Part shown: piece after piece, positions 1-64,000 of the stretch
How the letters are laid out: each line of letters starts with the position of its first letter
Position numbering within the stretch: position 1 is the stretch's first letter
Origin: Bryum argenteum
Taxonomy: Eukaryota > Streptophyta > Bryopsida > Bryales > Bryaceae
Reading direction: 5' to 3'
Assembly: GCA_037043015.1 (NCBI GenBank)
Contig: CM073329.1
Location: 12,912,648 to 12,976,647 of the forward strand
DNA: 64,000 nt
Notes under the pieces: generated by a model
Told to the model about the DNA's origin: nothing
The model's input: only the letters and a program-made list of their open reading frames with translations
Databases searched by the model: none
Translations under genes and position numbers: made by a program

Positions 1-23
1 AAGAAAGCGGGGAGCGGATCTCA

Positions 24-2074
24 ATGGTGGGTTCAAGAGTGAGTGTCCTTCTCAACGTTGTTATGGAGATGAAACAACAACTCGAAAGAATGCAAGAAGG
101 AAGTGGGAACTTGCTCTACCCACGTCCAATCTTTTCCAATCCAGAGTCACCCATTTCAACCATTCATAACCTCAATGCTTGTCCCTTTTGCGGTTTTTGG
201 TATAGCTGCTGCAATTTTGTGAGTTTGGGATGTGGGCATACTTACCATCCATGGAGCCTCTCTGAGCACGCTTCCAAGTCTGAAATATGCCTAGTAAAAT
301 CTTGCGGCAAGAAAATTCAAGACGAGTCCATAGCATCAATTGGGATGCGGCCGACCAATGCTCCGACCATTGCTAGTAGCGAGAGTGCAAGAAAACCATC
401 TTCAGGTACTTTCAAGAATCTATAATCCGTTCCTTATATTGTCTTAGGTTGCGTTCTTTTTCCTGGATAATCCCATTCTACGTCCTGACTTTTTTTATAG
501 TCTAGTACTGAGCCATGGAAGTTGAACCGGAAGTGTGGAAGTAAAGTAGAATATTTAGAAAGCTGCCGGACCTCGGACTCTTCAAGTCAGGACAGGAGAT
601 GTAGCTTCAAAGTTCCGGGGACCAAGTTTATTGATCCTGATTCTTGAAACCTCATTTTGAAAGCTAATTTGTGGATTCCTCGTTCCGGATTTGACTTATT
701 TTAGGAGTCCTTGGTTTTGTACTGTAGTTTCAGGAGACCTGGTTGGCTGGCTTGTCCGGACTCTTGTTTCATTATCCGGACTCTTGTTTACGGACTCTTG
801 TTTCAGCAACGTGGTTCCGGTCTTCCAGACTCTTGTTTCAAGATCCGGACTCTTGTTTCAGGATCGAGACTCTTGTTTACGGACTTTTGTTTCAGCAACT
901 TGGTTCAGGATATCTAACTTTGTAGTATTTCTTTATTGCAAGTTTTGCTCATGTATTTTTTCCTCGATGGTGCAGCATTTAAGGCGGTGAAATCCCTCGA
1001 TACCAACGAGAAAGGAATTGGGTCATCGCCAATCTCACAAGAATTGCCGAAGTTGCTAGAGTCAAGATGGGAGTTTGATGCAATTCAAGAGGCTCAACAA
1101 ACGCCTCTATCTCAGGGTAGTGAAACAACCACTTTGCTTGGAACTGTCAACCAGAGTACTTCTTGCATGGTATGCAAGACTAGGTCTCATTTGTGTTCTT
1201 AAAGGTACTATTCTATTCCACATGCCTCAAATAATCAAAATGTTTTATCGTAATGTACATCTTTTAAGAATTGACTCTCTTAGTAATTATTAAGTGGATT
1301 GGAGGTTTGCAGGAATGTGGCCACAATTGCTTTTGCTTTCCATGCGTGCAGGGCTTAAAAGCATGCCCAATATGCAAGCAACATATTAATGGATGGGAAC
1401 CATTACAACCCATCTCAACTGTGAGCCCCTTGCTCTTGTCACTTGGTGGTGCCGAAGACATAGAATTAGACGCCTTGCTTGCAAAGCCAGTTGTTGTGAA
1501 GAAGCGGAAAGGCGATGCTACTTCCCCAATTTTGGAAGAAATAAGAATGTCCACGGTCCAACTTGATGCTGAAGAAGATGGCGGCAATATGAGCGATGAT
1601 AGTAGCGGGGGAAGAACTGGTTGGGTGGAATATTGCGACGATGAGACTTTTCGGCAAGGAGGATCTCGAACTGTGTCCATTACAACTGCAATTGATCTAT
1701 GCAATGATGAGGGCACAGAAGAAGAGCAACCCACCAAAGAGGCAGACTTTGGAGTTTTCAATGATGGACCAAACCCAAGGTTGAAGCGCGCTCGAGCAGG
1801 CAAGACAATGAAGGCCCTAAAAGAAATTTGTGGCGCCCCGATTGCACCAGCAGTGAAGGACAAGAGAGTAGGAGTTGGGTCGCAATCAACTACCGAAGTA
1901 GTAAGCATCCGAAAGAAGGTAGGACGCCCGTCTGCAGCATTAAAGGCTCACAAGATTGCTGCAAAGGAGGACTTGCGTACATTGAGGTCTACTACTCCAC
2001 AATCTGTTATTCCACCTCGCAGCACTCCAAGACCTCGCCTAAATGTGCCTGTAAAGTTCCGAGATCTTCTTTGA
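24..2074 (+). CDS. RING/zinc-finger-like protein, three exons, possibly 5'-partial
   Basis: Exons 24-405, 976-1169 and 1313-2074 join in phase (1, then 0) to give about 445 residues ending at TGA. Residues 53-94 hold a Cys/His cluster (CPFC, then CGHTYH, then C..SC) that resembles an incomplete RING. A second cluster starts at about residue 193 (ECGHNCFC, FPC, CPIC) and has the C-H-C-C-C-C spacing of a RING finger. Its first CxxC pair (CMVC) lies at the end of exon 2 and is partly lost with the phase-compatible donor, so the exon 2/3 junction is uncertain. The C-terminal third is acidic, then basic and low in complexity. The frame is open upstream to the window edge, so ATG 24 may be internal. 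A RING would suggest a ubiquitin-ligase role, but similar modules also occur in plant transposon proteins. The family is not recognised. Confidence 0.55.
760..910 (+). repeat. Degenerate tandem repeat in intron 1 of the RING-like gene
   Basis: The motif CCGGACTCTTGTTTCA recurs about six times with variants (TACGGACTCTTGTTTCAG, CGAGACTCTTG). The array lies in the intron between exons 1 and 2. The related motif CCGGACTC recurs in intron 1 of the transposase-like gene at 5.7-6.2 kb. Confidence 0.7.
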
Positions 2075-3559
2075 TACTTCTACAAAGAATTTCCTTGATA
2101 TCAGTCATGAGTTATTATTTAGGCTTGAAAACGATATTTCTGCTTGGACATCAAGGGTTCGTCTGTCTGTAATTGAAATTTGATTTCAAACACAGTATTT
2201 TTTTTGTCAATATTGGTGTGTTTGTTTTATCCAAACTTATGAAAGCGATAAGTTGCTAGGACTTGCGGTTACTGTAGAAGCATAGAGAGCATTTAGAGGA
2301 ATCTTTCTGCTAAAAGTAGTCACAAATCTCTGGAAATAAGCAATGGGGTCACATGGGTGCATTGCAACATATATCTCAGGTTTGTATTGTCTGAGGGAGG
2401 GAATAATACAACGTAATTTTCAATGGCTTGCATCAAAGAGTTTGACCAGGAAAGGACCTTGGAATCATTGAAAGTGCTGCTCATGTGATATTTTTGTGAT
2501 TTATCTGAGTTCCTTATCAATTTGTTGTTAAAAATCGCCTACACATTTGAGATTGACTTGCAAAAGAAAAAAACAACTCATGAACCTTATATTGACACAT
2601 TTAATGTACTACAAATGAATAACTCACATAGAGTCGAGGCAAGATAAAAAGATGCATTCTTTACTTAAATATTTCATAGCAGGAAAGAGTTGAGATCTTG
2701 AAAGATCGTTCTTTCAGTCTGAGTACCCATGTGCTGATTGTAGAAAGTATGGGCATTGATCACTGATTTGTGGATGTATCAATTGATTGATTTCTGATGT
2801 GCTTGCTCAACCAATATGCCACTGTTCCAGAGATGGGTATAGAAACCGACTTGGGAACGATTATTGATAGTGTAGATCTTTTGAGTTGTTGATCAGGTTC
2901 AATCAAATGGTAAAGTGTGCTTGTGAAGCATAATTGTCGCATAATTTCTGAATTCAGAATTCAACCATGCAGATCTGTGGATCCATCGATGCATGCAGTT
3001 TAGAAAGAACAATGCTTACAATTAGGCTTGATTGATTACTTTAAAGAATAAAATGGTTTTATAGAGGAATATTTGAAGTGTTGGCTGCTTTGTGTTGTTT
3101 CATGTGTTGTTTCATGTTTGCAGTTGTAGCAAATGTGTCGCTCTTGATTCCTATTTTGAGCCTTTGGAGGTGCTCATGAGTCAAGTCCGTCACAAGAGAC
3201 AAGGAAAAGTGGCACTTTTTGGCACTTTTTCGGATGTTTAAGTGAGTCAAAAACGACGCATCTGCTTCTAGTGTTGTGCAATAATTTTTGAAGACCTCAT
3301 CTAGTTTTAATTAGTGACTTCATTATCAAAATTGGTGGCTGCCATGTGCGAAGGATGCAAGTAGAACAACTGAACAGGTTTTTCGGACACAAACACAGCA
3401 CTAGAGTAACCAACCATACCTGAGAATTGCATCACATATATAGAGCTTTCTCTGAATGAGCTGCACTCTTGAATCCTTCTGTTTTTTGGATCCTTCTGTT
3501 ATGATGAGTTACTTCGATCAGATGAGTAAACTTCATAACTTAAGCCCCTCAATATTAGT
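2075..3559. other. Intergenic, no gene seen
   Basis: AT-rich sequence with only short ORFs that lack recognisable motifs. It presumably includes the 3' flank of the RING-like gene. I see no RNA gene or terminal repeats here. Confidence 0.5.
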
Positions 3560-3875
3560 ACACAAGAGTTGTTGATTAGTGTTGCAAATATTAATTGCGA
3601 ACCTTAACACTAAATGTCACACGTTACCATAGTGTTACAACACTAATCTTCAAAACATAACATTAAATGTGAGAACATGCAAACTTTTTTGCAAGTGGAA
3701 GAATGTATTAGAATTGGTGCAAGTGGTGGCTTGAAGAGAAGACAAGGATTTTTAATTGCAAAGGTGGCCCAAAGTGAATACTTATCTCAAAAGAGTTGAG
3801 AAATACTGTAATGGGTAACTTTTGGTAAAGAATGCTAATCTTCATGAATGTAACACTAATCAACAACTCTTGTGT
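3560..3875. mobile_element. MITE with perfect 24-bp terminal inverted repeats
   Basis: The left end (3560-3583, beginning ACACAAGAGTTGTTG) is the exact reverse complement of the right end (3852-3875, ending CAACAACTCTTGTGT). The 316-bp interior is AT-rich, has no ORF, and repeats AGTGTT/AACACT motifs. No target-site duplication is clear. Related but diverged sequence lies near 9060-9190. It sits just beyond the 3' end of the transposase-like gene, but nothing ties it to that gene. Confidence 0.8.
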
Positions 3876-3953
3876 TCCTCTACCAAATCATTTTATCACA
3901 ACAAAACTTTCATCCTTTGAATAAATAAATTTTGTTCAATCATGTCTAAATAT

Positions 3954-6900
3954 CTACTCATCCATGCTTGACTCGTCATCGGTGAATATATCAATCTCAC
4001 TGTCTTCACCTTCTGTTGACTCGTCAGAATGGTTCTCGTCTAATTCTAAATCGAGGGGCTTATCCCTTGGGACCTCTGTCAAACCTATAAGGTGGAAATG
4101 CCGATTGACTTCACGGCGTGCATTGGGGTATGCAGCGTTCGGCAAAGACATTGCTGTCTGCAAGTACGTTGCTACGTCAGAAGCAGAGTGCAAGCGAACG
4201 CTATCTGGGCGTACTTGCTCTCTACGAATGCATTGCTTTAAGCAAGCCCCCGCCCCATCATGCGGTCCTTTACCATGCCCTGTACCCCAGAAATGCCAAT
4301 CCATACTACACCCTTCTTGCAAGTCCTCACATACGGTTAACGATGGGTACCTACAACCACCACATGAATTATTCAAATTCTAAAGTTAGGACACTACATT
4401 CATGCACAAAGAGTGAATTTAGAGCACAATACTTGCAGGACTTGAATTTAGCAAAACTTAGACAGTGGTAGTAGAATATGTACCTAGCAACAAAAAACCA
4501 TGCCTTTGAGCCTTTAAACTGAGCAGCACATCCATCGCTCCAAACAACATGCCGTTTTGGAGGGTTTCCTGTAGCAACTAATCCTGCCCAGTGCTTCAAA
4601 AGGCAATGTTGAACGTACAAGCTGTCATGTTTCTTGTCATCTGATAAGTAGTAGTGATAGTCAGTACAGAACTTCTTGGTTGTTGAATCCTCTGGGTTGT
4701 AGTCTCGGTTTCGGGTGTATGTGATGTGGACCAAGATTGTCAATTGAAAATTGTACCAGTGTTGGCTCTGCACTTCGTCTTGGCCTTTGTAGCTGTAATT
4801 CTCTGCAAAGTCAATAAGACTCATGATTTCACCTTCTTGTAGATTTTCTAGACATCCCTTGAATGCTGCGTCCTGCCATCTTGCAACAAACTGATGGAGA
4901 ACAAATTGGGCAATCTTGGGTTTAGCAAAGGCTAAAAAGGCGCGTGGGTTGGTTTCTTTATACTCCAACCTCAAGGCCGTTCTTTGCTCTCCCTTCTTTG
5001 TCATGCCGGCCACCACTTGCTCAAACCTCCGCCATCGCATTAGAGTAGTATTGCTCGGGTCTAGCTCCTGCTCGCATATGGGCAGCTTATGAAAGCCACA
5101 ATTCTTGCATTCTCCTTTTAAGCAAGCCAGTGCATGCCACTCCGACCCTACCAAATATTTGAGAATTCATGAAGTCAATAAAATAAATGAACATTGACCA
5201 AACATTAAAAATACATAATAACATGAATTTCTTTAGAACAAGGAGGTTCACTTATTTGAAGTAAAAGGGTGTCTACCTTCTAGAATAGGGCACAAAGTCT
5301 TCTCCCACAGGCTAGTGCTCCGTTTGTATGTATGGAAGAGGGCTTGGCATGCTACAGGACCTCCAGCACCATTTGAACAAGCCGGCATAAAACAAAGACT
5401 AGCGCAACCACAACTGCAAGTATTGTTGCCTGCAGGGACATGGACCCGTAAAGCACGCATGTTATTCCATCCCAAAGTAATCTCGGCCATCTCCTGGTGA
5501 TATTTGCAGCAACAAGAATTAAAATCTTTCAAGCGCTTGATGAAGTAGGGTTTTAGCTTCCGAAAGGCTGCAAAGGACACTTCTAATGACGAGTGTGCAG
5601 TCTTGAAACGTGTATAAAAATCAAGCTGCATCAAAGAATAGAACCAATAGCGTTGTAAGGTTATAGTCGTGTGTAATATATAGCTTGGCCAATCTTCCTG
5701 TACTATCTAAAAGACTAATGGAAAGGCCGGACTCCTACCGGACTCAATAGAGCATCCAGACTCCTTCCGGACTACATTTTTGGAGTCTGAACCAAGCAGT
5801 TTTGGACTGGACACAATCCGGATGAACAAAGTACCCGGACTCTTTCCGAACTACATTTATGGAGTCTGGACCAAGTAGTTTGGGATCGGACTCGATCCGG
5901 ATGAACAAAGTACCCGGGCTCTTTCTGGACTATTTTCCTGTTCGGTCCAAACCACCTTCATAAACTACGTTTACCATCCACTCAGTTGTGGACTACCTCT
6001 TAGGACTACCTTACCGCTGGTTATAGACTATACACCTACCAGGACTACTTCCAGATCAGGTGGTTTCAGGGTTGGACTCAATCCGGATGAATAGAACACC
6101 CGGATTCTTTTTGGACTATACCCTCATAAGATTCGGACTACCTTAATTAACTATGTTACCACCTCCTCAGGTGGAGGTACAATTATTCCAGGAAAGAACT
6201 CAATACCAGCCCAACACCTAAATACTAGTCCGAACACAACCCCTCACCTCCCGGAAGGACACCACCAATTCTTGACAATAAATACATACGAATATCACAA
6301 ACCTACCAGAAAACTCAGGACAACAACAAACCTTCGAGAAGAGCTAATCTGAACTACAAGAACTGGCTTGATGTAAGTACCTGACTCTCTTCTAGCCATT
6401 GGGTTGCATGCTCAATGAATTGTCTCACTCCAACTCGCTTCCTTCTCACATCCTTCTTGTTGGGGCTAACCCGAGTTTCTTCCTCCCACCATGACTGCAC
6501 ACAATCAATCACCTCCTGCGCTAAGGTGTCCTTTCTCTTTTTTCGATAAAGGCGAGCCCACAATTCCCCATCAACCCCCGCATTAAGCAAACTACGTCGG
6601 TCCTTTGCCCGCCGTATCGTTCTTCTATTCATCCCTATGACGGAGGCTGCAGCTTGGAAGCACCGCTCATCTTCAAGTGAAATCACCGCCGCCTCTATGA
6701 CATTTCTGGCAAGTTTTTTGTTACGGCCAATTCCATATTTCAAACCAGACCATGCTTGCGCAAGACCGTCACATACAACTCGACATTGCTCAAGGTCTTC
6801 TCTTTGTGCAATGAAGTTAGGTAGCACGCTCTGAAGTACAGGCTGGTCCAGAAACTTCTTGAAAAATATCTTCTGCCACTCGGAGCCCTTTTCCTCTGTC

Positions 6901-7136
6901 AAGCTGTAGAGGTCAAATGCGAGCGCCTTTGCCGCTTGGGATGCGGCGCGATGAACCAGCGTTATATGAAGAAACTCCGCTCTCTCCTGAGATGAAGCAG
7001 CGGACTCTCTTGCTTGTTGTACACGCAATCTCTCCAATGCTCTATTGGACTGACGACGCTCGGTGTTCTTCCTCCTTCTTTCCACAACCCGTCGAGCATC
7101 AGCCGCATCTCCTTCATTGAAGTTACTGACCACCAT
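3954..7136 (-). CDS. Unclassified DDE/RNase H-like transposase, four exons, intact
   Basis: Exons on the minus strand are 7136-6381, 5625-5277, 5147-4484 and 4350-3954. Phases agree at every junction (0, 1, 2) and give 721 residues. Residues 1-60 are basic and Arg-rich. A helix-turn-helix-like stretch lies near 161-178 (AASVIGMNRRTIRRA), followed by a conserved basic segment (SPNKKDVRRKR). Cys-rich clusters lie near 322-344 and 378-393. The putative catalytic core has DFAENYS (D481), WSDGCAAQFK (D573) and WHFWGTGHGKGPHDG (D621). From memory, the same motif series occurs in uncharacterised proteins of cnidarians and other animals; that is recollection, not a search. The acidic tail is DE/S-rich. 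An RNase H-fold nuclease role is inferred from the Asp spacing. The lack of stops or frameshifts argues for recent activity or host retention. Confidence 0.65.
5690..6200. repeat. CCGGACTC-type degenerate repeats in intron 1 of the transposase-like gene
   Basis: The intron at 5626-6380 has at least six scattered matches to (A/T)CCGGACTC or CCGGATGAACA. A roughly 70-bp unit recurs near 5790-5930. The motif resembles the tandem repeat in intron 1 of the RING-like gene at 0.8 kb. Confidence 0.55.
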
Positions 7137-9402
7137 TGTGTACCTATGTAAGATACTAAAGAAAGGCCACACTTGACCCTGACCCGCTTAATATTAAAAG
7201 GCACGTCGAGGAAGCTGTGAAGCAAAGAAGCTAAGCCGTGAAGTGAAGCCACACTCAGCAAAGAACACCCGCCACCTCAATCGAATTAATTAATTTCCCA
7301 AATCCCAACGTCACTCAAGCCGTCAACATCCTCCCATATGACCTGATCCACCCACCAGAATTCGAAGCTTGGTACTCAGCAAGGAAGCCACACTGCACTC
7401 AACCACAACAACGAACCAAGATGCAGGCAAAAAGAAAGCTAGGATTCAAGAACCACTGCATCGGTTGTGGTGGGAGAGACGGAGAGTTGAGGAGACAAGA
7501 GCTCCAAGCTCAAGTTGAGACCGAGGGGTCCCAACGAAATGAAAAAAATTATAACAATATGTATAGTGTTAAATCATAACAAAGAAAAAAGAAACAAATA
7601 TGTTACTAAGTTGTGTATAAAGAGTTCAATATATCACATGTGTCCTTTATAAAATTTAGTGTTGCACCTTTTGTACCAATTAGCAAAAGTTTAAGTTCAA
7701 GTCAAGCGCTTTGCAAAAAACAATTAAAAACAACGTCCCCTTGGCTCTTCTTCTCCCCTTGTCCTCTTGTATAAGTGACCAAATGACCTCGCAACTTCTT
7801 ATTCTATTATATATATACAAGCTTAACACCAACAACCATGTGCATGGATTGTATGAATATGCTTCACATAAATACTTTGAAGCAATTTGGGAGAGAAAAT
7901 AAAAAGTCATCAGAAGACATAGAATATAGAATACAAATATCTCTAAACAATAAAAAAGAGTAGCCCTTTTGAAGCATATAGATGCTCAAAAAATGATCGT
8001 CTATTTGAGAAGCAAATAGGCACTTGAAAATGAGATTGAAAAACATGTGTGTCTTAGTAGTATTAAGTGCAATATAAGAGTCTCGTTAGGACGTGATTTA
8101 TGCCCAAGGCACATGTAGATTGTGTGTCTTGATAGTTGCATCCTAAAAATGCAAACACATGTATCTAACTACATGGACTTATATAAAAAAATATAAATAA
8201 CTCATATCTCTACATTTGCGAAGTGACAATTTATGCAAAAAACTACACTATGTATAGTAATAACTTGCATGGATATTTTATTGCTCAAATGACATTACAA
8301 AACAAAAAAAAATGAGAAAAAAATAACATATATATTTATTTAAACATTTTTAAGCAAACAATGTGGCCCTTGCTAAGCCGAGCATTTCTTACTTGTTAGT
8401 ACCACTTGAGCTCCAAAGTTTATATCTAGGTTGCCCAACCGTCCACCACAACACATTGTAGTTTTAAACAATTATGTTTTGCAAACTCATTAGCAATCAT
8501 GAAGCATAAAAGATAGTAACTATTAATATGAGTTAAGAATAATATGTGCTATATTTAAAAAAAACAGATATAAAATTTACATGTTTTCCTTGTTCCTTCA
8601 TCTCCCTCGTCTTCTCGGCTCCTCTTATTCTATTATATAAGTACTAGCAAAAACTTGTGTTTCAAAAAACACGTGATCAAGAAATCTAGACTCCATTGCA
8701 AAGAACGCTGTTTAAAGAAAATTGAAAAATTTGTGCATAATAAAATAAAATTGAAAAATTTGTGCATACCTCAAAAAGGAGGTAACTAGTCTCAACTTAA
8801 AATGATTTCATACCGGTATAAACATAATGTGGCACGTGTTGTACCAATGGGCAAAAGTTTAAGTTGAAGTCAAGCGCTTTGCTAAAAACATTACATTTCT
8901 GATAAACCCCTTCACCATCTACAAGGCCTTTAGTGAAGGCCATCGAACTTTTAATTTCAAAGTGGACACTGTATGTAAAGATAGCATGTAAAAAGCAACA
9001 AATGAAGTTCACAATCTGATGCCTAAAGTACATGAAACATAGTGCATTTAAGTTCACTGCACAAAAGTTGTTGATTAATGTTATATAAGGATTAGTGTCA
9101 TTTATTAAAGTTAAACATTACACTATTTCTCAACAATTTTAAGATTAGTGTTATAACACTAAATTGTTGGTTAGTGTTACAATACTAAGAAACTCTAATC
9201 ATATCCAATTACCATGTGATCATGTGATCGAATTATTTGTATCCTCAATTACTATGACCACCAGATTTGTGATTTGGATTTACCAAAACATAGCTTCCAA
9301 ATGCTAAAAATTGGTGGGAAAATGTTGGGGGTTCGTGTATTTGGGGGTGGAGACAGTTGTTTGGCCCGGAACCCAAACAAGGTCAGGCCAAAGTGCCAAA
9401 CC
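7137..9402. other. AT-rich intergenic with a diverged 50-bp repeat pair
   Basis: No gene is seen. A segment of about 50 bp around 7674-7722 (AGTCAAGCGCTTTGC core) recurs at 8840-8890 in the same orientation. Sequence related to the 3560 MITE interior (AGTGTTATAACACTAA) is present at 9060-9190. The first 400 bases are the 5' flank of the transposase-like gene. Confidence 0.5.
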
Positions 9403-9478
9403 TCACAGGATCACGATTAACTTACCGGTATGCATGCGTATCACAGGATCATGATTAACTTACCGGTATGCATGCGTA
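9403..9478. repeat. Two-copy 38-bp tandem repeat
   Basis: Units at 9403-9440 and 9441-9478 begin TCACAGGATCA and end GGTATGCATGCGTA. They differ at one visible base. The unit contains the palindrome TGCATGCA-like core. Confidence 0.85.
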
Positions 9479-10439
9479 CCAACACTCAAGCTTAAAATTC
9501 AATAATTGCTTTGGTATTCCCGCCATGCCACGTTTCTGTAACCCTTCAACTTCAATTCACACTATCTTAAACTTGCATGACTCCTAGGGACTTTGTCCAT
9601 TCCTTGACATCTCCTGTCAGGACACAATAGCCCTTCCTTCATGCAAATCCTTACATGAAATATTTTTTAAATTTTAGGGCGACAACCATCTTCAAATGTT
9701 TGATTGGATCCCAAATTCCCAAATTTTCATAGTTAAAAAAAAATTATTCTATGGAAATCAAGAAAAAACAAAAAATGACTTTATTTGAACCATAATATAG
9801 AATTTATGATACAATTACATATAATCACTACAAAATATCTTTCTTTACATATATATAGACCTCCACACCAAAAATCCGGACAATATAAGATAATCATATA
9901 GTCCAAATGAGTCCTTTGTGCTAAACCGGACAATGTGAGACAGGTCCTGTGTTTGGGTAAAAGGACTAATCCGGACACTCTAATAAGGTGCAAATTAAAA
10001 AGTGTAAAATTATTTAAGTGCTTTACGGGTATGTTCATGAGATTTCACCCCTAGTTTTCACAAAACACACTTGTAATACCATAAAAGGATGTGCGCAATT
10101 AGAGGGGGGGCTTCATTTTGGGGTGAGACAGTCCGGTTGGGACCCCATATCATACCATCACCCAGCTATAAAATGAGAACTATAATGATAAGAGAAGATA
10201 CTTGGAAAGTAGCAGAACCTTCTGTTGGAACAGTAGCCTCCACAGACGCAGCAGAAATAGTTGCCCTTCAGATCCTTGAAAACAAGGCTTTCACCACGAC
10301 AGCTCTCTCTGTCAAGGATACTGCGATTCTGTACAAAACGAACATTACTAAGCCAGAAGAATGCTGGAATCTTCCGAAAAACCTCTATGCTAACAAAACT
10401 AGCAGTAGGAAATCATGTTTAGAAAGAAACTGACCAAAT

Positions 10440-12550
10440 TCAAATTGAAAGAAGGTGCATCTATGTCGTTGTTTCTAAATCCTGCTCAAGTGTGGGGCTA
10501 GAGTGAGAACACAGTCGTGATCTGTAGAGCGAATACTGGTATATATATACCTATCTGAATGGAGGAAATTTGAGATGCGGCTCGCCGGATGCAGCGGCCG
10601 ACAACAGCTGAGAGCTGTCACGACTTGTCTGCGAGTCAGATACGCTTTCGAGGTCTCATCGGATTGCAATACTGTAGTCAACTTGTCCAGAGGAAATCAA
10701 ATTTTCCCGAGGTACAAGTCTTTGTCTTGCTTTCTGTGTGTACTGATTGTGAAATCTATTAATACATTAAATGGTTTTTTAAAAGTTAAAAGTTGAAGGG
10801 AATCGCAGTGTCGGTAGGACTGCGGGTGATCAGGATTCGTCGAGGTTTAGGGTGTACCAGTGGAGACAGTGGACGCGATCAGCCCACTGGCGCACCCTCC
10901 GACACTTACGCTTCCACTCGGGCCGCTTCAAGATATACTGCTCAAAATGGCACAAATTTCACTTTAGGAAATGTGTGATGGAATATAATAAAATTGAGTA
11001 TCTTTTGTGCAATTGGAATGTCAGTGGAATTCAATGCAAGTGGAATCATTACTTTTAGACTACAGGTCCTATAGTTTGTTATGAATTTTTGAAGTTTCGT
11101 TTTGTAGGGTACCTAAATTGGTGTTTTAAAAGGTCACCCTAAAGTCCTCAATGCCTGTACATGTGGAATTTGGCTTCAAAGCTAGAATGAACATTTGGGT
11201 CAAAAGCTATAATGAAAATGTGGGTTAAAAGCGAAAGAGAGCCATTTCTTGTCCTCCATCGATTTCTAGCAGTATACCTTAGATTATAACTAGTACATCC
11301 TTAGGGCGTTGTCACACTGTCTCTTATAAATAATTTCTTGTATTTTTGAGGCCATAAATACTTCAAAATTCAATATCTTGGGGTTCCTCGACCCAATTTG
11401 TGATCTAATTTATTTCCCACCCCTACAAAAGAACTTGCTCTCAACAACACCTCATGCCCCTTGATTGGACTAGCAATGCCCCAATATCATGATGTCACAT
11501 TCAAAACCAAGCAAAACGCAACAAAACAAACTACATGCCTTAAATAATAAATTTGTTCGTTTATGCTTTAACAGATGGGGCATGTTTCACCATTCTAAGC
11601 CTATTATTTTGATCAAGAATCACTTTTTCATGAATTTGGTATTACGTTTGTGCAATCTATCAAAAATGCAGTTAGACAACATTCTAGTTGGAGTTTTTTT
11701 ATTTTGGATTTCTTTTTATAGTAATACATTGCCAATGACTTATTTGTTAGAGTGAATGCACTTTCAACTCTAGTCTTTGTAGTAGAAAGCTTAAATATTG
11801 TTATCCAAGATGCCTTGATACATCATGACATGCATTTTTGTGGAAGCATTTCAATTGTGAGGGTGCGGTTCCTATCCGGGGTACAAAAAAGAGTGTCTCC
11901 AAGGTTTTGTAGGGTAGAAGGACACTTTTGACCTTCTCCAAAAAAAGATTGAAATTGACTTCGGGTTGGGTAACTTTAATTTTTGTAAACTTAACATGTG
12001 ATTAACCAACACTAATCATTAGAATTAAATTTGGAATTTTTTTTCAAATACTTTCATGTCCTTTTGTGGAAATAAAGGAAACTGTCTTAATTCCGGATTT
12101 TGACTAAAAGGACTCATCCGGACAAGTAAAATATACTTTTTTGGGGTAAATTTTGGGGAATTAATACAAATGTTGGTAAGTAATAAGGAAATGAACTTGA
12201 AAACTAAAATGACAAATTACACCTTCTAAAATGTCTAATTAATAGCCTAAATTCTTATATTGCACATTTCTTAGCATAAAATGTTCTTTTATTTATTATT
12301 ATTTAAGAACCCACTAAAATATATTATGTCTAATTACCCTATGTTCATTTTTTATATTTTAAATTAATTTAAGTTAATTAATTACACAAGTGGTAAGTTC
12401 ATAGGGGAAAAGTCTATACTCTGTTCCGGAGGTACTGAGTGTCCGGGGCGGGGTACCCCAAGCGGAACCGTACCCGTGAACACAATCTCCTTTGTATTGT
12501 ATGGTTGGTTTTCATTGTTGCGAGGCTAGTAGTTGAGAACTTCTTTTCCA
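10440..12550 (-). repeat. Duplicated C2-gene upstream region lacking the gene
   Basis: The segment at 10470-11050 closely matches 19780-20350, the 5' flank of the C2 gene at 18.7-19.7 kb. The match includes the TATA-like stretch, the GGATGC(A/G)GCGGCCGACAA segment and the GATCAGCCCACTGG segment. Homology resumes further out, at 11560-11780 against 20810-21020 and 12480-12540 against 21090-21150. No C2 exon lies on the proximal side (below 10440). This is a segmental duplication in which the gene itself is missing. Confidence 0.75.
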
Positions 12551-13432
12551 TAATCAACCCCGTATTCGTGAATTTGGCCCAATCCCATTTATATTTGACC
12601 GCACACTATTTAAATAAAAACACTTAAACAAGGCATAGTGACGTTATCAAATAATGTGGGTATGGAAAATAGTATTACTTTTGGTAGGTGAAAGTGACGG
12701 TTACATGAAATAAACATCATTTTGGAATCGTTGAAAATTAATTAAAAAAATATTTATATTGTATGTGGAAGAAAAAGAAATCCGGACCTTTAAAGAATTG
12801 ATGTAAAGAAATACTGTAAAAGAAAAAGAAAGTACTGTATACGTAAAAGAATTCGGTTTAAAGATAAAGAAATGCTAAAAACATAAAGAAACGTGCAAAA
12901 ATAAGGAATTATGAAAGATAACGAAACAAAATATTCAATAGAAAAAATACAGTATTCGTCGGTGGGAGAAATAGAGGTGTCAACATTAGAGGAGCAAATT
13001 TGTGAGGTGATTGTATCAACTCTTATTTGCGGACTTGTCATTCGAATAACCCAAACCCACCTCCCAAGTTTGACAATGAGGTCTCCCCAAAAACGACCAG
13101 CGTAGCAATGATGGCGTCTTACAAATCACTTTTGAAGATTGCGTACATTCGGTACAAAAAAATTCCTATGCACCTTCGCAGTTGCTACTCTCTGCAATTT
13201 CATTAACAAGGTGAAAACGTTGCACGACATGGAATTTACATTTTCCACGGATCATTGTGGCTGGCCTCTCTATTCCTAAAAACATCATACTTACTCTAAT
13301 ATTACCTAAATTGCTATGCATGTCCTTGTTACCTACTACATTGCAATGTACATAACTCCATCTCGTAATTTCTAAATCCTACTCCCCACAACTACGAGCT
13401 CCATATACAATTGAACGATGAATACTTTTAAA
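11060..13432. other. AT-rich intergenic
   Basis: No convincing gene is seen. The first 1.5 kb is the distal part of the duplicated C2 upstream region. The remainder is AT-rich, with occasional CCGGAC motifs. The LINE ORF2 expected below 13433 on the minus strand is not present. Confidence 0.5.
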
Positions 13433-15490
13433 TCACTCACTCGCATGTGTGGTTTGACCAACGTCGCTTTCTCTGTGATTCCTCTCATGCTCTTGGATTC
13501 GATGTAAATTGTCGAGCGCAAACAATATTTGGTCTCTCGGAGCAAATTGTTTCCTCCCTTTTGAAGGCTTCCAAGAAGCAAGAACACTATCAGTAAATAC
13601 ACGTCCTCGGTGAGACAAAGCTTCCTGAAAGTTCGACATCCCTAATGCTTCCCAGAAGACAGGGGGAGCCACGGTGGTGCGGTGGCCTTGTGCGCTCCTT
13701 GAATTTTGTTTGCTCTTTTCGGACGCCGGTTGCGGTTGGATCTTCTTCCGGCCATGTAAGGAACGCCATACCAAACTAGAGGGGCGAGAGATCGTGGAGA
13801 GTTCGGCCGAGGAGTCCTCCGTGGTCTGTGTAGGATTTTGTCCTTGATTGAGATCCAGGCCGTTCCGTATTGGTGTGTGCAGGAGAGAGGTATCAAACCC
13901 TAAGGGAGCTTCAAAATCCAGGTCCAGAATTGGTGATGAGATGCCGTGCTGGGGATGTGCTGGACTTTTGCCTCTGTAGAGCTGTTGTCTGATCGGAGTA
14001 ACCTCCTTACCATCGGTGGGAGACGACTCCAGTCTTAAGTCACTAGTATTGGGGATCGCCGGGAAGTCCTCAGGATTCTCTGAAGTCTCCCGAACACTGC
14101 TAGTCGCCACCAAGCGTGACTGGTGCGGGCTACGCCCTCCACTTAACTGTAAAGAGCGAATAGGAGATTGGTGAGGGATGTCCTCTGCCCCGACCTTGTG
14201 GGTGACTACCTGCCACTGCATCGCTCTAGCTGGTAGTCTCCGTTCCTGGTTGGGGGAGCCAAGATCCCGGTTTGTAACACGTTCATGACTAAGCGTGGCG
14301 CGCTTGATGGAGTGACCAGGTGACGTTGCTGGAGGTGCCTGTGGGAGGACAGGTCTGAGCTCCAAAGGGGGAGGTGGCGGTAGTTCCGGCAGTATCTCTG
14401 TCTGCCGTCGAGGGGACCCTACCACAGCAGGATCGTGGAGTGGAGTGTCAGAGTCTCGCCTTCCAGCTCTAGGAGGTGTCGTCGCGGTATGCATATGCTC
14501 CACCTGTTGATGGGGGCCCTTCTCCCTCGATCTATTGTGTCCCGCTTCTCGAGCTCCACGGAAGCCCTTCGGTGGTGAGGGCCTGCGGTGCCATGGAGCC
14601 TCACGACGATGCTGTGGGCGGGATCGGCCTGTGTTTCTTGGGTTCCGTGTATAGGTTCTAGAATTGTGGCCGAACTCGTGACAGAGGGCACATTGGTTCG
14701 GGTGCCCGGAAGTGAGAATCTTGTGTTCGTGGAAAGTCCCTGGTACAAGCTCATCTTCAAGCCGAAGCTTGTCCGGTATGACTGTTCCCGCAGGAACTAG
14801 CACCTTGATTCTTGGGCCAGAAGCTCGGCCAGCGTATGATGCAGAGTCCTCAAAATAAAGAACCTGTCCGTATGTGCTTCCAAGAATGCGTAAGCAAGTC
14901 TCATTGCGAAGGTGGAGCCCCAACCCAAGAAACTGTATCCACATCGGAGTTGCCAAGATGGAAGCGGATGCTGGATTCTCTGGTGAAAAAGATGCGCTCC
15001 ATGGTGAAAATGGTACCTCTCTACTGTTACAGTAGAAGACCCGTGAAAGAGTCTGTCGAACCCCTTCTTCAGACGAGAAGGTGACCTCAAAGAATCCGTT
15101 GCCAAGAAGTCCGCACCCTACAATTGACGAGGGTAAGGACGAAAAGCACCAGTCCTTGAGGGTTTGAAAACCTGGGCTCGCGCCAGGTAGCTGGCCGAGA
15201 ACTGTAAGTCGTTCTGCAGACTCGCGGTGTGAACTAAAGACTGCACGTTCTTCCACGGAAAGAACACGTAAAGGGGCTTTCTTCTTGTCATGTGACCTTG
15301 CTGCACGATCGCCTGGGTTGTCATACCCCTGCAAAGCATGCGCTGTCGTCTCCACAGCAGTGGACGGCTCTCCGTGCAACTGCTCCATCGCCTTTCCAGC
15401 CTCTTCTGACCCCTGATTGTTGGTCCTGTTGCCAGAACCCACCATGCAGTTTCCCTGGACAGAGCAGGCTAAGAACAGCACAGAGTTCAA
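13433..15490 (-). CDS. LINE ORF1-like protein (DUF4283 and zinc knuckle), without ORF2
   Basis: This single open frame of 685 codons starts at ATG 15490; an in-frame ATG at 15445 is an alternative. The N-terminal part has the pattern of plant LINE ORF1 proteins of the DUF4283 type (ATPMWIQFLGLGLHL, then NETCLRILGSTYGQV). It is followed by a CCHC-type knuckle, CALCHEFGHNSRTY, in which the last Cys is replaced by Tyr. The rest is Pro/Arg/Ser-rich and disordered. Known ORF1 proteins bind RNA and act as chaperones for the element's transcript. No endonuclease or reverse-transcriptase frame follows, so the element is 3'-truncated, which is the reverse of usual LINE 5' truncation. The long open frame despite truncation means either recent deletion or retention of ORF1. 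Confidence 0.7.
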   Translation of the reverse strand: MNSVLFLACSVQGNCMVGSGNRTNNQGSEEAGKAMEQLHGEPSTAVETTAHALQGYDNPGDRAARSHDKKKAPLRVLSVEERAVFSSHRESAERLTVLGQLPGASPGFQTLKDWCFSSLPSSIVGCGLLGNGFFEVTFSSEEGVRQTLSRVFYCNSREVPFSPWSASFSPENPASASILATPMWIQFLGLGLHLRNETCLRILGSTYGQVLYFEDSASYAGRASGPRIKVLVPAGTVIPDKLRLEDELVPGTFHEHKILTSGHPNQCALCHEFGHNSRTYTRNPRNTGRSRPQHRREAPWHRRPSPPKGFRGAREAGHNRSREKGPHQQVEHMHTATTPPRAGRRDSDTPLHDPAVVGSPRRQTEILPELPPPPPLELRPVLPQAPPATSPGHSIKRATLSHERVTNRDLGSPNQERRLPARAMQWQVVTHKVGAEDIPHQSPIRSLQLSGGRSPHQSRLVATSSVRETSENPEDFPAIPNTSDLRLESSPTDGKEVTPIRQQLYRGKSPAHPQHGISSPILDLDFEAPLGFDTSLLHTPIRNGLDLNQGQNPTQTTEDSSAELSTISRPSSLVWRSLHGRKKIQPQPASEKSKQNSRSAQGHRTTVAPPVFWEALGMSNFQEALSHRGRVFTDSVLASWKPSKGRKQFAPRDQILFALDNLHRIQEHERNHRESDVGQTTHASE

Positions 15491-15676
15491 GAAACGAAGA
15501 GATTCCCCAAAAGCAGACTCTAGACATCTACTTTTTCAGCTGTAAACAAAAGAAGAACATGAAAACTCATCGAAAGAGAGATTCTTGATCAAAGGGAGGC
15601 ATTAATTGATTAAAAGCTCGAGATCGAGCAAAATCAAGAAAGCGCCGCCCGATGCGTACTCTCACTCCCGCCCTCT

Positions 15677-15915
15677 CTTGCAACCTCCTACAAGGTTATG
15701 TACAATCCCAACCTACCTACCGCAATCCTTTCAAAGCACAAAATCATTCATACAAATTGTGATTTGAATTGTGAAACTTCACTTTTTGAATGCATCACTT
15801 GAAGGTGACCAGTTTGACATCAAAATATAAGTGAAATTTTGAGTACAGGGAGAGCTACAACGAAGATTCTGTTGGAATCATGCCCCTCGGGCTTGCTTGA
15901 GCGTTTAAGGGTTAA
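15677..15915 (-). mobile_element. Truncated TTAA-type MITE (inverted copy of the 28,224 element)
   Basis: Reading the minus strand, this matches the left part of the element at 28224-28592. It ends at GCGTTTAAGGGTTAA (TTAA at 15912-15915). The other end is missing; the fragment stops next to the 5' side of the LINE. This suggests the LINE inserted into the element or was joined to it by deletion. Confidence 0.75.
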
Positions 15916-17661
15916 GCATGTATTTTCCATTGCAAGCCAATTGTGTGAAACCAAAAATAGTCTTCATGAATTTTGTGTCCTAAGTATGATCTTAGGATGA
16001 TTTCTAACAATGTCATAGTTGGAAATTAATTGATCCAAACACTTTTGGTGTAGGATTTGCAATGATATTTCTACAATAATGAAAGTTTTAAAATGTATGG
16101 TTTTGGAGGGCCTATTTCTCCTTTATCTAAGCTTAGATCATTTTTGACTTTCTTCATATACATGGATTCTAATTAGAGTCTAGTTTTAGTGTTAGGAACC
16201 TTCACAAGATCAGAAATGTTCTCAAGATAACTAAAGGTCTAACATCAATTGTGAAGGGTCTTGTTTTGGACTATTTTTTCTTTGTAAGATTTTTGGCGGT
16301 TTTGCACCAATGCAAGCCTATGATTTGAACCAAGAAGTCTTTTTGATGAATTTATTTGTGCAATGGTGACATGAGGGTAAACATTTTTCTTGAAAATGTG
16401 TTCATTGGCGTTCAAAAATAGGATGGGACGTTTAGAGATTAAGCACTTAAGATACATTGCCACAGATCCAATACCAAAATTACCACTACTACGATTTGAC
16501 CCCCTTTGCTACGTTTTTATTTCCATAAAAGTCACGTTAGGGTGTAGCTCAAGCTACGTATTTGCTAAATTCGTAGCTTGAGCTACACCCACCATAGTTT
16601 TTATGGAAATACAAACGTAGCAAAGGGGCCAAATCCTAGTAGTGCTATACTTCAATCAAAAGTCTACTTAGTATTAAGGAGTTGTTGAGATTTAGTCTTG
16701 ATTAGCCTAATGTAAGATATGGTGTTCAGAGGTATGGTGTTGTTTAATGCAAGGAGGTGTACAAGTTTTGCAACTCTTTTTTCTTAGTGTACTTTGGGTT
16801 TTCATTACTTTCATACGGAATTGCAAGACTTTTGTTTTGACTAAGAATCGTTTTGGACAATTATTTCTCGAATATTACTTGGTATATTATCTTAATTTCA
16901 ATAAAATGGCACTATCAATGGCATGTGCTACTTGTGACACAATATCTTACATTTGTGCCCATATGTATAGAGTGGTGTATTTTGTAATATCACTATTTTT
17001 CCTTAACATCACTCCTCTATATACATTGTCACTCATTTTCCCTATTATCACATTCAAAGTCTATTATATCAACAAAGACTTTGTTATTGCTAGAATAATT
17101 CCATGAACTCAAAATGATTGCTCATAATCATTGATTGAGTGGTCGTTTCCTCATCTTGCATGTAAAAATATGCTGATGTGTGTGATTGATTGTTCATGTC
17201 ATATGCATAATGATATGAAATGATCAAAGAACATATCAAATGCCCTTACACAACTATATACTATCAATGTCAAAAAAACTTTCTTGCACAAGCTCCAATT
17301 TATTCGGAAGTAATCTTTCAAAAAGAAAGGAAACTCATGCCCACTACAAATCTTGTACACTTTACCATGAATAATGTCTATATGTGATGGCAATCCTTTA
17401 GAAATAATTAATTACTAGTCTTTCATTATCAGTAAAAGTAAATTAGAACTTTGAGTAACATGCAAACTAAGGAAAGAAAGAAAGGAAGAAGTCCTAAGTG
17501 AAAGATAATGGTGGAACTAGGAACAAGAGATAGAGATTTGGGAACAAGGGATTGGAATGACGCGATGGGACAATGAGTACCTTAATTATTCATGCGTTAT
17601 TGTACTTTATATGTTACATGCGATTACTGGTTGGAATACAATCCATAAAGAACGTGTACAA
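15916..17661. other. Intergenic sequence around the foldback element
   Basis: AT-rich, with short ORFs only. Apart from the hairpin at 16484-16644, I see no gene or repeat I can support. Confidence 0.45.
16484..16644. mobile_element. Foldback element, long hairpin
   Basis: Almost the whole 161-bp segment is an inverted repeat. CACTACTACGATTTG at the left pairs with CAAATCCTAGTAGTG at the right. CCTTTGCTACGTTT pairs with AAACGTAGCAAAGG, and GTGTAGCTCAAGCTACG pairs with CGTAGCTTGAGCTACAC. The loop is only about a dozen bases. It has no ORF. Confidence 0.85.
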
Positions 17662-17884
17662 CTACACTAAATAGGTAGATTAGAGTTAGATACACTAATT
17701 CATATAAACATGTTATAAGTTTTTACTGTTGGTCAATATATTTACCCTCTACATCCATCAAGTTGGGGATCCTTAGAGAGTACTGGAATCAATACTCTTG
17801 GTAATTTTTCTTTCTCAAAAGTAAAAACTTAGAGCATTTTCAAATCTTATAAAAATCTAACACTAATCTACCTATTCAGTGTAG
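17662..17884. mobile_element. MITE, CTACACTAAAT family, copy 1
   Basis: Starts CTACACTAAATAGGTAG and ends with the reverse complement CTACCTATTCAGTGTAG. The interior has the symmetric ACATGTTATAAGTTTTTAC / GTAAAAACTTAGAGCAT pattern shared with three other copies in the window. Confidence 0.8.
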
Positions 17885-18141
17885 TTTTACATAAATGACA
17901 TAGTCTCCATAGGAGTGATAGGACCATAGGCTGTCCGCAATCAAAAAAGAATTATTAAATAGGGTTTTGCATTTGACAAAAAGAATGACAAGAAAAGCCT
18001 TGTCCAATGTCCAAATTTAACAACATTAGAAATAAATGACCATACATGAAGAACACACGCTAAATCATGTCCTTCTTTCTCATCGAGTCCTTTACAGTTT
18101 TAACCATAAAAACACATCCTTTGTTTTATCATTCACGCATA

Positions 18142-18365
18142 CTACACTAAATTTGATAATTAGTGTTAGATACACTAATTTACATAAACATGTTATAAGT
18201 TTTTACTATTGTTCAATAATTTTACCCACTATATTGGCCAAGATGGGGGTCCTTATATAGTATCAGAATCAATGCTCTTGGTAAATTTTTTTTAAACAAA
18301 AGTAAAAACTTATAGCATTTTCAAATCTTATAATAATCTAACAATAATTACCAAATTTAGTGTAG
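18142..18365. mobile_element. MITE, CTACACTAAAT family, copy 2
   Basis: Starts CTACACTAAATTTGATAAT and ends CCAAATTTAGTGTAG. The interior is nearly the same as copy 3 at 45637-45858. It lies only about 260 bp from copy 1. Confidence 0.85.
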
Positions 18366-18743
18366 TGGTTAATTCCATTGGGTGAAGAAATCTTCCATCA
18401 ATTGGTGATGAGGCCTCCTGCTCCACAACCCTATTAACTTCAACCCTATTCAAATGATAGCAACCTAATATCCAACTAAATCAGACTCATTCAAGAAATC
18501 TAAACTGAATCACGACAGGTTTTAAAGTCTTGAACTATTATGACCTGGGTTCCACTTTTATTACTTGAATGCCGTCGACATCTCTATTTGTACATTTTGG
18601 GAATCCCCCAAAAAGATTTCTTCTTTTATTGAATTCAAATAATGTTCACAAAGTCAAAATCTCTAGAGAAAACAAGACTTTCATCCTCCTCTACCTAGTA
18701 CTTCGAAGCCTGTACACTCTTGCTCACGAATCAGAGCTCTCTG

Positions 18744-19660
18744 CTAATACCTATACTGATGGTATCCAGCGGCAGGGTGTATCGCAGTCGCAGGAGCGGG
18801 AGGGTACAACGGAGGAGCAGATGCTGGAGGGTAAGGTGCAACTGCTGGTGCTGGTCCTCCAAAAGGCACCGCGTATTGTTGCTGCCAATGCTGCGGAGGA
18901 TAGTGTGAGTGAGGTGGAGGTGGTTGTCCGTAAAGTTGACCAGGGTACCCTGCCGGCGCAGGCGCTTCTTGTGCACGCTTCTGCAGACAAACCGCATGTT
19001 AACAACCATCTCGTTGCAAGTGACCACGTACCAAAAGCAAAGTACACTACAGCCAGAAGCGCAATCTCGTCAGTATGGTGCAGAGCGACGTTTTGGGGCT
19101 TACAGTTCTTTCGAAACGCAGTACCAAGTTCAACACTCCTGATGATTTTCCACTCCTATTATTGGTCAGTGACCATTGCGTGTCATCGTATCCAGATTCG
19201 ATCACCCTCTTGAGTGGAATCCTGTAACAGCAAAACAGCAAGTTAGAAACACCGTGATTTTCAACCCTAATCACAAAAATGCCTTGATGGATGATACTTA
19301 CTTGGTGCTACCAATGTAATCATCGCTTAGGATCATGTTTTCGTTCCATACACTCACGTTTAACTCTCCCACACTGTCGATCAACTCAAACTGGTACGAT
19401 TCGTTGAACGATGGGTTCCTTCCTCCATCTGCACAGCAAGAAGCCAAGAACGTGTGTGAGTACTGGATCACCGCACAAAAGCTTCCATGCCAAGAGGGCG
19501 TATTCTCACCTGTGCAAGTGTTGGTTGTAAATTTCTGTGCGGAGTATTCAATGACGACGTAAGGGTCTTGTCTGCTGAACCACTCCTTGTTGGCGAGCTT
19601 GGAACAACCTACAACCGTCATCTTCAGCAGCTCATCTTTCACACTGGAGCCTCCTGCCAT
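18744..19660 (-). CDS. C2-domain protein A with Pro/Tyr-rich tail
   Basis: Exons on the minus strand are 19660-19510, 19428-19302, 19221-19104 and 18980-18744. Phases agree and give 210 residues. Residues 1-120 form one C2 domain (TVVGCSKLANKEW, QDPYVVIEY, GGRNPSFNE, SDDYIGSTK, GYDDTQWSL). The first loop-1 acidic position is not Asp, but the QDPY Asp is kept, so calcium or lipid binding is possible yet reduced. The tail of about 79 residues is Pro/Tyr/Ala-rich and ends HQYRY. The layout resembles plant SRC2-like small C2 proteins, which associate with membranes. It was first taken for a pseudogene because the frames break at introns, but the splices restore it fully. Confidence 0.8.
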
Positions 19661-19845
19661 ACTTGGGAGATTCTAAAACCAAGAAGGTACTGAGTCTGGA
19701 AGCAATGGATACTGAATCCTGCTCGTGGAGAGACAATGAATCGTGCTGACCAGTGGAGAAATTGGATACTGATGGTAAAGAGATTGAATCCTGCTCAAGT
19801 GTGGGGCTTGAATGAGAACACAGTTGTGATCTGTAGAGCGAATGG

Positions 19846-19862
19846 TGGCATATATATCTATC
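19846..19862 (-). promoter_or_regulatory. TATA-like element upstream of C2 gene A
   Basis: The minus strand reads TAGATATATATGCC about 190 bp upstream of the ATG. The same stretch is kept in the gene-less duplicate at about 10530-10545. No start-site data are available. Confidence 0.35.
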
Positions 19863-20350
19863 TGAATGGAGAAAATTTGAGATGCGGCTCGCGGGATGCG
19901 GCGGCCGACAATAGCTGAGAGCTGTCACGACTTGTCTGCGAGTCAGACACGCTTTCGAGGTCTCATCGGATCGCAGTAATGTAGTCAACTTGGAGGGAAT
20001 CAAATATTTTCTCGCTGGACAAGTCTTTGTCTTGCTTTCGGTGTGTACTGAGTGTGAAATCTATTAATACATTAAATGGTATTCAAAAAGTGAAAAGTTG
20101 AAGGGAATCGGAGCGTCGGTAGGACTGCCGGTGATCAGGATTTGTCGAGGTGAGTGGACGAGTGGAGACAGTGGACGAGATCAGCCCACTGGCTCACCCT
20201 CCGACACTTCTGCTTCCACTCAGGTCGCTTCAAGGTACACTACTCAAAATGGCACAAATTTCAGTTTAGGAAATGTGTGATGGAATAAAAAAAAGTGAGT
20301 ATGTTTTCTGCGACTGGAAGGTCAGTGGAAGTCCACTGCAAGTGGAATCA
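19863..20350 (-). promoter_or_regulatory. Upstream region shared by C2 genes A and B and the orphan copy
   Basis: This GC-richer block matches 10560-11050. More loosely, it matches 27130-27290 upstream of C2 gene B (CTCCGACACTTC...TTTCCACT and GAGGTGAGTGGACG-type motifs). Conservation in three places suggests shared control elements, but it may only reflect common descent of the duplicated segment. Confidence 0.45.
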
Positions 20351-20559
20351 TCAGTTTCAGACTCTCCTATGATTTGTTAATATGAATTTTCCAAGTTGGA
20401 TTTGTAGGGTCCTCAAACAGGTTCCTTGTACAAGGACACCCTAAATCCGCAATGCTGGTATATATATTTGGCTTCAAAGCTACAATGACTACATGACTGT
20501 AGTTGTGCCCGATTTATTATAATGTCACGTACAATAGTGAACGAAACAAACTACCCACC

Positions 20560-20777
20560 TTAACCCCTAAAGGTCCTTGATACAAAATTGTTTAAATTAT
20601 CAAAAAGAACCCTCTTCTACTTCAGGCCCAAGTTAACTTGACCATTTTCTCGAATGTCAAATTTGAACCATCAATTTTTCTCCATTTTTGAGATTATAAT
20701 GGTCAAAGCTGGATGAGTTTTCTCCCTGCAGAAATTCCAAAAAGCGATTTCCGCTTTCTTGGACCTTTAGGAGTTAA
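20560..20777. mobile_element. TTAA-bounded MITE, 218 bp
   Basis: Starts TTAACCCCTAAAGGTCC and ends GGACCTTTAGGAGTTAA, a 17-bp terminal inverted repeat with one mismatch that includes the TTAA target site. The interior (GATTATAATGGTCAAAGCTGG) is the inverse of the element at 24603-24854. Confidence 0.85.
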
Positions 20778-21547
20778 GAGATAAGATTTGTTTGTTTACA
20801 TTTTAAGATATGGGGCATGTTTCACCATTCTGAGCCTATTCTTTTGATCTAGAATCACTTCTTCATGAATTTCTTTTAAACTTGTGCAATCATGGAATGC
20901 GGTTTAACAACTTTCTAGTTGGAACTTTCTTATTTTAGATGTTTCATAATTATAAATTATTGTCAATAATTCATTCATTGGGTTGGATGCAAGTTCAACT
21001 CTAGTTTTTGTAGTAGAAAGCTTAGGGTAATCTAAGATGCCTCGAAACAATGACATGCATTTTTGTGAAAGCAATTCAGTTATGGGTACGATCTCCTTTG
21101 TATTGTATGGATGGTTTTCACTGTTGCAAAGCTACTGGATAAGAATTTCTTATTTGTAATCTCTTTGGTGTAAGGGTATATGTGAGATGAAGGTGAACTT
21201 TTGAGGTGGAAATTTCCCAAATGGAACATGTTTGGTGACATTATTTCGACTTCCAAGTGAAATCTTGATAAAATTTTGTAACCTTTCAAGGACATTGATG
21301 TGTTATGATTTTGCAATTTACAAGGCTGCGTAACTTAAAATTTAATTGTGATAATCTATATCAAAAGATTGTAGGGTTAAGATTTAAATATCATATCTTC
21401 CATTACTCCAAAATCAATTATATTGTGTGAAAAACCAAGAGACGTAGAAGGGTTGATGAAGGAGGTTGAAGTTTGATGGGCTAAAGGAAAATGAGAATGA
21501 GTTCCACTTGTCCCAAGACCACGTGAAATAGAAATTCCCTGTCTCAA

Positions 21548-21996
21548 TAAGGTAGGAGTCGTGAAAACCGTCCAGCCCCAAAAACCGCACAGTTGGTATA
21601 TGGGTAGGGGCTGTAGAACCGTCCGTTCATGGTAAACTGACAGGTTTTGGGAACCATCCACTATTTTTAGCTCAAACCATGCATGCTGAACGGTTTTAGA
21701 CATCTCCTATGTCAGTTCCTGAACCTATTTTAATTCATTTTGGGACATTCAATCCACAGTTTTCGTGATACAACCTTGCAAAAAAATCAGCACTCTATGT
21801 TCGGGTAGTGGGACTCCTAAGACTCGAGATTCAAAAATTCATAGGAAATTATAGGATTACTCAAAAAATGTTCTTTTTTTTTAGGATGGATTTGCACTAG
21901 CTTTGCAGACCATCGAGAAATAATTAAAATTTTACACCACTATTCCAAGTATGCAAAGCTGAAATTCAGACGGTTTTCACCACTCCCACATGAGGT
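21548..21996. mobile_element. MITE, TAAGGTAGGAGT family, long diverged copy
   Basis: Starts TAAGGTAGGAGTCGTGAAAA and CCGTCCAGCCCC. It ends near CGGTTTTCACCACTCCCAC, the diverged inverted end. The interior carries extra inverted pieces of the same termini (CGGTTTTTGGGG-type), so it may be nested. Compare 44811-45040 and 48417-48646. Confidence 0.6.
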
Positions 21997-23631
21997 GTCC
22001 CTCAAACTTCATCATTGAAATATCTGCTAAATATTTGCAGGAGAGTCAACTCCTTTTTCTGTTTAAAAAGTATGCTCTTTGTTTTCATTTCTTGTTTTGT
22101 TGACTTCAGGCAGACTTCAATACAGTGTTGCATGAGGCCAGGGTCTCATAGCATGCAGTTATGGCAGGTAATTGTGCAGATGGCCCTACCAAGAAAGGGA
22201 TAACATGGCTTTGGCTTTTTCGGGTTTTAATATCTCATAGTCTACGTATAGGGCAATCCCCTACAACGAGAGCATTGTGGAAAATAATCACCCGACGTGG
22301 GGATAATAATTTTCCGTGATGCCCAAGGAGGTTTGCCACGCGTAAATATCGGAAAAATAATTTAAAAAATAAAAATAAATTTTTTTTAAAATAATTTTTA
22401 AAAATAATCCTTTTTGCAATCCGATTCCAAAGGAAAAATCTTTCAAGAAAATACTTTGTATGATAATGAGTAACTAGATGACTATGGATGAACTTTCCAT
22501 AATCCTTGGTTAGGTGGGAAATACCGCGTAACACGGAATTATGAAAAATAATTAATTTGCTATGAAAAGAGAGATTTCTAGAGCAGGTGTTTACAGTCCC
22601 AATTTTGATTTTACCCCTATTTAGAGCACACTCAATCATTTCATGGGCACTCCCAAATTTTGAGAAGTTGCACCTGGATACAAAAAGATTTTGAAGGATT
22701 TTTATTCTTTATTTTACTCTCGAGAAGTTTGGTGAGTTGGAAACCACATCCAAATTACATAACCTTGTTTGGATATATAGATTGTTCATAATAAGCTTTA
22801 AAATACAAACAAGTTTGAGTGTAAGAAACTTTACTAGTTTGGAAAACTAATGAGGTTCTTTGTAGGTAACTGGTGTCCTCTCTCTATTTTATCACATGAT
22901 GTGAGATTTTAGTCAATCATATGAATTTCTAGTCACTAATAATAAAGAACACAATTTATCTTGATTTTCAAAGTTTCATTTGTTTTAATTCATTGATGAA
23001 AGAAAAATTCCTATTTGAGAAAATTAAACCGTACAGATCTAATTTAAAGTTTATATGTTTTTATACTATCTTCGGAGGGCTATATCATAACAGCTATAGA
23101 ATCCTTATTTTATAGCACACCTAAGTTTGTCTACAAACCCCTTGGGCCTTTAGGGATTGATTGATCAAAGATATAAAAATACAATTTGCACTCCCAAATG
23201 GACCCTATAAATTTACACTTTTTTATTACCTTGATGCAATGAGACTCTGATCCAAACAAGAACACTTGCAAGAGAATGGATGTCATATTTTCATCATATC
23301 TTAGATTTTGTCAAAAGAACTAGAACTTACTTAGAATTCAACCCAACAAACGAAGTTATAATTCAACAATGGATGAAGTAGTATGATACAACACCTCAAG
23401 AATTGTATTTTCTTCAAAAAATTGGTGAAGAAATATTATTACCAATTTAATACCAAAATTATTCTGATTGAAAAAATTTAAATAGAAATAAAAAAGTTGT
23501 TGAACTGTATTTAAATTAGCGTAATCTAGGAGAAATATATGAAGATCTATATGGTGATCAATTTAGAGCAAGGTATCTAATCAGAAGAGGACAAAGTAAA
23601 TTACAAGAGTTCCCAATGTCTTCTTTAGCAT
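21997..23631. other. AT-rich intergenic with possible decayed transposon coding fragment
   Basis: Near 23525-23640 one plus-strand frame reads GEIYEDLYGDQFRARYLIRR without stops for about 35 codons, after stops and AT-rich sequence. It looks like a relic of a mobile-element protein, but I cannot name the family. Nothing else is recognisable. Confidence 0.3.
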
Positions 23632-24246
23632 TTAACCCTTAAGCGGGCCGAATGTCGAAAATCGACATTCTGGATGACAGAAACTTTGGAGAGCCATACC
23701 TTCTTCATCCGGACTCCGTTTTGGACGAAATCACTTGGGTTGGGTCCCAAATCAAGTTTAGTTCATGTCATAAAAATCTCAGACCCACACAATGAAGTAT
23801 GAATTAATGGCATGCATTTCAGTGACAGCAGCCTAGTTTTAGACATTTTTTCCTTTGTAAAATTTAGGGCAGTTTTCACCATTGCAGGGCCATTATTTGC
23901 ACAAAGAAATTTTTCTCATGGTTTTTTTTTGTTCAAGGATGCTACTGAGATGAAGGTGAACAACATTCTAATTGGTGACTTTTTCATTGCAATAAGTCTA
24001 ATGGTAGCATTTTCACTTTAAAGTGAAAATGATGAAATTATGTGATCATTTTTGAGTATTAATACATTATGATCTCGCAATCTATGAAGCCTCATGACTC
24101 AAAATTTGACCCACATGATGTTCAATATGTCTACAACAAGATTGTACGGTTGAGATTTGGATAACACACTTTTACCTCCACCTATGACAATGCTTTTGAG
24201 GATGTGTTCATTTTACTACAAATGAGTCAAACCATTTAGGGGTTAA
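23632..24246. mobile_element. TTAA-bounded MITE, 615 bp, copy 1
   Basis: Starts TTAACCCTTAAGCGGGCC and ends CCATTTAGGGGTTAA. It is nearly identical along its full length to 35104-35722. Both ends begin CCC just inside TTAA, as in piggyBac-type elements. The 69-codon ORF inside both copies carries no known domain and is probably fortuitous. Confidence 0.85.
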
Positions 24247-24602
24247 AGAATTTACATTCTAAATGAGTAAAACCAAAAGATTTCAAGACATTCCAACATG
24301 CCTCTGGAACATTTGAAACGTAGTGGAATGTGGATTATTTATCTTGCATCATAGCTAGAAGTAGCACTTTCACAAACATTTAAAGGTCATTACTGGGTAC
24401 ATAGAAAACCTAGTGAATAGCCACCATTTTTGTAACCTAGTACCACCTACAAAAATACAATGTCTAAATACATTTCACATGCACCAAGCATCGAATATAT
24501 AATTATGCAGAATTGAACAAGTTCTATAGTTGAGTTGAGAATCTTCCGCATGAGTACATATAATAGCATCTCCCTATGGCGTTGACGTATCCAAATAAAT
24601 GC

Positions 24603-24854
24603 TTAACCCCTAAAGGTCCAGGAAAGCGAAAACTGCTTTTTTGGAGTCCAAAATTCAGCCAACTTTGACCATTATAATCTCACAAATGAAGAAGAATCAA
24701 CGGTTCAATTTTGGCAAGTGGGTGGAAGGTTGAGTTAACTTCAAGATCCTACGGTTGGATCTTCCAAATGATTCTTAGATTGAGAGTTTTTAGGCCTGAA
24801 GTAAGAGGATGTCCATTTTTTACAATTTTGCATCAAGAACCTTTAGGGGTTTAA
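24603..24854. mobile_element. TTAA-bounded MITE, about 250 bp
   Basis: Starts TTAACCCCTAAAGGTCC and ends AACCTTTAGGGGTTTAA, where the terminal TTAA has gained a T. The interior (ACTTTGACCATTATAATCTC, TCCTACGGTTGGATCTTCC) recurs inverted at 20560-20777 and decayed near 47620-47830. Confidence 0.75.
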
Positions 24855-25677
24855 AGTTGGAAGTCCCTATCCTTGTCTTGAATTTTGTCACTATTCTTCT
24901 CCCTCTCCAAAACCCATAATATTCTTCTCCTTGTACCACACCCCATTAGTCATCCGCTCCTTAAACCAAACCAATCTTGAATCCTCTCACCCTCCTTTCC
25001 CTTACCATGTCCTCAATCGTTCCTATCCTTATTCCCTTCCATGCCCTATCCCTTTCCATGTCCCCATTCTCCTCCTTGTTCTACTTCTTTCCTCATACTT
25101 GTCTCTATCCATCTCCCCAATCCTGTCCTTGTTCTTTATACAAAAGCAGAAAGATTCCTCAATCAACTTACATTATACATTTTGTCACTCTTTGTAATTA
25201 TGTGATTTCCATGGTTCTCAATCTGCACATCGAATCTGCAATGTGATTAGTGCCTCGACATACACAAATGTACTGTACTGTACACGCTTTCAAAAACACC
25301 TCCTCTGGTTCAATCCAACGAAGTGACCAGACCCAAAAATCCTGTCCGTTAAGACAATTAAAAGAACATCTCCCTTAATTATGAGAAGATCTCTTCGTGC
25401 GCGGAAGTTAAGGTATTTGAGATACCCTAAATATGGTATTTGTCACTTGTAAGTACATAAAAGTTCATGTAATCGAAATTTGAAGATACGAGAAAGTTTC
25501 GGACTCCAGTAACCTTGCAACTGATTGATGTGAAGTCAATATAAACATGCCGAATCTTCGGTGACAATACAAGAACTACAGTTACACAGAAATGATGGCT
25601 GCAAAGAAACGAGGAGTTCATCCTCTTCTATCTACTTCGAAGCCTGTACACTCGTGCTCATGAATCAGAGCTCTGTG

Positions 25678-26704
25678 CTAGTATCTGTACTGAGGGTATA
25701 CGGCAGGAGGATACGTCGGAGGAGCTGAAGGTGGAGGATAGTACGAAGATTGAACACCGACATATGGCACTGGTTGTGGAGGGTAAAATGCAGCTGCTGG
25801 GGCCTGGTACATGGGCATGTACGACTGAGCTGCCGCCGGAGGAGGTCCATATCCTCCACAGGCCGGCGGATATGGTTGCTGCGGAGGATAGTGTGACTGA
25901 ACTGCAGCACAGTAAGCTGGAACTCCTTGTCCATAGTAGCCTGCCGTTGCCGAAGCTACCTCTGCAGGTTTCTGCAGACAAATCGCATGTCAATAAACAC
26001 CTCACTAGTGATTCTACCCATCTCTTGCAACATGTGTGAATAGCAAATCACATTTACAACAAAAAAGAAAAACACAATTTCTTTGCTAGTCCGGTGCAGA
26101 GCGAGGTTTTGGGGGCTTACAGTTTTAGCACCAGCGAAGTGCAAAATTAGTTTCAACAATCCTGATGATTTTCCGTTTCTAGAATTGATAAGTGACCATT
26201 GCGTATCATCGTATCCCGTTTCGATCACCTTGCTTAGTAATATCCTGAAATCGTCAAATAAGCAAGTTAGATACACCTCAACTATCAAACTCTAATGAGC
26301 TTCAAAGAAACACCTCAATAATCAGCCGAAAAGAGCTATCTCGGGAGATACTTACTTGGTGGTACCGATGTAATCATCCCGATCAATCGTGTTGCTGTTC
26401 CATACACTCGCAGTCATCTCTCTCAGACCGTCGATCAACGCAAATTTGAACGATTCGTTGAACGATGGGTTCCTGCCTCCATCTGCACATGCAGTAACGT
26501 GAGAACTGGAACACCACAAAAAAAACTTCGATGACGAGAGGGCGAATTCTGACCTGTGTCAGTTCGAGTACGCAATTTCTGTCCGGAGTATTCAATGACG
26601 ACGTAAGGATCTTGTCTGCTAAACCACTCTTTGTTGCTGAGATTGGAACAACCTACAACCGTCATCTCCAGCACCTGGCCTTGAACGCTGGGACCTCCTG
26701 CCAT
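25678..26704 (-). CDS. C2-domain protein B with Pro/Tyr-rich tail
   Basis: Exons on the minus strand are 26704-26554, 26482-26356, 26244-26121 and 25971-25678. Phases agree and give 231 residues. The C2 domain covers residues 1-134 (TVVGCSNLSNKEW, QDPYVVIEYSG, GGRNPSFNESFK, RDDYIGTTK, GYDDTQWSL). The tail of 97 residues is rich in Pro, Tyr and Ala (HYPPQQPYPP, YPPPSAPPTYPP) and ends PQYRY. Intron positions match gene A. Relative to gene C, both A and B lack the intron after the starting LEM motif. It is most likely a tandem-duplication paralogue of A. Membrane-associated calcium or lipid binding is inferred from the family. Confidence 0.8.
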
Positions 26705-27833
26705 ACTTGGGAGTCTCTAAAACAACCTGGAGGTACTGTATTTGTATTTGTAAAACCGCAGAGTAGATCCTGATATATAAAAGGGCGGTCTTGTGAAGGG
26801 GTAGTCTGGGGACGCAATTGTGATCTACAGAGCGAGAGAGAGTTGTAGAAATATGCAGGAGCGTTAAGAAGCGGTTACATGGATCAGCAGTTGGATCACG
26901 CGGAGATACTACCGACAAAAGCTGGGAGCCGGTACCCTAATCGAACTAGAAAGTGCAGATTAACCCGGACAAGGACTTACCATCACCACTTAGAGAGTGC
27001 AGTGATCGGGAAGAGCCGACGGTTAGTTCATTATCAACCAATGGATTTAGCAAACTACAGTAGCCAGTAGAAGTCAAAAAACTTTCCCGAACCCTGGTGC
27101 AGACACGCGTTTGAGGGCACCATCGGTGTCAATTTCCCCGGAAAGAGAATTTACCAGGTCATCGTCGGCGGAGGTGATTCGCAGTGGCGGTAGTGTCTGC
27201 GGTAACGAGGATCTGACGAGGTGGGTGGACGCTACAGCCGCTTACTCCGACACTTCCACCGTTTCCACTTGGGCAGTCAGTCGGGTCTGTATGATTTTAT
27301 ATTACGAGTGTAAAGAAAGTGTCTGCTCCTCAATAATGTGTGTCACAAAAAAAAAAAAAGATTACGTCTGCATCAAGCCATATTGCTGACCAGGTAAGGT
27401 TCGGTGAAGGGGTGCAGGGGTTTAGTATTTAGGATTTGAGTTTTTAGGTTTTCGGATACTGGGAAATTTGGGGTCTATCCTCACATTTTTGTAGCTAAAA
27501 TCCCCTTGCAAGAATTTACCCTCTGAAACGATCACAATTAGTCTTTTTCTTTTTTTTTCGTAGATGTAGTGCAACTCTGGCCCATATTGGGAGAATGATA
27601 CAAGAAAGGAAGGTCGATTCATGGCCTAAAGGCCATCTCGTGATTTCATTACAAAATTATAATTATATTGAAATATTTTATCATGAACAAATCAAAAGCA
27701 TGGAATGTAGCTAATGATACGAATTGGCCCCATGGGCTTGTTTTTTCTTTTACAAGTCCGCCCCAACGGCTTCCCCACGTGGGAAATTGGCCCACACTTT
27801 GTTAGTTGTTCAATGTGTTCTCCAAAAGGTCCA

Positions 27834-28066
27834 TTAACCCTTAAAAGTCCATTGGGGATAGTATGTACGCTGTCGTATAATTAGGATTTGCTACCAACAA
27901 GAAACTCTAAACTGGAATCGTAATAGCTCACTAGAACCGCATTAATTCAAATGTCAACTTCTTCTTTGAACTCAAACCCATTAAAGGTGTGCATTCACTC
28001 CAAATACAACCAAAATACACCGTATTCTATTGGTCGCCACGGCACGCTCAGACCTTTAGGGGTTAA
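27834..28066. mobile_element. TTAA-bounded MITE, 233 bp
   Basis: Starts TTAACCCTTAAAAGTCC and ends GACCTTTAGGGGTTAA. The ends fit the same CCC(Y)TTAA/CCCCTAAA consensus as the other TTAA elements. The interior has no ORF. Confidence 0.75.
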
Positions 28067-28223
28067 GCGAATTGGGCTCAAAATGTGAGTGAATTGGCTT
28101 GGAGGTTTGTTGACCTTGACTCCCCATGTAAAGCGTCCCTACGAACATCCATACTCAAGCACCCCCCAAGAAGAGCATTCCCATATGTACAGAGGACATC
28201 ATAATCCACTTGGATTCATTGTT

Positions 28224-28592
28224 TTAACCCTTAAACGCCGAAGGTGACCCGAGGGGTCATGTTCCAAGAGAATCTCCTCTGTAGCTCTCTATGTACTCAA
28301 CTTTTCACTTATATTTTGATGTCAAACTGGTCACCTTCTTCTGATGCATTCAAAAAGTGAAATTTTAGAATTCAAATCACAATTTGTATGAGTGATTTTG
28401 TGCTTTGAAAGGATTGTGGTAGGTAGGTTGGGGTTGTACAATACTTGTAGGAGGTTGCAAGCTCATCATTGATTGGATCATTCATGATGCCCAAGTTCAA
28501 AAAGTGCACTATTCATCATGCCCAAGTGCAAAAGATGCTCTGATCCAATACTGGGCTGCCCAAATCCGTATAGCTAGGCGTTTAAGGGTTAA
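28224..28592. mobile_element. TTAA-bounded MITE, 369 bp, perfect ends
   Basis: Starts TTAACCCTTAAACGCC and ends with its exact reverse complement GGCGTTTAAGGGTTAA. An inverted, truncated relative lies at 15677-15915. Confidence 0.85.
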
Positions 28593-28635
28593 GATCCCTA
28601 GCATATTATAAAATCAGCATCAAAAATAGGCAAAA

Positions 28636-28720
28636 TTGGTCGCATGGGTTAGAGTCAGAGTCAGTCCATTGCTGCGACTCTCAATCTCGAGGTCGTATGT
28701 CAAAAAAAAAAAAAAAAAAA
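28636..28720 (+). mobile_element. Possible SINE-like insertion with A tail
   Basis: A short segment reading GGTCGCATGGGTTAGAG...CTCAATCTCGAGGTCGTATG is followed by about 20 A residues. The second half resembles a tRNA T-arm (B-box-like TCTCGAGGTC). No full cloverleaf could be drawn, so this is tentative. Confidence 0.3.
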
Positions 28721-29443
28721 AAGCAAAATTCCTTAAATACACGACAACAAGCGTTCCTACCATATACTGTATACATCTCGCTGGAAAGGAGGCCAGTCGG
28801 ACAGTGGGACCTTCTAGAAGTCGTGAGGCTGAAGATAACTTGTCGGCAATACAGTACCGTCAACTTTCAAGCCAAGCGATTGACTCGAGTACGTCCACTG
28901 ACGTCTCAGGAAACGTGAACAAATGGTTTTTGTCACATGCGGACAGCACTCTCAATTAAGAAAGATCACCTCTCCGATATTGTACAGAAGAATGCTTCAA
29001 CTGAACTGTTCATGCCTCAGATTCCTTCCGCGGACGATTGGTACGCTTTCCAGATCATATATAGAAAGTCATCGATTGACGCATACACTTGACCCACTTA
29101 CTTGATCAATTGATCTACTTGTGCAGTTGATCCACTTAATTGAGAACTTCTAAACTAACTGTTATTGTAAGTAGTTTACTGTGAACCAATTGTTGCAGCA
29201 ATACAGCAGTACCCCGCAGTCTGTAGCACCTAACGAGCACCTTTTGCAGACTTTCTCACTTATTGAATCCAGTCTCTCACCCCTCCTCGCTAAGATTCGA
29301 TCTTTAGCTCTTGCGTCTTGAAATTTAAACGCGATCAGAATAATCGTTTGCTCTTTAGTGAGGGCGAACGTTGTAAGTTTTGAGCCACGTCTTAGGGTTC
29401 TGGCAATTGTTGTCTTCAGGTTGTTTGAATTAGGGTTTTGGCG

Positions 29444-31443
29444 ATGGCGTACTCATCTCATGGAGGGGCGTACTCATCTCATGGAGGGGCGTACTCATCT
29501 CATGGAGGGGCGTACTCATCTCATGGAGGTGGTTCAAGTGTACAAGGCCAAACGCTTGAAATGAACGGTACGTTCTTAGCTAAGCTTCTTCTCACTTTTT
29601 CATACAAATCGTGAGGTTTTTAACGATTTCGTTGTTTTTTATGAACAGTTGTTGGTTGTTACAATTTGAGCAATAAGGAGTGGTTCACCAAACAAGATCC
29701 GTATGTTGTCATTGAGTACGCCGGACAGAAGTTCCGAACTCGGACTGACACAGGTTAGATTCCTCTCTCTCGTTCTATCTCTCTGTAAGAGCAATTTGGG
29801 TTTTAGGGTTTTTAGGGTTTGGGGTTTGTGTGCAGATGGAGGCAAGAACCCATCGTTTAACGAGACATTCAAGCTTGCGTTGATCGAAGGGCTTCGTGAA
29901 GTTAATGCTTCCGTGTGGAACAGTAACACGATTGAGCGTGATGACTACATCGGTAGTACCAAGTAAGTGTTAAATGCTAGCTTTCCATGCTGCAATTAGG
30001 GTTTTTTCGAGCTTGAAAATTAATGTGATTGTGCATTGCAGGATTATTCTGAACAAGGTGATTGAGACGGGATATGATGACACTCAGTGGTCATTGACGA
30101 ATTCGACGTCGAAGAAGTCGTCCGGAAGCTTGAAGCTGATCCTCCATTACGCTGCAAGCGCTAGAACTGTAAGTTTGCAACCTCTGTTTGCTTTCATTGC
30201 AGCTCCTCCGTTAGAAATTGATAGCATTTCTGCTTCACTTCCTCATGGAAACAACACAACTTCATAGTTATCCGTAAAGTCAGTATGAGTGTATACCTCT
30301 CAATATTGCCAGTAAGAACCCGCCCTAGGAAACCACAAGAAACGGTAACTGCTTGTGTATATTGGGGGAGTTTGAGCTTGTGTTGGGTGAACAACTTTCA
30401 TGCTTGCTTTTATGTTAGCCTTATACTAACTTTCATGCCCAGTATAGCTTCTTGGACAACGTAATAGGAAACTCATCTGGCACTCTTTCCACGCAGACCT
30501 AAGTTTTGATGAAATTGACCTTGAGATTTCTCTTGACGAAGGACTTCACGGATAACATAAATCTTCTCGATTTAACCCCTGAAGGAGAAAGAGGCGATTT
30601 GTTTAAAAAAAAATGCTGTTTTTACAAAAATCTGAAACTTTGACTCAATGTATCTCAAGATCCGTACAGTGAATTTTGATGTAAATTGGTGGGTAAACCA
30701 ATTAGACAGTTATAAATAAAATCCTACGGTTGGATTCTCCAAATTCAAATTCTGTTTACGGAGTTCACATATGGCCGTCTTGAGGTCAATGTTGAGCTTA
30801 AGATTCCTAGTTCTGCAGTTACCGGAAGCTGCTTTCGTGTGTGAGTGGCTTAAGAATGGTTCCAGAGTGGGAGAATTCTCAAACTCTAGTTTAGAAATCG
30901 ATATTTGATTTATTCAACTTCGCAGTCCCTGAAGCGGTTCTGAATTGTGTGCAGAAGCCCGGCAAGCCAGAGGGGAGCGCGCACGGGCACGGAGCTCCAC
31001 CAGTGCCGATGTATGGTGTGCCACCAGCTCCAGTGTATAGTACGCCACCAGCACCCGTCTACTGCGCGCCGCCAGCGCCCATGTATAGCGCGCAAGCAGC
31101 GCCCATGTACAGCGGGCAACCAGCCCCCATGTACAGCGTGCCACCAGCTCCAATATACAGCGCGCAAGCAGCGCCAGCGCCAGCATACGGGCCAGCGGCG
31201 TATGGAGCGTATCCTCCACAGCAACATGCGATGCCGTATCCACCTCCTGCTGCTCCAGGATACGGAGCTCCTCCAGCTCCGATGGGTGCCGCCATGCCCG
31301 CGTACCCCCCGCGCCCTGCACCGCCTGCTGCTGCTTATTACCCTCAAGCTTCTGCCCCTCCGTATGGGGGCCCACCCACTTACCCTCCCCAGAACTACCC
31401 TCCTCCTCCTAGCGGATACCCCCAGAACAACAGATGGTCCTAG
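29444..31443 (+). CDS. C2-domain protein C with N-terminal AYSSHGG repeats and long Pro-rich tail
   Basis: Exons are 29444-29567, 29649-29753, 29836-29962, 30042-30168 and 30955-31443, phase-consistent, giving 323 residues. The N-terminus has four perfect AYSSHGG heptads, then the C2 domain (NVVGCYNLSNKEW, QDPYVVIEYAGQKF, GGKNPSFNETFKL, RDDYIGSTK, GYDDTQWSL; residues about 40-160). The tail of 162 residues is rich in Pro, Ala and Tyr, with PAPMYSAQ/PAPVYS repeats. Loop 1 again lacks the first Asp. It is divergently placed to genes A and B and has one extra intron. The family resembles plant SRC2-like C2 proteins, so a membrane or calcium-linked role is inferred. Confidence 0.85.
29447..29530 (+). 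repeat. Four perfect 21-bp tandem repeats in coding sequence
   Basis: The unit starting GCGTACTCATCTCATGGAGG is repeated four times with no synonymous change apart from the final base, and each copy encodes AYSSHGG. Perfect identity points to recent expansion, so copy number may vary within the species. Confidence 0.9.
30573..30770 (+). repeat. Decayed TTAA-type MITE in intron 4 of C2 gene C
   Basis: Begins TTAACCCCTGAAGGAG and contains TCCTACGGTTGGATTCTCC, as in the element at 24603-24854. The second terminus is not recognisable. Confidence 0.5.
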
Positions 31444-31499
31444 ATTCTGTTGCTCGTCTATTACTATTCTTTGCATCAGCTTTTGGATTGCCACGAGAG

Positions 31500-32200
31500 T
31501 GTACAGGTCTCGAATTTGTATAGTGAATGTATCAATCCCTCATTATTTATTGATTAGCACTCGAATTTGGAACGACCTTGTAAAGTGAATCTATCAATTC
31601 CTCATTCTTGGTTTGTATCGATCTTGTGTAGTGAATGTATTGACTCCTTATCATTGATTTGCACTCAGCCTCTTTATGAATCTCATGATAAGTTTGATAG
31701 CTCGAGAATGTGCCTTAAGATGTACATCGCAATGCATACTTTCTTTTTCCAGTTCTCATTGCATCAGCACCCAGAGTTTCTTGCGTTTGCACAAGCTTGG
31801 ATTGTCCTCGAGTTTTAACGACCTTGTAAAACGAATGTATCAATTTCATCAATACTGATTTACATCGTTGTTCTAAGCATGTTTCAGTATGCCAGTATCT
31901 GCACACTCAGCTCGAGGTTGTACTTTGCTGCTCCGGTGTTCTTTCTGTTGTTCGCACTTCTCTTCTACGAGCTTGGATTCCGACAAGAGTGTACAGTCTG
32001 TAGTAACCATGGGAAGTGAATTTACCGATTCCCTGTTACCCGTTTTCCCTTCCGCCTCGTACGCATCCATATTGTGGTTCAGTCTCAATGTCTGCACACT
32101 TCGCTCGAGAATGTGTCTTCAAATTTATTTGACTCTCGAAGTGGAATCACACCTTCATTCATCCTTTCGTTCTCCGGTATTTCAATGCATTAGCCCCCAG
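31500..32200 (+). repeat. Diverged tandem repeats in the 3' region of C2 gene C
   Basis: The phrase GTGAATGTATCAATCCCTCA recurs in variants near 31520, 31584, 31632, 31829 and 32018. It alternates with AGCTTGGATTCCGACAAGAG-like pieces. It may be duplicated 3'UTR sequence. No coding sequence is seen. Confidence 0.6.
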
Positions 32201-32650
32201 ACTCTCTTGGCAGCCCAGCTATAGCAATCAGCGAGTTCTCTACGTGCTGATACTCGTCGTCACCGAGTGAGAGTACTGATGATGCCTGCTCTAAGTCTTC
32301 GATGCGTTTTATGCCTGAGTTATGTCTTGATGGAGTGCCGGCGAGGTAGCTCGTTGACAGGGATGTCAGAGCGAAGGGCTTGGTGGTGGTGGTCCCCCAT
32401 GAAGCTCAACCACTCATTCACGAGCCGCAACTTAATTTAATGAGTGTGCCCACAGAAATTAGAAAAAAAATGAAAAACGATCGCGTACAGACGTCCATTA
32501 GAGCTCGTCGAGTTCATGTTTCCTTCGGAACTGTTCGAGCAGTACCCCCCTCCGATCGAGCGCACTTGTGCCATGACACTGCCTGCAGGTTAGGTTTTGG
32601 GGGTTGGAGCTAGCTGTAGTTTAGGGTTGTTTGCCAAGCATGTGGAATGA

Positions 32651-34837
32651 ATGGAGCATTCAAAGAAGAGCAGCAGGGCAAATCGTATCTCAACAGAAGC
32701 ACCGCCATGGCCACGAATTCTCGATGAGCTTTGGGCTCGATTGTCACGTCGCAAGATAGGATCAATGAGGTCGAGGGTAGTAGCCATGTCGTTCACGGAG
32801 CGCAAGTGGTTGTTACCACTCGTGACAAGCACGCTGATCTCCATCATCCTCCTGCTCGTGACCTACAGTGTGAGATCATCGCCCTCGGAGCCTGGCAGCG
32901 AGGCTGCCGTTCCAGCTCCGGCGACTCTTGCTGTAGTGGAATCGGACTCCCCAGCCCCGCCGAGGCTTGCATATCTGATTTCGGGCACGAAGGGCGATGG
33001 TCTGGGTCGAATGCAGCGGACGCTCCAAGCCCTCTACCACCCGAGAAATTACTATCTGCTGCACTTGGACCTCGAAGCGCCCCCGCGCGAGCGCCTCGAC
33101 CTCGCACGTTACGTGAAGAATGAGGTTGTGTTTCAAGAAAATGCGAATGTGTATGTTGTTGGGAGAGCGAATCTTGTCACGTATCGAGGTCCCACTATGA
33201 TCGCTGCTACTTTGCATGGCGCTGCCATCTTGTTGCGGAAAGCGAAAGATTGGGACTGGTTCATCAATTTGAGCGCCGCTGATTACCCCCTCGTCACCCA
33301 AGATGGTATGCTTCGAATCCGCTCATCGCCTGTGCGATCACTCGATAGAAAGATCAAAGAGTAAAGTGCTTGATGAACTATTACATGATCATCGTCAGAG
33401 TAATGAGGGCTGATTGTTCTGATCGGAGTGCACATTGTTGTGGTTGCAGATCTTCTTCATGTGTTCTCTTACTTGCCGAGGGACCTGAATTTCATTGAGC
33501 ATACAAGCGACATCGGCTGGAAAGAGTATGGCATCGTATCATGACTGTCTACTACATTGTGAGTGAAATGGTTTTTTGATGTTTGATATCAAGAGGTGGG
33601 GTATATGATCGCGCAGGTTTCAGAGAGCAAAACCGATCATCATGGATCCTGGCGTGTATCAGAACAAGAAAACCGACATTTTTTGGGTTACGCAGAGACG
33701 AGCTGTCCCCACTGCCTTTCGATTGTTCACAGGTCTGTCTTTTCTCTTGCTTCTGAATCTGCTCTTTGTTACTGTTGTTGCCAACCTTGATCACCGTCTT
33801 CGTATAACTGCGATCTCTGAAGTATCGTATAAGCAAAGTGACAATACAAGTGTCATCCTTACTTCAGAAGTAATCTCAATTTCTTCAGTCGGCAGTTTAT
33901 TACAGAAAAAGGTGCAGGACTATGAATGAGAGGTAATTTTAATTCTGGAGTAGTAAGTGAGCCAAGGAAGAAAATCTATACGGGATTAGCTTATAGCAAG
34001 AGGGAGCAGCTGACCACTGACGTTCGGCAGCAAAAAGCACAACCATTCTTAATCCCTACAATCCTGAATCTGGCAAAGTGGCAGATATAATATCACCAAT
34101 CTTTAACAACATCAAAGGTAGTTATTCGTTCAAGAAGTGGCGTGGTAAAGATCATGAATGAATATTGTTGAAGAAACGTACAAAGCTTCAGATCCGTTGA
34201 TGCAATGCACGAAGCTACAACAAATGAGTACTGTAAGAATGAACATATCATTAGAGAACCTATTTGGTTAGCAAAGTGGACGACAGAGGAGTATGAGAAT
34301 CTGCTGTGGTGGTGTACTGATCCAGGGTCAGCGTGGTTCGCACTAACCCGATCATTCATGGAATACTGCAACATGGGCTGGGAGAACCTCCCACGCACCC
34401 TCCTCATGTACTACACGAATTTCGTCTCCTCCCCCGAGGGCTACTTCCACACAGTCCTGTGCAACAGTCAGGAGTTTCGGAATACGACAGTGAACCACGA
34501 CTTGCACTACATCAAGTGGGACACGCCACCGAAGCAGCACCCCCACTCTCTGACGCTCCTCGACATGGCCAACATGACGAGCAGTGGCGCCGCGTTCGCC
34601 CGCAAGTTCGACGTCGGGGAGCCCGTGCTGGATACCATTGATAGGGATCTGTTGGGGAAAGTGAAGGGCAAGTTTACTCCTGGTGGCTGGTGTATTGGCC
34701 AAGGAAGTGATCCTTGTGGTTTGAGAGGGGAGAATGGGTTGTTGAGACCTGGCGATGGTGCGAGACGACTTGCTGACCTTGTGCTGCGGTTGCTCGCTGC
34801 TGACTCTTTTCGGTCTCACCAGTGCGTCAGCGTTTGA
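32651..34837 (+). CDS. GT14 family glycosyltransferase, beta-glucuronosyltransferase GlcAT14-like
   Basis: Exons are 32651-33305, 33450-33525, 33617-33732 and 34326-34837. Phases 1, 2 and 1 agree and give 452 residues. It is a type II membrane protein with a short basic N-terminus and one membrane helix (about residues 53-74, WLLPLVTSTLISIILLLVTY), which fits the Golgi. The Core-2/I-branching (GT14) domain is clear: LAYLISGTKGD, RTLQALYHPRNYYLLHLD, WDWFINLSAADYPLVTQD, RDLNFIEHTSDIGWKE, IIMDPGVY, GSAWFALTRSF and NLPRTLLMYYTNFVSSPEGY. Plant members of this type add glucuronic acid to arabinogalactan-protein glycans. The family is sure; the exact substrate is inferred. Intron 3 (593 bp) is the longest. 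Confidence 0.9.
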
Positions 34838-35103
34838 GTCTCCGATCGTCTCTCTCTATGTCCGATGAACCCCCTATTTTGAAAGTTGCAGAATCTGTAT
34901 TTAGGTTGAGCTGGATTCAATGATTTGGATCATTGATGCACATTTTGATCTCATATTGTACATTAGAACTCATAAACTATGAAATATGAAAATTTGATCC
35001 AGTTCGTGTCTTGCCTTATTAGTTCTTGGCTCTGGCGTGGTGATTGAGGCGATGTGAGGGTTTTCGTCCCATGTTAGCATGGTGGTTACCGCCACCTATA
35101 GGT
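34838..35103 (+). other. 3' flank of the GT14 gene
   Basis: Contains AT-rich sequence suited to a 3'UTR. No further gene is seen before the MITE. Confidence 0.4.
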
Positions 35104-35722
35104 TTAACCCTTAAGCGGGCGGGCCGAATGTCGAAAAACGACATTTTGGATGACAGAAACTTTGGAGAGCCATAACTTCTTCATCCGGACTCCGTTTTGG
35201 ACGAAATCACTTGGGTTGGGTCCCAAATCAAGTCTAGTTCATGTCATAAAAATCTCAAACCCATACAATGAAGTATGAATTAATGGCATGCATTTCAGTG
35301 ACAGCAGCCTAGTTTTAGACATTTTTTCCTTTGTAAAATTTAGGGCAGTTTTCACCATTGCAGGGCCATTATTTGCACAAAGAAATTTTTCTCATGGTTT
35401 TTTTTTGTTCAAGGATGCTACTGAGATGAAGGTGAACAACATTCTAATTGGTGACTTTTTCATTGCAATAAGTCTAATGGTAGCATTTTCACTTTAAAGT
35501 GAAAATGATGAAATTATGTGATCATTTTTGAGTATTAATACATTATGATCTCGCAATCTATGAAGCCTCATGACTCAAAATTTGACCCACGTGATGTTCA
35601 ATATGTCTACGACAAGATTGTACGGTTGAGATTTGGATAACACACTTTTACCTCCACCTATGACAATGCTTTTGAGGATGTGTTCATTTTACTACAAATG
35701 AGTCAAACCATTTAGGGGTTAA
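35104..35722. mobile_element. TTAA-bounded MITE, 619 bp, copy 2
   Basis: Starts TTAACCCTTAAGCGGGC and ends CCATTTAGGGGTTAA. It differs from 23632-24246 by a 4-bp insertion near the left end and roughly ten single-base changes, so the two copies moved recently relative to the other families. Confidence 0.85.
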
Positions 35723-36300
35723 GAACCTAAGTCTGAAAATGAATGATGTCAGTGGATACCGTAATTTGTTAGTTTGATTGAAAGATATCATATCAGTGAT
35801 TTTTTACTGAATGTCAACCGCAACTAAACATCGGTGAAGTGTGACAAAATTATGAATCACATTGTACAGTACAGTACAGTACATCTAAATCCTCCAACCT
35901 AACCTTATGCTCCTTTTCAATCTAAACCAGAAACCAGAGAGAGGCTAAAAAAAATGAATTTGGTGTGGAGACAATTCTGATCTACAATTACGCTACGAAA
36001 ATTGTGCCATGAAGCTGAAGCACAATGGTGACTGTGAATTGCTGAATAGAATTGTCCGTCAATGTATAGCTACTCCCCATCGGAGGGGGAAAAAATGACA
36101 GGCACTCACTGCGTCCATGGCGAAAGCCTCCCGTTCGCACTCGCATCAAAATGTTGGGTGATTGTTCGATTCCACCAAAATCTGGGCATCGAAGATTCTT
36201 ATATGTACACAATACCGCCGCTTGAGAGTGGTATTCCGAGTGCGGAGTGCGTCGGGTGTGCTTGAATAAGTTGAAGCTGAAATTGTTGTCCGTCAAGTGC

Positions 36301-39300
36301 TCACCGCTCTTCGAGTGGTCTGATAGCACCGCTCGTATCCCGCAAGCTCACAGAGTGACTACTCTCGATCCGGCCTGCGCGCCCTTTGCTGACATTGCTT
36401 CTGTCGGAATTCGATGGAGAGATGATAGGAGGGTAGACGAGGTTCGCAATTGCCGGCACAGCAGCCGAAGACACAGCAGCTTCTTCTTGCATAAAGATTG
36501 AATCTGTGTCGGAGGTAGCATGAGAGATCGACTCTGCATCCGATCGCGGATGCCTCCTCCGCATGTGCCGGTTCTCATCGCTTGTTGCTCTCGGGGAAGA
36601 AGTATGCATTTGCAACAAGCTGCCCAGACTTCCTCGCACATAACCGACTGGTGATGATACTCTTTGATCCACGTCGAATTCGCCGTCGAAGGTCCTACTC
36701 CGGGAGAAACTTGCCTTAGCTAGTTCCCTCAGCATCTTCAGCTCTTTCGTGGACTCGTCTCTTGATCTTCTTCCTTCGCCTACTGAAGAAATGCACCTCC
36801 CCCACTGAGTTCGGCTGAGATGCCGCCCCGATCTCGGCGATGGCTCTACTTGAATCTCCTCCGTCGAAACCGGTGGGCCACTGTCGATATCAATAGCCAC
36901 TATCTGCGCAACAGGTTCAACAGTGTACTTGCCGGTGTCGGGTTCTGCGGTGCCCGGAATCGGTAGCGCTAGTGGTTTGCCTCGAAAAGGAAGAATATTT
37001 TGAGATTTCTCCTGGGAACTCGCTTTTTTCGATGAGTCCCTGCTTGGCTGTGAGGTTGCGCAGGACAACTGTGGTGTTTCGAGTGGACCGAGAACCTTTG
37101 GCCATATCCGACGCGGGATGAAGGGAAGAACCAACCCCCCTGCAAGAGAAATCATTCACAGTTATTGTCAGTCCATGCAATCAAGAAGGCAGCTATTTAG
37201 GAACGATCACTATCGGAAAGTTCTTGTTCTCAAAATTCTGGGACTTCGATGTGTACACTACAGAAGAAAATATAAACTTGGGGCATTGAGACAAGTGCCT
37301 GACCTGCAAATTTTTTGAGCCCGTCCTTGAGGGTGGGTTCCGGGGCCGTGGATAGCCGCAGCAACCGCTCCAGAAGTACATACCACTCGTTAATCAAATG
37401 ACTGATGAAGCTGATGCTCAGCAACGCAAGCATGAAGATCCCCACTCCGTAATCCAAATCTATGGGACGCCCCTTCACAAGCAAACCCAGGGCAGCTGCA
37501 AAAACGCCGACTTCACTCAACAGGGATATGGTCTCCACCACTTGCACCCCTTGTCTCCTGAAGGGTTTGACTGTTACAAGATACCCAAACTGAAGAATCG
37601 AAACTCCCAGAATTATACCTACTTGGCTCCATGACTGATCAGACCCTGGATATAGCCCGAACAGCAGACCCAGCGCTATTCTCCTACAAAGGTCCACAAG
37701 GATGTACGCTGCTCGAGCATCTCCGAGTATCCGATGGGCATCGGACACCTGCACGACATTACTTGACTCCTCGTCAGAATCACCATTTTCCATCGTGCTG
37801 GAAGCTCGTCTGATGCTGCGTCGTAGACTTTCCACACGTTTGTGCACGAGAATCGTCGGTGGGCCTTTGTGATCCTCAAAAATCAAGCCATACCTTGAAA
37901 GGAATGTCTGTGCAAGACGAGGATCTCTGACCCACTTTCCTGGGTAGCCTGTGCCAGCGACGAGATTGACAAAGCCCTGGGGTTTCTGAGGCTGTATGTA
38001 ACCGTGTCTATGAACCTCGTAGCGAAATTCTTTGTACTGTACTAGCGCCCCCAAGAAAACGCCATACGTGAGAAATATCAGTATGATGACGAGATAGGCT
38101 GCCGGGATCGCGAGTATGCAACTTCCAACTATGACGCCCACTGGTGTGCCACCTCTGATGATAAAGGCAGATGCTTGACACAATCCTGGTATGGCTAGAA
38201 TCAATAAACCGAGCTCGAATCTGGGGATAATAAGGGCTCCTCGAATTGGCGCCCTCGTTCGCCAGCGGAGGAATAGCACCAGGATGATGTGCAAGAGGAT
38301 CAAGCTTCCTCCTATGACAGCCATCCAGAACAGATTTCTCTGGAAGTCTCGCCACCTACAATAAAACGAGTACCAACTACTAGATTTAGACTTAGTGGAA
38401 AGTATAACCTGAAGTGAACGAATCAACTATTTTAACCCCATCGGAAATTACAAGAAGATAGAACATACCCGTCATTTTCGTTAGTATTCACCGCATGCGC
38501 TCCTAGTTCAGAGATGCGGCGCTGCAAAAAGAAGATCAGATCAGTCATGTAATCAGAAAAGCCATGATACGTATGAGAGATGCCTCCAAAGACCAGTCAG
38601 AGATCAAGAGAGGAAGCCAAATGCTGCGAGGTGTGCAAGGTATACCACAAAATAAAGCTCGTAGTCGCCAGGTCCCAGCGTTGGTCCATGCAAGGTAGCA
38701 TTGAATCCCAATTGACGTCCTCTATGTTGAAAAACATCCAGTCTGTTCTCTGCAGCGAGTAATCTCCGGCGTCCCCTAATCGCATCTTTGAGCAATGTTG
38801 GCGTCGTCGTGAAATTACGACTGCCAGTTCCAGTCACGCCCTTGTCTTGCCAAGGAGTACTGATGTGAGGTATCAACCATCGAAGGCCATTTGTCACTTC
38901 CTGATACTCAACGGGCAGGCTCACTGCTAGCCATCCTGACAATGATATGACTTGTAGATGGCATGCCAAACCCTGCAGTAGGCAAGTAAAATAGAATGAT
39001 CAGCTATTGAATTGCCAGACATGACTCAGACAATGGTTTATAATCTTCTTTCCCAGCAGAAAATGCCGCTCTCAAACATTGAAACAGAAACCTCAAATGC
39101 CGTCTAATATTAGAACGGTTACGCATTTATATATACCAGCAGATTTCGAGATGGGTCACCAATTTTTCGTTCTGAGATGGCACCTGCAGCTGCTAGTGTC
39201 GCAGAGGAAACTAAGAGTGCCCCGGATACCAAGGCTGTTGATAGTAAGCCCACCGTTATCAAGGAATAAAACACTACAGATATCCAGGGTGTTGAATCTG

Positions 39301-41811
39301 CACGCCATCAAAAAACAAGAACCTATAAGAAAACTCACAATATTGTACATGCTACGTTAAGATTGCAACCAAGCGGTGGCAAAACTTATGATAAAGTGAA
39401 GGACGTACAATAGAGTATTTGTATGCCGGATGAAGCCAAATTATTATTTCCAGCAACATCTGAAGACTGATTCTCGGGTACAGATACCATCAAAAGTTTG
39501 CCCTCCATCGCTTTCACTTCAAAAGCGTATGTGCTGTTATCAATCTCTTGGAAGCTGCAAACATATAGACGTGTGTCCTGAGTTATTATTGAGCAACAGA
39601 GAACCCTCCCTAAAATTTTAGTGGGGAAGTAGGTTGCACAAACATATGATGTAAGTGTAAGTGTTCGACTTCTGCAAGTACCTGTGACAGCATGACCAAA
39701 CAAGAGGTGGACTGCTAACATGTGGTTTCGGTTATAAGCCTACCTCATCAGAGTCCCTCCTGATAGCTTGACACCTGAAGAGTTGAAACCAAAGACGGGT
39801 TCCGTGAACTGCACTGTAAAAGGTACAGTGCTATCTTTTGTCTTCGCACGCGAGGTGGTGCTGAGGTGAACTTTCGGCCTCTCATTATCTGTCATCAACA
39901 CAAGAGCCAAAAATGAGACTTGAAGGTTTTGTCGACATCCTCACAACAGTTGGACTCACAGCAAGATACAGCTAAAACATAATCGAAGAATATGATTAAA
40001 AAAACTACAGGCAAACAAGTACATATTGTGAACATAAAATAATCGAAAGCCTAAAGTCTAAGATACAAGACCTGAAAGGTGAATATGACCATCCTAGTTG
40101 TAAGGATCCTAACTTTTAAATGATACTCACCATATAGAAAGGTGACACTACTGTTCCCTGGCACAAGTGTGCCATATCTGTTGCTGATAGAGTTTCCTGC
40201 CAGAGTTACGGTGACTTCGGAAAAAGAGTCCGTAATATTTGTCAGCTGCAAAAAGTCGAGCTCAAAATCAGTTAGCCAAAAGCATCCTCACCGATGGACC
40301 CATGTGAAGAAATATTCGATCGCAACTCACTCAAGCACGAACTGAAAGGCCTCAAACTGATGAACAGGGCTTACCCTAAAACCAAAACGACGATTTCCAA
40401 GGCTCTTCCGCGCTGTGGTGGTAAGAACTCCGTGACTAACACTCAAATAATTCAACAAGTCTTCCGCAGAGCCCTTGACAGGCGAGTCAATATCCAGATA
40501 AACTCTCAATTCAGAAGCTCGATTAGTGGCTTCACACGTCCTCGGCTGATCGTCAATAGCGACCTCAGTAATGGGAACTGCAGTCCACAAGTTTGCAGAC
40601 GGTACCGTTCGATCTGATAGGCAAAATTCTTGAAATGTAAGTTTCATATCAAAAATCTCCAGGATCAGCCAGGACAAAAAATAAGCATCGTGCTCACAAA
40701 TTGAAACGTCAGATTCTTGGAATTGGAAAAGAAAGACTCACCGTATCGAATGACAGAAGAAGATAAATTACTTCGTTGCAGAAGATTTCCAGCTGCATCC
40801 GCGCAAGCTCGTGGTGCAATTATAGCATTAACTTTACCACTTGGTGAGTCGGTGGAAAGAGCAACTTCAACAGAGTACATTCGGTTCCTCACAATCTCCT
40901 TCAAAGAGGAAGGAATCACAGCTCCAGCTCCATAAACCAGCAGCTGATAGTCAAAAACAGAACATTTTTAAGTCAATAAAAATTATCTTATTACAGTATA
41001 ATAAGTTGAATATATTATATGCCGACGTCAGATTATGCTGCCCTTCAAAAGATGAAGCTCTCAAACAAGATAGAGATTAAGGAGTTCCAGAGAAAATGAT
41101 TCTGTCGTGAGTGTGGTCCCATTGTGGTCCTGACAGGTATAAAATTATTCAAGAGGAGCCAATAGTGAAGGAGGCCAACTCACATCGCAGAAGCTCGCGT
41201 TCGTACAGCTGAATCCAGCGCAGTCTTCAGTAAAAGTTACGTTCACCGTCACGTTCTGCCCGTTTGTGAAAGCTTGCCCGCTTTCCACGACTGCCGTCGG
41301 AGGTACTGTATCAATTGTCCACCGAAACTCTGATGCGGCGAAAGCTCCACTCGTAGTATTAACAAATACTTGAAAGACATGAGCGCCATCCTTCAGGGAA
41401 CTATAAGAAGCTTGACGGTTGACACAGTCCTGCAGGGAAGATTGATCCAACTGCACAAACACAAATCAGTGCCCAGAAATTATTTTCAAGCAAAAATCTC
41501 TGAAATAATCGACTTGAGTCAGAAATTATATTATAGAACAGCCTTCAACAAACACTTTGACTCTGAAAAAAAATCGCTGTCGGGTCGCTCACCTTGCATC
41601 CGAAATTACAGTTCTGTTGCAGACCGCAAGGACTGGTGCCATTACCGTCCACAACATTGAACTCGAAAGTCGCATTTGATTGAGAAGTTACATTAAAAGG
41701 TGTCTCTAAATACACAATTCTCAAACTCTGAGCAGCAATTCCTTGAGGAACAGCAGCACCGAGAATAAAAATTGCGACGAGGAAGCACAAGCTCGCGTTG
41801 CTCACAGACAT
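36301..41811 (-). CDS. Large polytopic membrane protein with Ig-like ectodomain, 12 exons
   Basis: Minus-strand exons are 41811-41593, 41450-41184, 40943-40742, 40613-40375, 40245-40131, 39888-39744, 39554-39409, 39297-39137, 38972-38646, 38521-38469, 38355-37304 and 37139-36301. All phases agree and give 1254 residues; an upstream ATG at 41889 is possible. A signal peptide (SLCFLVAIFILGAAVPQG) leads into about 440 residues of beta-rich, N-glycosylation-prone repeats. One repeat carries IDTVPPTAVVESG and VTFTEDCAGFSC, as in bacterial-type Ig-like (BIg) domains of plant surface proteins. About nine membrane helices follow (exon 8, exon 9, then seven in exon 11), then a Ser/Arg-rich cytoplasmic tail of about 280 residues. 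The helix bundle recalls TRP-like/polycystin-type channels, but this is inference. It is probably a surface receptor or channel. Confidence 0.8.
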
Positions 41812-41889
41812 CCTCGCCATGGCCGTCATTCGAAAACAACGGTTTCCCTTGCATGCTTCTCTAGTATAATTCCTGTATCCTGTTCCCAT

Positions 41890-43727
41890 AAGCTCGCCTC
41901 TTTGAATATTTTACCGGCTCTTCAAACATAAGCCGCGGAAGCAGAAGATATCGAACGAACAAGCTACACACCCTTTCTTAAATTTCCAACACCGTCAGGC
42001 TGAAAATCGTGTCGACAAAGCTGTCCACTTCCAATCCAATCGTGCGCGCTAGACGTTTTACCTCAATCTCGCAAACCTCGCAACCAGATTCTAATCCGAT
42101 CACAAGCTTGATGCGACTGGTATATACAATACTAGTTGGTTGATAAACGTCAACTAACTCTCCGATGACTAAGAGGCGAATTACAAATCCACTACCTTAA
42201 CCACGACTTCAAATGTCGGCCAGGACCTGGAGCCACCTCTGTTGTTGGTCGATGTCGCAAAATCAAAACTCTGATTCCATTTCACAAAGCCAACTGGAAA
42301 GAAACACGCCATAGCTTTCGCCAGTGCCTCCAGAGCAGGAATCAAATGACTAACTAAATCAAGTAAACTATTTTCATTGATTCAAACGTCACTGTAGTAG
42401 AATCACTTCACCCGTCCATTCCACACCTCATCACGCGTCCAGAGATCCTCTCTTACAATATTAATCCCAAGCTTCCGATGCGCGTAACAATCAATGAGCA
42501 ATATACAAGTATCTTGAGTACAGCTACAACACGAGCTCGATTGCTGTACGATTTCGTGAAATCAAAATTCAAATTTGATCACAGAGAGCCCTAGCGCAGC
42601 TCTAATCATCTGTAATCTCAAGATCCGAGTCTAGTGAGTATCTACTAAGCTCTAATACGAAGCCACACCGCCAGCTCCGTGCTTCTTGAAACCGCCTTCT
42701 CGAACGAAACTTCCAAGAAGATACACATTTATACTCGACGAGTACTGGTCGGTGTTTCAGTCGAAACAATTTGTTCAAGCTTCAATCATCCACCGACCGC
42801 AACAGTTACAAACAGAGTCAAGGTAACACTAATTAGAAACACAAGCCAGGGCTCTTCAATGTCATTATAATAGACAACAATATTACTACTCAAACTTTCC
42901 ATGCAACCGCTTACGACGAAAATACTATATGATAGTGAAAGTGACAATGTCCTTTTGCACTACATGGCGTGAATTGGCGGGAGGTAAAAACTGTAAGGAA
43001 TGGTATCTGTACAAGTGGATTCAACAGTGAAGGATTTGATGAACACAGCATATTCAACCGGTCCACGCTCTTTTTGCGCGCTGTTTTTTGTCGTTGGAAG
43101 TCGCGCATCCGCGTCAAAGCAATACGTCCCGTTTTCTGGTATCAATTGGCTGTGGCACGCGTGCAAGACGGACGTCGAGAAAATCTGGATACGAGAACAA
43201 TAGACGCGCTCGATCGGTTCACGAAGATCTGTGGTCCGTGTTCTGGGATCCGACTTTGAAGCTCATTGCTCCACATGCTCGGGAAGAAGACGAGTCTCTG
43301 TTCACACTGCGGAGTATCCATTATATTATAGAATTGTCCACTTATCGAGGAAGGTCTTATTCCCATGCATTGTAGCTTTTGATAAGACCGATGTGATGTG
43401 GTTTAAAGTCAATGAGGAGCTCGTTTGGGAGGCTGAAAATGGTATTAATTATAGTATTAATAAGAATCACATGTTAAGAGGTTATATTCTTGTGAAGATT
43501 TAGTCAAAATTAATGAACCTCATGTGGTTTACCTTTAATTTGGAGTCAACAAGCGGGTCTTTTGGTAGGCTGAGATTTAGCTATAAAATTGAAGAGTTGG
43601 ACCCCTCATCGAGGAATGGCTTGTCCCTAATTCCCTTATTCACATTCGATACAGTCCCTACCCTCAGCTCTATCTACTAAGAATTGCTCCTGTAACCAAT
43701 GCTGATCAATGTAAATTCTGGTATCAT
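41890..43727. other. 5' flank of the membrane-protein gene and intergenic
   Basis: Short overlapping ORFs occur on both strands (for example 42960-43500), but none has a motif or a phase-consistent exon chain that I can support. The first kilobase probably includes the promoter and 5'UTR of the gene ending at 36301. Confidence 0.4.
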
Positions 43728-44132
43728 AGAGAAATCCGCTAAGTACTCCCTAATTTGGACCCTAGTTGGTCCCCAATCCGTGGTTTCATGATAGAATAAT
43801 AGTTATCCGCTAAGTAGAACGGACTAGGGACCAAATGTATCAAACTGGGGACCAAAATGCATCAAACTGGGGACCAGATGTTAACCAGGGATCTTCACAC
43901 AGAGATAAACAACAATTGTGTTCCTTCGGTCTTCCGTGCATCACGTTGCGGACTAGGCACCAAGTTGAAATGTCGACCAAACTCAGAAAACCATCAATAT
44001 CATGCATTTTTTAGTCCAGTCCCCAATTCGATCTTAGAGTAAAAATTTGGTGCTCAGTTCAACATTTGGTTCCCAGTCCGACCAAAATTGGGTGTTTTGG
44101 TCCCTAGTCCATCGTACTTAGCGGATTTCTCT
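43728..44132. mobile_element. MITE with AGAGAAATCCGCTAAGTA ends
   Basis: The left end AGAGAAATCCGCTAAGTA (43728-43745) is the reverse complement of the right end TACTTAGCGGATTTCTCT. CAT flanks both sides and may be a 3-bp target duplication. The interior repeats TCAAACTGGGGACCA and its inverse TTGGTCCC, with no ORF. Confidence 0.8.
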
Positions 44133-44810
44133 CATGGCTGGTTGAAATTATGTTTACAGTGCATCCCTTGATGAGAATTAGTATTCACCATATATTACAA
44201 GTTTGTTCAATAATGAGGCAGCTTCACAAGTTACGATACTGTAAGGCTTCCTATAATTCCCGCCGGGTCCTCTGGCCAGAGCTACAATTAATACATTGGT
44301 TGTTAAAATAAAGTAAATTAGTGTAGCTAAAATTAATGCTTAAGTATGTTGATTCATTGACTTAACTCCTCTCTTAACTCTTCTTGATTAACTTAACTTT
44401 GACTAATGAATTCAATCTCAGCCATAATTGCTGGAAATGGTCCAGTCAAATCTTCATTTTACGTACATTTTGCAAAGAATAATATGTAGATTTTAGACAG
44501 AAGTAACGGATGGATAAGTGATTCGTTATGGTGCCTCACTAATGTTGGCTGGTATAATGGTCATGAGTAATCTCACTCGTGTAGCATGGTAGTTATTACT
44601 ATCAAATATAAGCTATCACAATATATGAGGAGGGTTTTTAAGTTTTTATTTTATTTTTATTTTTAAAAAATTGTTTGTTTTGGTGGAGCTTTGTTAACGG
44701 CCCCATTCTTAGGTAGTAGATTCTTGTAGATCATATGAGAAATCAACAGACTGAGGTTCCAACACCGTTAAAGAGCTAGTCAGATCAATTGTCTTTGCAG
44801 TTCATCTTCC

Positions 44811-45040
44811 TAAGGTAGGAGTGGCTAAAACCGTCCAGCATCAAAAACGATCTGAATTTCAGCTTTGCATACTTGGAATAGTGGTGTAAAATTTTAATTA
44901 TTTTCGATAGTCTGCAAGGCTAGTGCAAATCCATCCTCAAAAAAAAAAACATTTTTTGAGTAATCCTATAATCTCCTATGAATATTTGAACCCTACCGTG
45001 CGGTTTTTGGCGCTGGACGGTTTTCGCCACTCCTACCTTA
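44811..45040. mobile_element. MITE, TAAGGTAGGAGT family, copy 2
   Basis: Starts TAAGGTAGGAGTGGCTAAAA and CCGTCCAGC. It ends GCTGGACGG and TTTTCGCCACTCCTACCTTA, an inverted repeat of about 28 bp with one mismatch. The interior matches 48417-48646 closely. Confidence 0.85.
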
Positions 45041-45636
45041 TTTTTCTATAAAATCTCTGTATGTGTATATAATAGAGTGGACTAAAAAGGAGAAGGTCCC
45101 ATAATGGAGCTCTAGTGATCTTCACTCATAGGTACATGATATCTTCCCCATGCATTAGTACCATGTACTTAGTGCAAACATTATAGGGTGTCACCATTTT
45201 GGGAGCACATAGATTTCTAACTTTAAAAATTCATAAATCATAGTAGAAAATTTCAAAAATGATGATTCCACTTTAACGGTGTTGGAAACTCAGTCTGTAT
45301 TTCTCATCCTGCATGACTAGCTCTTTGATGATGCTCTTGCTTGAGCTAAATAAAACCCAATAGAAATTATTTCTTGAATTTATGGGCTTTTCATTTTGAA
45401 GCCCACATGTATATTTTTGTGTCCCGTGGGTATATCATCAAGGGTAGGTCAAAGGCACAACGGAAAATCCGTTGGCTAATCTTCACATGAGGATGATTCT
45501 AACCCTCCTGCTCATTTTCAAATGTACACCATACCTTAATCAATTTTAGAAAAACCTTTAACATCACCTTCCAAAATTCAATACCAAACAAAGAATTGTT
45601 TTTTTTGTAACTTGAAAAATAAGTGAAGTTTGACCA

Positions 45637-45858
45637 CTACACTAAATTTGATAATTAGTGTTAGATACACTAATTTACATGAACATGTTATAAGTTTTTA
45701 TTGTTGTTCAATAATTTTACCCACTATATTGGCCAAGATGGGGTCCTTATATAGTATAAGAATCAATGCTCTTGGTAAATATTTTTAAACGAAAGTAAAA
45801 ACTTATAGCATTTTCAAATCTTATAATAATCTAACACTAATTATCAAATTTAGTGTAC
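45637..45858. mobile_element. MITE, CTACACTAAAT family, copy 3
   Basis: Starts CTACACTAAATTTGATAAT and ends ATTATCAAATTTAGTGTA. It is nearly identical to 18142-18365 in its interior. Confidence 0.85.
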
Positions 45859-48416
45859 TCTTCCACAAAATTTGCACATTCTCTTGGATAAATTCCTTTG
45901 ACCAATTACAAGTGTTTATCGTAGCAAAATTCCAAGTGTCAAGTAAAGCTAGCTGTGAGATATATACACGTAATTTGGATTTTTAAAGAGGAATCTTCTA
46001 CTAATCTTGGTCAACTGGTGGGATTAAGGCATTTGTAATATACTGTAATTACCCCTTCATGACTTGTGGCATGCATGCAAGTATGTTATGGAAGAAGTGG
46101 CACCGGGCAGGGGAATTTGGACTCCACCTGGAAAATTATACCGTATTATTCCTCAAAGATCTCTACCTTTCATTTCATGAGGAACCTCCGAAGCTGCTTG
46201 GAAACAATGGAATTGCAAGCCCAAGCATCTTCGGTGACTCATGCCATTCCATTGTTTGTTTTGTTTGTTGCCATTTGATTGCATGGATGAAGGACCGTGT
46301 CAAGCAAGCCCTGCATTGGAATGATGGAGTGGTTCATTCACGGAAAGTGCCAAAAGTCTCAAAACAGCCCTCGGTTATTGCAAGGTGTAAGTATTTCAAC
46401 TTTTGAGTATTTTTTAGTATGTGACTGTAGGACCTGACTTGTACATGTATGTGTGTATGGAATCTTGAATTCAAATTCCTCACCAGTTGTGAGATCGTAA
46501 TGTTTGAAGCTAAAAAAGAACAAGTTTTTTTTCCTGGTTGTAAAATGGGTTTGAAGTGTTTCGTGAGCCGAACAAACCAATTTGAAGAGTAATTACAAAT
46601 TGAGGCTCTTCAAATCCTTGTTTCTAAGCGGGTTATGATTACGAATATATGATTTTTACCCTTATTGGACCTTTGTCACCTATAGAAATGATTAATTATT
46701 CACATGGAGGTAGGTTGAAATGCAAATACAAAGGTTGGTCTTTGATAATATAAATGGCATGCGAAAAATTCTTGGATTGGAAATGTGAACGTCGAGATCA
46801 TGCTTTGGTACCTCTTCTACGTGTACAATTTCAGTTTTTTGTGAATTTTTTGAAGTAGTGAGATCTAATTGATTTTGGGTAGATTTTGAAAATAAACAAG
46901 CATATATACCGCAGTTTGGGTAGTTTTGGGCACATTTGGAATAATGTTTTCAAACTTTGATCATGGATATCTCTTAAAGATTGAGGAATTTTGAAGCTCA
47001 ATATGAATTTTTAGAAAAGTCTGGAAAATTTCTACATTTGCCAAAAGTTTCAGCTTCATACAATCTATATTTCAATAATTGAGAGCCTCACTAGAGTCAA
47101 ATCAACCTTGTTAGGGCTCATTTTGACATGAGGGGTTAAAAGAGAAATTTGGAGGAAACAAAGAGGAACTCCACCCCAAAAACTCTAATTTGCCTGACTT
47201 CATACTACTTACTAATGGTCTCACCCATCACCACCCTCATTACTCATTCCTTTATCTAGATAGACTTGACCTTCAGTAGTTGCCATCGACTATCTTCTTA
47301 AGAAGTGTTGACTGGCTCAACCCTCCAACCCTACTTGGCTCATTCTCTTAAGAATGGTTGAGATCATTCTCCCTTCCCTCTTCCACCTCTCCAAATACAC
47401 TTCTATCACAAAAAGACATAAAAAGTTGTAGATTCTCCAAGCAAATCTTGCTACAAACTGGATGTATTGTTTTCATTCAACAATACATTGGTTGCTTATA
47501 ATACTATAAAAAAAACTCCAATTTCACGTGATTTCCACATTGATAGTCCCAAAACAAGTCTCCCAAGGACCCAACAATCAAACATTCTCATACAGTGTGA
47601 GGGTTCCCACCTATACAATATTCAACCAACTTTGACCGTTATAATCTCACAAATGAAGAAACATCAACATTTCAAATTTGGAATGCAAGTCATACGTCAA
47701 GTTATCTTTAAATCCTGCAATTGATTTATTTTTTAAAAAATCCTTCAATTTAATTTTTTGAGTCTTGAAGTAAGAGGAGGTCAATTTTTATGCAATTTTG
47801 CACCAAAGATCGTCAAGTGTTGAAATAAACGAAACAAGCTTATATATTTCCCCATCAAGGTCCCCATAAAACAAGTGCAAGTCATTGTCCTAGTGAAAAT
47901 CATTCGCAAATGATTTGCAAGAGTGAAAGCAACAGAAGAAGCACACTCTTTTTGCTTGTTTGGAGGAAGCTATCATGTCATAGAGTTATAGTACATGTTG
48001 CATAATAATTGATTTCACCCTCATCATAGTATGATCTCCTTATTTTGTGGGCACTGAAAAATTATTGATCGGTAGGACTGTCTATACAATCAAGCCTCTC
48101 TACGTCGGTAGCCTTGTCTCCTGTGCACTCTGACAAACATTCATTTTATGTATTTTTATTTTTTTGAGCAAAACGGTTGAAGAATACATCAAGAATTAAG
48201 GCAAGAAACTTGTCTGGCAGTGACAAGTATGATTTATTTTTAATTTTATTTTATATTTTTTTAATTTTTTATATTTTTTTAAATTTTTTTATTTTTGAAA
48301 CAATTAATGTATCAATCAATTGCATGTTAATACACTGGGAACAGAGCACCAGAGCACCCGGCGATGTTTTTTGAAATTTTCTACTACCAAGGTAAGATTA
48401 TGAAGCTACTCCTGCC
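45859..48416. other. Intergenic, one orphan ORF and a decayed MITE
   Basis: The longest plus ORF (46059-46406, 115 codons) has a Cys/His-rich middle but matches nothing I know and is probably not real. At 47620-47830 the sequence is a decayed version of the interior of the TTAA element at 24603. Nothing else is supported. Confidence 0.4.
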
Positions 48417-48646
48417 TAAGGTAGGAGTGGCTAAAACCGTCCAGCCCCAAAATCCGTATGAATTTCAGCTTTGCATACTTGGACTAGTGGTGTAAAATTT
48501 TAATTATTTTCAGATAGTCTGCAAAGCTAGTGCAAATCCATCCCCCAAAAAAATACATTTTTTGAGTAATCCTATAATTTCCTATGATTATTTGAACCCT
48601 ACTGTGCGGTTTTTGGGGCTAAACGGTTTTAGCCACTCCTACCTTA
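48417..48646. mobile_element. MITE, TAAGGTAGGAGT family, copy 3
   Basis: Starts TAAGGTAGGAGTGGCTAAAA and ends CGGTTTTAGCCACTCCTACC plus TTA, nearly perfect inverted termini. It is the closest relative of 44811-45040. Confidence 0.85.
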
Positions 48647-49104
48647 GCTCCTAGGCTACGAAGACACTCCAGCAAGGGACCCCTGCAAGAATTTGAACCA
48701 TCCACTAGGCCTTGAATGTGAACCATACACTACCGTACTCTTCAACGCGTAGACCACAACCTCGAACTTTTACAAGTATGATTTTTCATTCTAGACCTTT
48801 GAGGGTTTAATACTTCAATTTGGACTTATGTGGTATCTTCATAAAGTAATCAACAATTGGAGCATTCTGTGTAGGGCAATTCTCGACGAAAAGGAGATAA
48901 TCTCCCCTACCAATGAATGGTGGAATTTGCGGCAAGGATGTGGAAAATGAGAGGAGTATACATATAATAAAGCTCCGGACCTTTTTAGAGGCCGGCGTGA
49001 CTAAAGTGTTTGTTCGTAATGAAAATGGCATGGTGTCCCCAAACAAAGTGCCTATGTGTAAGTAGAGTATACACATCATTTACCCTTAGTTACGGATATG
49101 GGCA

Positions 49105-49125
49105 CTTTTTAACCCCTAAGTATTA
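49105..49125 (+). repeat. Solo TTAA-type terminus
   Basis: Reads TTTTTAACCCCTAAGTATT, one end of the TTAA MITE consensus. A candidate opposite end (ACCTTTGAGGGTTTAA) lies at about 48795-48810 but in the wrong arrangement. Confidence 0.4.
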
Positions 49126-49569
49126 TTTAAACCCAATATGGGTTTTTTCGATTACGGGCAGCCATTTTGGAGGGGTTTGAAGTAATATTTTTGCTCATGA
49201 TTTTTACAGGATGTTCCTTATACTCCAAAGTGTATGTAGTAAACTCTGCAAAGTGACATTCTAGTTTTAAAGCCTTCATTTAGAAATTTTAGGTTTCAAG
49301 TCCAAAACGGGCTTTTTTAAATAGACTTTTTGATTTTATTTTTTTTAAAGAAATGTGTTCATTGTCAAATTTTTATTCAAGTTCTAAAAGTGACCTAGGT
49401 CAAAACGTTTGTCAATTTCACAAGGGCAACCTCCAAAAATTACAAAACAATCTTTACAATTTCTAGTAGTTTTTGAATTATTTCTTACGAAATTTGTCAT
49501 AATGCAAGATTTTTGAATTTTTTCAAAAAGCATTTTCTCAAACTTATGAAGGCACCCACTCACCATTAG

Positions 49570-49603
<34 letters not shown>

Positions 49604-50515
49604 ATTGGTGCATGTTTTCCTATATTGTTGTTTTTAGACCTTCTTCTAAAAAACAATTCACACAAAGGTCAGAAAACAGAATGAGACTCTAAAATTTTGC
49701 ACGAGGGTACCCAACTTGATTGCCTACATGGAAATAAATACGCCCAAAATGTTCGGGGTGACAAACTTCAACTTGCCCTTGGCACCATTTACACTACGTG
49801 TCTCCGACAATGGCCAAAAAACACTTTTGCATCAACTTTGAACATCACGGTCTCACAAATGGAGAACATCTAACACTTGAAAATTTCAGCCATAGCACAA
49901 AAACAAGTAAAGCACAAGATCCTACGGTTGGAATTCTCATGATAGAAAAAAAGAATGATTCACATGGCCAGGAGTGCACACGACTTTAAAAAGACAATTT
50001 TGAGACTTCTTGCTCCCAAAACAACAAGGAAAGTAAAAATCTCAATTCAAATTAGCTAATCCAATTTGCACTCTAGTAGTCTAGTTTATTATCTTTGAAT
50101 TTCAGATACACTCTTCTAAGAACTTTGCCAAGGACTTGAAAATGTTGTTGGTTTTCCGGACACCCATTTTATGCAGCCCTAGAAACCTGGCCAAGCTTTC
50201 AAAGCATTATAATTTTGCATCATAGATGATACAAATGATTTTGTACCACAAAGTTGAGGGGGTTGTTTAAGTACATGAATCACAGCCTCCCTTCAGCTTG
50301 TCCTTGGGTATTGGTGTATGTCTCTCTCTCAACGTACTGTAATGCTCGTGTGTAGCTTTAGGGCCTCCTTGGTTTATCACTTTATCTCACTAATGGTAAC
50401 TTGAAATTGCAAGTAATTGGAACCATAGTGCAACCATGCACTACGGGAGTCTGCTGAGAAACCAAGTGAATCTCAATGTGAGCAGTTTGTGACGAGTCTC
50501 AACAATGTAAGCAGA
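49126..50515. other. Intergenic with a 32-base A run
   Basis: AT-rich. A homopolymer of about 32 A lies at 49570-49601. A TCCTACGGTTGGAATTCTC phrase near 49920 recalls the TTAA MITE interior. No gene is seen. Confidence 0.45.
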
Positions 50516-50577
50516 GCAGGAGCCCCCGATGGGAGGTATCTCCCTCGGCGGAATCCCCTCCCATCGGGGGCTCCTGC
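50516..50577. repeat. Perfect 21-bp-arm hairpin
   Basis: Arms at 50516-50536 (beginning GCAGGAGCCCCCGATGGG) and 50557-50577 are exact reverse complements around a 20-base spacer. It is GC-rich in AT-rich surroundings. It is not terminator-like for Pol II and has no tRNA features. Confidence 0.85.
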
Positions 50578-50581
50578 GATC

Positions 50582-50717
50582 TAACACACTTTCCGGTTTC
50601 AGCTGCCCGGTTGTTTTTCTTGTAAGGTGCGTTCTGCGGTAATCCCCTCTCTGGAGCGGGCACTACGTGACGGGAGCTCCCGTCAAATGAACGGGCCCGA
50701 AACCGGAAAGTGTGTTA
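50582..50717. mobile_element. Short inverted-repeat element next to the hairpin
   Basis: The ends TAACACACTTTCCGGTTTC (50582-50600) and GAAACCGGAAAGTGTGTTA (50699-50717) are perfect reverse complements. The 98-bp interior is GC-rich and carries a second small palindrome (CGGGAGCTCCCG). With the hairpin, this may be one nested element of about 200 bp. Confidence 0.8.
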
Positions 50718-51059
50718 CGAAAATTGTGTGGATGGGCAAGTTCACAAACGATGGACTAACCGAGTAGTTTATAGTAAACAAGGAAAACTTTTAGAACAAA
50801 AATCTTAAAGTGCTAGAGTGTTTCATAGACCAATCAAGGTATGGTGTACATTTGACCAGGGTTGTCTTATTAGATACAATTTTGGGAATGTCTGTCTGAT
50901 TTGTCGTACTGGACATGTCTGTTAGACGTCGAGTCGACGAAAATGTCGACCGTACCAAAAATTACATAGTAAAAAACTTGCTGAGATTTACCTTGAGGTA
51001 AAAAGCTATTTTCCTACGTGGCGTAGGGTTGATAATGACGTGGAAAATCAAAATACACG

Positions 51060-51400
51060 TCGCGGTGGGCGACCGCGAGTGGGCGACCTCGCTAGGCGAT
51101 CGACGGCCGCACCGGGCGTAACGTCGGTCGCCTCTCTGCGACCGCCGACGCTCCTGGCCGCCATGGAAGGCGCGGCCGGCGGTCCAAGATGGAGACCGGC
51201 GGTCGCCCGGCAACCGCTAGTAGGCGACCGCCCGGTCCGAGATTGGCGGCCGACGATCGCCAGGCGCGTCGTCGGCCGCTTATAGCGATCGGCGGTCGCC
51301 CCTCGCAACCGCTATTAGGCGACCGCCCGGTCTAGTACTTAGCGATCGGCGATTGCCGGGCGTCGTCGGCCGCTTATGGCTATCGGCGGTCGCCACAGGG
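51060..51400. repeat. GC-rich array 1 (GACCGCC/CGGCGGTCGCC motifs)
   Basis: Dense direct and inverted copies of GGCGACCGC, GCGATCGGCGGTCGCC and relatives within about 340 bp. It is far more GC-rich than its flanks. It lies 370 bp beyond the 3' end of the hAT-associated second ORF. ORFs inside it are by-products of the repeat. Confidence 0.85.
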
Positions 51401-51770
51401 GTAGCGCCCATGTGGCGATGTGTGTGGTGACCAGCACCATGGTTGTATATGAAACAAGAAAAATATATTCATATTGGTACAAAATGAGCTTCAAAGCATT
51501 TTTATGAATACCTTTTTATCGGAAACAAGGTCAATGGTGCATTTCATAGTACAAATTTGCTCATGTCTATAATCATAGTATTCATATATATGATGTAACT
51601 ATTACATATACCAAACTATATGTATTATACTCCCGAAACATACTAGGATACCAAAGTATTGTAAGCTAATAGTTGCCCTACTTAGTAAAGTACATTGTAG
51701 TATTGTACCGTGTACTAACAATGAACTTCGTGCTTCCAATCCAAAATAACAAAATTCTAATAACCCGTCT

Positions 51771-52616
51771 TTAGGTATCCTTCAATGTATACGTATCGTC
51801 GCTTGATACTTCATCTGCGTTTGGATCGGTTTCACCTAGAGAGTCATCAGTGCTTTGGTCGCCATCCTCGTCTTCATCCTCTGTCTCATTGCGTACTTCA
51901 CACTCAACCTCACTCGCCAAATTGCGCAATTCCGTGTCCGTAGTTGTTTTCTTGTTCACTGTAACGAGGCGCTTCAAGGGCCGTGAAGCATTAGTGATCC
52001 CGTTTGCGTTCAGTGGTAGATGGCGCATTGTACGTGTATTCGGATTATTGGATGAAGCAATCCCAGCATGGACTTCTTCATGTACGCGTGCTCCTTTCCG
52101 ACATCGTCGATCGTGTGCCTTCCTCAAACGCTTTTGGCCTCGTGTAATACGATTGCGAGGTTGTGTAAATGGCCCGACGTCTCGTGCCACTGCCAATGCC
52201 CGGTTGCATGTTGGACTTGTTGGTTCTATCTTGACCTCCATCTTTGGCAATACCATACGAGTTGTATGGGCCCCTTTGGGTTGGGTAACCCTTGGGAACA
52301 ATTGTTGTAGAGGTACATCGGAGTCATCTCCGTTAAGAGTTGAATTCCTTGATCGAATGGTTGAAACTCTAGGTGACCCCACTTCCATGCAACCTGAATT
52401 GGATACATCGTCAGGTTCCACTTTAATTTGGTCCATTTGAACTCCTGTCGTGGTAACCGTGCCCTTCACACTCTCAAGTTTATCGTCGTTGTTAGAGTGT
52501 GTGGGCGCTTTAAGTGGACCAATGTTCTCTTCATCCATCCGGTTTACCAAGTCTTGTTTCGCTAGGCGGTACTCTCTTGGAGTTGTAAATTTGCCACTCC
52601 TTCTCCTTCGTGTCAT
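51771..52616 (-). CDS. Second ORF of the hAT element, acidic/disordered protein
   Basis: An open frame of 281 codons. Its ATG overlaps the TGA of the last hAT frame by four bases (ATGA). The protein is charged and low in complexity: a basic N-terminus (MTRRRRSGKF), two sumoylation-type motifs (IKVEPDD, VKIEPTSP), a basic middle and an acidic tail (TEDEDEDGDQSTDD). There is no catalytic motif. The coupling suggests either a second product of the transposon or a C-terminal extension of the transposase cut off by a stop. Function unknown. Confidence 0.5.
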   Translation of the reverse strand: MTRRRRSGKFTTPREYRLAKQDLVNRMDEENIGPLKAPTHSNNDDKLESVKGTVTTTGVQMDQIKVEPDDVSNSGCMEVGSPRVSTIRSRNSTLNGDDSDVPLQQLFPRVTQPKGAHTTRMVLPKMEVKIEPTSPTCNRALAVARDVGPFTQPRNRITRGQKRLRKAHDRRCRKGARVHEEVHAGIASSNNPNTRTMRHLPLNANGITNASRPLKRLVTVNKKTTTDTELRNLASEVECEVRNETEDEDEDGDQSTDDSLGETDPNADEVSSDDTYTLKDT

Positions 52617-54981
52617 TTGGCAAATACCGCAAACTGGCGAGGCAGTTGTGGAACATCCTGGTCGTCATCGAACTCAAACGGGTCCTTGACATGAATAGTC
52701 ATGTTTCCTTCGTTGTCGTTCCAATTCTCTAGGTCGTCGTGTTCGCTACCGTCATTGACATAATTGTCGTCATCCGCCTCCGGGTTATCCATGAATACAC
52801 CATCATCCCATTCATTGTCCGGTACATAGTCTTCTTCGTCAGAGTCCTCTTCTTCTAAGTAATTTTCGTACCACGTTCTCGGCGATTTGGTACGTTTCTG
52901 GCGCTCGAGTTTGGCGTTCGCATAGATGTACACAAGGTCCTCTGCTTTGGAAGTTGACAACCGATTCCTCACTTTGTTGTGCACGAAAGAGTACATGCTC
53001 CAATTCCTCTCACATGATGAAGCTGAACATGTCAATGCCAAAATCCTCTTCGCAATTTTTGGCAAGGCATTCCCCGACTTGATGCCACCATTGATGTGGT
53101 AACAAGTCACAGTGAGCTGGATCAGGGGCCTCTGAATTGGTGTTAAATGGACCCGTCCTCTCCTCATATTGTATGAGTTCCCGCACCACTTCCTCATAGA
53201 CCACTCCCATTGGGGCGCTAAGCTTCCTTATGACCCGGTTTAAAGCTCTTTTGCTTCTCCATTGTTTTGAATTGCTCCAATATTTGTCAAATAAGGGTTC
53301 AACAAAGTCAGCTGATAGTGGAGGTGCGTGAGCATCATCTCCCATCGTTTTTGAAATGCATCCTCGTATTTTGTAGCAATGTCGGGGATAGTTTGAATGG
53401 AGGTTCACGCAAAGAGAACACGTGTTCCTTAAGGTCCGACATGATCACATACGCCCAGGGCATTTGGTACTTCGCGTCAAACTCCCGAAGAGCTAGGATC
53501 TTGGTTCAACTACTTTGACAAACTTCGTACAATTCTCCCGAACTCATCGCTCCTAATGCTATTCCGCACATTCCTTGCCTTTGTCTCAGAATCGGTGATT
53601 TATTTTTGCTGTTGAACAATGTTTGGACAAACACATGCCACTCCGGATCGATCACCATGTTGTTCAAAGGTTGTTGTAGCTTTAACAACCGCTCTATCAT
53701 CAAGTAGTTTGTTGCAAATCGAGTCCGAGGTGGTCCCTTGAGCTGCGCTGCGGCAAGCGAGTACTTCTGAATAGAGCAAGGGGGACGTGGGACCCCTTAA
53801 TAAATGTGCACACTCTCTTGGCTTGCTCCACCAAATGCTTAACCCACGCCTCTTTCCCCCAATCTTCCGGAAGGAGGTCTAGAATATGTGCCGCACAACC
53901 TTGTCCATACAAGTGAGGATAGTCTATCGCAACTTCTTCACAAAGACCTAACATGGAGCTTGCATTGTCGGTGCATATCCGCACGATGTTTTGTAGTCCA
54001 ACCTCCTCTATGTACTTCGCCATTTCATTTGCCACATAAGCAATGTCCTTTTTCTTCCTCGTAGTATCCACTCGATCCCAAAAACACCTCTCCCACTTTG
54101 GGCAAACGAGCATCATGTTAATGAGTGGTGCGCTTGTGACATCGGACCACCCATCCGAGCATATTGTTCCTCCGTACTTCTCGATAGAAAGTTTTGTTCG
54201 ATCCTCTACCGACCTTTTTGCATTTTGCCTTCTTCGCATCGAGCATCGTAGTCCTAATAGCATGATACGAGGGTGGTTGATATCCACCAATACCGGCCTT
54301 TGCTGTCTCTTGAACGGCACTTATGAATGTTGGATGTCGTACGACATTGAATGCAATGTTTGCCTCATAGAAAAATGAAGCCCACTTTGCATCCAAATTT
54401 TGCCTAATGGCAAGATCAAAACTATCCTCCATACTCCTTTGCCCATGTCGCCGTCCACTAGAGAGTGTAGAGATCCTTTGTCCATTCTTGCCATGACTCC
54501 CCTTGTTAGAGGATGGCACCTGATTAGACCTTAGGTTAGGGGATGGCACTTGTACAGAGTTGATGCGAGGGGTATCTATGTTCTCTGTAGTTTCCCTTGC
54601 CGCATATGGTATGCCGACATCCACTCGTGAGTCAGGAACAACATCCGCATAAGAAATGTTGTTCTTTGGAACTATCCCTCCGCAGTCACGGAATAGCTCG
54701 AGAACTCCACGGGGCAACCTCGTACACCGGGGTAATGGGGAATTGTGAGGATATCCGAAATGAGCTAATGCTCGTTGCCTTACAAAGACTGTGCTTTTTC
54801 CACAGAATAAGCACACGCGAGTATTTGGCTTGTCGTTCCGTTCCGTGGATACTCGTAGCCACTCGTCCCATATGCTAGTGTCTCTTCTATTATCTAGTAC
54901 CCCGTTGGATTGGGAAGAATGCTCCATGTTCTGGAACCGCACCTCCGCCGCTGCAATGAAACCGGTGACAACAACACGCAC
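52613..54981 (-). pseudogene. Decayed hAT-family transposase
   Basis: The protein is readable only by moving between frames. An N-terminal BED-like finger region (RVCLFCGKS...HFGYPHNS) lies at 54118-54981. The DUF659/RNase H core is at 53700-54320 (GGTICSDGWSDVTSAPL, RICTDNASSMLG), followed by RFATNYLMIERLLKL at 53506-53720. The hAT C-terminal dimerisation region is at 52613-53197 (SASSCERNWSMYSFVHNKVR). At least three frameshifts are visible, including a one-base loss near 53777 between FR and KYSLAAAQL. hAT transposases cut and paste DNA with 8-bp target duplications. This copy can no longer encode one. The acidic C-terminal extension remains open. Confidence 0.85.
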
Positions 54982-55110
54982 TACAAGGACTCAAGTTACT
55001 CTTTGCACATATAGACCGAGCAGGGGGCTTCTCATGGGGAGACCCAAGACAACGGGCCAAGCGCAAAGGAAAGTGGCTTCGAGCCCGTGAACGACTCCTT
55101 ATATACTCCA

Positions 55111-55265
55111 CAGCCAGATCGGCGGTCGCCACAGCCAGATCGGCGGTCGCCCTAACAACAACGCTGTCGCGCCATGTGAACCGGCGGTCGCCCTGGCCTT
55201 GACTTCATCGCGCTAGCTGGACCGCCGGTCGCCCTAGCCCTGACCCAGTTGGACCGCCGGTCGCC
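55111..55265. repeat. GC-rich array 2
   Basis: Contains GATCGGCGGTCGCC twice with a CACAGCCA spacer, then ACCGGCGGTCGCCCT and GGACCGCCGGTCGCC. It lies 130 bp upstream of the hAT frame and about 540 bp beyond the 3' end of orphan copy 1, between the two genes. Confidence 0.85.
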
Positions 55266-55809
55266 ATAGCGATGACAGATTGTTCCGACGAAGAGCACTT
55301 TACTCTCCAAGTCAATATCCATGGTCCACGCAATACAACTATTATTAACTAGAATCCCGGAGACCATGTGGCTCAAAAATGTTTGATTCGCAATAATGCT
55401 TTTCTTTTGAAAAGAAAAAAAAAATAAAAAAATAAAGGGAACATGCGAAGGCAAGAGAGAGAACAATAAGGACTCATATTAGAAACTAGAGTTTTAACTT
55501 CTCTTGCTCCAAATCCAAAAAATAAAGGGATGAATATTGCTCAATCCACGTTTCCTAAATAATTAAGAATGATAAAAATTGCCATGTATCAATGACGGTA
55601 CCTCGGACATTGAAGGTTTTTCCTTTATGCTTATACCACATGCAATAGTGAGATTTCATTCACCAAGAATATTTAAATTGAAGAAAATCAAAAACTTCAT
55701 ATTCACATTCAACGTTTTTGCATACAAAATGGCAATTGCACTTAGTGTTTGGTATTGAGTACACTACTTTTCTACAATTGCTAAAAAAACGTGATTAACT
55801 AACTACCAG

Positions 55810-56535
55810 TCATTCTTCGCTTGGGCCCCCTTCATTGTAAAGTTGGCTTGGCCCCCCTTCTGTACAAACTTGGCTTGGCCCCCCTTCATCAAAATGTGCT
55901 CCACCTTCCTCCATCGTTTGGTTCGGCTCCCCTTCATCCACTTCTCGCCTTTCGGTCCCTTCTTCTTCCGAATCTGACCAAACTATGTCTTCATCATGGA
56001 TTCCTCCTTTGTAACCCCTAGGTGTTGTAAGCCCTTTTCGTGGGTTGGCCGCTGGATAAGGAGCTCGCGGAATATGGGGTTCTGTTGGCTTAATTGTTTG
56101 AGGGGATTTTTTAAACGTCCTCCAATCCACGTCCCTCTGCAAAATTACCTCCGCGTACACCATTTGTGCTATGTTGTACGAAACCTCGTTGCTCACCACA
56201 TGCACACCGGCGTAGAGGAACTTCCACACTTCAATGCATCGTTGCACAAATTCATCGTGATTGCAATAGTGCAAATTTGCGCAATTCAGGCGGCGATGAA
56301 ACTCGTGACGATAGTGTGGAAACAAATGGCCGATGTGGCACCAAGCAATGTACCACTTGCAAGTCTTAAGGGTCCACGGTTCCTCTACTTGCGCCCACCC
56401 CGGAAAAGCATGTTGCGTGGGATCTATGAGAATCTTGTGAAATCTCCTTTGCTTCTTTCCTTTCCTCTTGCGGTCCTTGTCTCTCGCTATCTTCCGCTCC
56501 TGGCTAGGCGTCATGGTCACCCAAATGCTAACCAA
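55810..56535 (-). CDS. Orphan Cys/His protein family, copy 1 (intact)
   Basis: An open frame of 241 codons; the likelier start is the ATG of MTPSQERK near 56514. The N-terminus is Lys/Arg-rich (RDKDRKRKGKKQRR). A conserved core follows: AFPGW, WYIAWCHIGHLFP, HEFHRRLNCANLHYCNHDEF, VQRCIEVWKFLY, EVSYNIAQMVYAEVIL and DW. The C and H residues are kept in all three copies, so a metal-binding fold is possible. The C-terminus is acidic with EGGPSQ repeats. I do not recognise the family. It may be an accessory protein of a mobile element, since arrays flank it on both sides. Confidence 0.65.
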   Translation of the reverse strand: MVSIWVTMTPSQERKIARDKDRKRKGKKQRRFHKILIDPTQHAFPGWAQVEEPWTLKTCKWYIAWCHIGHLFPHYRHEFHRRLNCANLHYCNHDEFVQRCIEVWKFLYAGVHVVSNEVSYNIAQMVYAEVILQRDVDWRTFKKSPQTIKPTEPHIPRAPYPAANPRKGLTTPRGYKGGIHDEDIVWSDSEEEGTERREVDEGEPNQTMEEGGAHFDEGGPSQVCTEGGPSQLYNEGGPSEE

Positions 56536-56681
56536 GGAAGAAAAATTTTAAACTAACTCAAAACAAAGTTATATCTATTCCGTGGACTAACACAGAATTT
56601 AGAAAACTCGAAAATCGGGCAGCACGTATGTGTAAAATGCACACGTGTGGCACGTGTGTGCCAATCACCGCACGCTCTAGC

Positions 56682-56730
56682 GCTCGAACAAGCAGGCGGC
56701 AACCAGAGGTCGACACCAGACAATGCGCAA
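56682..56730 (-). promoter_or_regulatory. Conserved upstream block, copy 1
   Basis: In sense orientation it reads GCGCATTGTCTGGTGTCGAC, then TGGTTGCC and GCTTGTTCGAGC. Matching blocks lie at 61465-61511 and 63490-63535, each between a GC-rich array and an orphan ORF. It may be a promoter or a transposase-binding site. Confidence 0.6.
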
Positions 56731-56797
56731 GGCCCGACACGTGGAGGTGAAAAATGGCGACTGGCGGTGTCCGCGCGCGTATATGTAACCCTGGTTC

Positions 56798-57075
56798 TAG
56801 GGCGACCGCCGATCGAGCTGAAGGGCGAGCATCGGTCGCCAGGGCGACCGCCGATCCAGCGGATGGGCGACCGCCGATCCAGCGGATGGGCGACCGCCGA
56901 TCCACCTGGTGGGCGACCATCGGTCAGAGGGCGCGACCTCCAAATGGGAGGGCGCGACGTATGCGTGGGCGCGACCGACGGATCGCGCGACCGCGATCAA
57001 TCGTGACGGGCGAACGTCGGTCGGCCGGGCGACCGCCGATCCGGTGGTGGGCGAACGTAGGTCACTGGCGACCAC
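56798..57075. repeat. GC-rich array 3
   Basis: Consecutive copies of GGGCGACCGCCGATCCAGCG with ATGGGCGACCATCGGTC and GGGCGAACGTCGGTCGGCC variants. It lies about 260 bp upstream of orphan copy 1. Confidence 0.9.
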
Positions 57076-57212
57076 GGTCCACTCATGGGCAAGGACTAAC
57101 CTTCCTCCGAGCGTGTTTGTCAGAATTATCAAAGTAGTAACGAATTTATATAATGACTTTTGGTGGCAAGTATTTGGAACCATCAAAACTAAAATAAAAA
57201 AAAAAAAATAAA

Positions 57213-57215
<3 letters not shown>

Positions 57216-57302
<87 letters not shown>
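57216..57302. repeat. AT dinucleotide microsatellite
   Basis: About 43 uninterrupted AT units follow an A-rich run. Confidence 0.95.
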
Positions 57303-57304
<2 letters not shown>

Positions 57305-57820
57305 GGCAATAATGTGATTTTAATACTTGGACTTCCTAATAATGACCCTATGAAAATGATCGAATCATAAAAAAAACCATAGGGAAATCGCATCCATATG
57401 TCATAATTTAGGTGCACCCACCACAACTTCGAATGATAAGGGAAAAGAGAATGAAAGCATACAGGAGGTGATACGAACACTTGAATTAGGTAATAAGGGC
57501 CTCATAAATGTAATGGAAGAATTCATAAAACCATGGGAGAATGCGAACTAAGTGGTTGAGTTTATATGGGGATATTTGAATTGCGGGGTCTGAAGCACGG
57601 GGGAATATGTAAATATATAAGTAAAAAGGGAGTAGAAGGGGTGTTGATAACTTTCCTAGGTGATTCATATTGTGTAAAAAATATAATATAAATCTTAGGG
57701 GCACAGGAGGAATGAAAGTATTTTTCCCGAATTTCCAAAAATTAAATAGTCATGTGAAAGTAGGCGGTGTGCGCACATGCATACGAAAACAAAGTGGGGA
57801 ATGTAATTTGAACATTTGGA

Positions 57821-58043
57821 CTACACTAAATAAGTACATTAGTGTTAGATTTTTATAAGATTTGAAAATGCTACAAGTTTTTACTTTTGGGATAAAAATT
57901 TTACCTAGAGTATCGATTCCAATACTATGTAAGGATCCCCATCTTCACCTTTGTAGAGGGTACAAATATTGACTAATAGTAAAAACTTATAGCCTATTTA
58001 TGTATATTAGTGTATCTAACCCTAATCTACCTATTTAGTGTAG
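57821..58043. mobile_element. MITE, CTACACTAAAT family, copy 4 (inverted)
   Basis: Starts CTACACTAAATAAGTACAT and ends CTACCTATTTAGTGTAG. Its interior runs opposite to copies 1-3 (GAAAATGCTACAAGTTTTTAC first). Confidence 0.8.
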
Positions 58044-58834
58044 GTAATATGGATCATATAAAAATAATGGAACCATCAAAAATATTATAGGACAACCTGT
58101 ACTATTTTTCCCAAATTAATATAGAATTTTCGAACTAAGTAGAGCTTTAAATAATAGATAAAAAATAGTTAAATGGAGAGAAAAAACATTTAAAAAAGAA
58201 CTGGACTATGTAATAACTACCTTATGAACATGATGGAGCTATAAAAAAAAATCGTTGGAGTAAAGGATCTATAGGGTGGATTTTGGTTGCAAGCACTTAG
58301 AAACACCAAAACTTCAAAAAATAAGAAAAAATAGATGAAGGAGGTAAGAGGACAATTTAAACCCTTAGACTACCTAATGATGACCCTATGGAAATGATGG
58401 TGTTATTTAGAAAATCGTGGGGATATGTCATCTATAGGTCATCATTTACTTGTAAGTCATTTGAATGAGTAGAATATTGAATGATATTCGGAAAATAGAT
58501 TTGTGGAAAGAGATAACGATTTTAAAACTTGTGTTGACTAAAAAAGACCTTATAAAAATTATGGAAGAACAAAATTTCCCGTAAGAGAAACGTATCTACA
58601 TGTTATGATTTACTTTGACTTTGTAGGATGCTAAGTAATAGAGGAAGTTATACTAAAGGGGGGAGGAGGTGGTTTTATTATTTTCTCTAACCGTATTAAA
58701 TATATTAAATCATGAAAGAAGCCACATGGAACTTGGATTTACATGGAAGGAAATACTTGGTGTTAATTTGATTCAACCTTGGCATGGTATAGGTCTATAG
58801 GATACTTGGTGTTAACTTCATTCAAAACCTCCAA
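58044..58834. other. AT-rich intergenic
   Basis: No gene is seen. A phrase GATACTTGGTGTTAA occurs twice near 58760-58815, just before array 4. Confidence 0.4.
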
Positions 58835-59105
58835 ATCGCGCGACCGCCAATACAGCGGATGGAATTAACGTCGGTCGCTAGGGCGACCGCCGATCCGGTG
58901 ATGGGCGAACGAGGTCGGCTGTGGCGACCGGCGGTCACGTGATGGGCAAGCACCAAGGAGAAAGTGTCCGCGAGCCTCGCGCACCCCTCCGCTCGGGCGA
59001 CCGCCGATCTAGGCGATGGGCGAACGTCGGTCGCTAGGGGCGACCGCCGATCCAGCTCATGAGCGAACGACGCCGGCGAGGCGGCCGGCGGTCACGTGAT
59101 GGGCG
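58835..59105. repeat. GC-rich array 4
   Basis: Copies of GGGCGACCGCCGATC, AACGTCGGTCGCTAGGG and GGCGGTCACGTGATGGG. It lies about 850 bp from the stop of the coiled-coil ORF at 59956. Confidence 0.85.
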
Positions 59106-59955
59106 CGAATATCCGCTTCCCCCCTTTTGCTACAAATCTTTTTTCGCATATTTGAAATCATGTACGAATCATTGCCTTTCGAGGTTTTGGGGGGTTTGTA
59201 AAAATATTCATTGACTCTAAATACTTGCAACTAAATCCCACCATATATTTATACGTAACTTCAACAACTTAGTTACGATTCCAAATTTTTACAAATTATT
59301 TATCATTACTTCATCGTGGATTAATACTAATCAAAGCTTTCCAAAATTCAATATCATTATATATACATATGGAATGGTATACACGACATAATTTTCTAAA
59401 AGACCACCTTTGTCCAAAGTATCCACCAACCTACCAACATACAAACCTACCAACTTAAATAATTACCAACCTACATACCATTCTAAGAACCTTTTTTTAG
59501 ATATTTCCAAATCATGCATTTAAAATAAAAAATAAAAAAATAAAAAGAATAAACAAGATGATTAAAATAACACCGTGCGCATATATACAAATAATAAACA
59601 TAACATCGTTCAACGGGTATCTTACTAGTAAAAACATATCATATAATCAAAAAGATACATTGTATAACATCCATTTAGCACTTATCTCCCAACTTTCGGT
59701 TCACAAATAAAATAAAGTAAATGGATATAACCAACACACCAACGTCTTTCTAAAATTTGATTCCGCTTACTCTAATCTTCTTCCATTGTACTTTAGATTT
59801 TTTTAGATGGTACCACTCGACATTTCTCCTTTGTCTTATTTGCAATACATAGATCTTCGATCCTTGCATTTAAGAACCTCTCCTCTTCTCATGAGCACAA
59901 GTAGCTTTTTGACCAACTCCTCGGTTGTTTCATTGCTTTGTGAACTTTGACCCTC

Positions 59956-60525
59956 TTACGCAATATCCACGGTTCCATCTATTCTATTGAGGACTAACTT
60001 TTCCTTGTTCCCCTTCAATCTTTTTGATGCTAGGTTCACCCTTTCGATCTCAGCTCTCAAGGCATCGCATGCCGAAATGAGTTCCTTTAGCTCCTTCTCA
60101 AAATGACCTTGGTCCTTGGCTCCTTCAACCATAAAATCCTTCTCGCTACCCCAATCATTGACCACAAACCATTCGTCGACGCGCTTGTATCTCCTATGCA
60201 CATCCTCGAAATGTTTCATCTTCTTTATGAGCTCTTCCTCATAATCGACCTGGTCCGATGCAACCAGAGCTAGGAGAACATTCGTCGCCTCCTCTTGGAT
60301 CTTCATTTTTGCATCCTTGATTACTTCTATGTCATGTTGGAGTTCAACACACTTTGCCCGTTCGTATGACAAAGCATGAAACAAATATTCATAATCCTCA
60401 TAAGCCTTGTTCAACAACTTCATCCACGAATCATCGTTTTCATTCGGGCGTTTCGCTTTGAAGACTACTTGAACTTCCTTCTCCAGCTCTACTTCTTCAT
60501 TTCCTTCTCTTTTCGGGTCGTTCAA
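59956..60525 (-). CDS. Coiled-coil protein, likely second ORF of orphan copy 2 unit
   Basis: A 189-codon ORF. The protein is strongly charged and rich in Glu, Lys and Leu. Heptad-like stretches (ERAKCVELQHDIEVIKDAKM, KKMKHFEDVHRRYKRV, KELISACDALRAEIERVNLA) predict long coiled coils. No catalytic motif is present. It lies on the same strand downstream of orphan copy 2 and inside the same array pair. It may originally have been fused to copy 2 before frameshifts. The family is not recognised. Confidence 0.5.
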   Translation of the reverse strand: MNDPKREGNEEVELEKEVQVVFKAKRPNENDDSWMKLLNKAYEDYEYLFHALSYERAKCVELQHDIEVIKDAKMKIQEEATNVLLALVASDQVDYEEELIKKMKHFEDVHRRYKRVDEWFVVNDWGSEKDFMVEGAKDQGHFEKELKELISACDALRAEIERVNLASKRLKGNKEKLVLNRIDGTVDIA

Positions 60526-60896
60526 TCGTTTCCATTGGATATTCTAGAGTCCCATCCTCTACGCTAACATTTGTTTGAGGAGAGGCGCTCATAGCGGGCC
60601 GAACTATAACTTCGGGTGTTCCCAAAGTACAAGCACCAAACATTGCTTCAACCTCCATGTATTCAATGACATCCGCTTCTCCTTACATTCGTAGGTCCTC
60701 GATGTGCTTCAGCGGGTGCATCAATCACATCCAAATCTTGCACGCTTGTTTCACCCACATGAAAGTGTTCAACGCCACCAATAGAACCTTCTACAAGAGG
60801 AGTATGATGCTCCCTCTTCTTAACCTCTTCTTCATCGAATTAGGATTTACCCAAACATACATCATCAAGATCCCCATCTTTCCGATGCCTCACGCC

Positions 60897-61380
60897 GTAA
60901 GTCCTTCTCGTGGGTTTTACATCAATGGGGCTCTTGGAATATCTTGCTTGGTTGGAAGGAAGAATTGAGGCGATTTTTTCATTGAGCTCCAATCCACCAC
61001 TTTCTCCAATATTACCTCTGCATACACCATTTGAGCAATATGATACGAAACCTCGTTCTTGGTGACATTCTTGCCTTTATAAAGGAACCTCCACACTTCA
61101 ATACATCGTTGCACGAATTCGTCATGCTTACAATTGTGCAGATTTGCGGCATTTAATTTCAAGTGCGTCTCATGTCGAAAGTGTGGAAACAACTGGCGAT
61201 GTGGCACCGGGCGATGTAATTCTTCATTTGTTGTCGACTCCACACACCCTCTTCGGTCTCCCACCCCGGAAAAGCGCGTTGAGTGGCATCTTGGAGAATA
61301 CGGTGATTCCTCTTTCGTGTTTTTCCTCTCTTCTTGCGTCGCTCCCCAAGTACTATTTTACGTTCCGCAATTGTAGTCAT
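60897..61380 (-). pseudogene. Orphan Cys/His protein family, copy 2 (frameshifted)
   Basis: The first frame starts at ATG 61380 (MTTIAERKIVLGERRKKRG) and reaches NYIARCHI. The reading frame then slips by one base near 61210 and resumes as QLFPHFRHETHLKLNAANLH, NCKHDEFVQRCIEVWRFLY and EVSYHIAQMVYAEVILEKVV. Comparison with copy 1 (CHIGHLFP) shows a one-base loss. A further shift appears near 60917, after IPRAP. The core is the closest relative of copy 1. It cannot encode the full protein. Confidence 0.75.
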
Positions 61381-61464
61381 TGTTACCTCCGATCACGGAA
61401 ATGCCGCTATGATGTGATGTTAGATACAAAACACCAAAAATAGTGCGATCCACGTTGGCCTCCA

Positions 61465-61511
61465 ATCGAGCAAGCAAGTGGCAACTTTGAGTCGACACGG
61501 ACAATGCGCAA
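61465..61511 (-). promoter_or_regulatory. Conserved upstream block, copy 2
   Basis: In sense orientation: GCGCATTGTCCGTGTCGACT, then AAAGTTGCCACTTGCTTGCT and CG. It is the counterpart of the blocks at 56682 and 63490. Confidence 0.6.
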
Positions 61512-61579
61512 ACACCACGGCACGTGGGACCGAAAAAAAGTGACGACTACGGCCAATTACGATTGTATTTAACCTCTGT

Positions 61580-61765
61580 GGCGGGCGACCGGCGGTGTCC
61601 GGCGACATCGTTAGGGCGACCCCGACCCAGTGTTTCTTGCAAGACTCGCTCGGGCGACCGCCCGGTCAGTGCAGCGAGACCTCGGGCGACCGCGTGTGCG
61701 GCCGAGAAGAGTTTTGATCGGCCCTCCGGAGCGCCAGGCGACCGGCACTCTGCAGGGCGACTTCG
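61580..61765. repeat. GC-rich array 5
   Basis: More diverged than the others: GGGCGACCGGCGGTG, GGGCGACCGCCCGGTC and CGGGCGACCGCGTG. It lies 200 bp upstream of orphan copy 2. Confidence 0.75.
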
Positions 61766-61769
61766 CGAG

Positions 61770-63068
61770 AGCTCCCGCTCTTTTCTTGGATCCTCTTTAT
61801 GCAATATTCAAATTTTGAATTAACCGATTCAAGCATCTCCCCATTCCCCCTTCAATCCCCCTCATCCCCCTCATCCCCCTCATTCCCTCTCATTCCCACT
61901 CACTTCTTCCTATATCTCATTCCCAATTGAAAATGATTCTCATGGTCATGGGCATTTTGCCAAGAGCGGTGACCATGATACATGAAAAATGATTTTATGC
62001 TCATTGGATACTCTTGTGGTGTAATATGGATTTAGATCGATACAAGTTTAATCACAATTTACAAAATTATAATTTTCAACATTCTCAGAATTCTCAACAT
62101 AAAATACTCATCAAATATTGGTTCCAAAAGTACGCTCAGGAATGGGTTGATAAGAATGTCCGCAAATCATTAGTCTTCTTGACTTCAAATATTTACCTTC
62201 ATATACTGGTCACTCATTTTTTCTCCGAACATATAATATGTCATGATATATCACCTTTTAATTTGGTAAGCAACTATTTCTCTCAGTGCTTTCTAGGGTA
62301 TATGCACTAATTCCATTCACTTAATTGTATTTCAAGGCCTTATTATTTGACTTGCCAAAATTTTCAAATTCCTCCCCCCACTCAATTTAACCAATTTCAT
62401 AATGTTATGAGCCCATAAACTTATTGCAAGGATAATCTATCAGTCGGATATTATATACGGAGATCTTATAATTTATTAAAGGCTCCATTTGATATAAAAG
62501 AAACTTAGAAATTGTTCTTGAATGTGATGTTAAAATATGAGGTGCAGTTTTGGTACAGAAATGGTATCTTATCTAGATGCTAGGAATTGACTACCTTGGA
62601 TTACATTCTTAGATTGTAGGTATTGAATCGTTAGATTCATTAAAGTGTTTTCATGCATTGAAGAGGCTGATGCTCTATAAATGAATTCACATTTTATCAA
62701 TTATTATAACTGATTAGGCACGATATGACTTCTTAAAATATACACCATACAAAATAATATATACCATTCATGCCTACAAAGAGGACGAGGAACTCTCACC
62801 CCATCCTTCCTCCCATTCATTATTATCCATTTACACATCTCTTGTCCATTTCTTAGGAATTGAATGATCATAAAATGGGAATTATGGGACCCACGATCCG
62901 AAATTCCTACCCTATGCATACCTTCCTAATTTTTAAATTAATACATTATAAACTAAAGGGCTCTTTTATTCCTCCCCCATCCAATATTCATCCTCATCTC
63001 ATGATTCTCATCCTCGTATGAGCTGCTATGAAACCTGATGCCCTCGCATTCAACATAAAGAGGTGAAA
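61770..63068. other. AT-rich intergenic
   Basis: Short ORFs only. A pyrimidine-rich CCCCCTCAT repeat lies near 61840-61900. No gene or element ends are recognised. Confidence 0.45.
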
Positions 63069-63425
63069 TAGGGCGACCGCCGATTCAGCTCATGGGCGAA
63101 CGTCGGTCGCTAGGGCGATCGGCGGTCCAGCTTTGGGCGAACGTCGGTCGCTAGGGCGATCGGCGGTCCAGCTTTGGGCGAACGTCGGTCGCTAGGGCGA
63201 CCGCCGGTCCAGCTCATGGGCGAACGTCGGTCGCTGGGGCGATCGGTGGTCCAGCCAATGAGCGAACAACGGTCACAAGGCGACCGCCGGTATACCTTAT
63301 GGACGAACGTCGGTCGCTCATGGGCGAACGTCGGTCGGCCCCGAAGCGTCGGCGATACGAGATAGATAGGGCGATAGTTGGGGCCGTGGCGGCCGGGTGT
63401 GCACATTTTGTAGACCGCGGTCGCC
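63069..63425. repeat. GC-rich array 6, 41-bp tandem units
   Basis: The most regular array. A unit of about 41 bp (GGGCGATCGGCGGTCCAGCT, then TTGGGCGAACGTCGGTCGCT, then A) is repeated several times with small changes. It lies about 140 bp upstream of orphan copy 3. Confidence 0.9.
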
Positions 63426-63489
63426 TTATCATTATGCTTAAGAACGCGACGGGCAGTCCATTTTCACACTTTGCGAGTTCGTCCTTTTC

Positions 63490-63535
63490 GCGCATTGACT
63501 AGTATCGACTTCAGAGTTGCTGCTTGCTTGCTCGT
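63490..63535 (+). promoter_or_regulatory. Conserved upstream block, copy 3
   Basis: Reads GCGCATTGACTAGTATCGAC, then TTCAGAGTTGCTGCTTGCTT and GCTCG. It matches the blocks of copies 1 and 2. Confidence 0.6.
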
Positions 63536-63569
63536 AGAGGGACTTTGCGTTTTTCTACGAATTTTTCTT

Positions 63570-64000
63570 ATGGAGGCACTACCTGTTGTAGCGGGCACAT
63601 CCATGGTGCGCCATGACCGAGGTCGGATTGCGAAGAAGCGCAGAGCTATCTTGAAGAATCCAAAGATAGTAGCGTTTAGAGGATGGGAGGAAGAGAGGGG
63701 GCCGTGGTCTTTTGCCATATGTGAGAAATATGTGGAGTGGTGCCACATCAACAAGCTCTTTCCTCTACATTGGCACAATATGCATCGGCACAAGAATGAA
63801 GCTAACCTCCGAGAGTGCCATCATTACGATTTCAAAGCGAGATGCATATATGCTTGGCATATGATATACGGTAACAACCATATTTTTAAATATGAGGTTC
63901 CCTACTTTTTGGCACAAATGGCATATGCGGAAATGATTCTCGGGAAGAACGTGCATTGGTGGACGCATCCACGTTTGCCTATACAAGAGAAGACCAAACC
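63570..64000 (+). CDS. Orphan Cys/His protein family, copy 3 (3'-partial)
   Basis: Open from ATG 63570 to the end of the window (143 complete codons, no stop). It aligns with copies 1 and 2 over the core: AFRGW, KYVEWCHINKLFP, HNMHRHKNEANLRECHHYDF, ARCIYAWHMIY, EVPYFLAQMAYAEMIL and NVHWW. It is clearly more diverged than copies 1 and 2 are from each other, yet keeps the Cys/His positions and the tryptophans. This suggests selection on the protein. The N-terminus is basic (GRIAKKRRAILKN). The gene runs off the window. Confidence 0.65.
   Translation, partial: MEALPVVAGTSMVRHDRGRIAKKRRAILKNPKIVAFRGWEEERGPWSFAICEKYVEWCHINKLFPLHWHNMHRHKNEANLRECHHYDFKARCIYAWHMIYGNNHIFKYEVPYFLAQMAYAEMILGKNVHWWTHPRLPIQEKTK

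What the first reader, a model, noticed from the sequence alone, without database searches (positions are those of the whole stretch)
55111..64000. Orphan gene family in three copies, each downstream of a GC-rich array and a shared block of about 45 bp
Three diverged proteins share CHI...LFP...H...N.ANL..C.H..F..RC...W...Y...EV.Y..AQM.YAE.IL. Each start codon lies within about 140-260 bp of an array built on GACCGCC/CGGCGGTC, with a conserved block (GCGCATTG...TCGAC...TTGC) between. Two copies also have an array on the 3' side. The repeated gene, array and block unit in both orientations is what a mobile family with array-type ends would produce. I know no described family with this protein.
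Basis: partly seen in the sequence, partly recalled or inferred. Interest (0 to 1): 0.88.

Follow-up and report, generated by a model that had tools for sequence, protein, structure and literature searches.

The report
Giant hAT transposon with regulator genes
The repeated gene family and its GC-rich arrays are parts of one unusually large cut-and-paste transposon in a plant-like genome, which carries a kinase, a ubiquitin-ligase-like protein and three related proteins beside its transposase, and so looks like a jumping gene equipped to control its own expression and possibly its host.

Summary
The three proteins, arrays and shared 45-bp block lie inside one 18,604-bp hAT-superfamily transposon (window 50857 to 69460, i.e. 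5,460 bp past the window end). It has CAGGGTTGTC inverted ends and a perfect 8-bp target duplication (CATTTGAC). Seven copies with both ends read (window included) are 17.6-19.9 kb long; six have perfect 8-bp duplications.

It encodes a DUF659/hAT-dimer transposase, four paralogues (A-D) sharing a ~130-aa orphan domain, one of which (D, 777 aa) also has a RING-H2 finger, and a ~530-aa protein kinase. The arrays are not the ends. They are runs of a dyad, GACCG(C/G)CGGTC, upstream of all six genes and once near each terminus; the 13-mer GCGACCGCCGGTC occurs 1370 times genome-wide against 1 for its reversed control.

The orphan domain has no Pfam or NCBIfam match and no significant PDB sequence match; its confident model has no Foldseek match. 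29 environmental homologues were found.

Best reading: a giant multigene hAT whose promoters share binding sites for an element-encoded factor, analogous to VANC/TnpA. Element identity is near certain; who binds the arrays is inferred.

The parts
50849..50856 (.). Target-site duplication CATTTGAC (left); right copy at L081:5461-5468 (window coordinate 69461-69468)
   Evidence: identical 8 bp on both sides of the element
50857..64000 (-). Part of the 18,604-bp hAT element that lies in the window; it continues to 69460 (L081:5460). Strand given is that of the transposase
   Evidence: left boundary shared by 39 of 39 other scored copies (35 in one piece starting at query 4850-4858, 4 by a second piece starting at 4833-4857); right boundary reached by 26 of 28 other scored copies, none extends past query 3967. 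Both searches score only a part of the candidates
50857..50874 (+). Left terminal inverted repeat CAGGGTTGTCTTATTAGA; its complement ends the element at L081:5460
51061..51403 (.). Left subterminal GC-rich array (dyad GACCGSCGGTC); right counterpart L081:5098-5275
51771..54981 (-). hAT transposase gene (DUF659, hAT dimerisation region, acidic C-terminus); frameshifted here, long open frames in other copies
   Evidence: DUF659 2.6e-27, Dimer_Tnp_hAT 1e-5; on copy L074 (908 aa in the locus; DUF659 4.3e-38, Dimer 4.5e-6)
55108..55262 (.). Array upstream of the transposase; TATA-like CCTTATATAC (read GTATATAAGG on -) at 55097-55106 directly next to it
   Evidence: TATA by eye
55810..56514 (-). Gene B: orphan domain with basic N-terminus and acidic tail (234 aa), intact
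56684..56728 (-). Shared block upstream of B: GCGCATTGTC..GTCGAC..GTTGCC..CTTGTTCG
56759..57070 (.). Array upstream of B; TATA-like 56780-56789(-) within its gene-side edge
   Evidence: TATA by eye
58843..59110 (.). Internal array between A and B, not assigned to a gene
   Evidence: 6 dyads at <=2 mismatches
59956..61380 (-). Gene A: orphan domain + coiled-coil-like region; frameshifted here, open frames up to about 530-550 aa around the match in other copies
   Evidence: (rows at 55-61% identity to B)
61466..61509 (-). Shared block upstream of A
61560..61760 (.). Array upstream of A (weak: 2 dyads at <=2 mismatches)
63069..63460 (.). Array upstream of C
63490..63534 (+). Shared block upstream of C
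63570..64000 (+). Gene C: orphan domain + coiled-coil-like tail; 441 aa in intact copies, cut short by a frameshift here; continues into L081. Then in L081: D (-, N-terminal domain 1968-2354), shared D/kinase array about 2512-2944, kinase E (+, 3139-4690)

Best explanation
The finding is most of one copy of a giant multigene hAT DNA transposon. SHOWN: it moves as a unit (hAT ends, 8-bp target duplications, 39 other scored copies sharing its left end and 26 of 28 its right end), and its gene order is conserved: transposase, B, A, C, D, kinase. INFERRED: the dyad arrays are binding sites of a dimeric, element-encoded DNA-binding factor. They sit at the promoter of every gene and near both ends, so one factor can switch on all genes together, mark the ends and keep the element from being silenced, as VANC does in VANDAL elements and TnpA in Spm (the latter recalled). 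My first candidate for that factor is the orphan domain of A-D (basic N-terminus, compact helical domain, short B form with an acidic, activator-like tail). D (RING-H2) and the kinase would act on host or element proteins.
For: Ends and duplications: (6 of 7 copies perfect). Gene linkage: of 67 B copies typed, 56 have the transposase within 8 kb, always same strand, mostly 2.0-2.4 kb away (random mean 1.0), and 49 have C within 20 kb, always opposite strand, mostly near 7.2 kb. 28 of the 36 best-listed D copies have the kinase divergent within 6 kb. Arrays: 1370 vs 1 control genome-wide; 78 of the 100 listed places lie within 20 kb of an element gene (random 19%); 60 of 60 fetched B and C upstream regions. 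Array next to or overlapping a TATA-like box in 5 of 6 genes (by eye). Constraint on the paralogues: pS 0.67-0.94 against pN 0.22-0.45. RING-H2 ligands in 7 of 7 long D-type proteins. Copies with an open full-length frame: B 22 of 30 fetched loci, C 7 of 30, D 10 of 67 listed rows, kinase 5 of 80 listed rows. Motif arrays bound by VANC: PMC5735166, passages.
Confidence: 0.55

Rival explanations
1. Same giant hAT element, but the transposase itself (which has a C-x2-C...H-rich N-terminus, my reading; Pfam shows no BED finger) binds the arrays as subterminal sites and regulates the genes; the A-D proteins, RING protein and kinase are effectors on host pathways and never touch the DNA.
For: Arrays lie near both ends as well as at promoters; transposases of this superfamily bind subterminal repeats (recalled). 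The orphan domain resembles no known DNA-binding fold. RING and kinase point to protein targets.
Against: A DUF659 hAT family at 47-50% identity in the same genome has none of the orphan genes within 12 kb (0 of its 33 listed rows), and the 22 unexplained motif places are not near its hits; but these places cover only the first 4.3 Mb of C1, where that family has one listed hit, so this is weak and indirect.
Confidence: 0.3
2. The extra genes are passively captured host genes (Pack-type cargo) with no role for the element.
For: Kinase and RING genes are common host genes; plant DNA transposons often capture gene pieces (recalled; PMC8903248 seen only in a search listing).
Against: Order and orientation are kept across dozens of copies; full-length single-frame D and kinase persist; paralogues are under purifying selection; the promoters share one motif; environmental homologues keep RING ligands (7 of 7) and a kinase loop (56 of 64).
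Confidence: 0.1
3. The gene+array+block is itself a small mobile element with array-type ends.
For: Repeated unit in both orientations.
Against: Copies are linked at fixed spacing inside one element with hAT ends and target duplications.
Confidence: 0.02

Closest known systems
hAT superfamily DNA transposons (plants)
   Same: DUF659 and hAT dimerisation domains, TIR fitting the published plant consensus [T/C]AGNGNNG, 8-bp target duplication
   Different: 18-20 kb and six genes; in the survey read in passages (PMC6027215) the longest plant hAT consensus was 7144 bp, and no hAT was found in the one moss examined. No described hAT with a kinase, RING protein and paralogous orphan genes appeared in the listings of searches
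VANDAL elements with VANC anti-silencing proteins (Arabidopsis MULEs)
   Same: Short motifs accumulated as tandem arrays in the element's own non-coding regions, including upstream of its genes; array copy number varies between copies; extra protein genes beside the transposase
   Different: Different transposase superfamily; no family match of the orphan protein (VANC itself was not compared directly); GC-rich dyad instead of YAGTATTAY; demethylation not tested
Spm/En (CACTA) with TnpA (recalled)
   Same: Accessory protein plus repeated sites near the ends and promoter
   Different: One promoter and subterminal sites only; different superfamily
Teratorn and other giant DNA transposons (PMC10175614, start of abstract in a search listing; herpesvirus part recalled)
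   Same: Large multigene cut-and-paste elements
   Different: Teratorn is a 180-kb fusion of a piggyBac-like transposon with a herpesvirus; in the genes read here I saw nothing viral, but no viral library was searched with most of them

Membership tests
hAT superfamily | Transposase with hAT C-terminal dimerisation region (and DUF659 in many plant forms) | tested here: met
hAT superfamily | Terminal inverted repeats of at least 8 bp fitting [T/C]AGNGNNG | tested here: met
   CAGGGTTGTC at both ends in 7 of 7 copies examined; consensus from PMC6027215 passages
hAT superfamily | 8-bp target-site duplication | tested here: met
   6 of 7 copies perfect, 1 not
VANDAL/VANC anti-silencing system | MULE-type transposase | tested here: not met
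   the transposase found is hAT
VANDAL/VANC anti-silencing system | Target motifs as arrays in the element's non-coding DNA | tested here: met
   (motif arrays are there; that they are targets is not shown)
VANDAL/VANC anti-silencing system | Accessory protein homologous to VANC | not tested
   no VANC sequence was compared; Pfam and NCBIfam gave no family for A-D
VANDAL/VANC anti-silencing system | Accessory protein binds the motifs and causes loss of DNA methylation | not testable with these tools
   needs binding and methylome data; CpG-decay proxy inconclusive
RING-H2 ubiquitin ligases (protein D) | C3H2C3 ligand pattern | tested here: met
   7 of 7 long D-type proteins; Pfam zf-RING_2 above cut-off in P0018 and P0033, below it in P0012, P0019, P0021, P0024 and P0029
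RING-H2 ubiquitin ligases (protein D) | Ubiquitin transfer with an E2 | not testable with these tools
   assay needed
Protein kinases (protein E) | Pkinase domain with ATP lysine, HxDxxxxN loop and DxG | tested here: met
   Pkinase 9.1e-10 in a piece of the window copy and 9.1e-12 in P0036; FAAK, HNDLSPSN and DWG in P0036; loop pattern in 56 of 64 homologues, followed by DWG in 49 and DFG in 1

The most novel reading that the evidence does not exclude
A DNA transposon that has evolved a virus-like accessory gene set: a new family of array-binding regulators that set up an element-wide regulon and counter silencing at GACCGSCGGTC arrays, with a RING ubiquitin ligase and a kinase as effectors that disarm host silencing or switch the element's proteins.
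Probability: 0.33. Interest if true: 0.92.

Novelty: new variant of a known kind. Interest (0 to 1): 0.78.

Why it matters
hAT elements are thought of as small, mostly single-gene elements (recalled; longest plant consensus 7.1 kb in PMC6027215, passages). A 19-kb, six-gene hAT that looks recently active (copies of gene B 94-97% identical, intact frames, perfect target duplications) and carries its own kinase and ubiquitin-ligase-like gene would, if the arrays are bound by an element protein, be a further case after VANDAL/VANC in which a plant transposon couples tandem motif arrays to dedicated accessory proteins. It makes sequence-specific anti-silencing testable outside Arabidopsis, and it adds a protein domain for which no solved relative was found.

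Tried and rejected
Stand-alone gene+array element: rejected, ends and linkage contradict it. RNA feature: Rfam had no match at gathering scores in the window. Orphan domain as a known family: Pfam, NCBIfam, Foldseek PDB and viral models gave nothing; the only PDB profile hits were insignificant matches of the coiled-coil tail at E 0.15-0.2. Weak Pfam and NCBIfam hits above E 0.05 to single ORFs were taken as chance. Full-length model of D was poor (mean pLDDT 46) and its Foldseek search gave one meaningless hit (E 9.1). CpG decay as a sign of hypomethylated arrays: inconclusive. dN/dS among near-identical copies: weak and mostly post-insertion change.

Weak points of counts: genome searches score only part of their candidates, so copy lists are capped. 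One search's transposase list holds one wrong row (a B position), so its 57 is really 56, and the random control used the same list with guessed lengths for C2, C3 and C6. The gene lists were hand subsets too. In one search two C-gene rows typed among the kinases were removed before counting, and ten kinase positions came rather than 127.
Full report
WHAT IS THERE. The window is G000:C9:12912648-12976647 of a 258.8-Mb, 25-contig eukaryotic genome. The three ORFs of the finding are real and homologous: B 55810-56514(-), A about 59956-61380(-, with frameshifts), C from 63570(+) across the window end. Next to them, at 51771-54981(-), is a broken hAT transposase gene: DUF659 2.6e-27 and hAT dimerisation region 1e-5; a less broken copy, L074, gives 908 aa with both domains.

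THE ELEMENT. A DNA search with window 46001-52000 gave 39 other scored copies whose similarity starts at the same point, query 4850-4858 (35 in one piece; the other four by a second piece starting at 4833, 4856, 4857 and 4857). A search with the DNA beyond the window gave 28 other scored copies; 18 end at query 3957-3964 in one piece, 8 more reach 3958-3967 by a second piece, 2 stop at 3719; none goes further than 3967. These points are window 50857 and L081:5460 (69460 in window coordinates). There the sequence reads CATTTGAC|CAGGGTTGTCTTATTAGA ... TCTAATAAGACAACCCTG|CATTTGAC: inverted ends and a perfect 8-bp duplication, length 18,604 bp. I read both ends of six more copies: all have CAGGGTTGTC ends, five have perfect 8-bp duplications, one (C1:26.0 Mb) does not. 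Lengths of the seven are 17.6-19.9 kb.

GENES. Order from the left end: transposase(-), B(-), A(-), C(+), D(-), kinase E(+). D and E lie beyond the window in L081. B is 234 aa, orphan domain plus acidic tail. C is 441 aa in intact copies (444 in one), orphan domain plus coiled-coil-like tail. A seems to have the same layout (P0011, 563 aa, 57% to B, is a close environmental relative); no intact A was read. D in full is seen in the environmental protein P0012 (777 aa): orphan domain, coiled coil, RING-H2 finger and a conserved C-terminal part; P0012 matches this genome over its whole length at up to 96%, with 10 of 67 listed rows full length and free of stops. By comparison with P0012 the window's own D lacks the middle. 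E is a protein kinase (Pkinase 9.1e-10) of about 530 aa in other copies, five of 80 listed rows being near full length without stops; the window copy is frameshifted.

LINKAGE. 28 of the first 36 listed D copies have a divergent kinase within 6 kb. Of the first 33 transposase rows (74-100% identity) 32 have B or C within 12 kb; of 33 listed rows of a hAT family at 47-50% identity, none.

ARRAYS AND BLOCK. The repeat core is a dyad, GACCG(C/G)CGGTC. Allowing two mismatches there are 53 inside the element and 3 in the remaining 55 kb of window plus L081. With one mismatch the window has 23, all inside the element, 0.18 expected. Eight clusters: one about 0.3-0.5 kb inside the left end, one 0.2-0.35 kb inside the right end, one each upstream of the transposase, B, A (only two dyads) and C, one shared by the divergent D and E, and one unassigned at 58843-59110. 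By eye, in five of six genes the gene-side edge of the array lies at a TATA-like box; C has none that is clear. The 45-bp block GCGCATTGTC..GTCGAC..GTTGCC..CTTGCTCG stands between array and start codon of A, B, C and D, most weakly in D, although these paralogues are near or at saturation at synonymous sites. It is not clear in the transposase and kinase promoters. All 30 fetched B loci and all 30 fetched C loci keep array motifs (1-9) and the block's GCGCATTG (<=1 mismatch) upstream; motif positions and numbers differ between copies. Genome-wide, GCGACCGCCGGTC occurs 674+696 times, its reversed control once. Of the 100 places listed (all on C1, first 4.3 Mb), 78 are within 20 kb of an element gene (19% for random points); the other 22 were not explained.

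SELECTION AND AGE. Paralogues: pS 0.67-0.94, pN 0.22-0.45, so the family was kept functional over a long time. Near-identical copies: dN/dS 0.58 for 22 B and 1.09 for 7 C, as expected if most differences arose after insertion. Identity of 94-97% of the 29 other fetched B copies to the window's, open B frames in 22 of 30 loci and perfect duplications speak for recent movement.

THE ORPHAN DOMAIN. A profile search found 29 environmental proteins (P0008 and P0012, at 92% and up to 96%, may come from this or a close species), seven of them long forms with the complete RING-H2 pattern. Among the nearly invariant positions are A36 F37 G39 W40 W47 W58 C59 H60 I61 F65 P66 R69 N80 L81 C84 F89 R92 C93 Y101 E122 (B numbering). 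The model of B is confident for residues about 31-160 (block means 90-98), a compact helical domain. Foldseek found no match at E <= 10 in PDB or in viral models, and Pfam and NCBIfam found nothing for A-D that I take as real, PDB sequences nothing significant. The N-terminal 30 residues carry +10, residues 31-140 0, the tail -13.

HOW IT MOST LIKELY WORKS. The transposase cuts at the CAGGG ends and inserts with 8-bp duplications, as hAT elements do (anatomy shown; mechanism by family). The arrays are best read as sites of a dimeric factor made by the element, since they are at the promoters and both ends and mostly near elements. Such sites would give one shared switch for all genes and a mark by which the element is told from host DNA. 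The published parallel is VANC21, which binds YAGTATTAY motifs arrayed in non-coding parts of VANDAL21, including upstream of VANA21, and causes local loss of CG methylation (PMC5735166, passages; also mentioned in PMC13317346, passages). Which protein binds here is not known: I put the orphan-domain proteins first, the transposase second. A CpG-decay proxy for protection from methylation gave no clear answer. D and E suggest that host or element proteins are ubiquitinated and phosphorylated; this is inference from domains.

MEMBERSHIP AND NOVELTY. By transposase, ends and duplications it is a hAT element. It differs from described plant hATs by size (longest consensus 7144 bp in PMC6027215, passages) and by its five extra genes. 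The listings of searches of the open-access library showed no such element; most subscription papers and preprints are not held, so this is not proof of absence. I class it as a new variant of a known kind, with a new protein domain family.

SCORE. Interest 0.78: element anatomy is solid and surprising; the regulator/anti-silencing mechanism is plausible and directly testable but unproven.

Noticed in passing
contig C1 of G000 (44.1 Mb, 17% of the genome): 44 of the 67 best-listed B copies lie on C1, as do most decayed copies in the list (by eye); C1 may be a low-recombining or sex chromosome that keeps old transposons.
   Followed up: partly
G000 C1:12584003, C3:2465836, C1:9042929, C1:30254520, C1:42679095, C1:28272982: Relatives of the RING protein D (32-37% to P0018 over most of its length, best scores) that lie more than 40 kb from any hAT row listed (by eye, capped list): perhaps a second family of such elements. 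A further D-like locus, C1:33936082, has a divergent kinase match about 2.6 kb away.
   Followed up: partly
G000 C5:2290562, C6:4144023, C3:207682 and 30 more rows: A second hAT family with 47-50% identical DUF659 and mostly long open frames; none of its 33 listed rows has orphan gene B or C within 12 kb.
   Followed up: partly
G000 C1:1081632-1081889 and C1:3388162-3388300: Runs of 10 and 7 exact GCGACCGCCGGTC copies, nearly all at 21-bp spacing; the second run is not within 20 kb of a listed element gene.
   Followed up: no
window 57217-57302: Perfect (AT)43 microsatellite inside the element, in an AT-rich stretch of about 1.7 kb between two arrays.
   Followed up: no
window 13433-15490 and 32651-34837: DUF4283 ORF of 685 aa (LINE-associated in plants, recalled) and two ORFs matching the two halves of Pfam Branch (Core-2/I-branching): the host context is plant-like.
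   Followed up: no
environmental proteins P0036-P0099: The element's kinase has 64 environmental homologues at E <= 1e-10; 56 show an H/Y-x-D-x-x-P-x-N type loop and 49 of these DWG instead of DFG: a distinct kinase family that may mark related elements elsewhere.
   Followed up: partly
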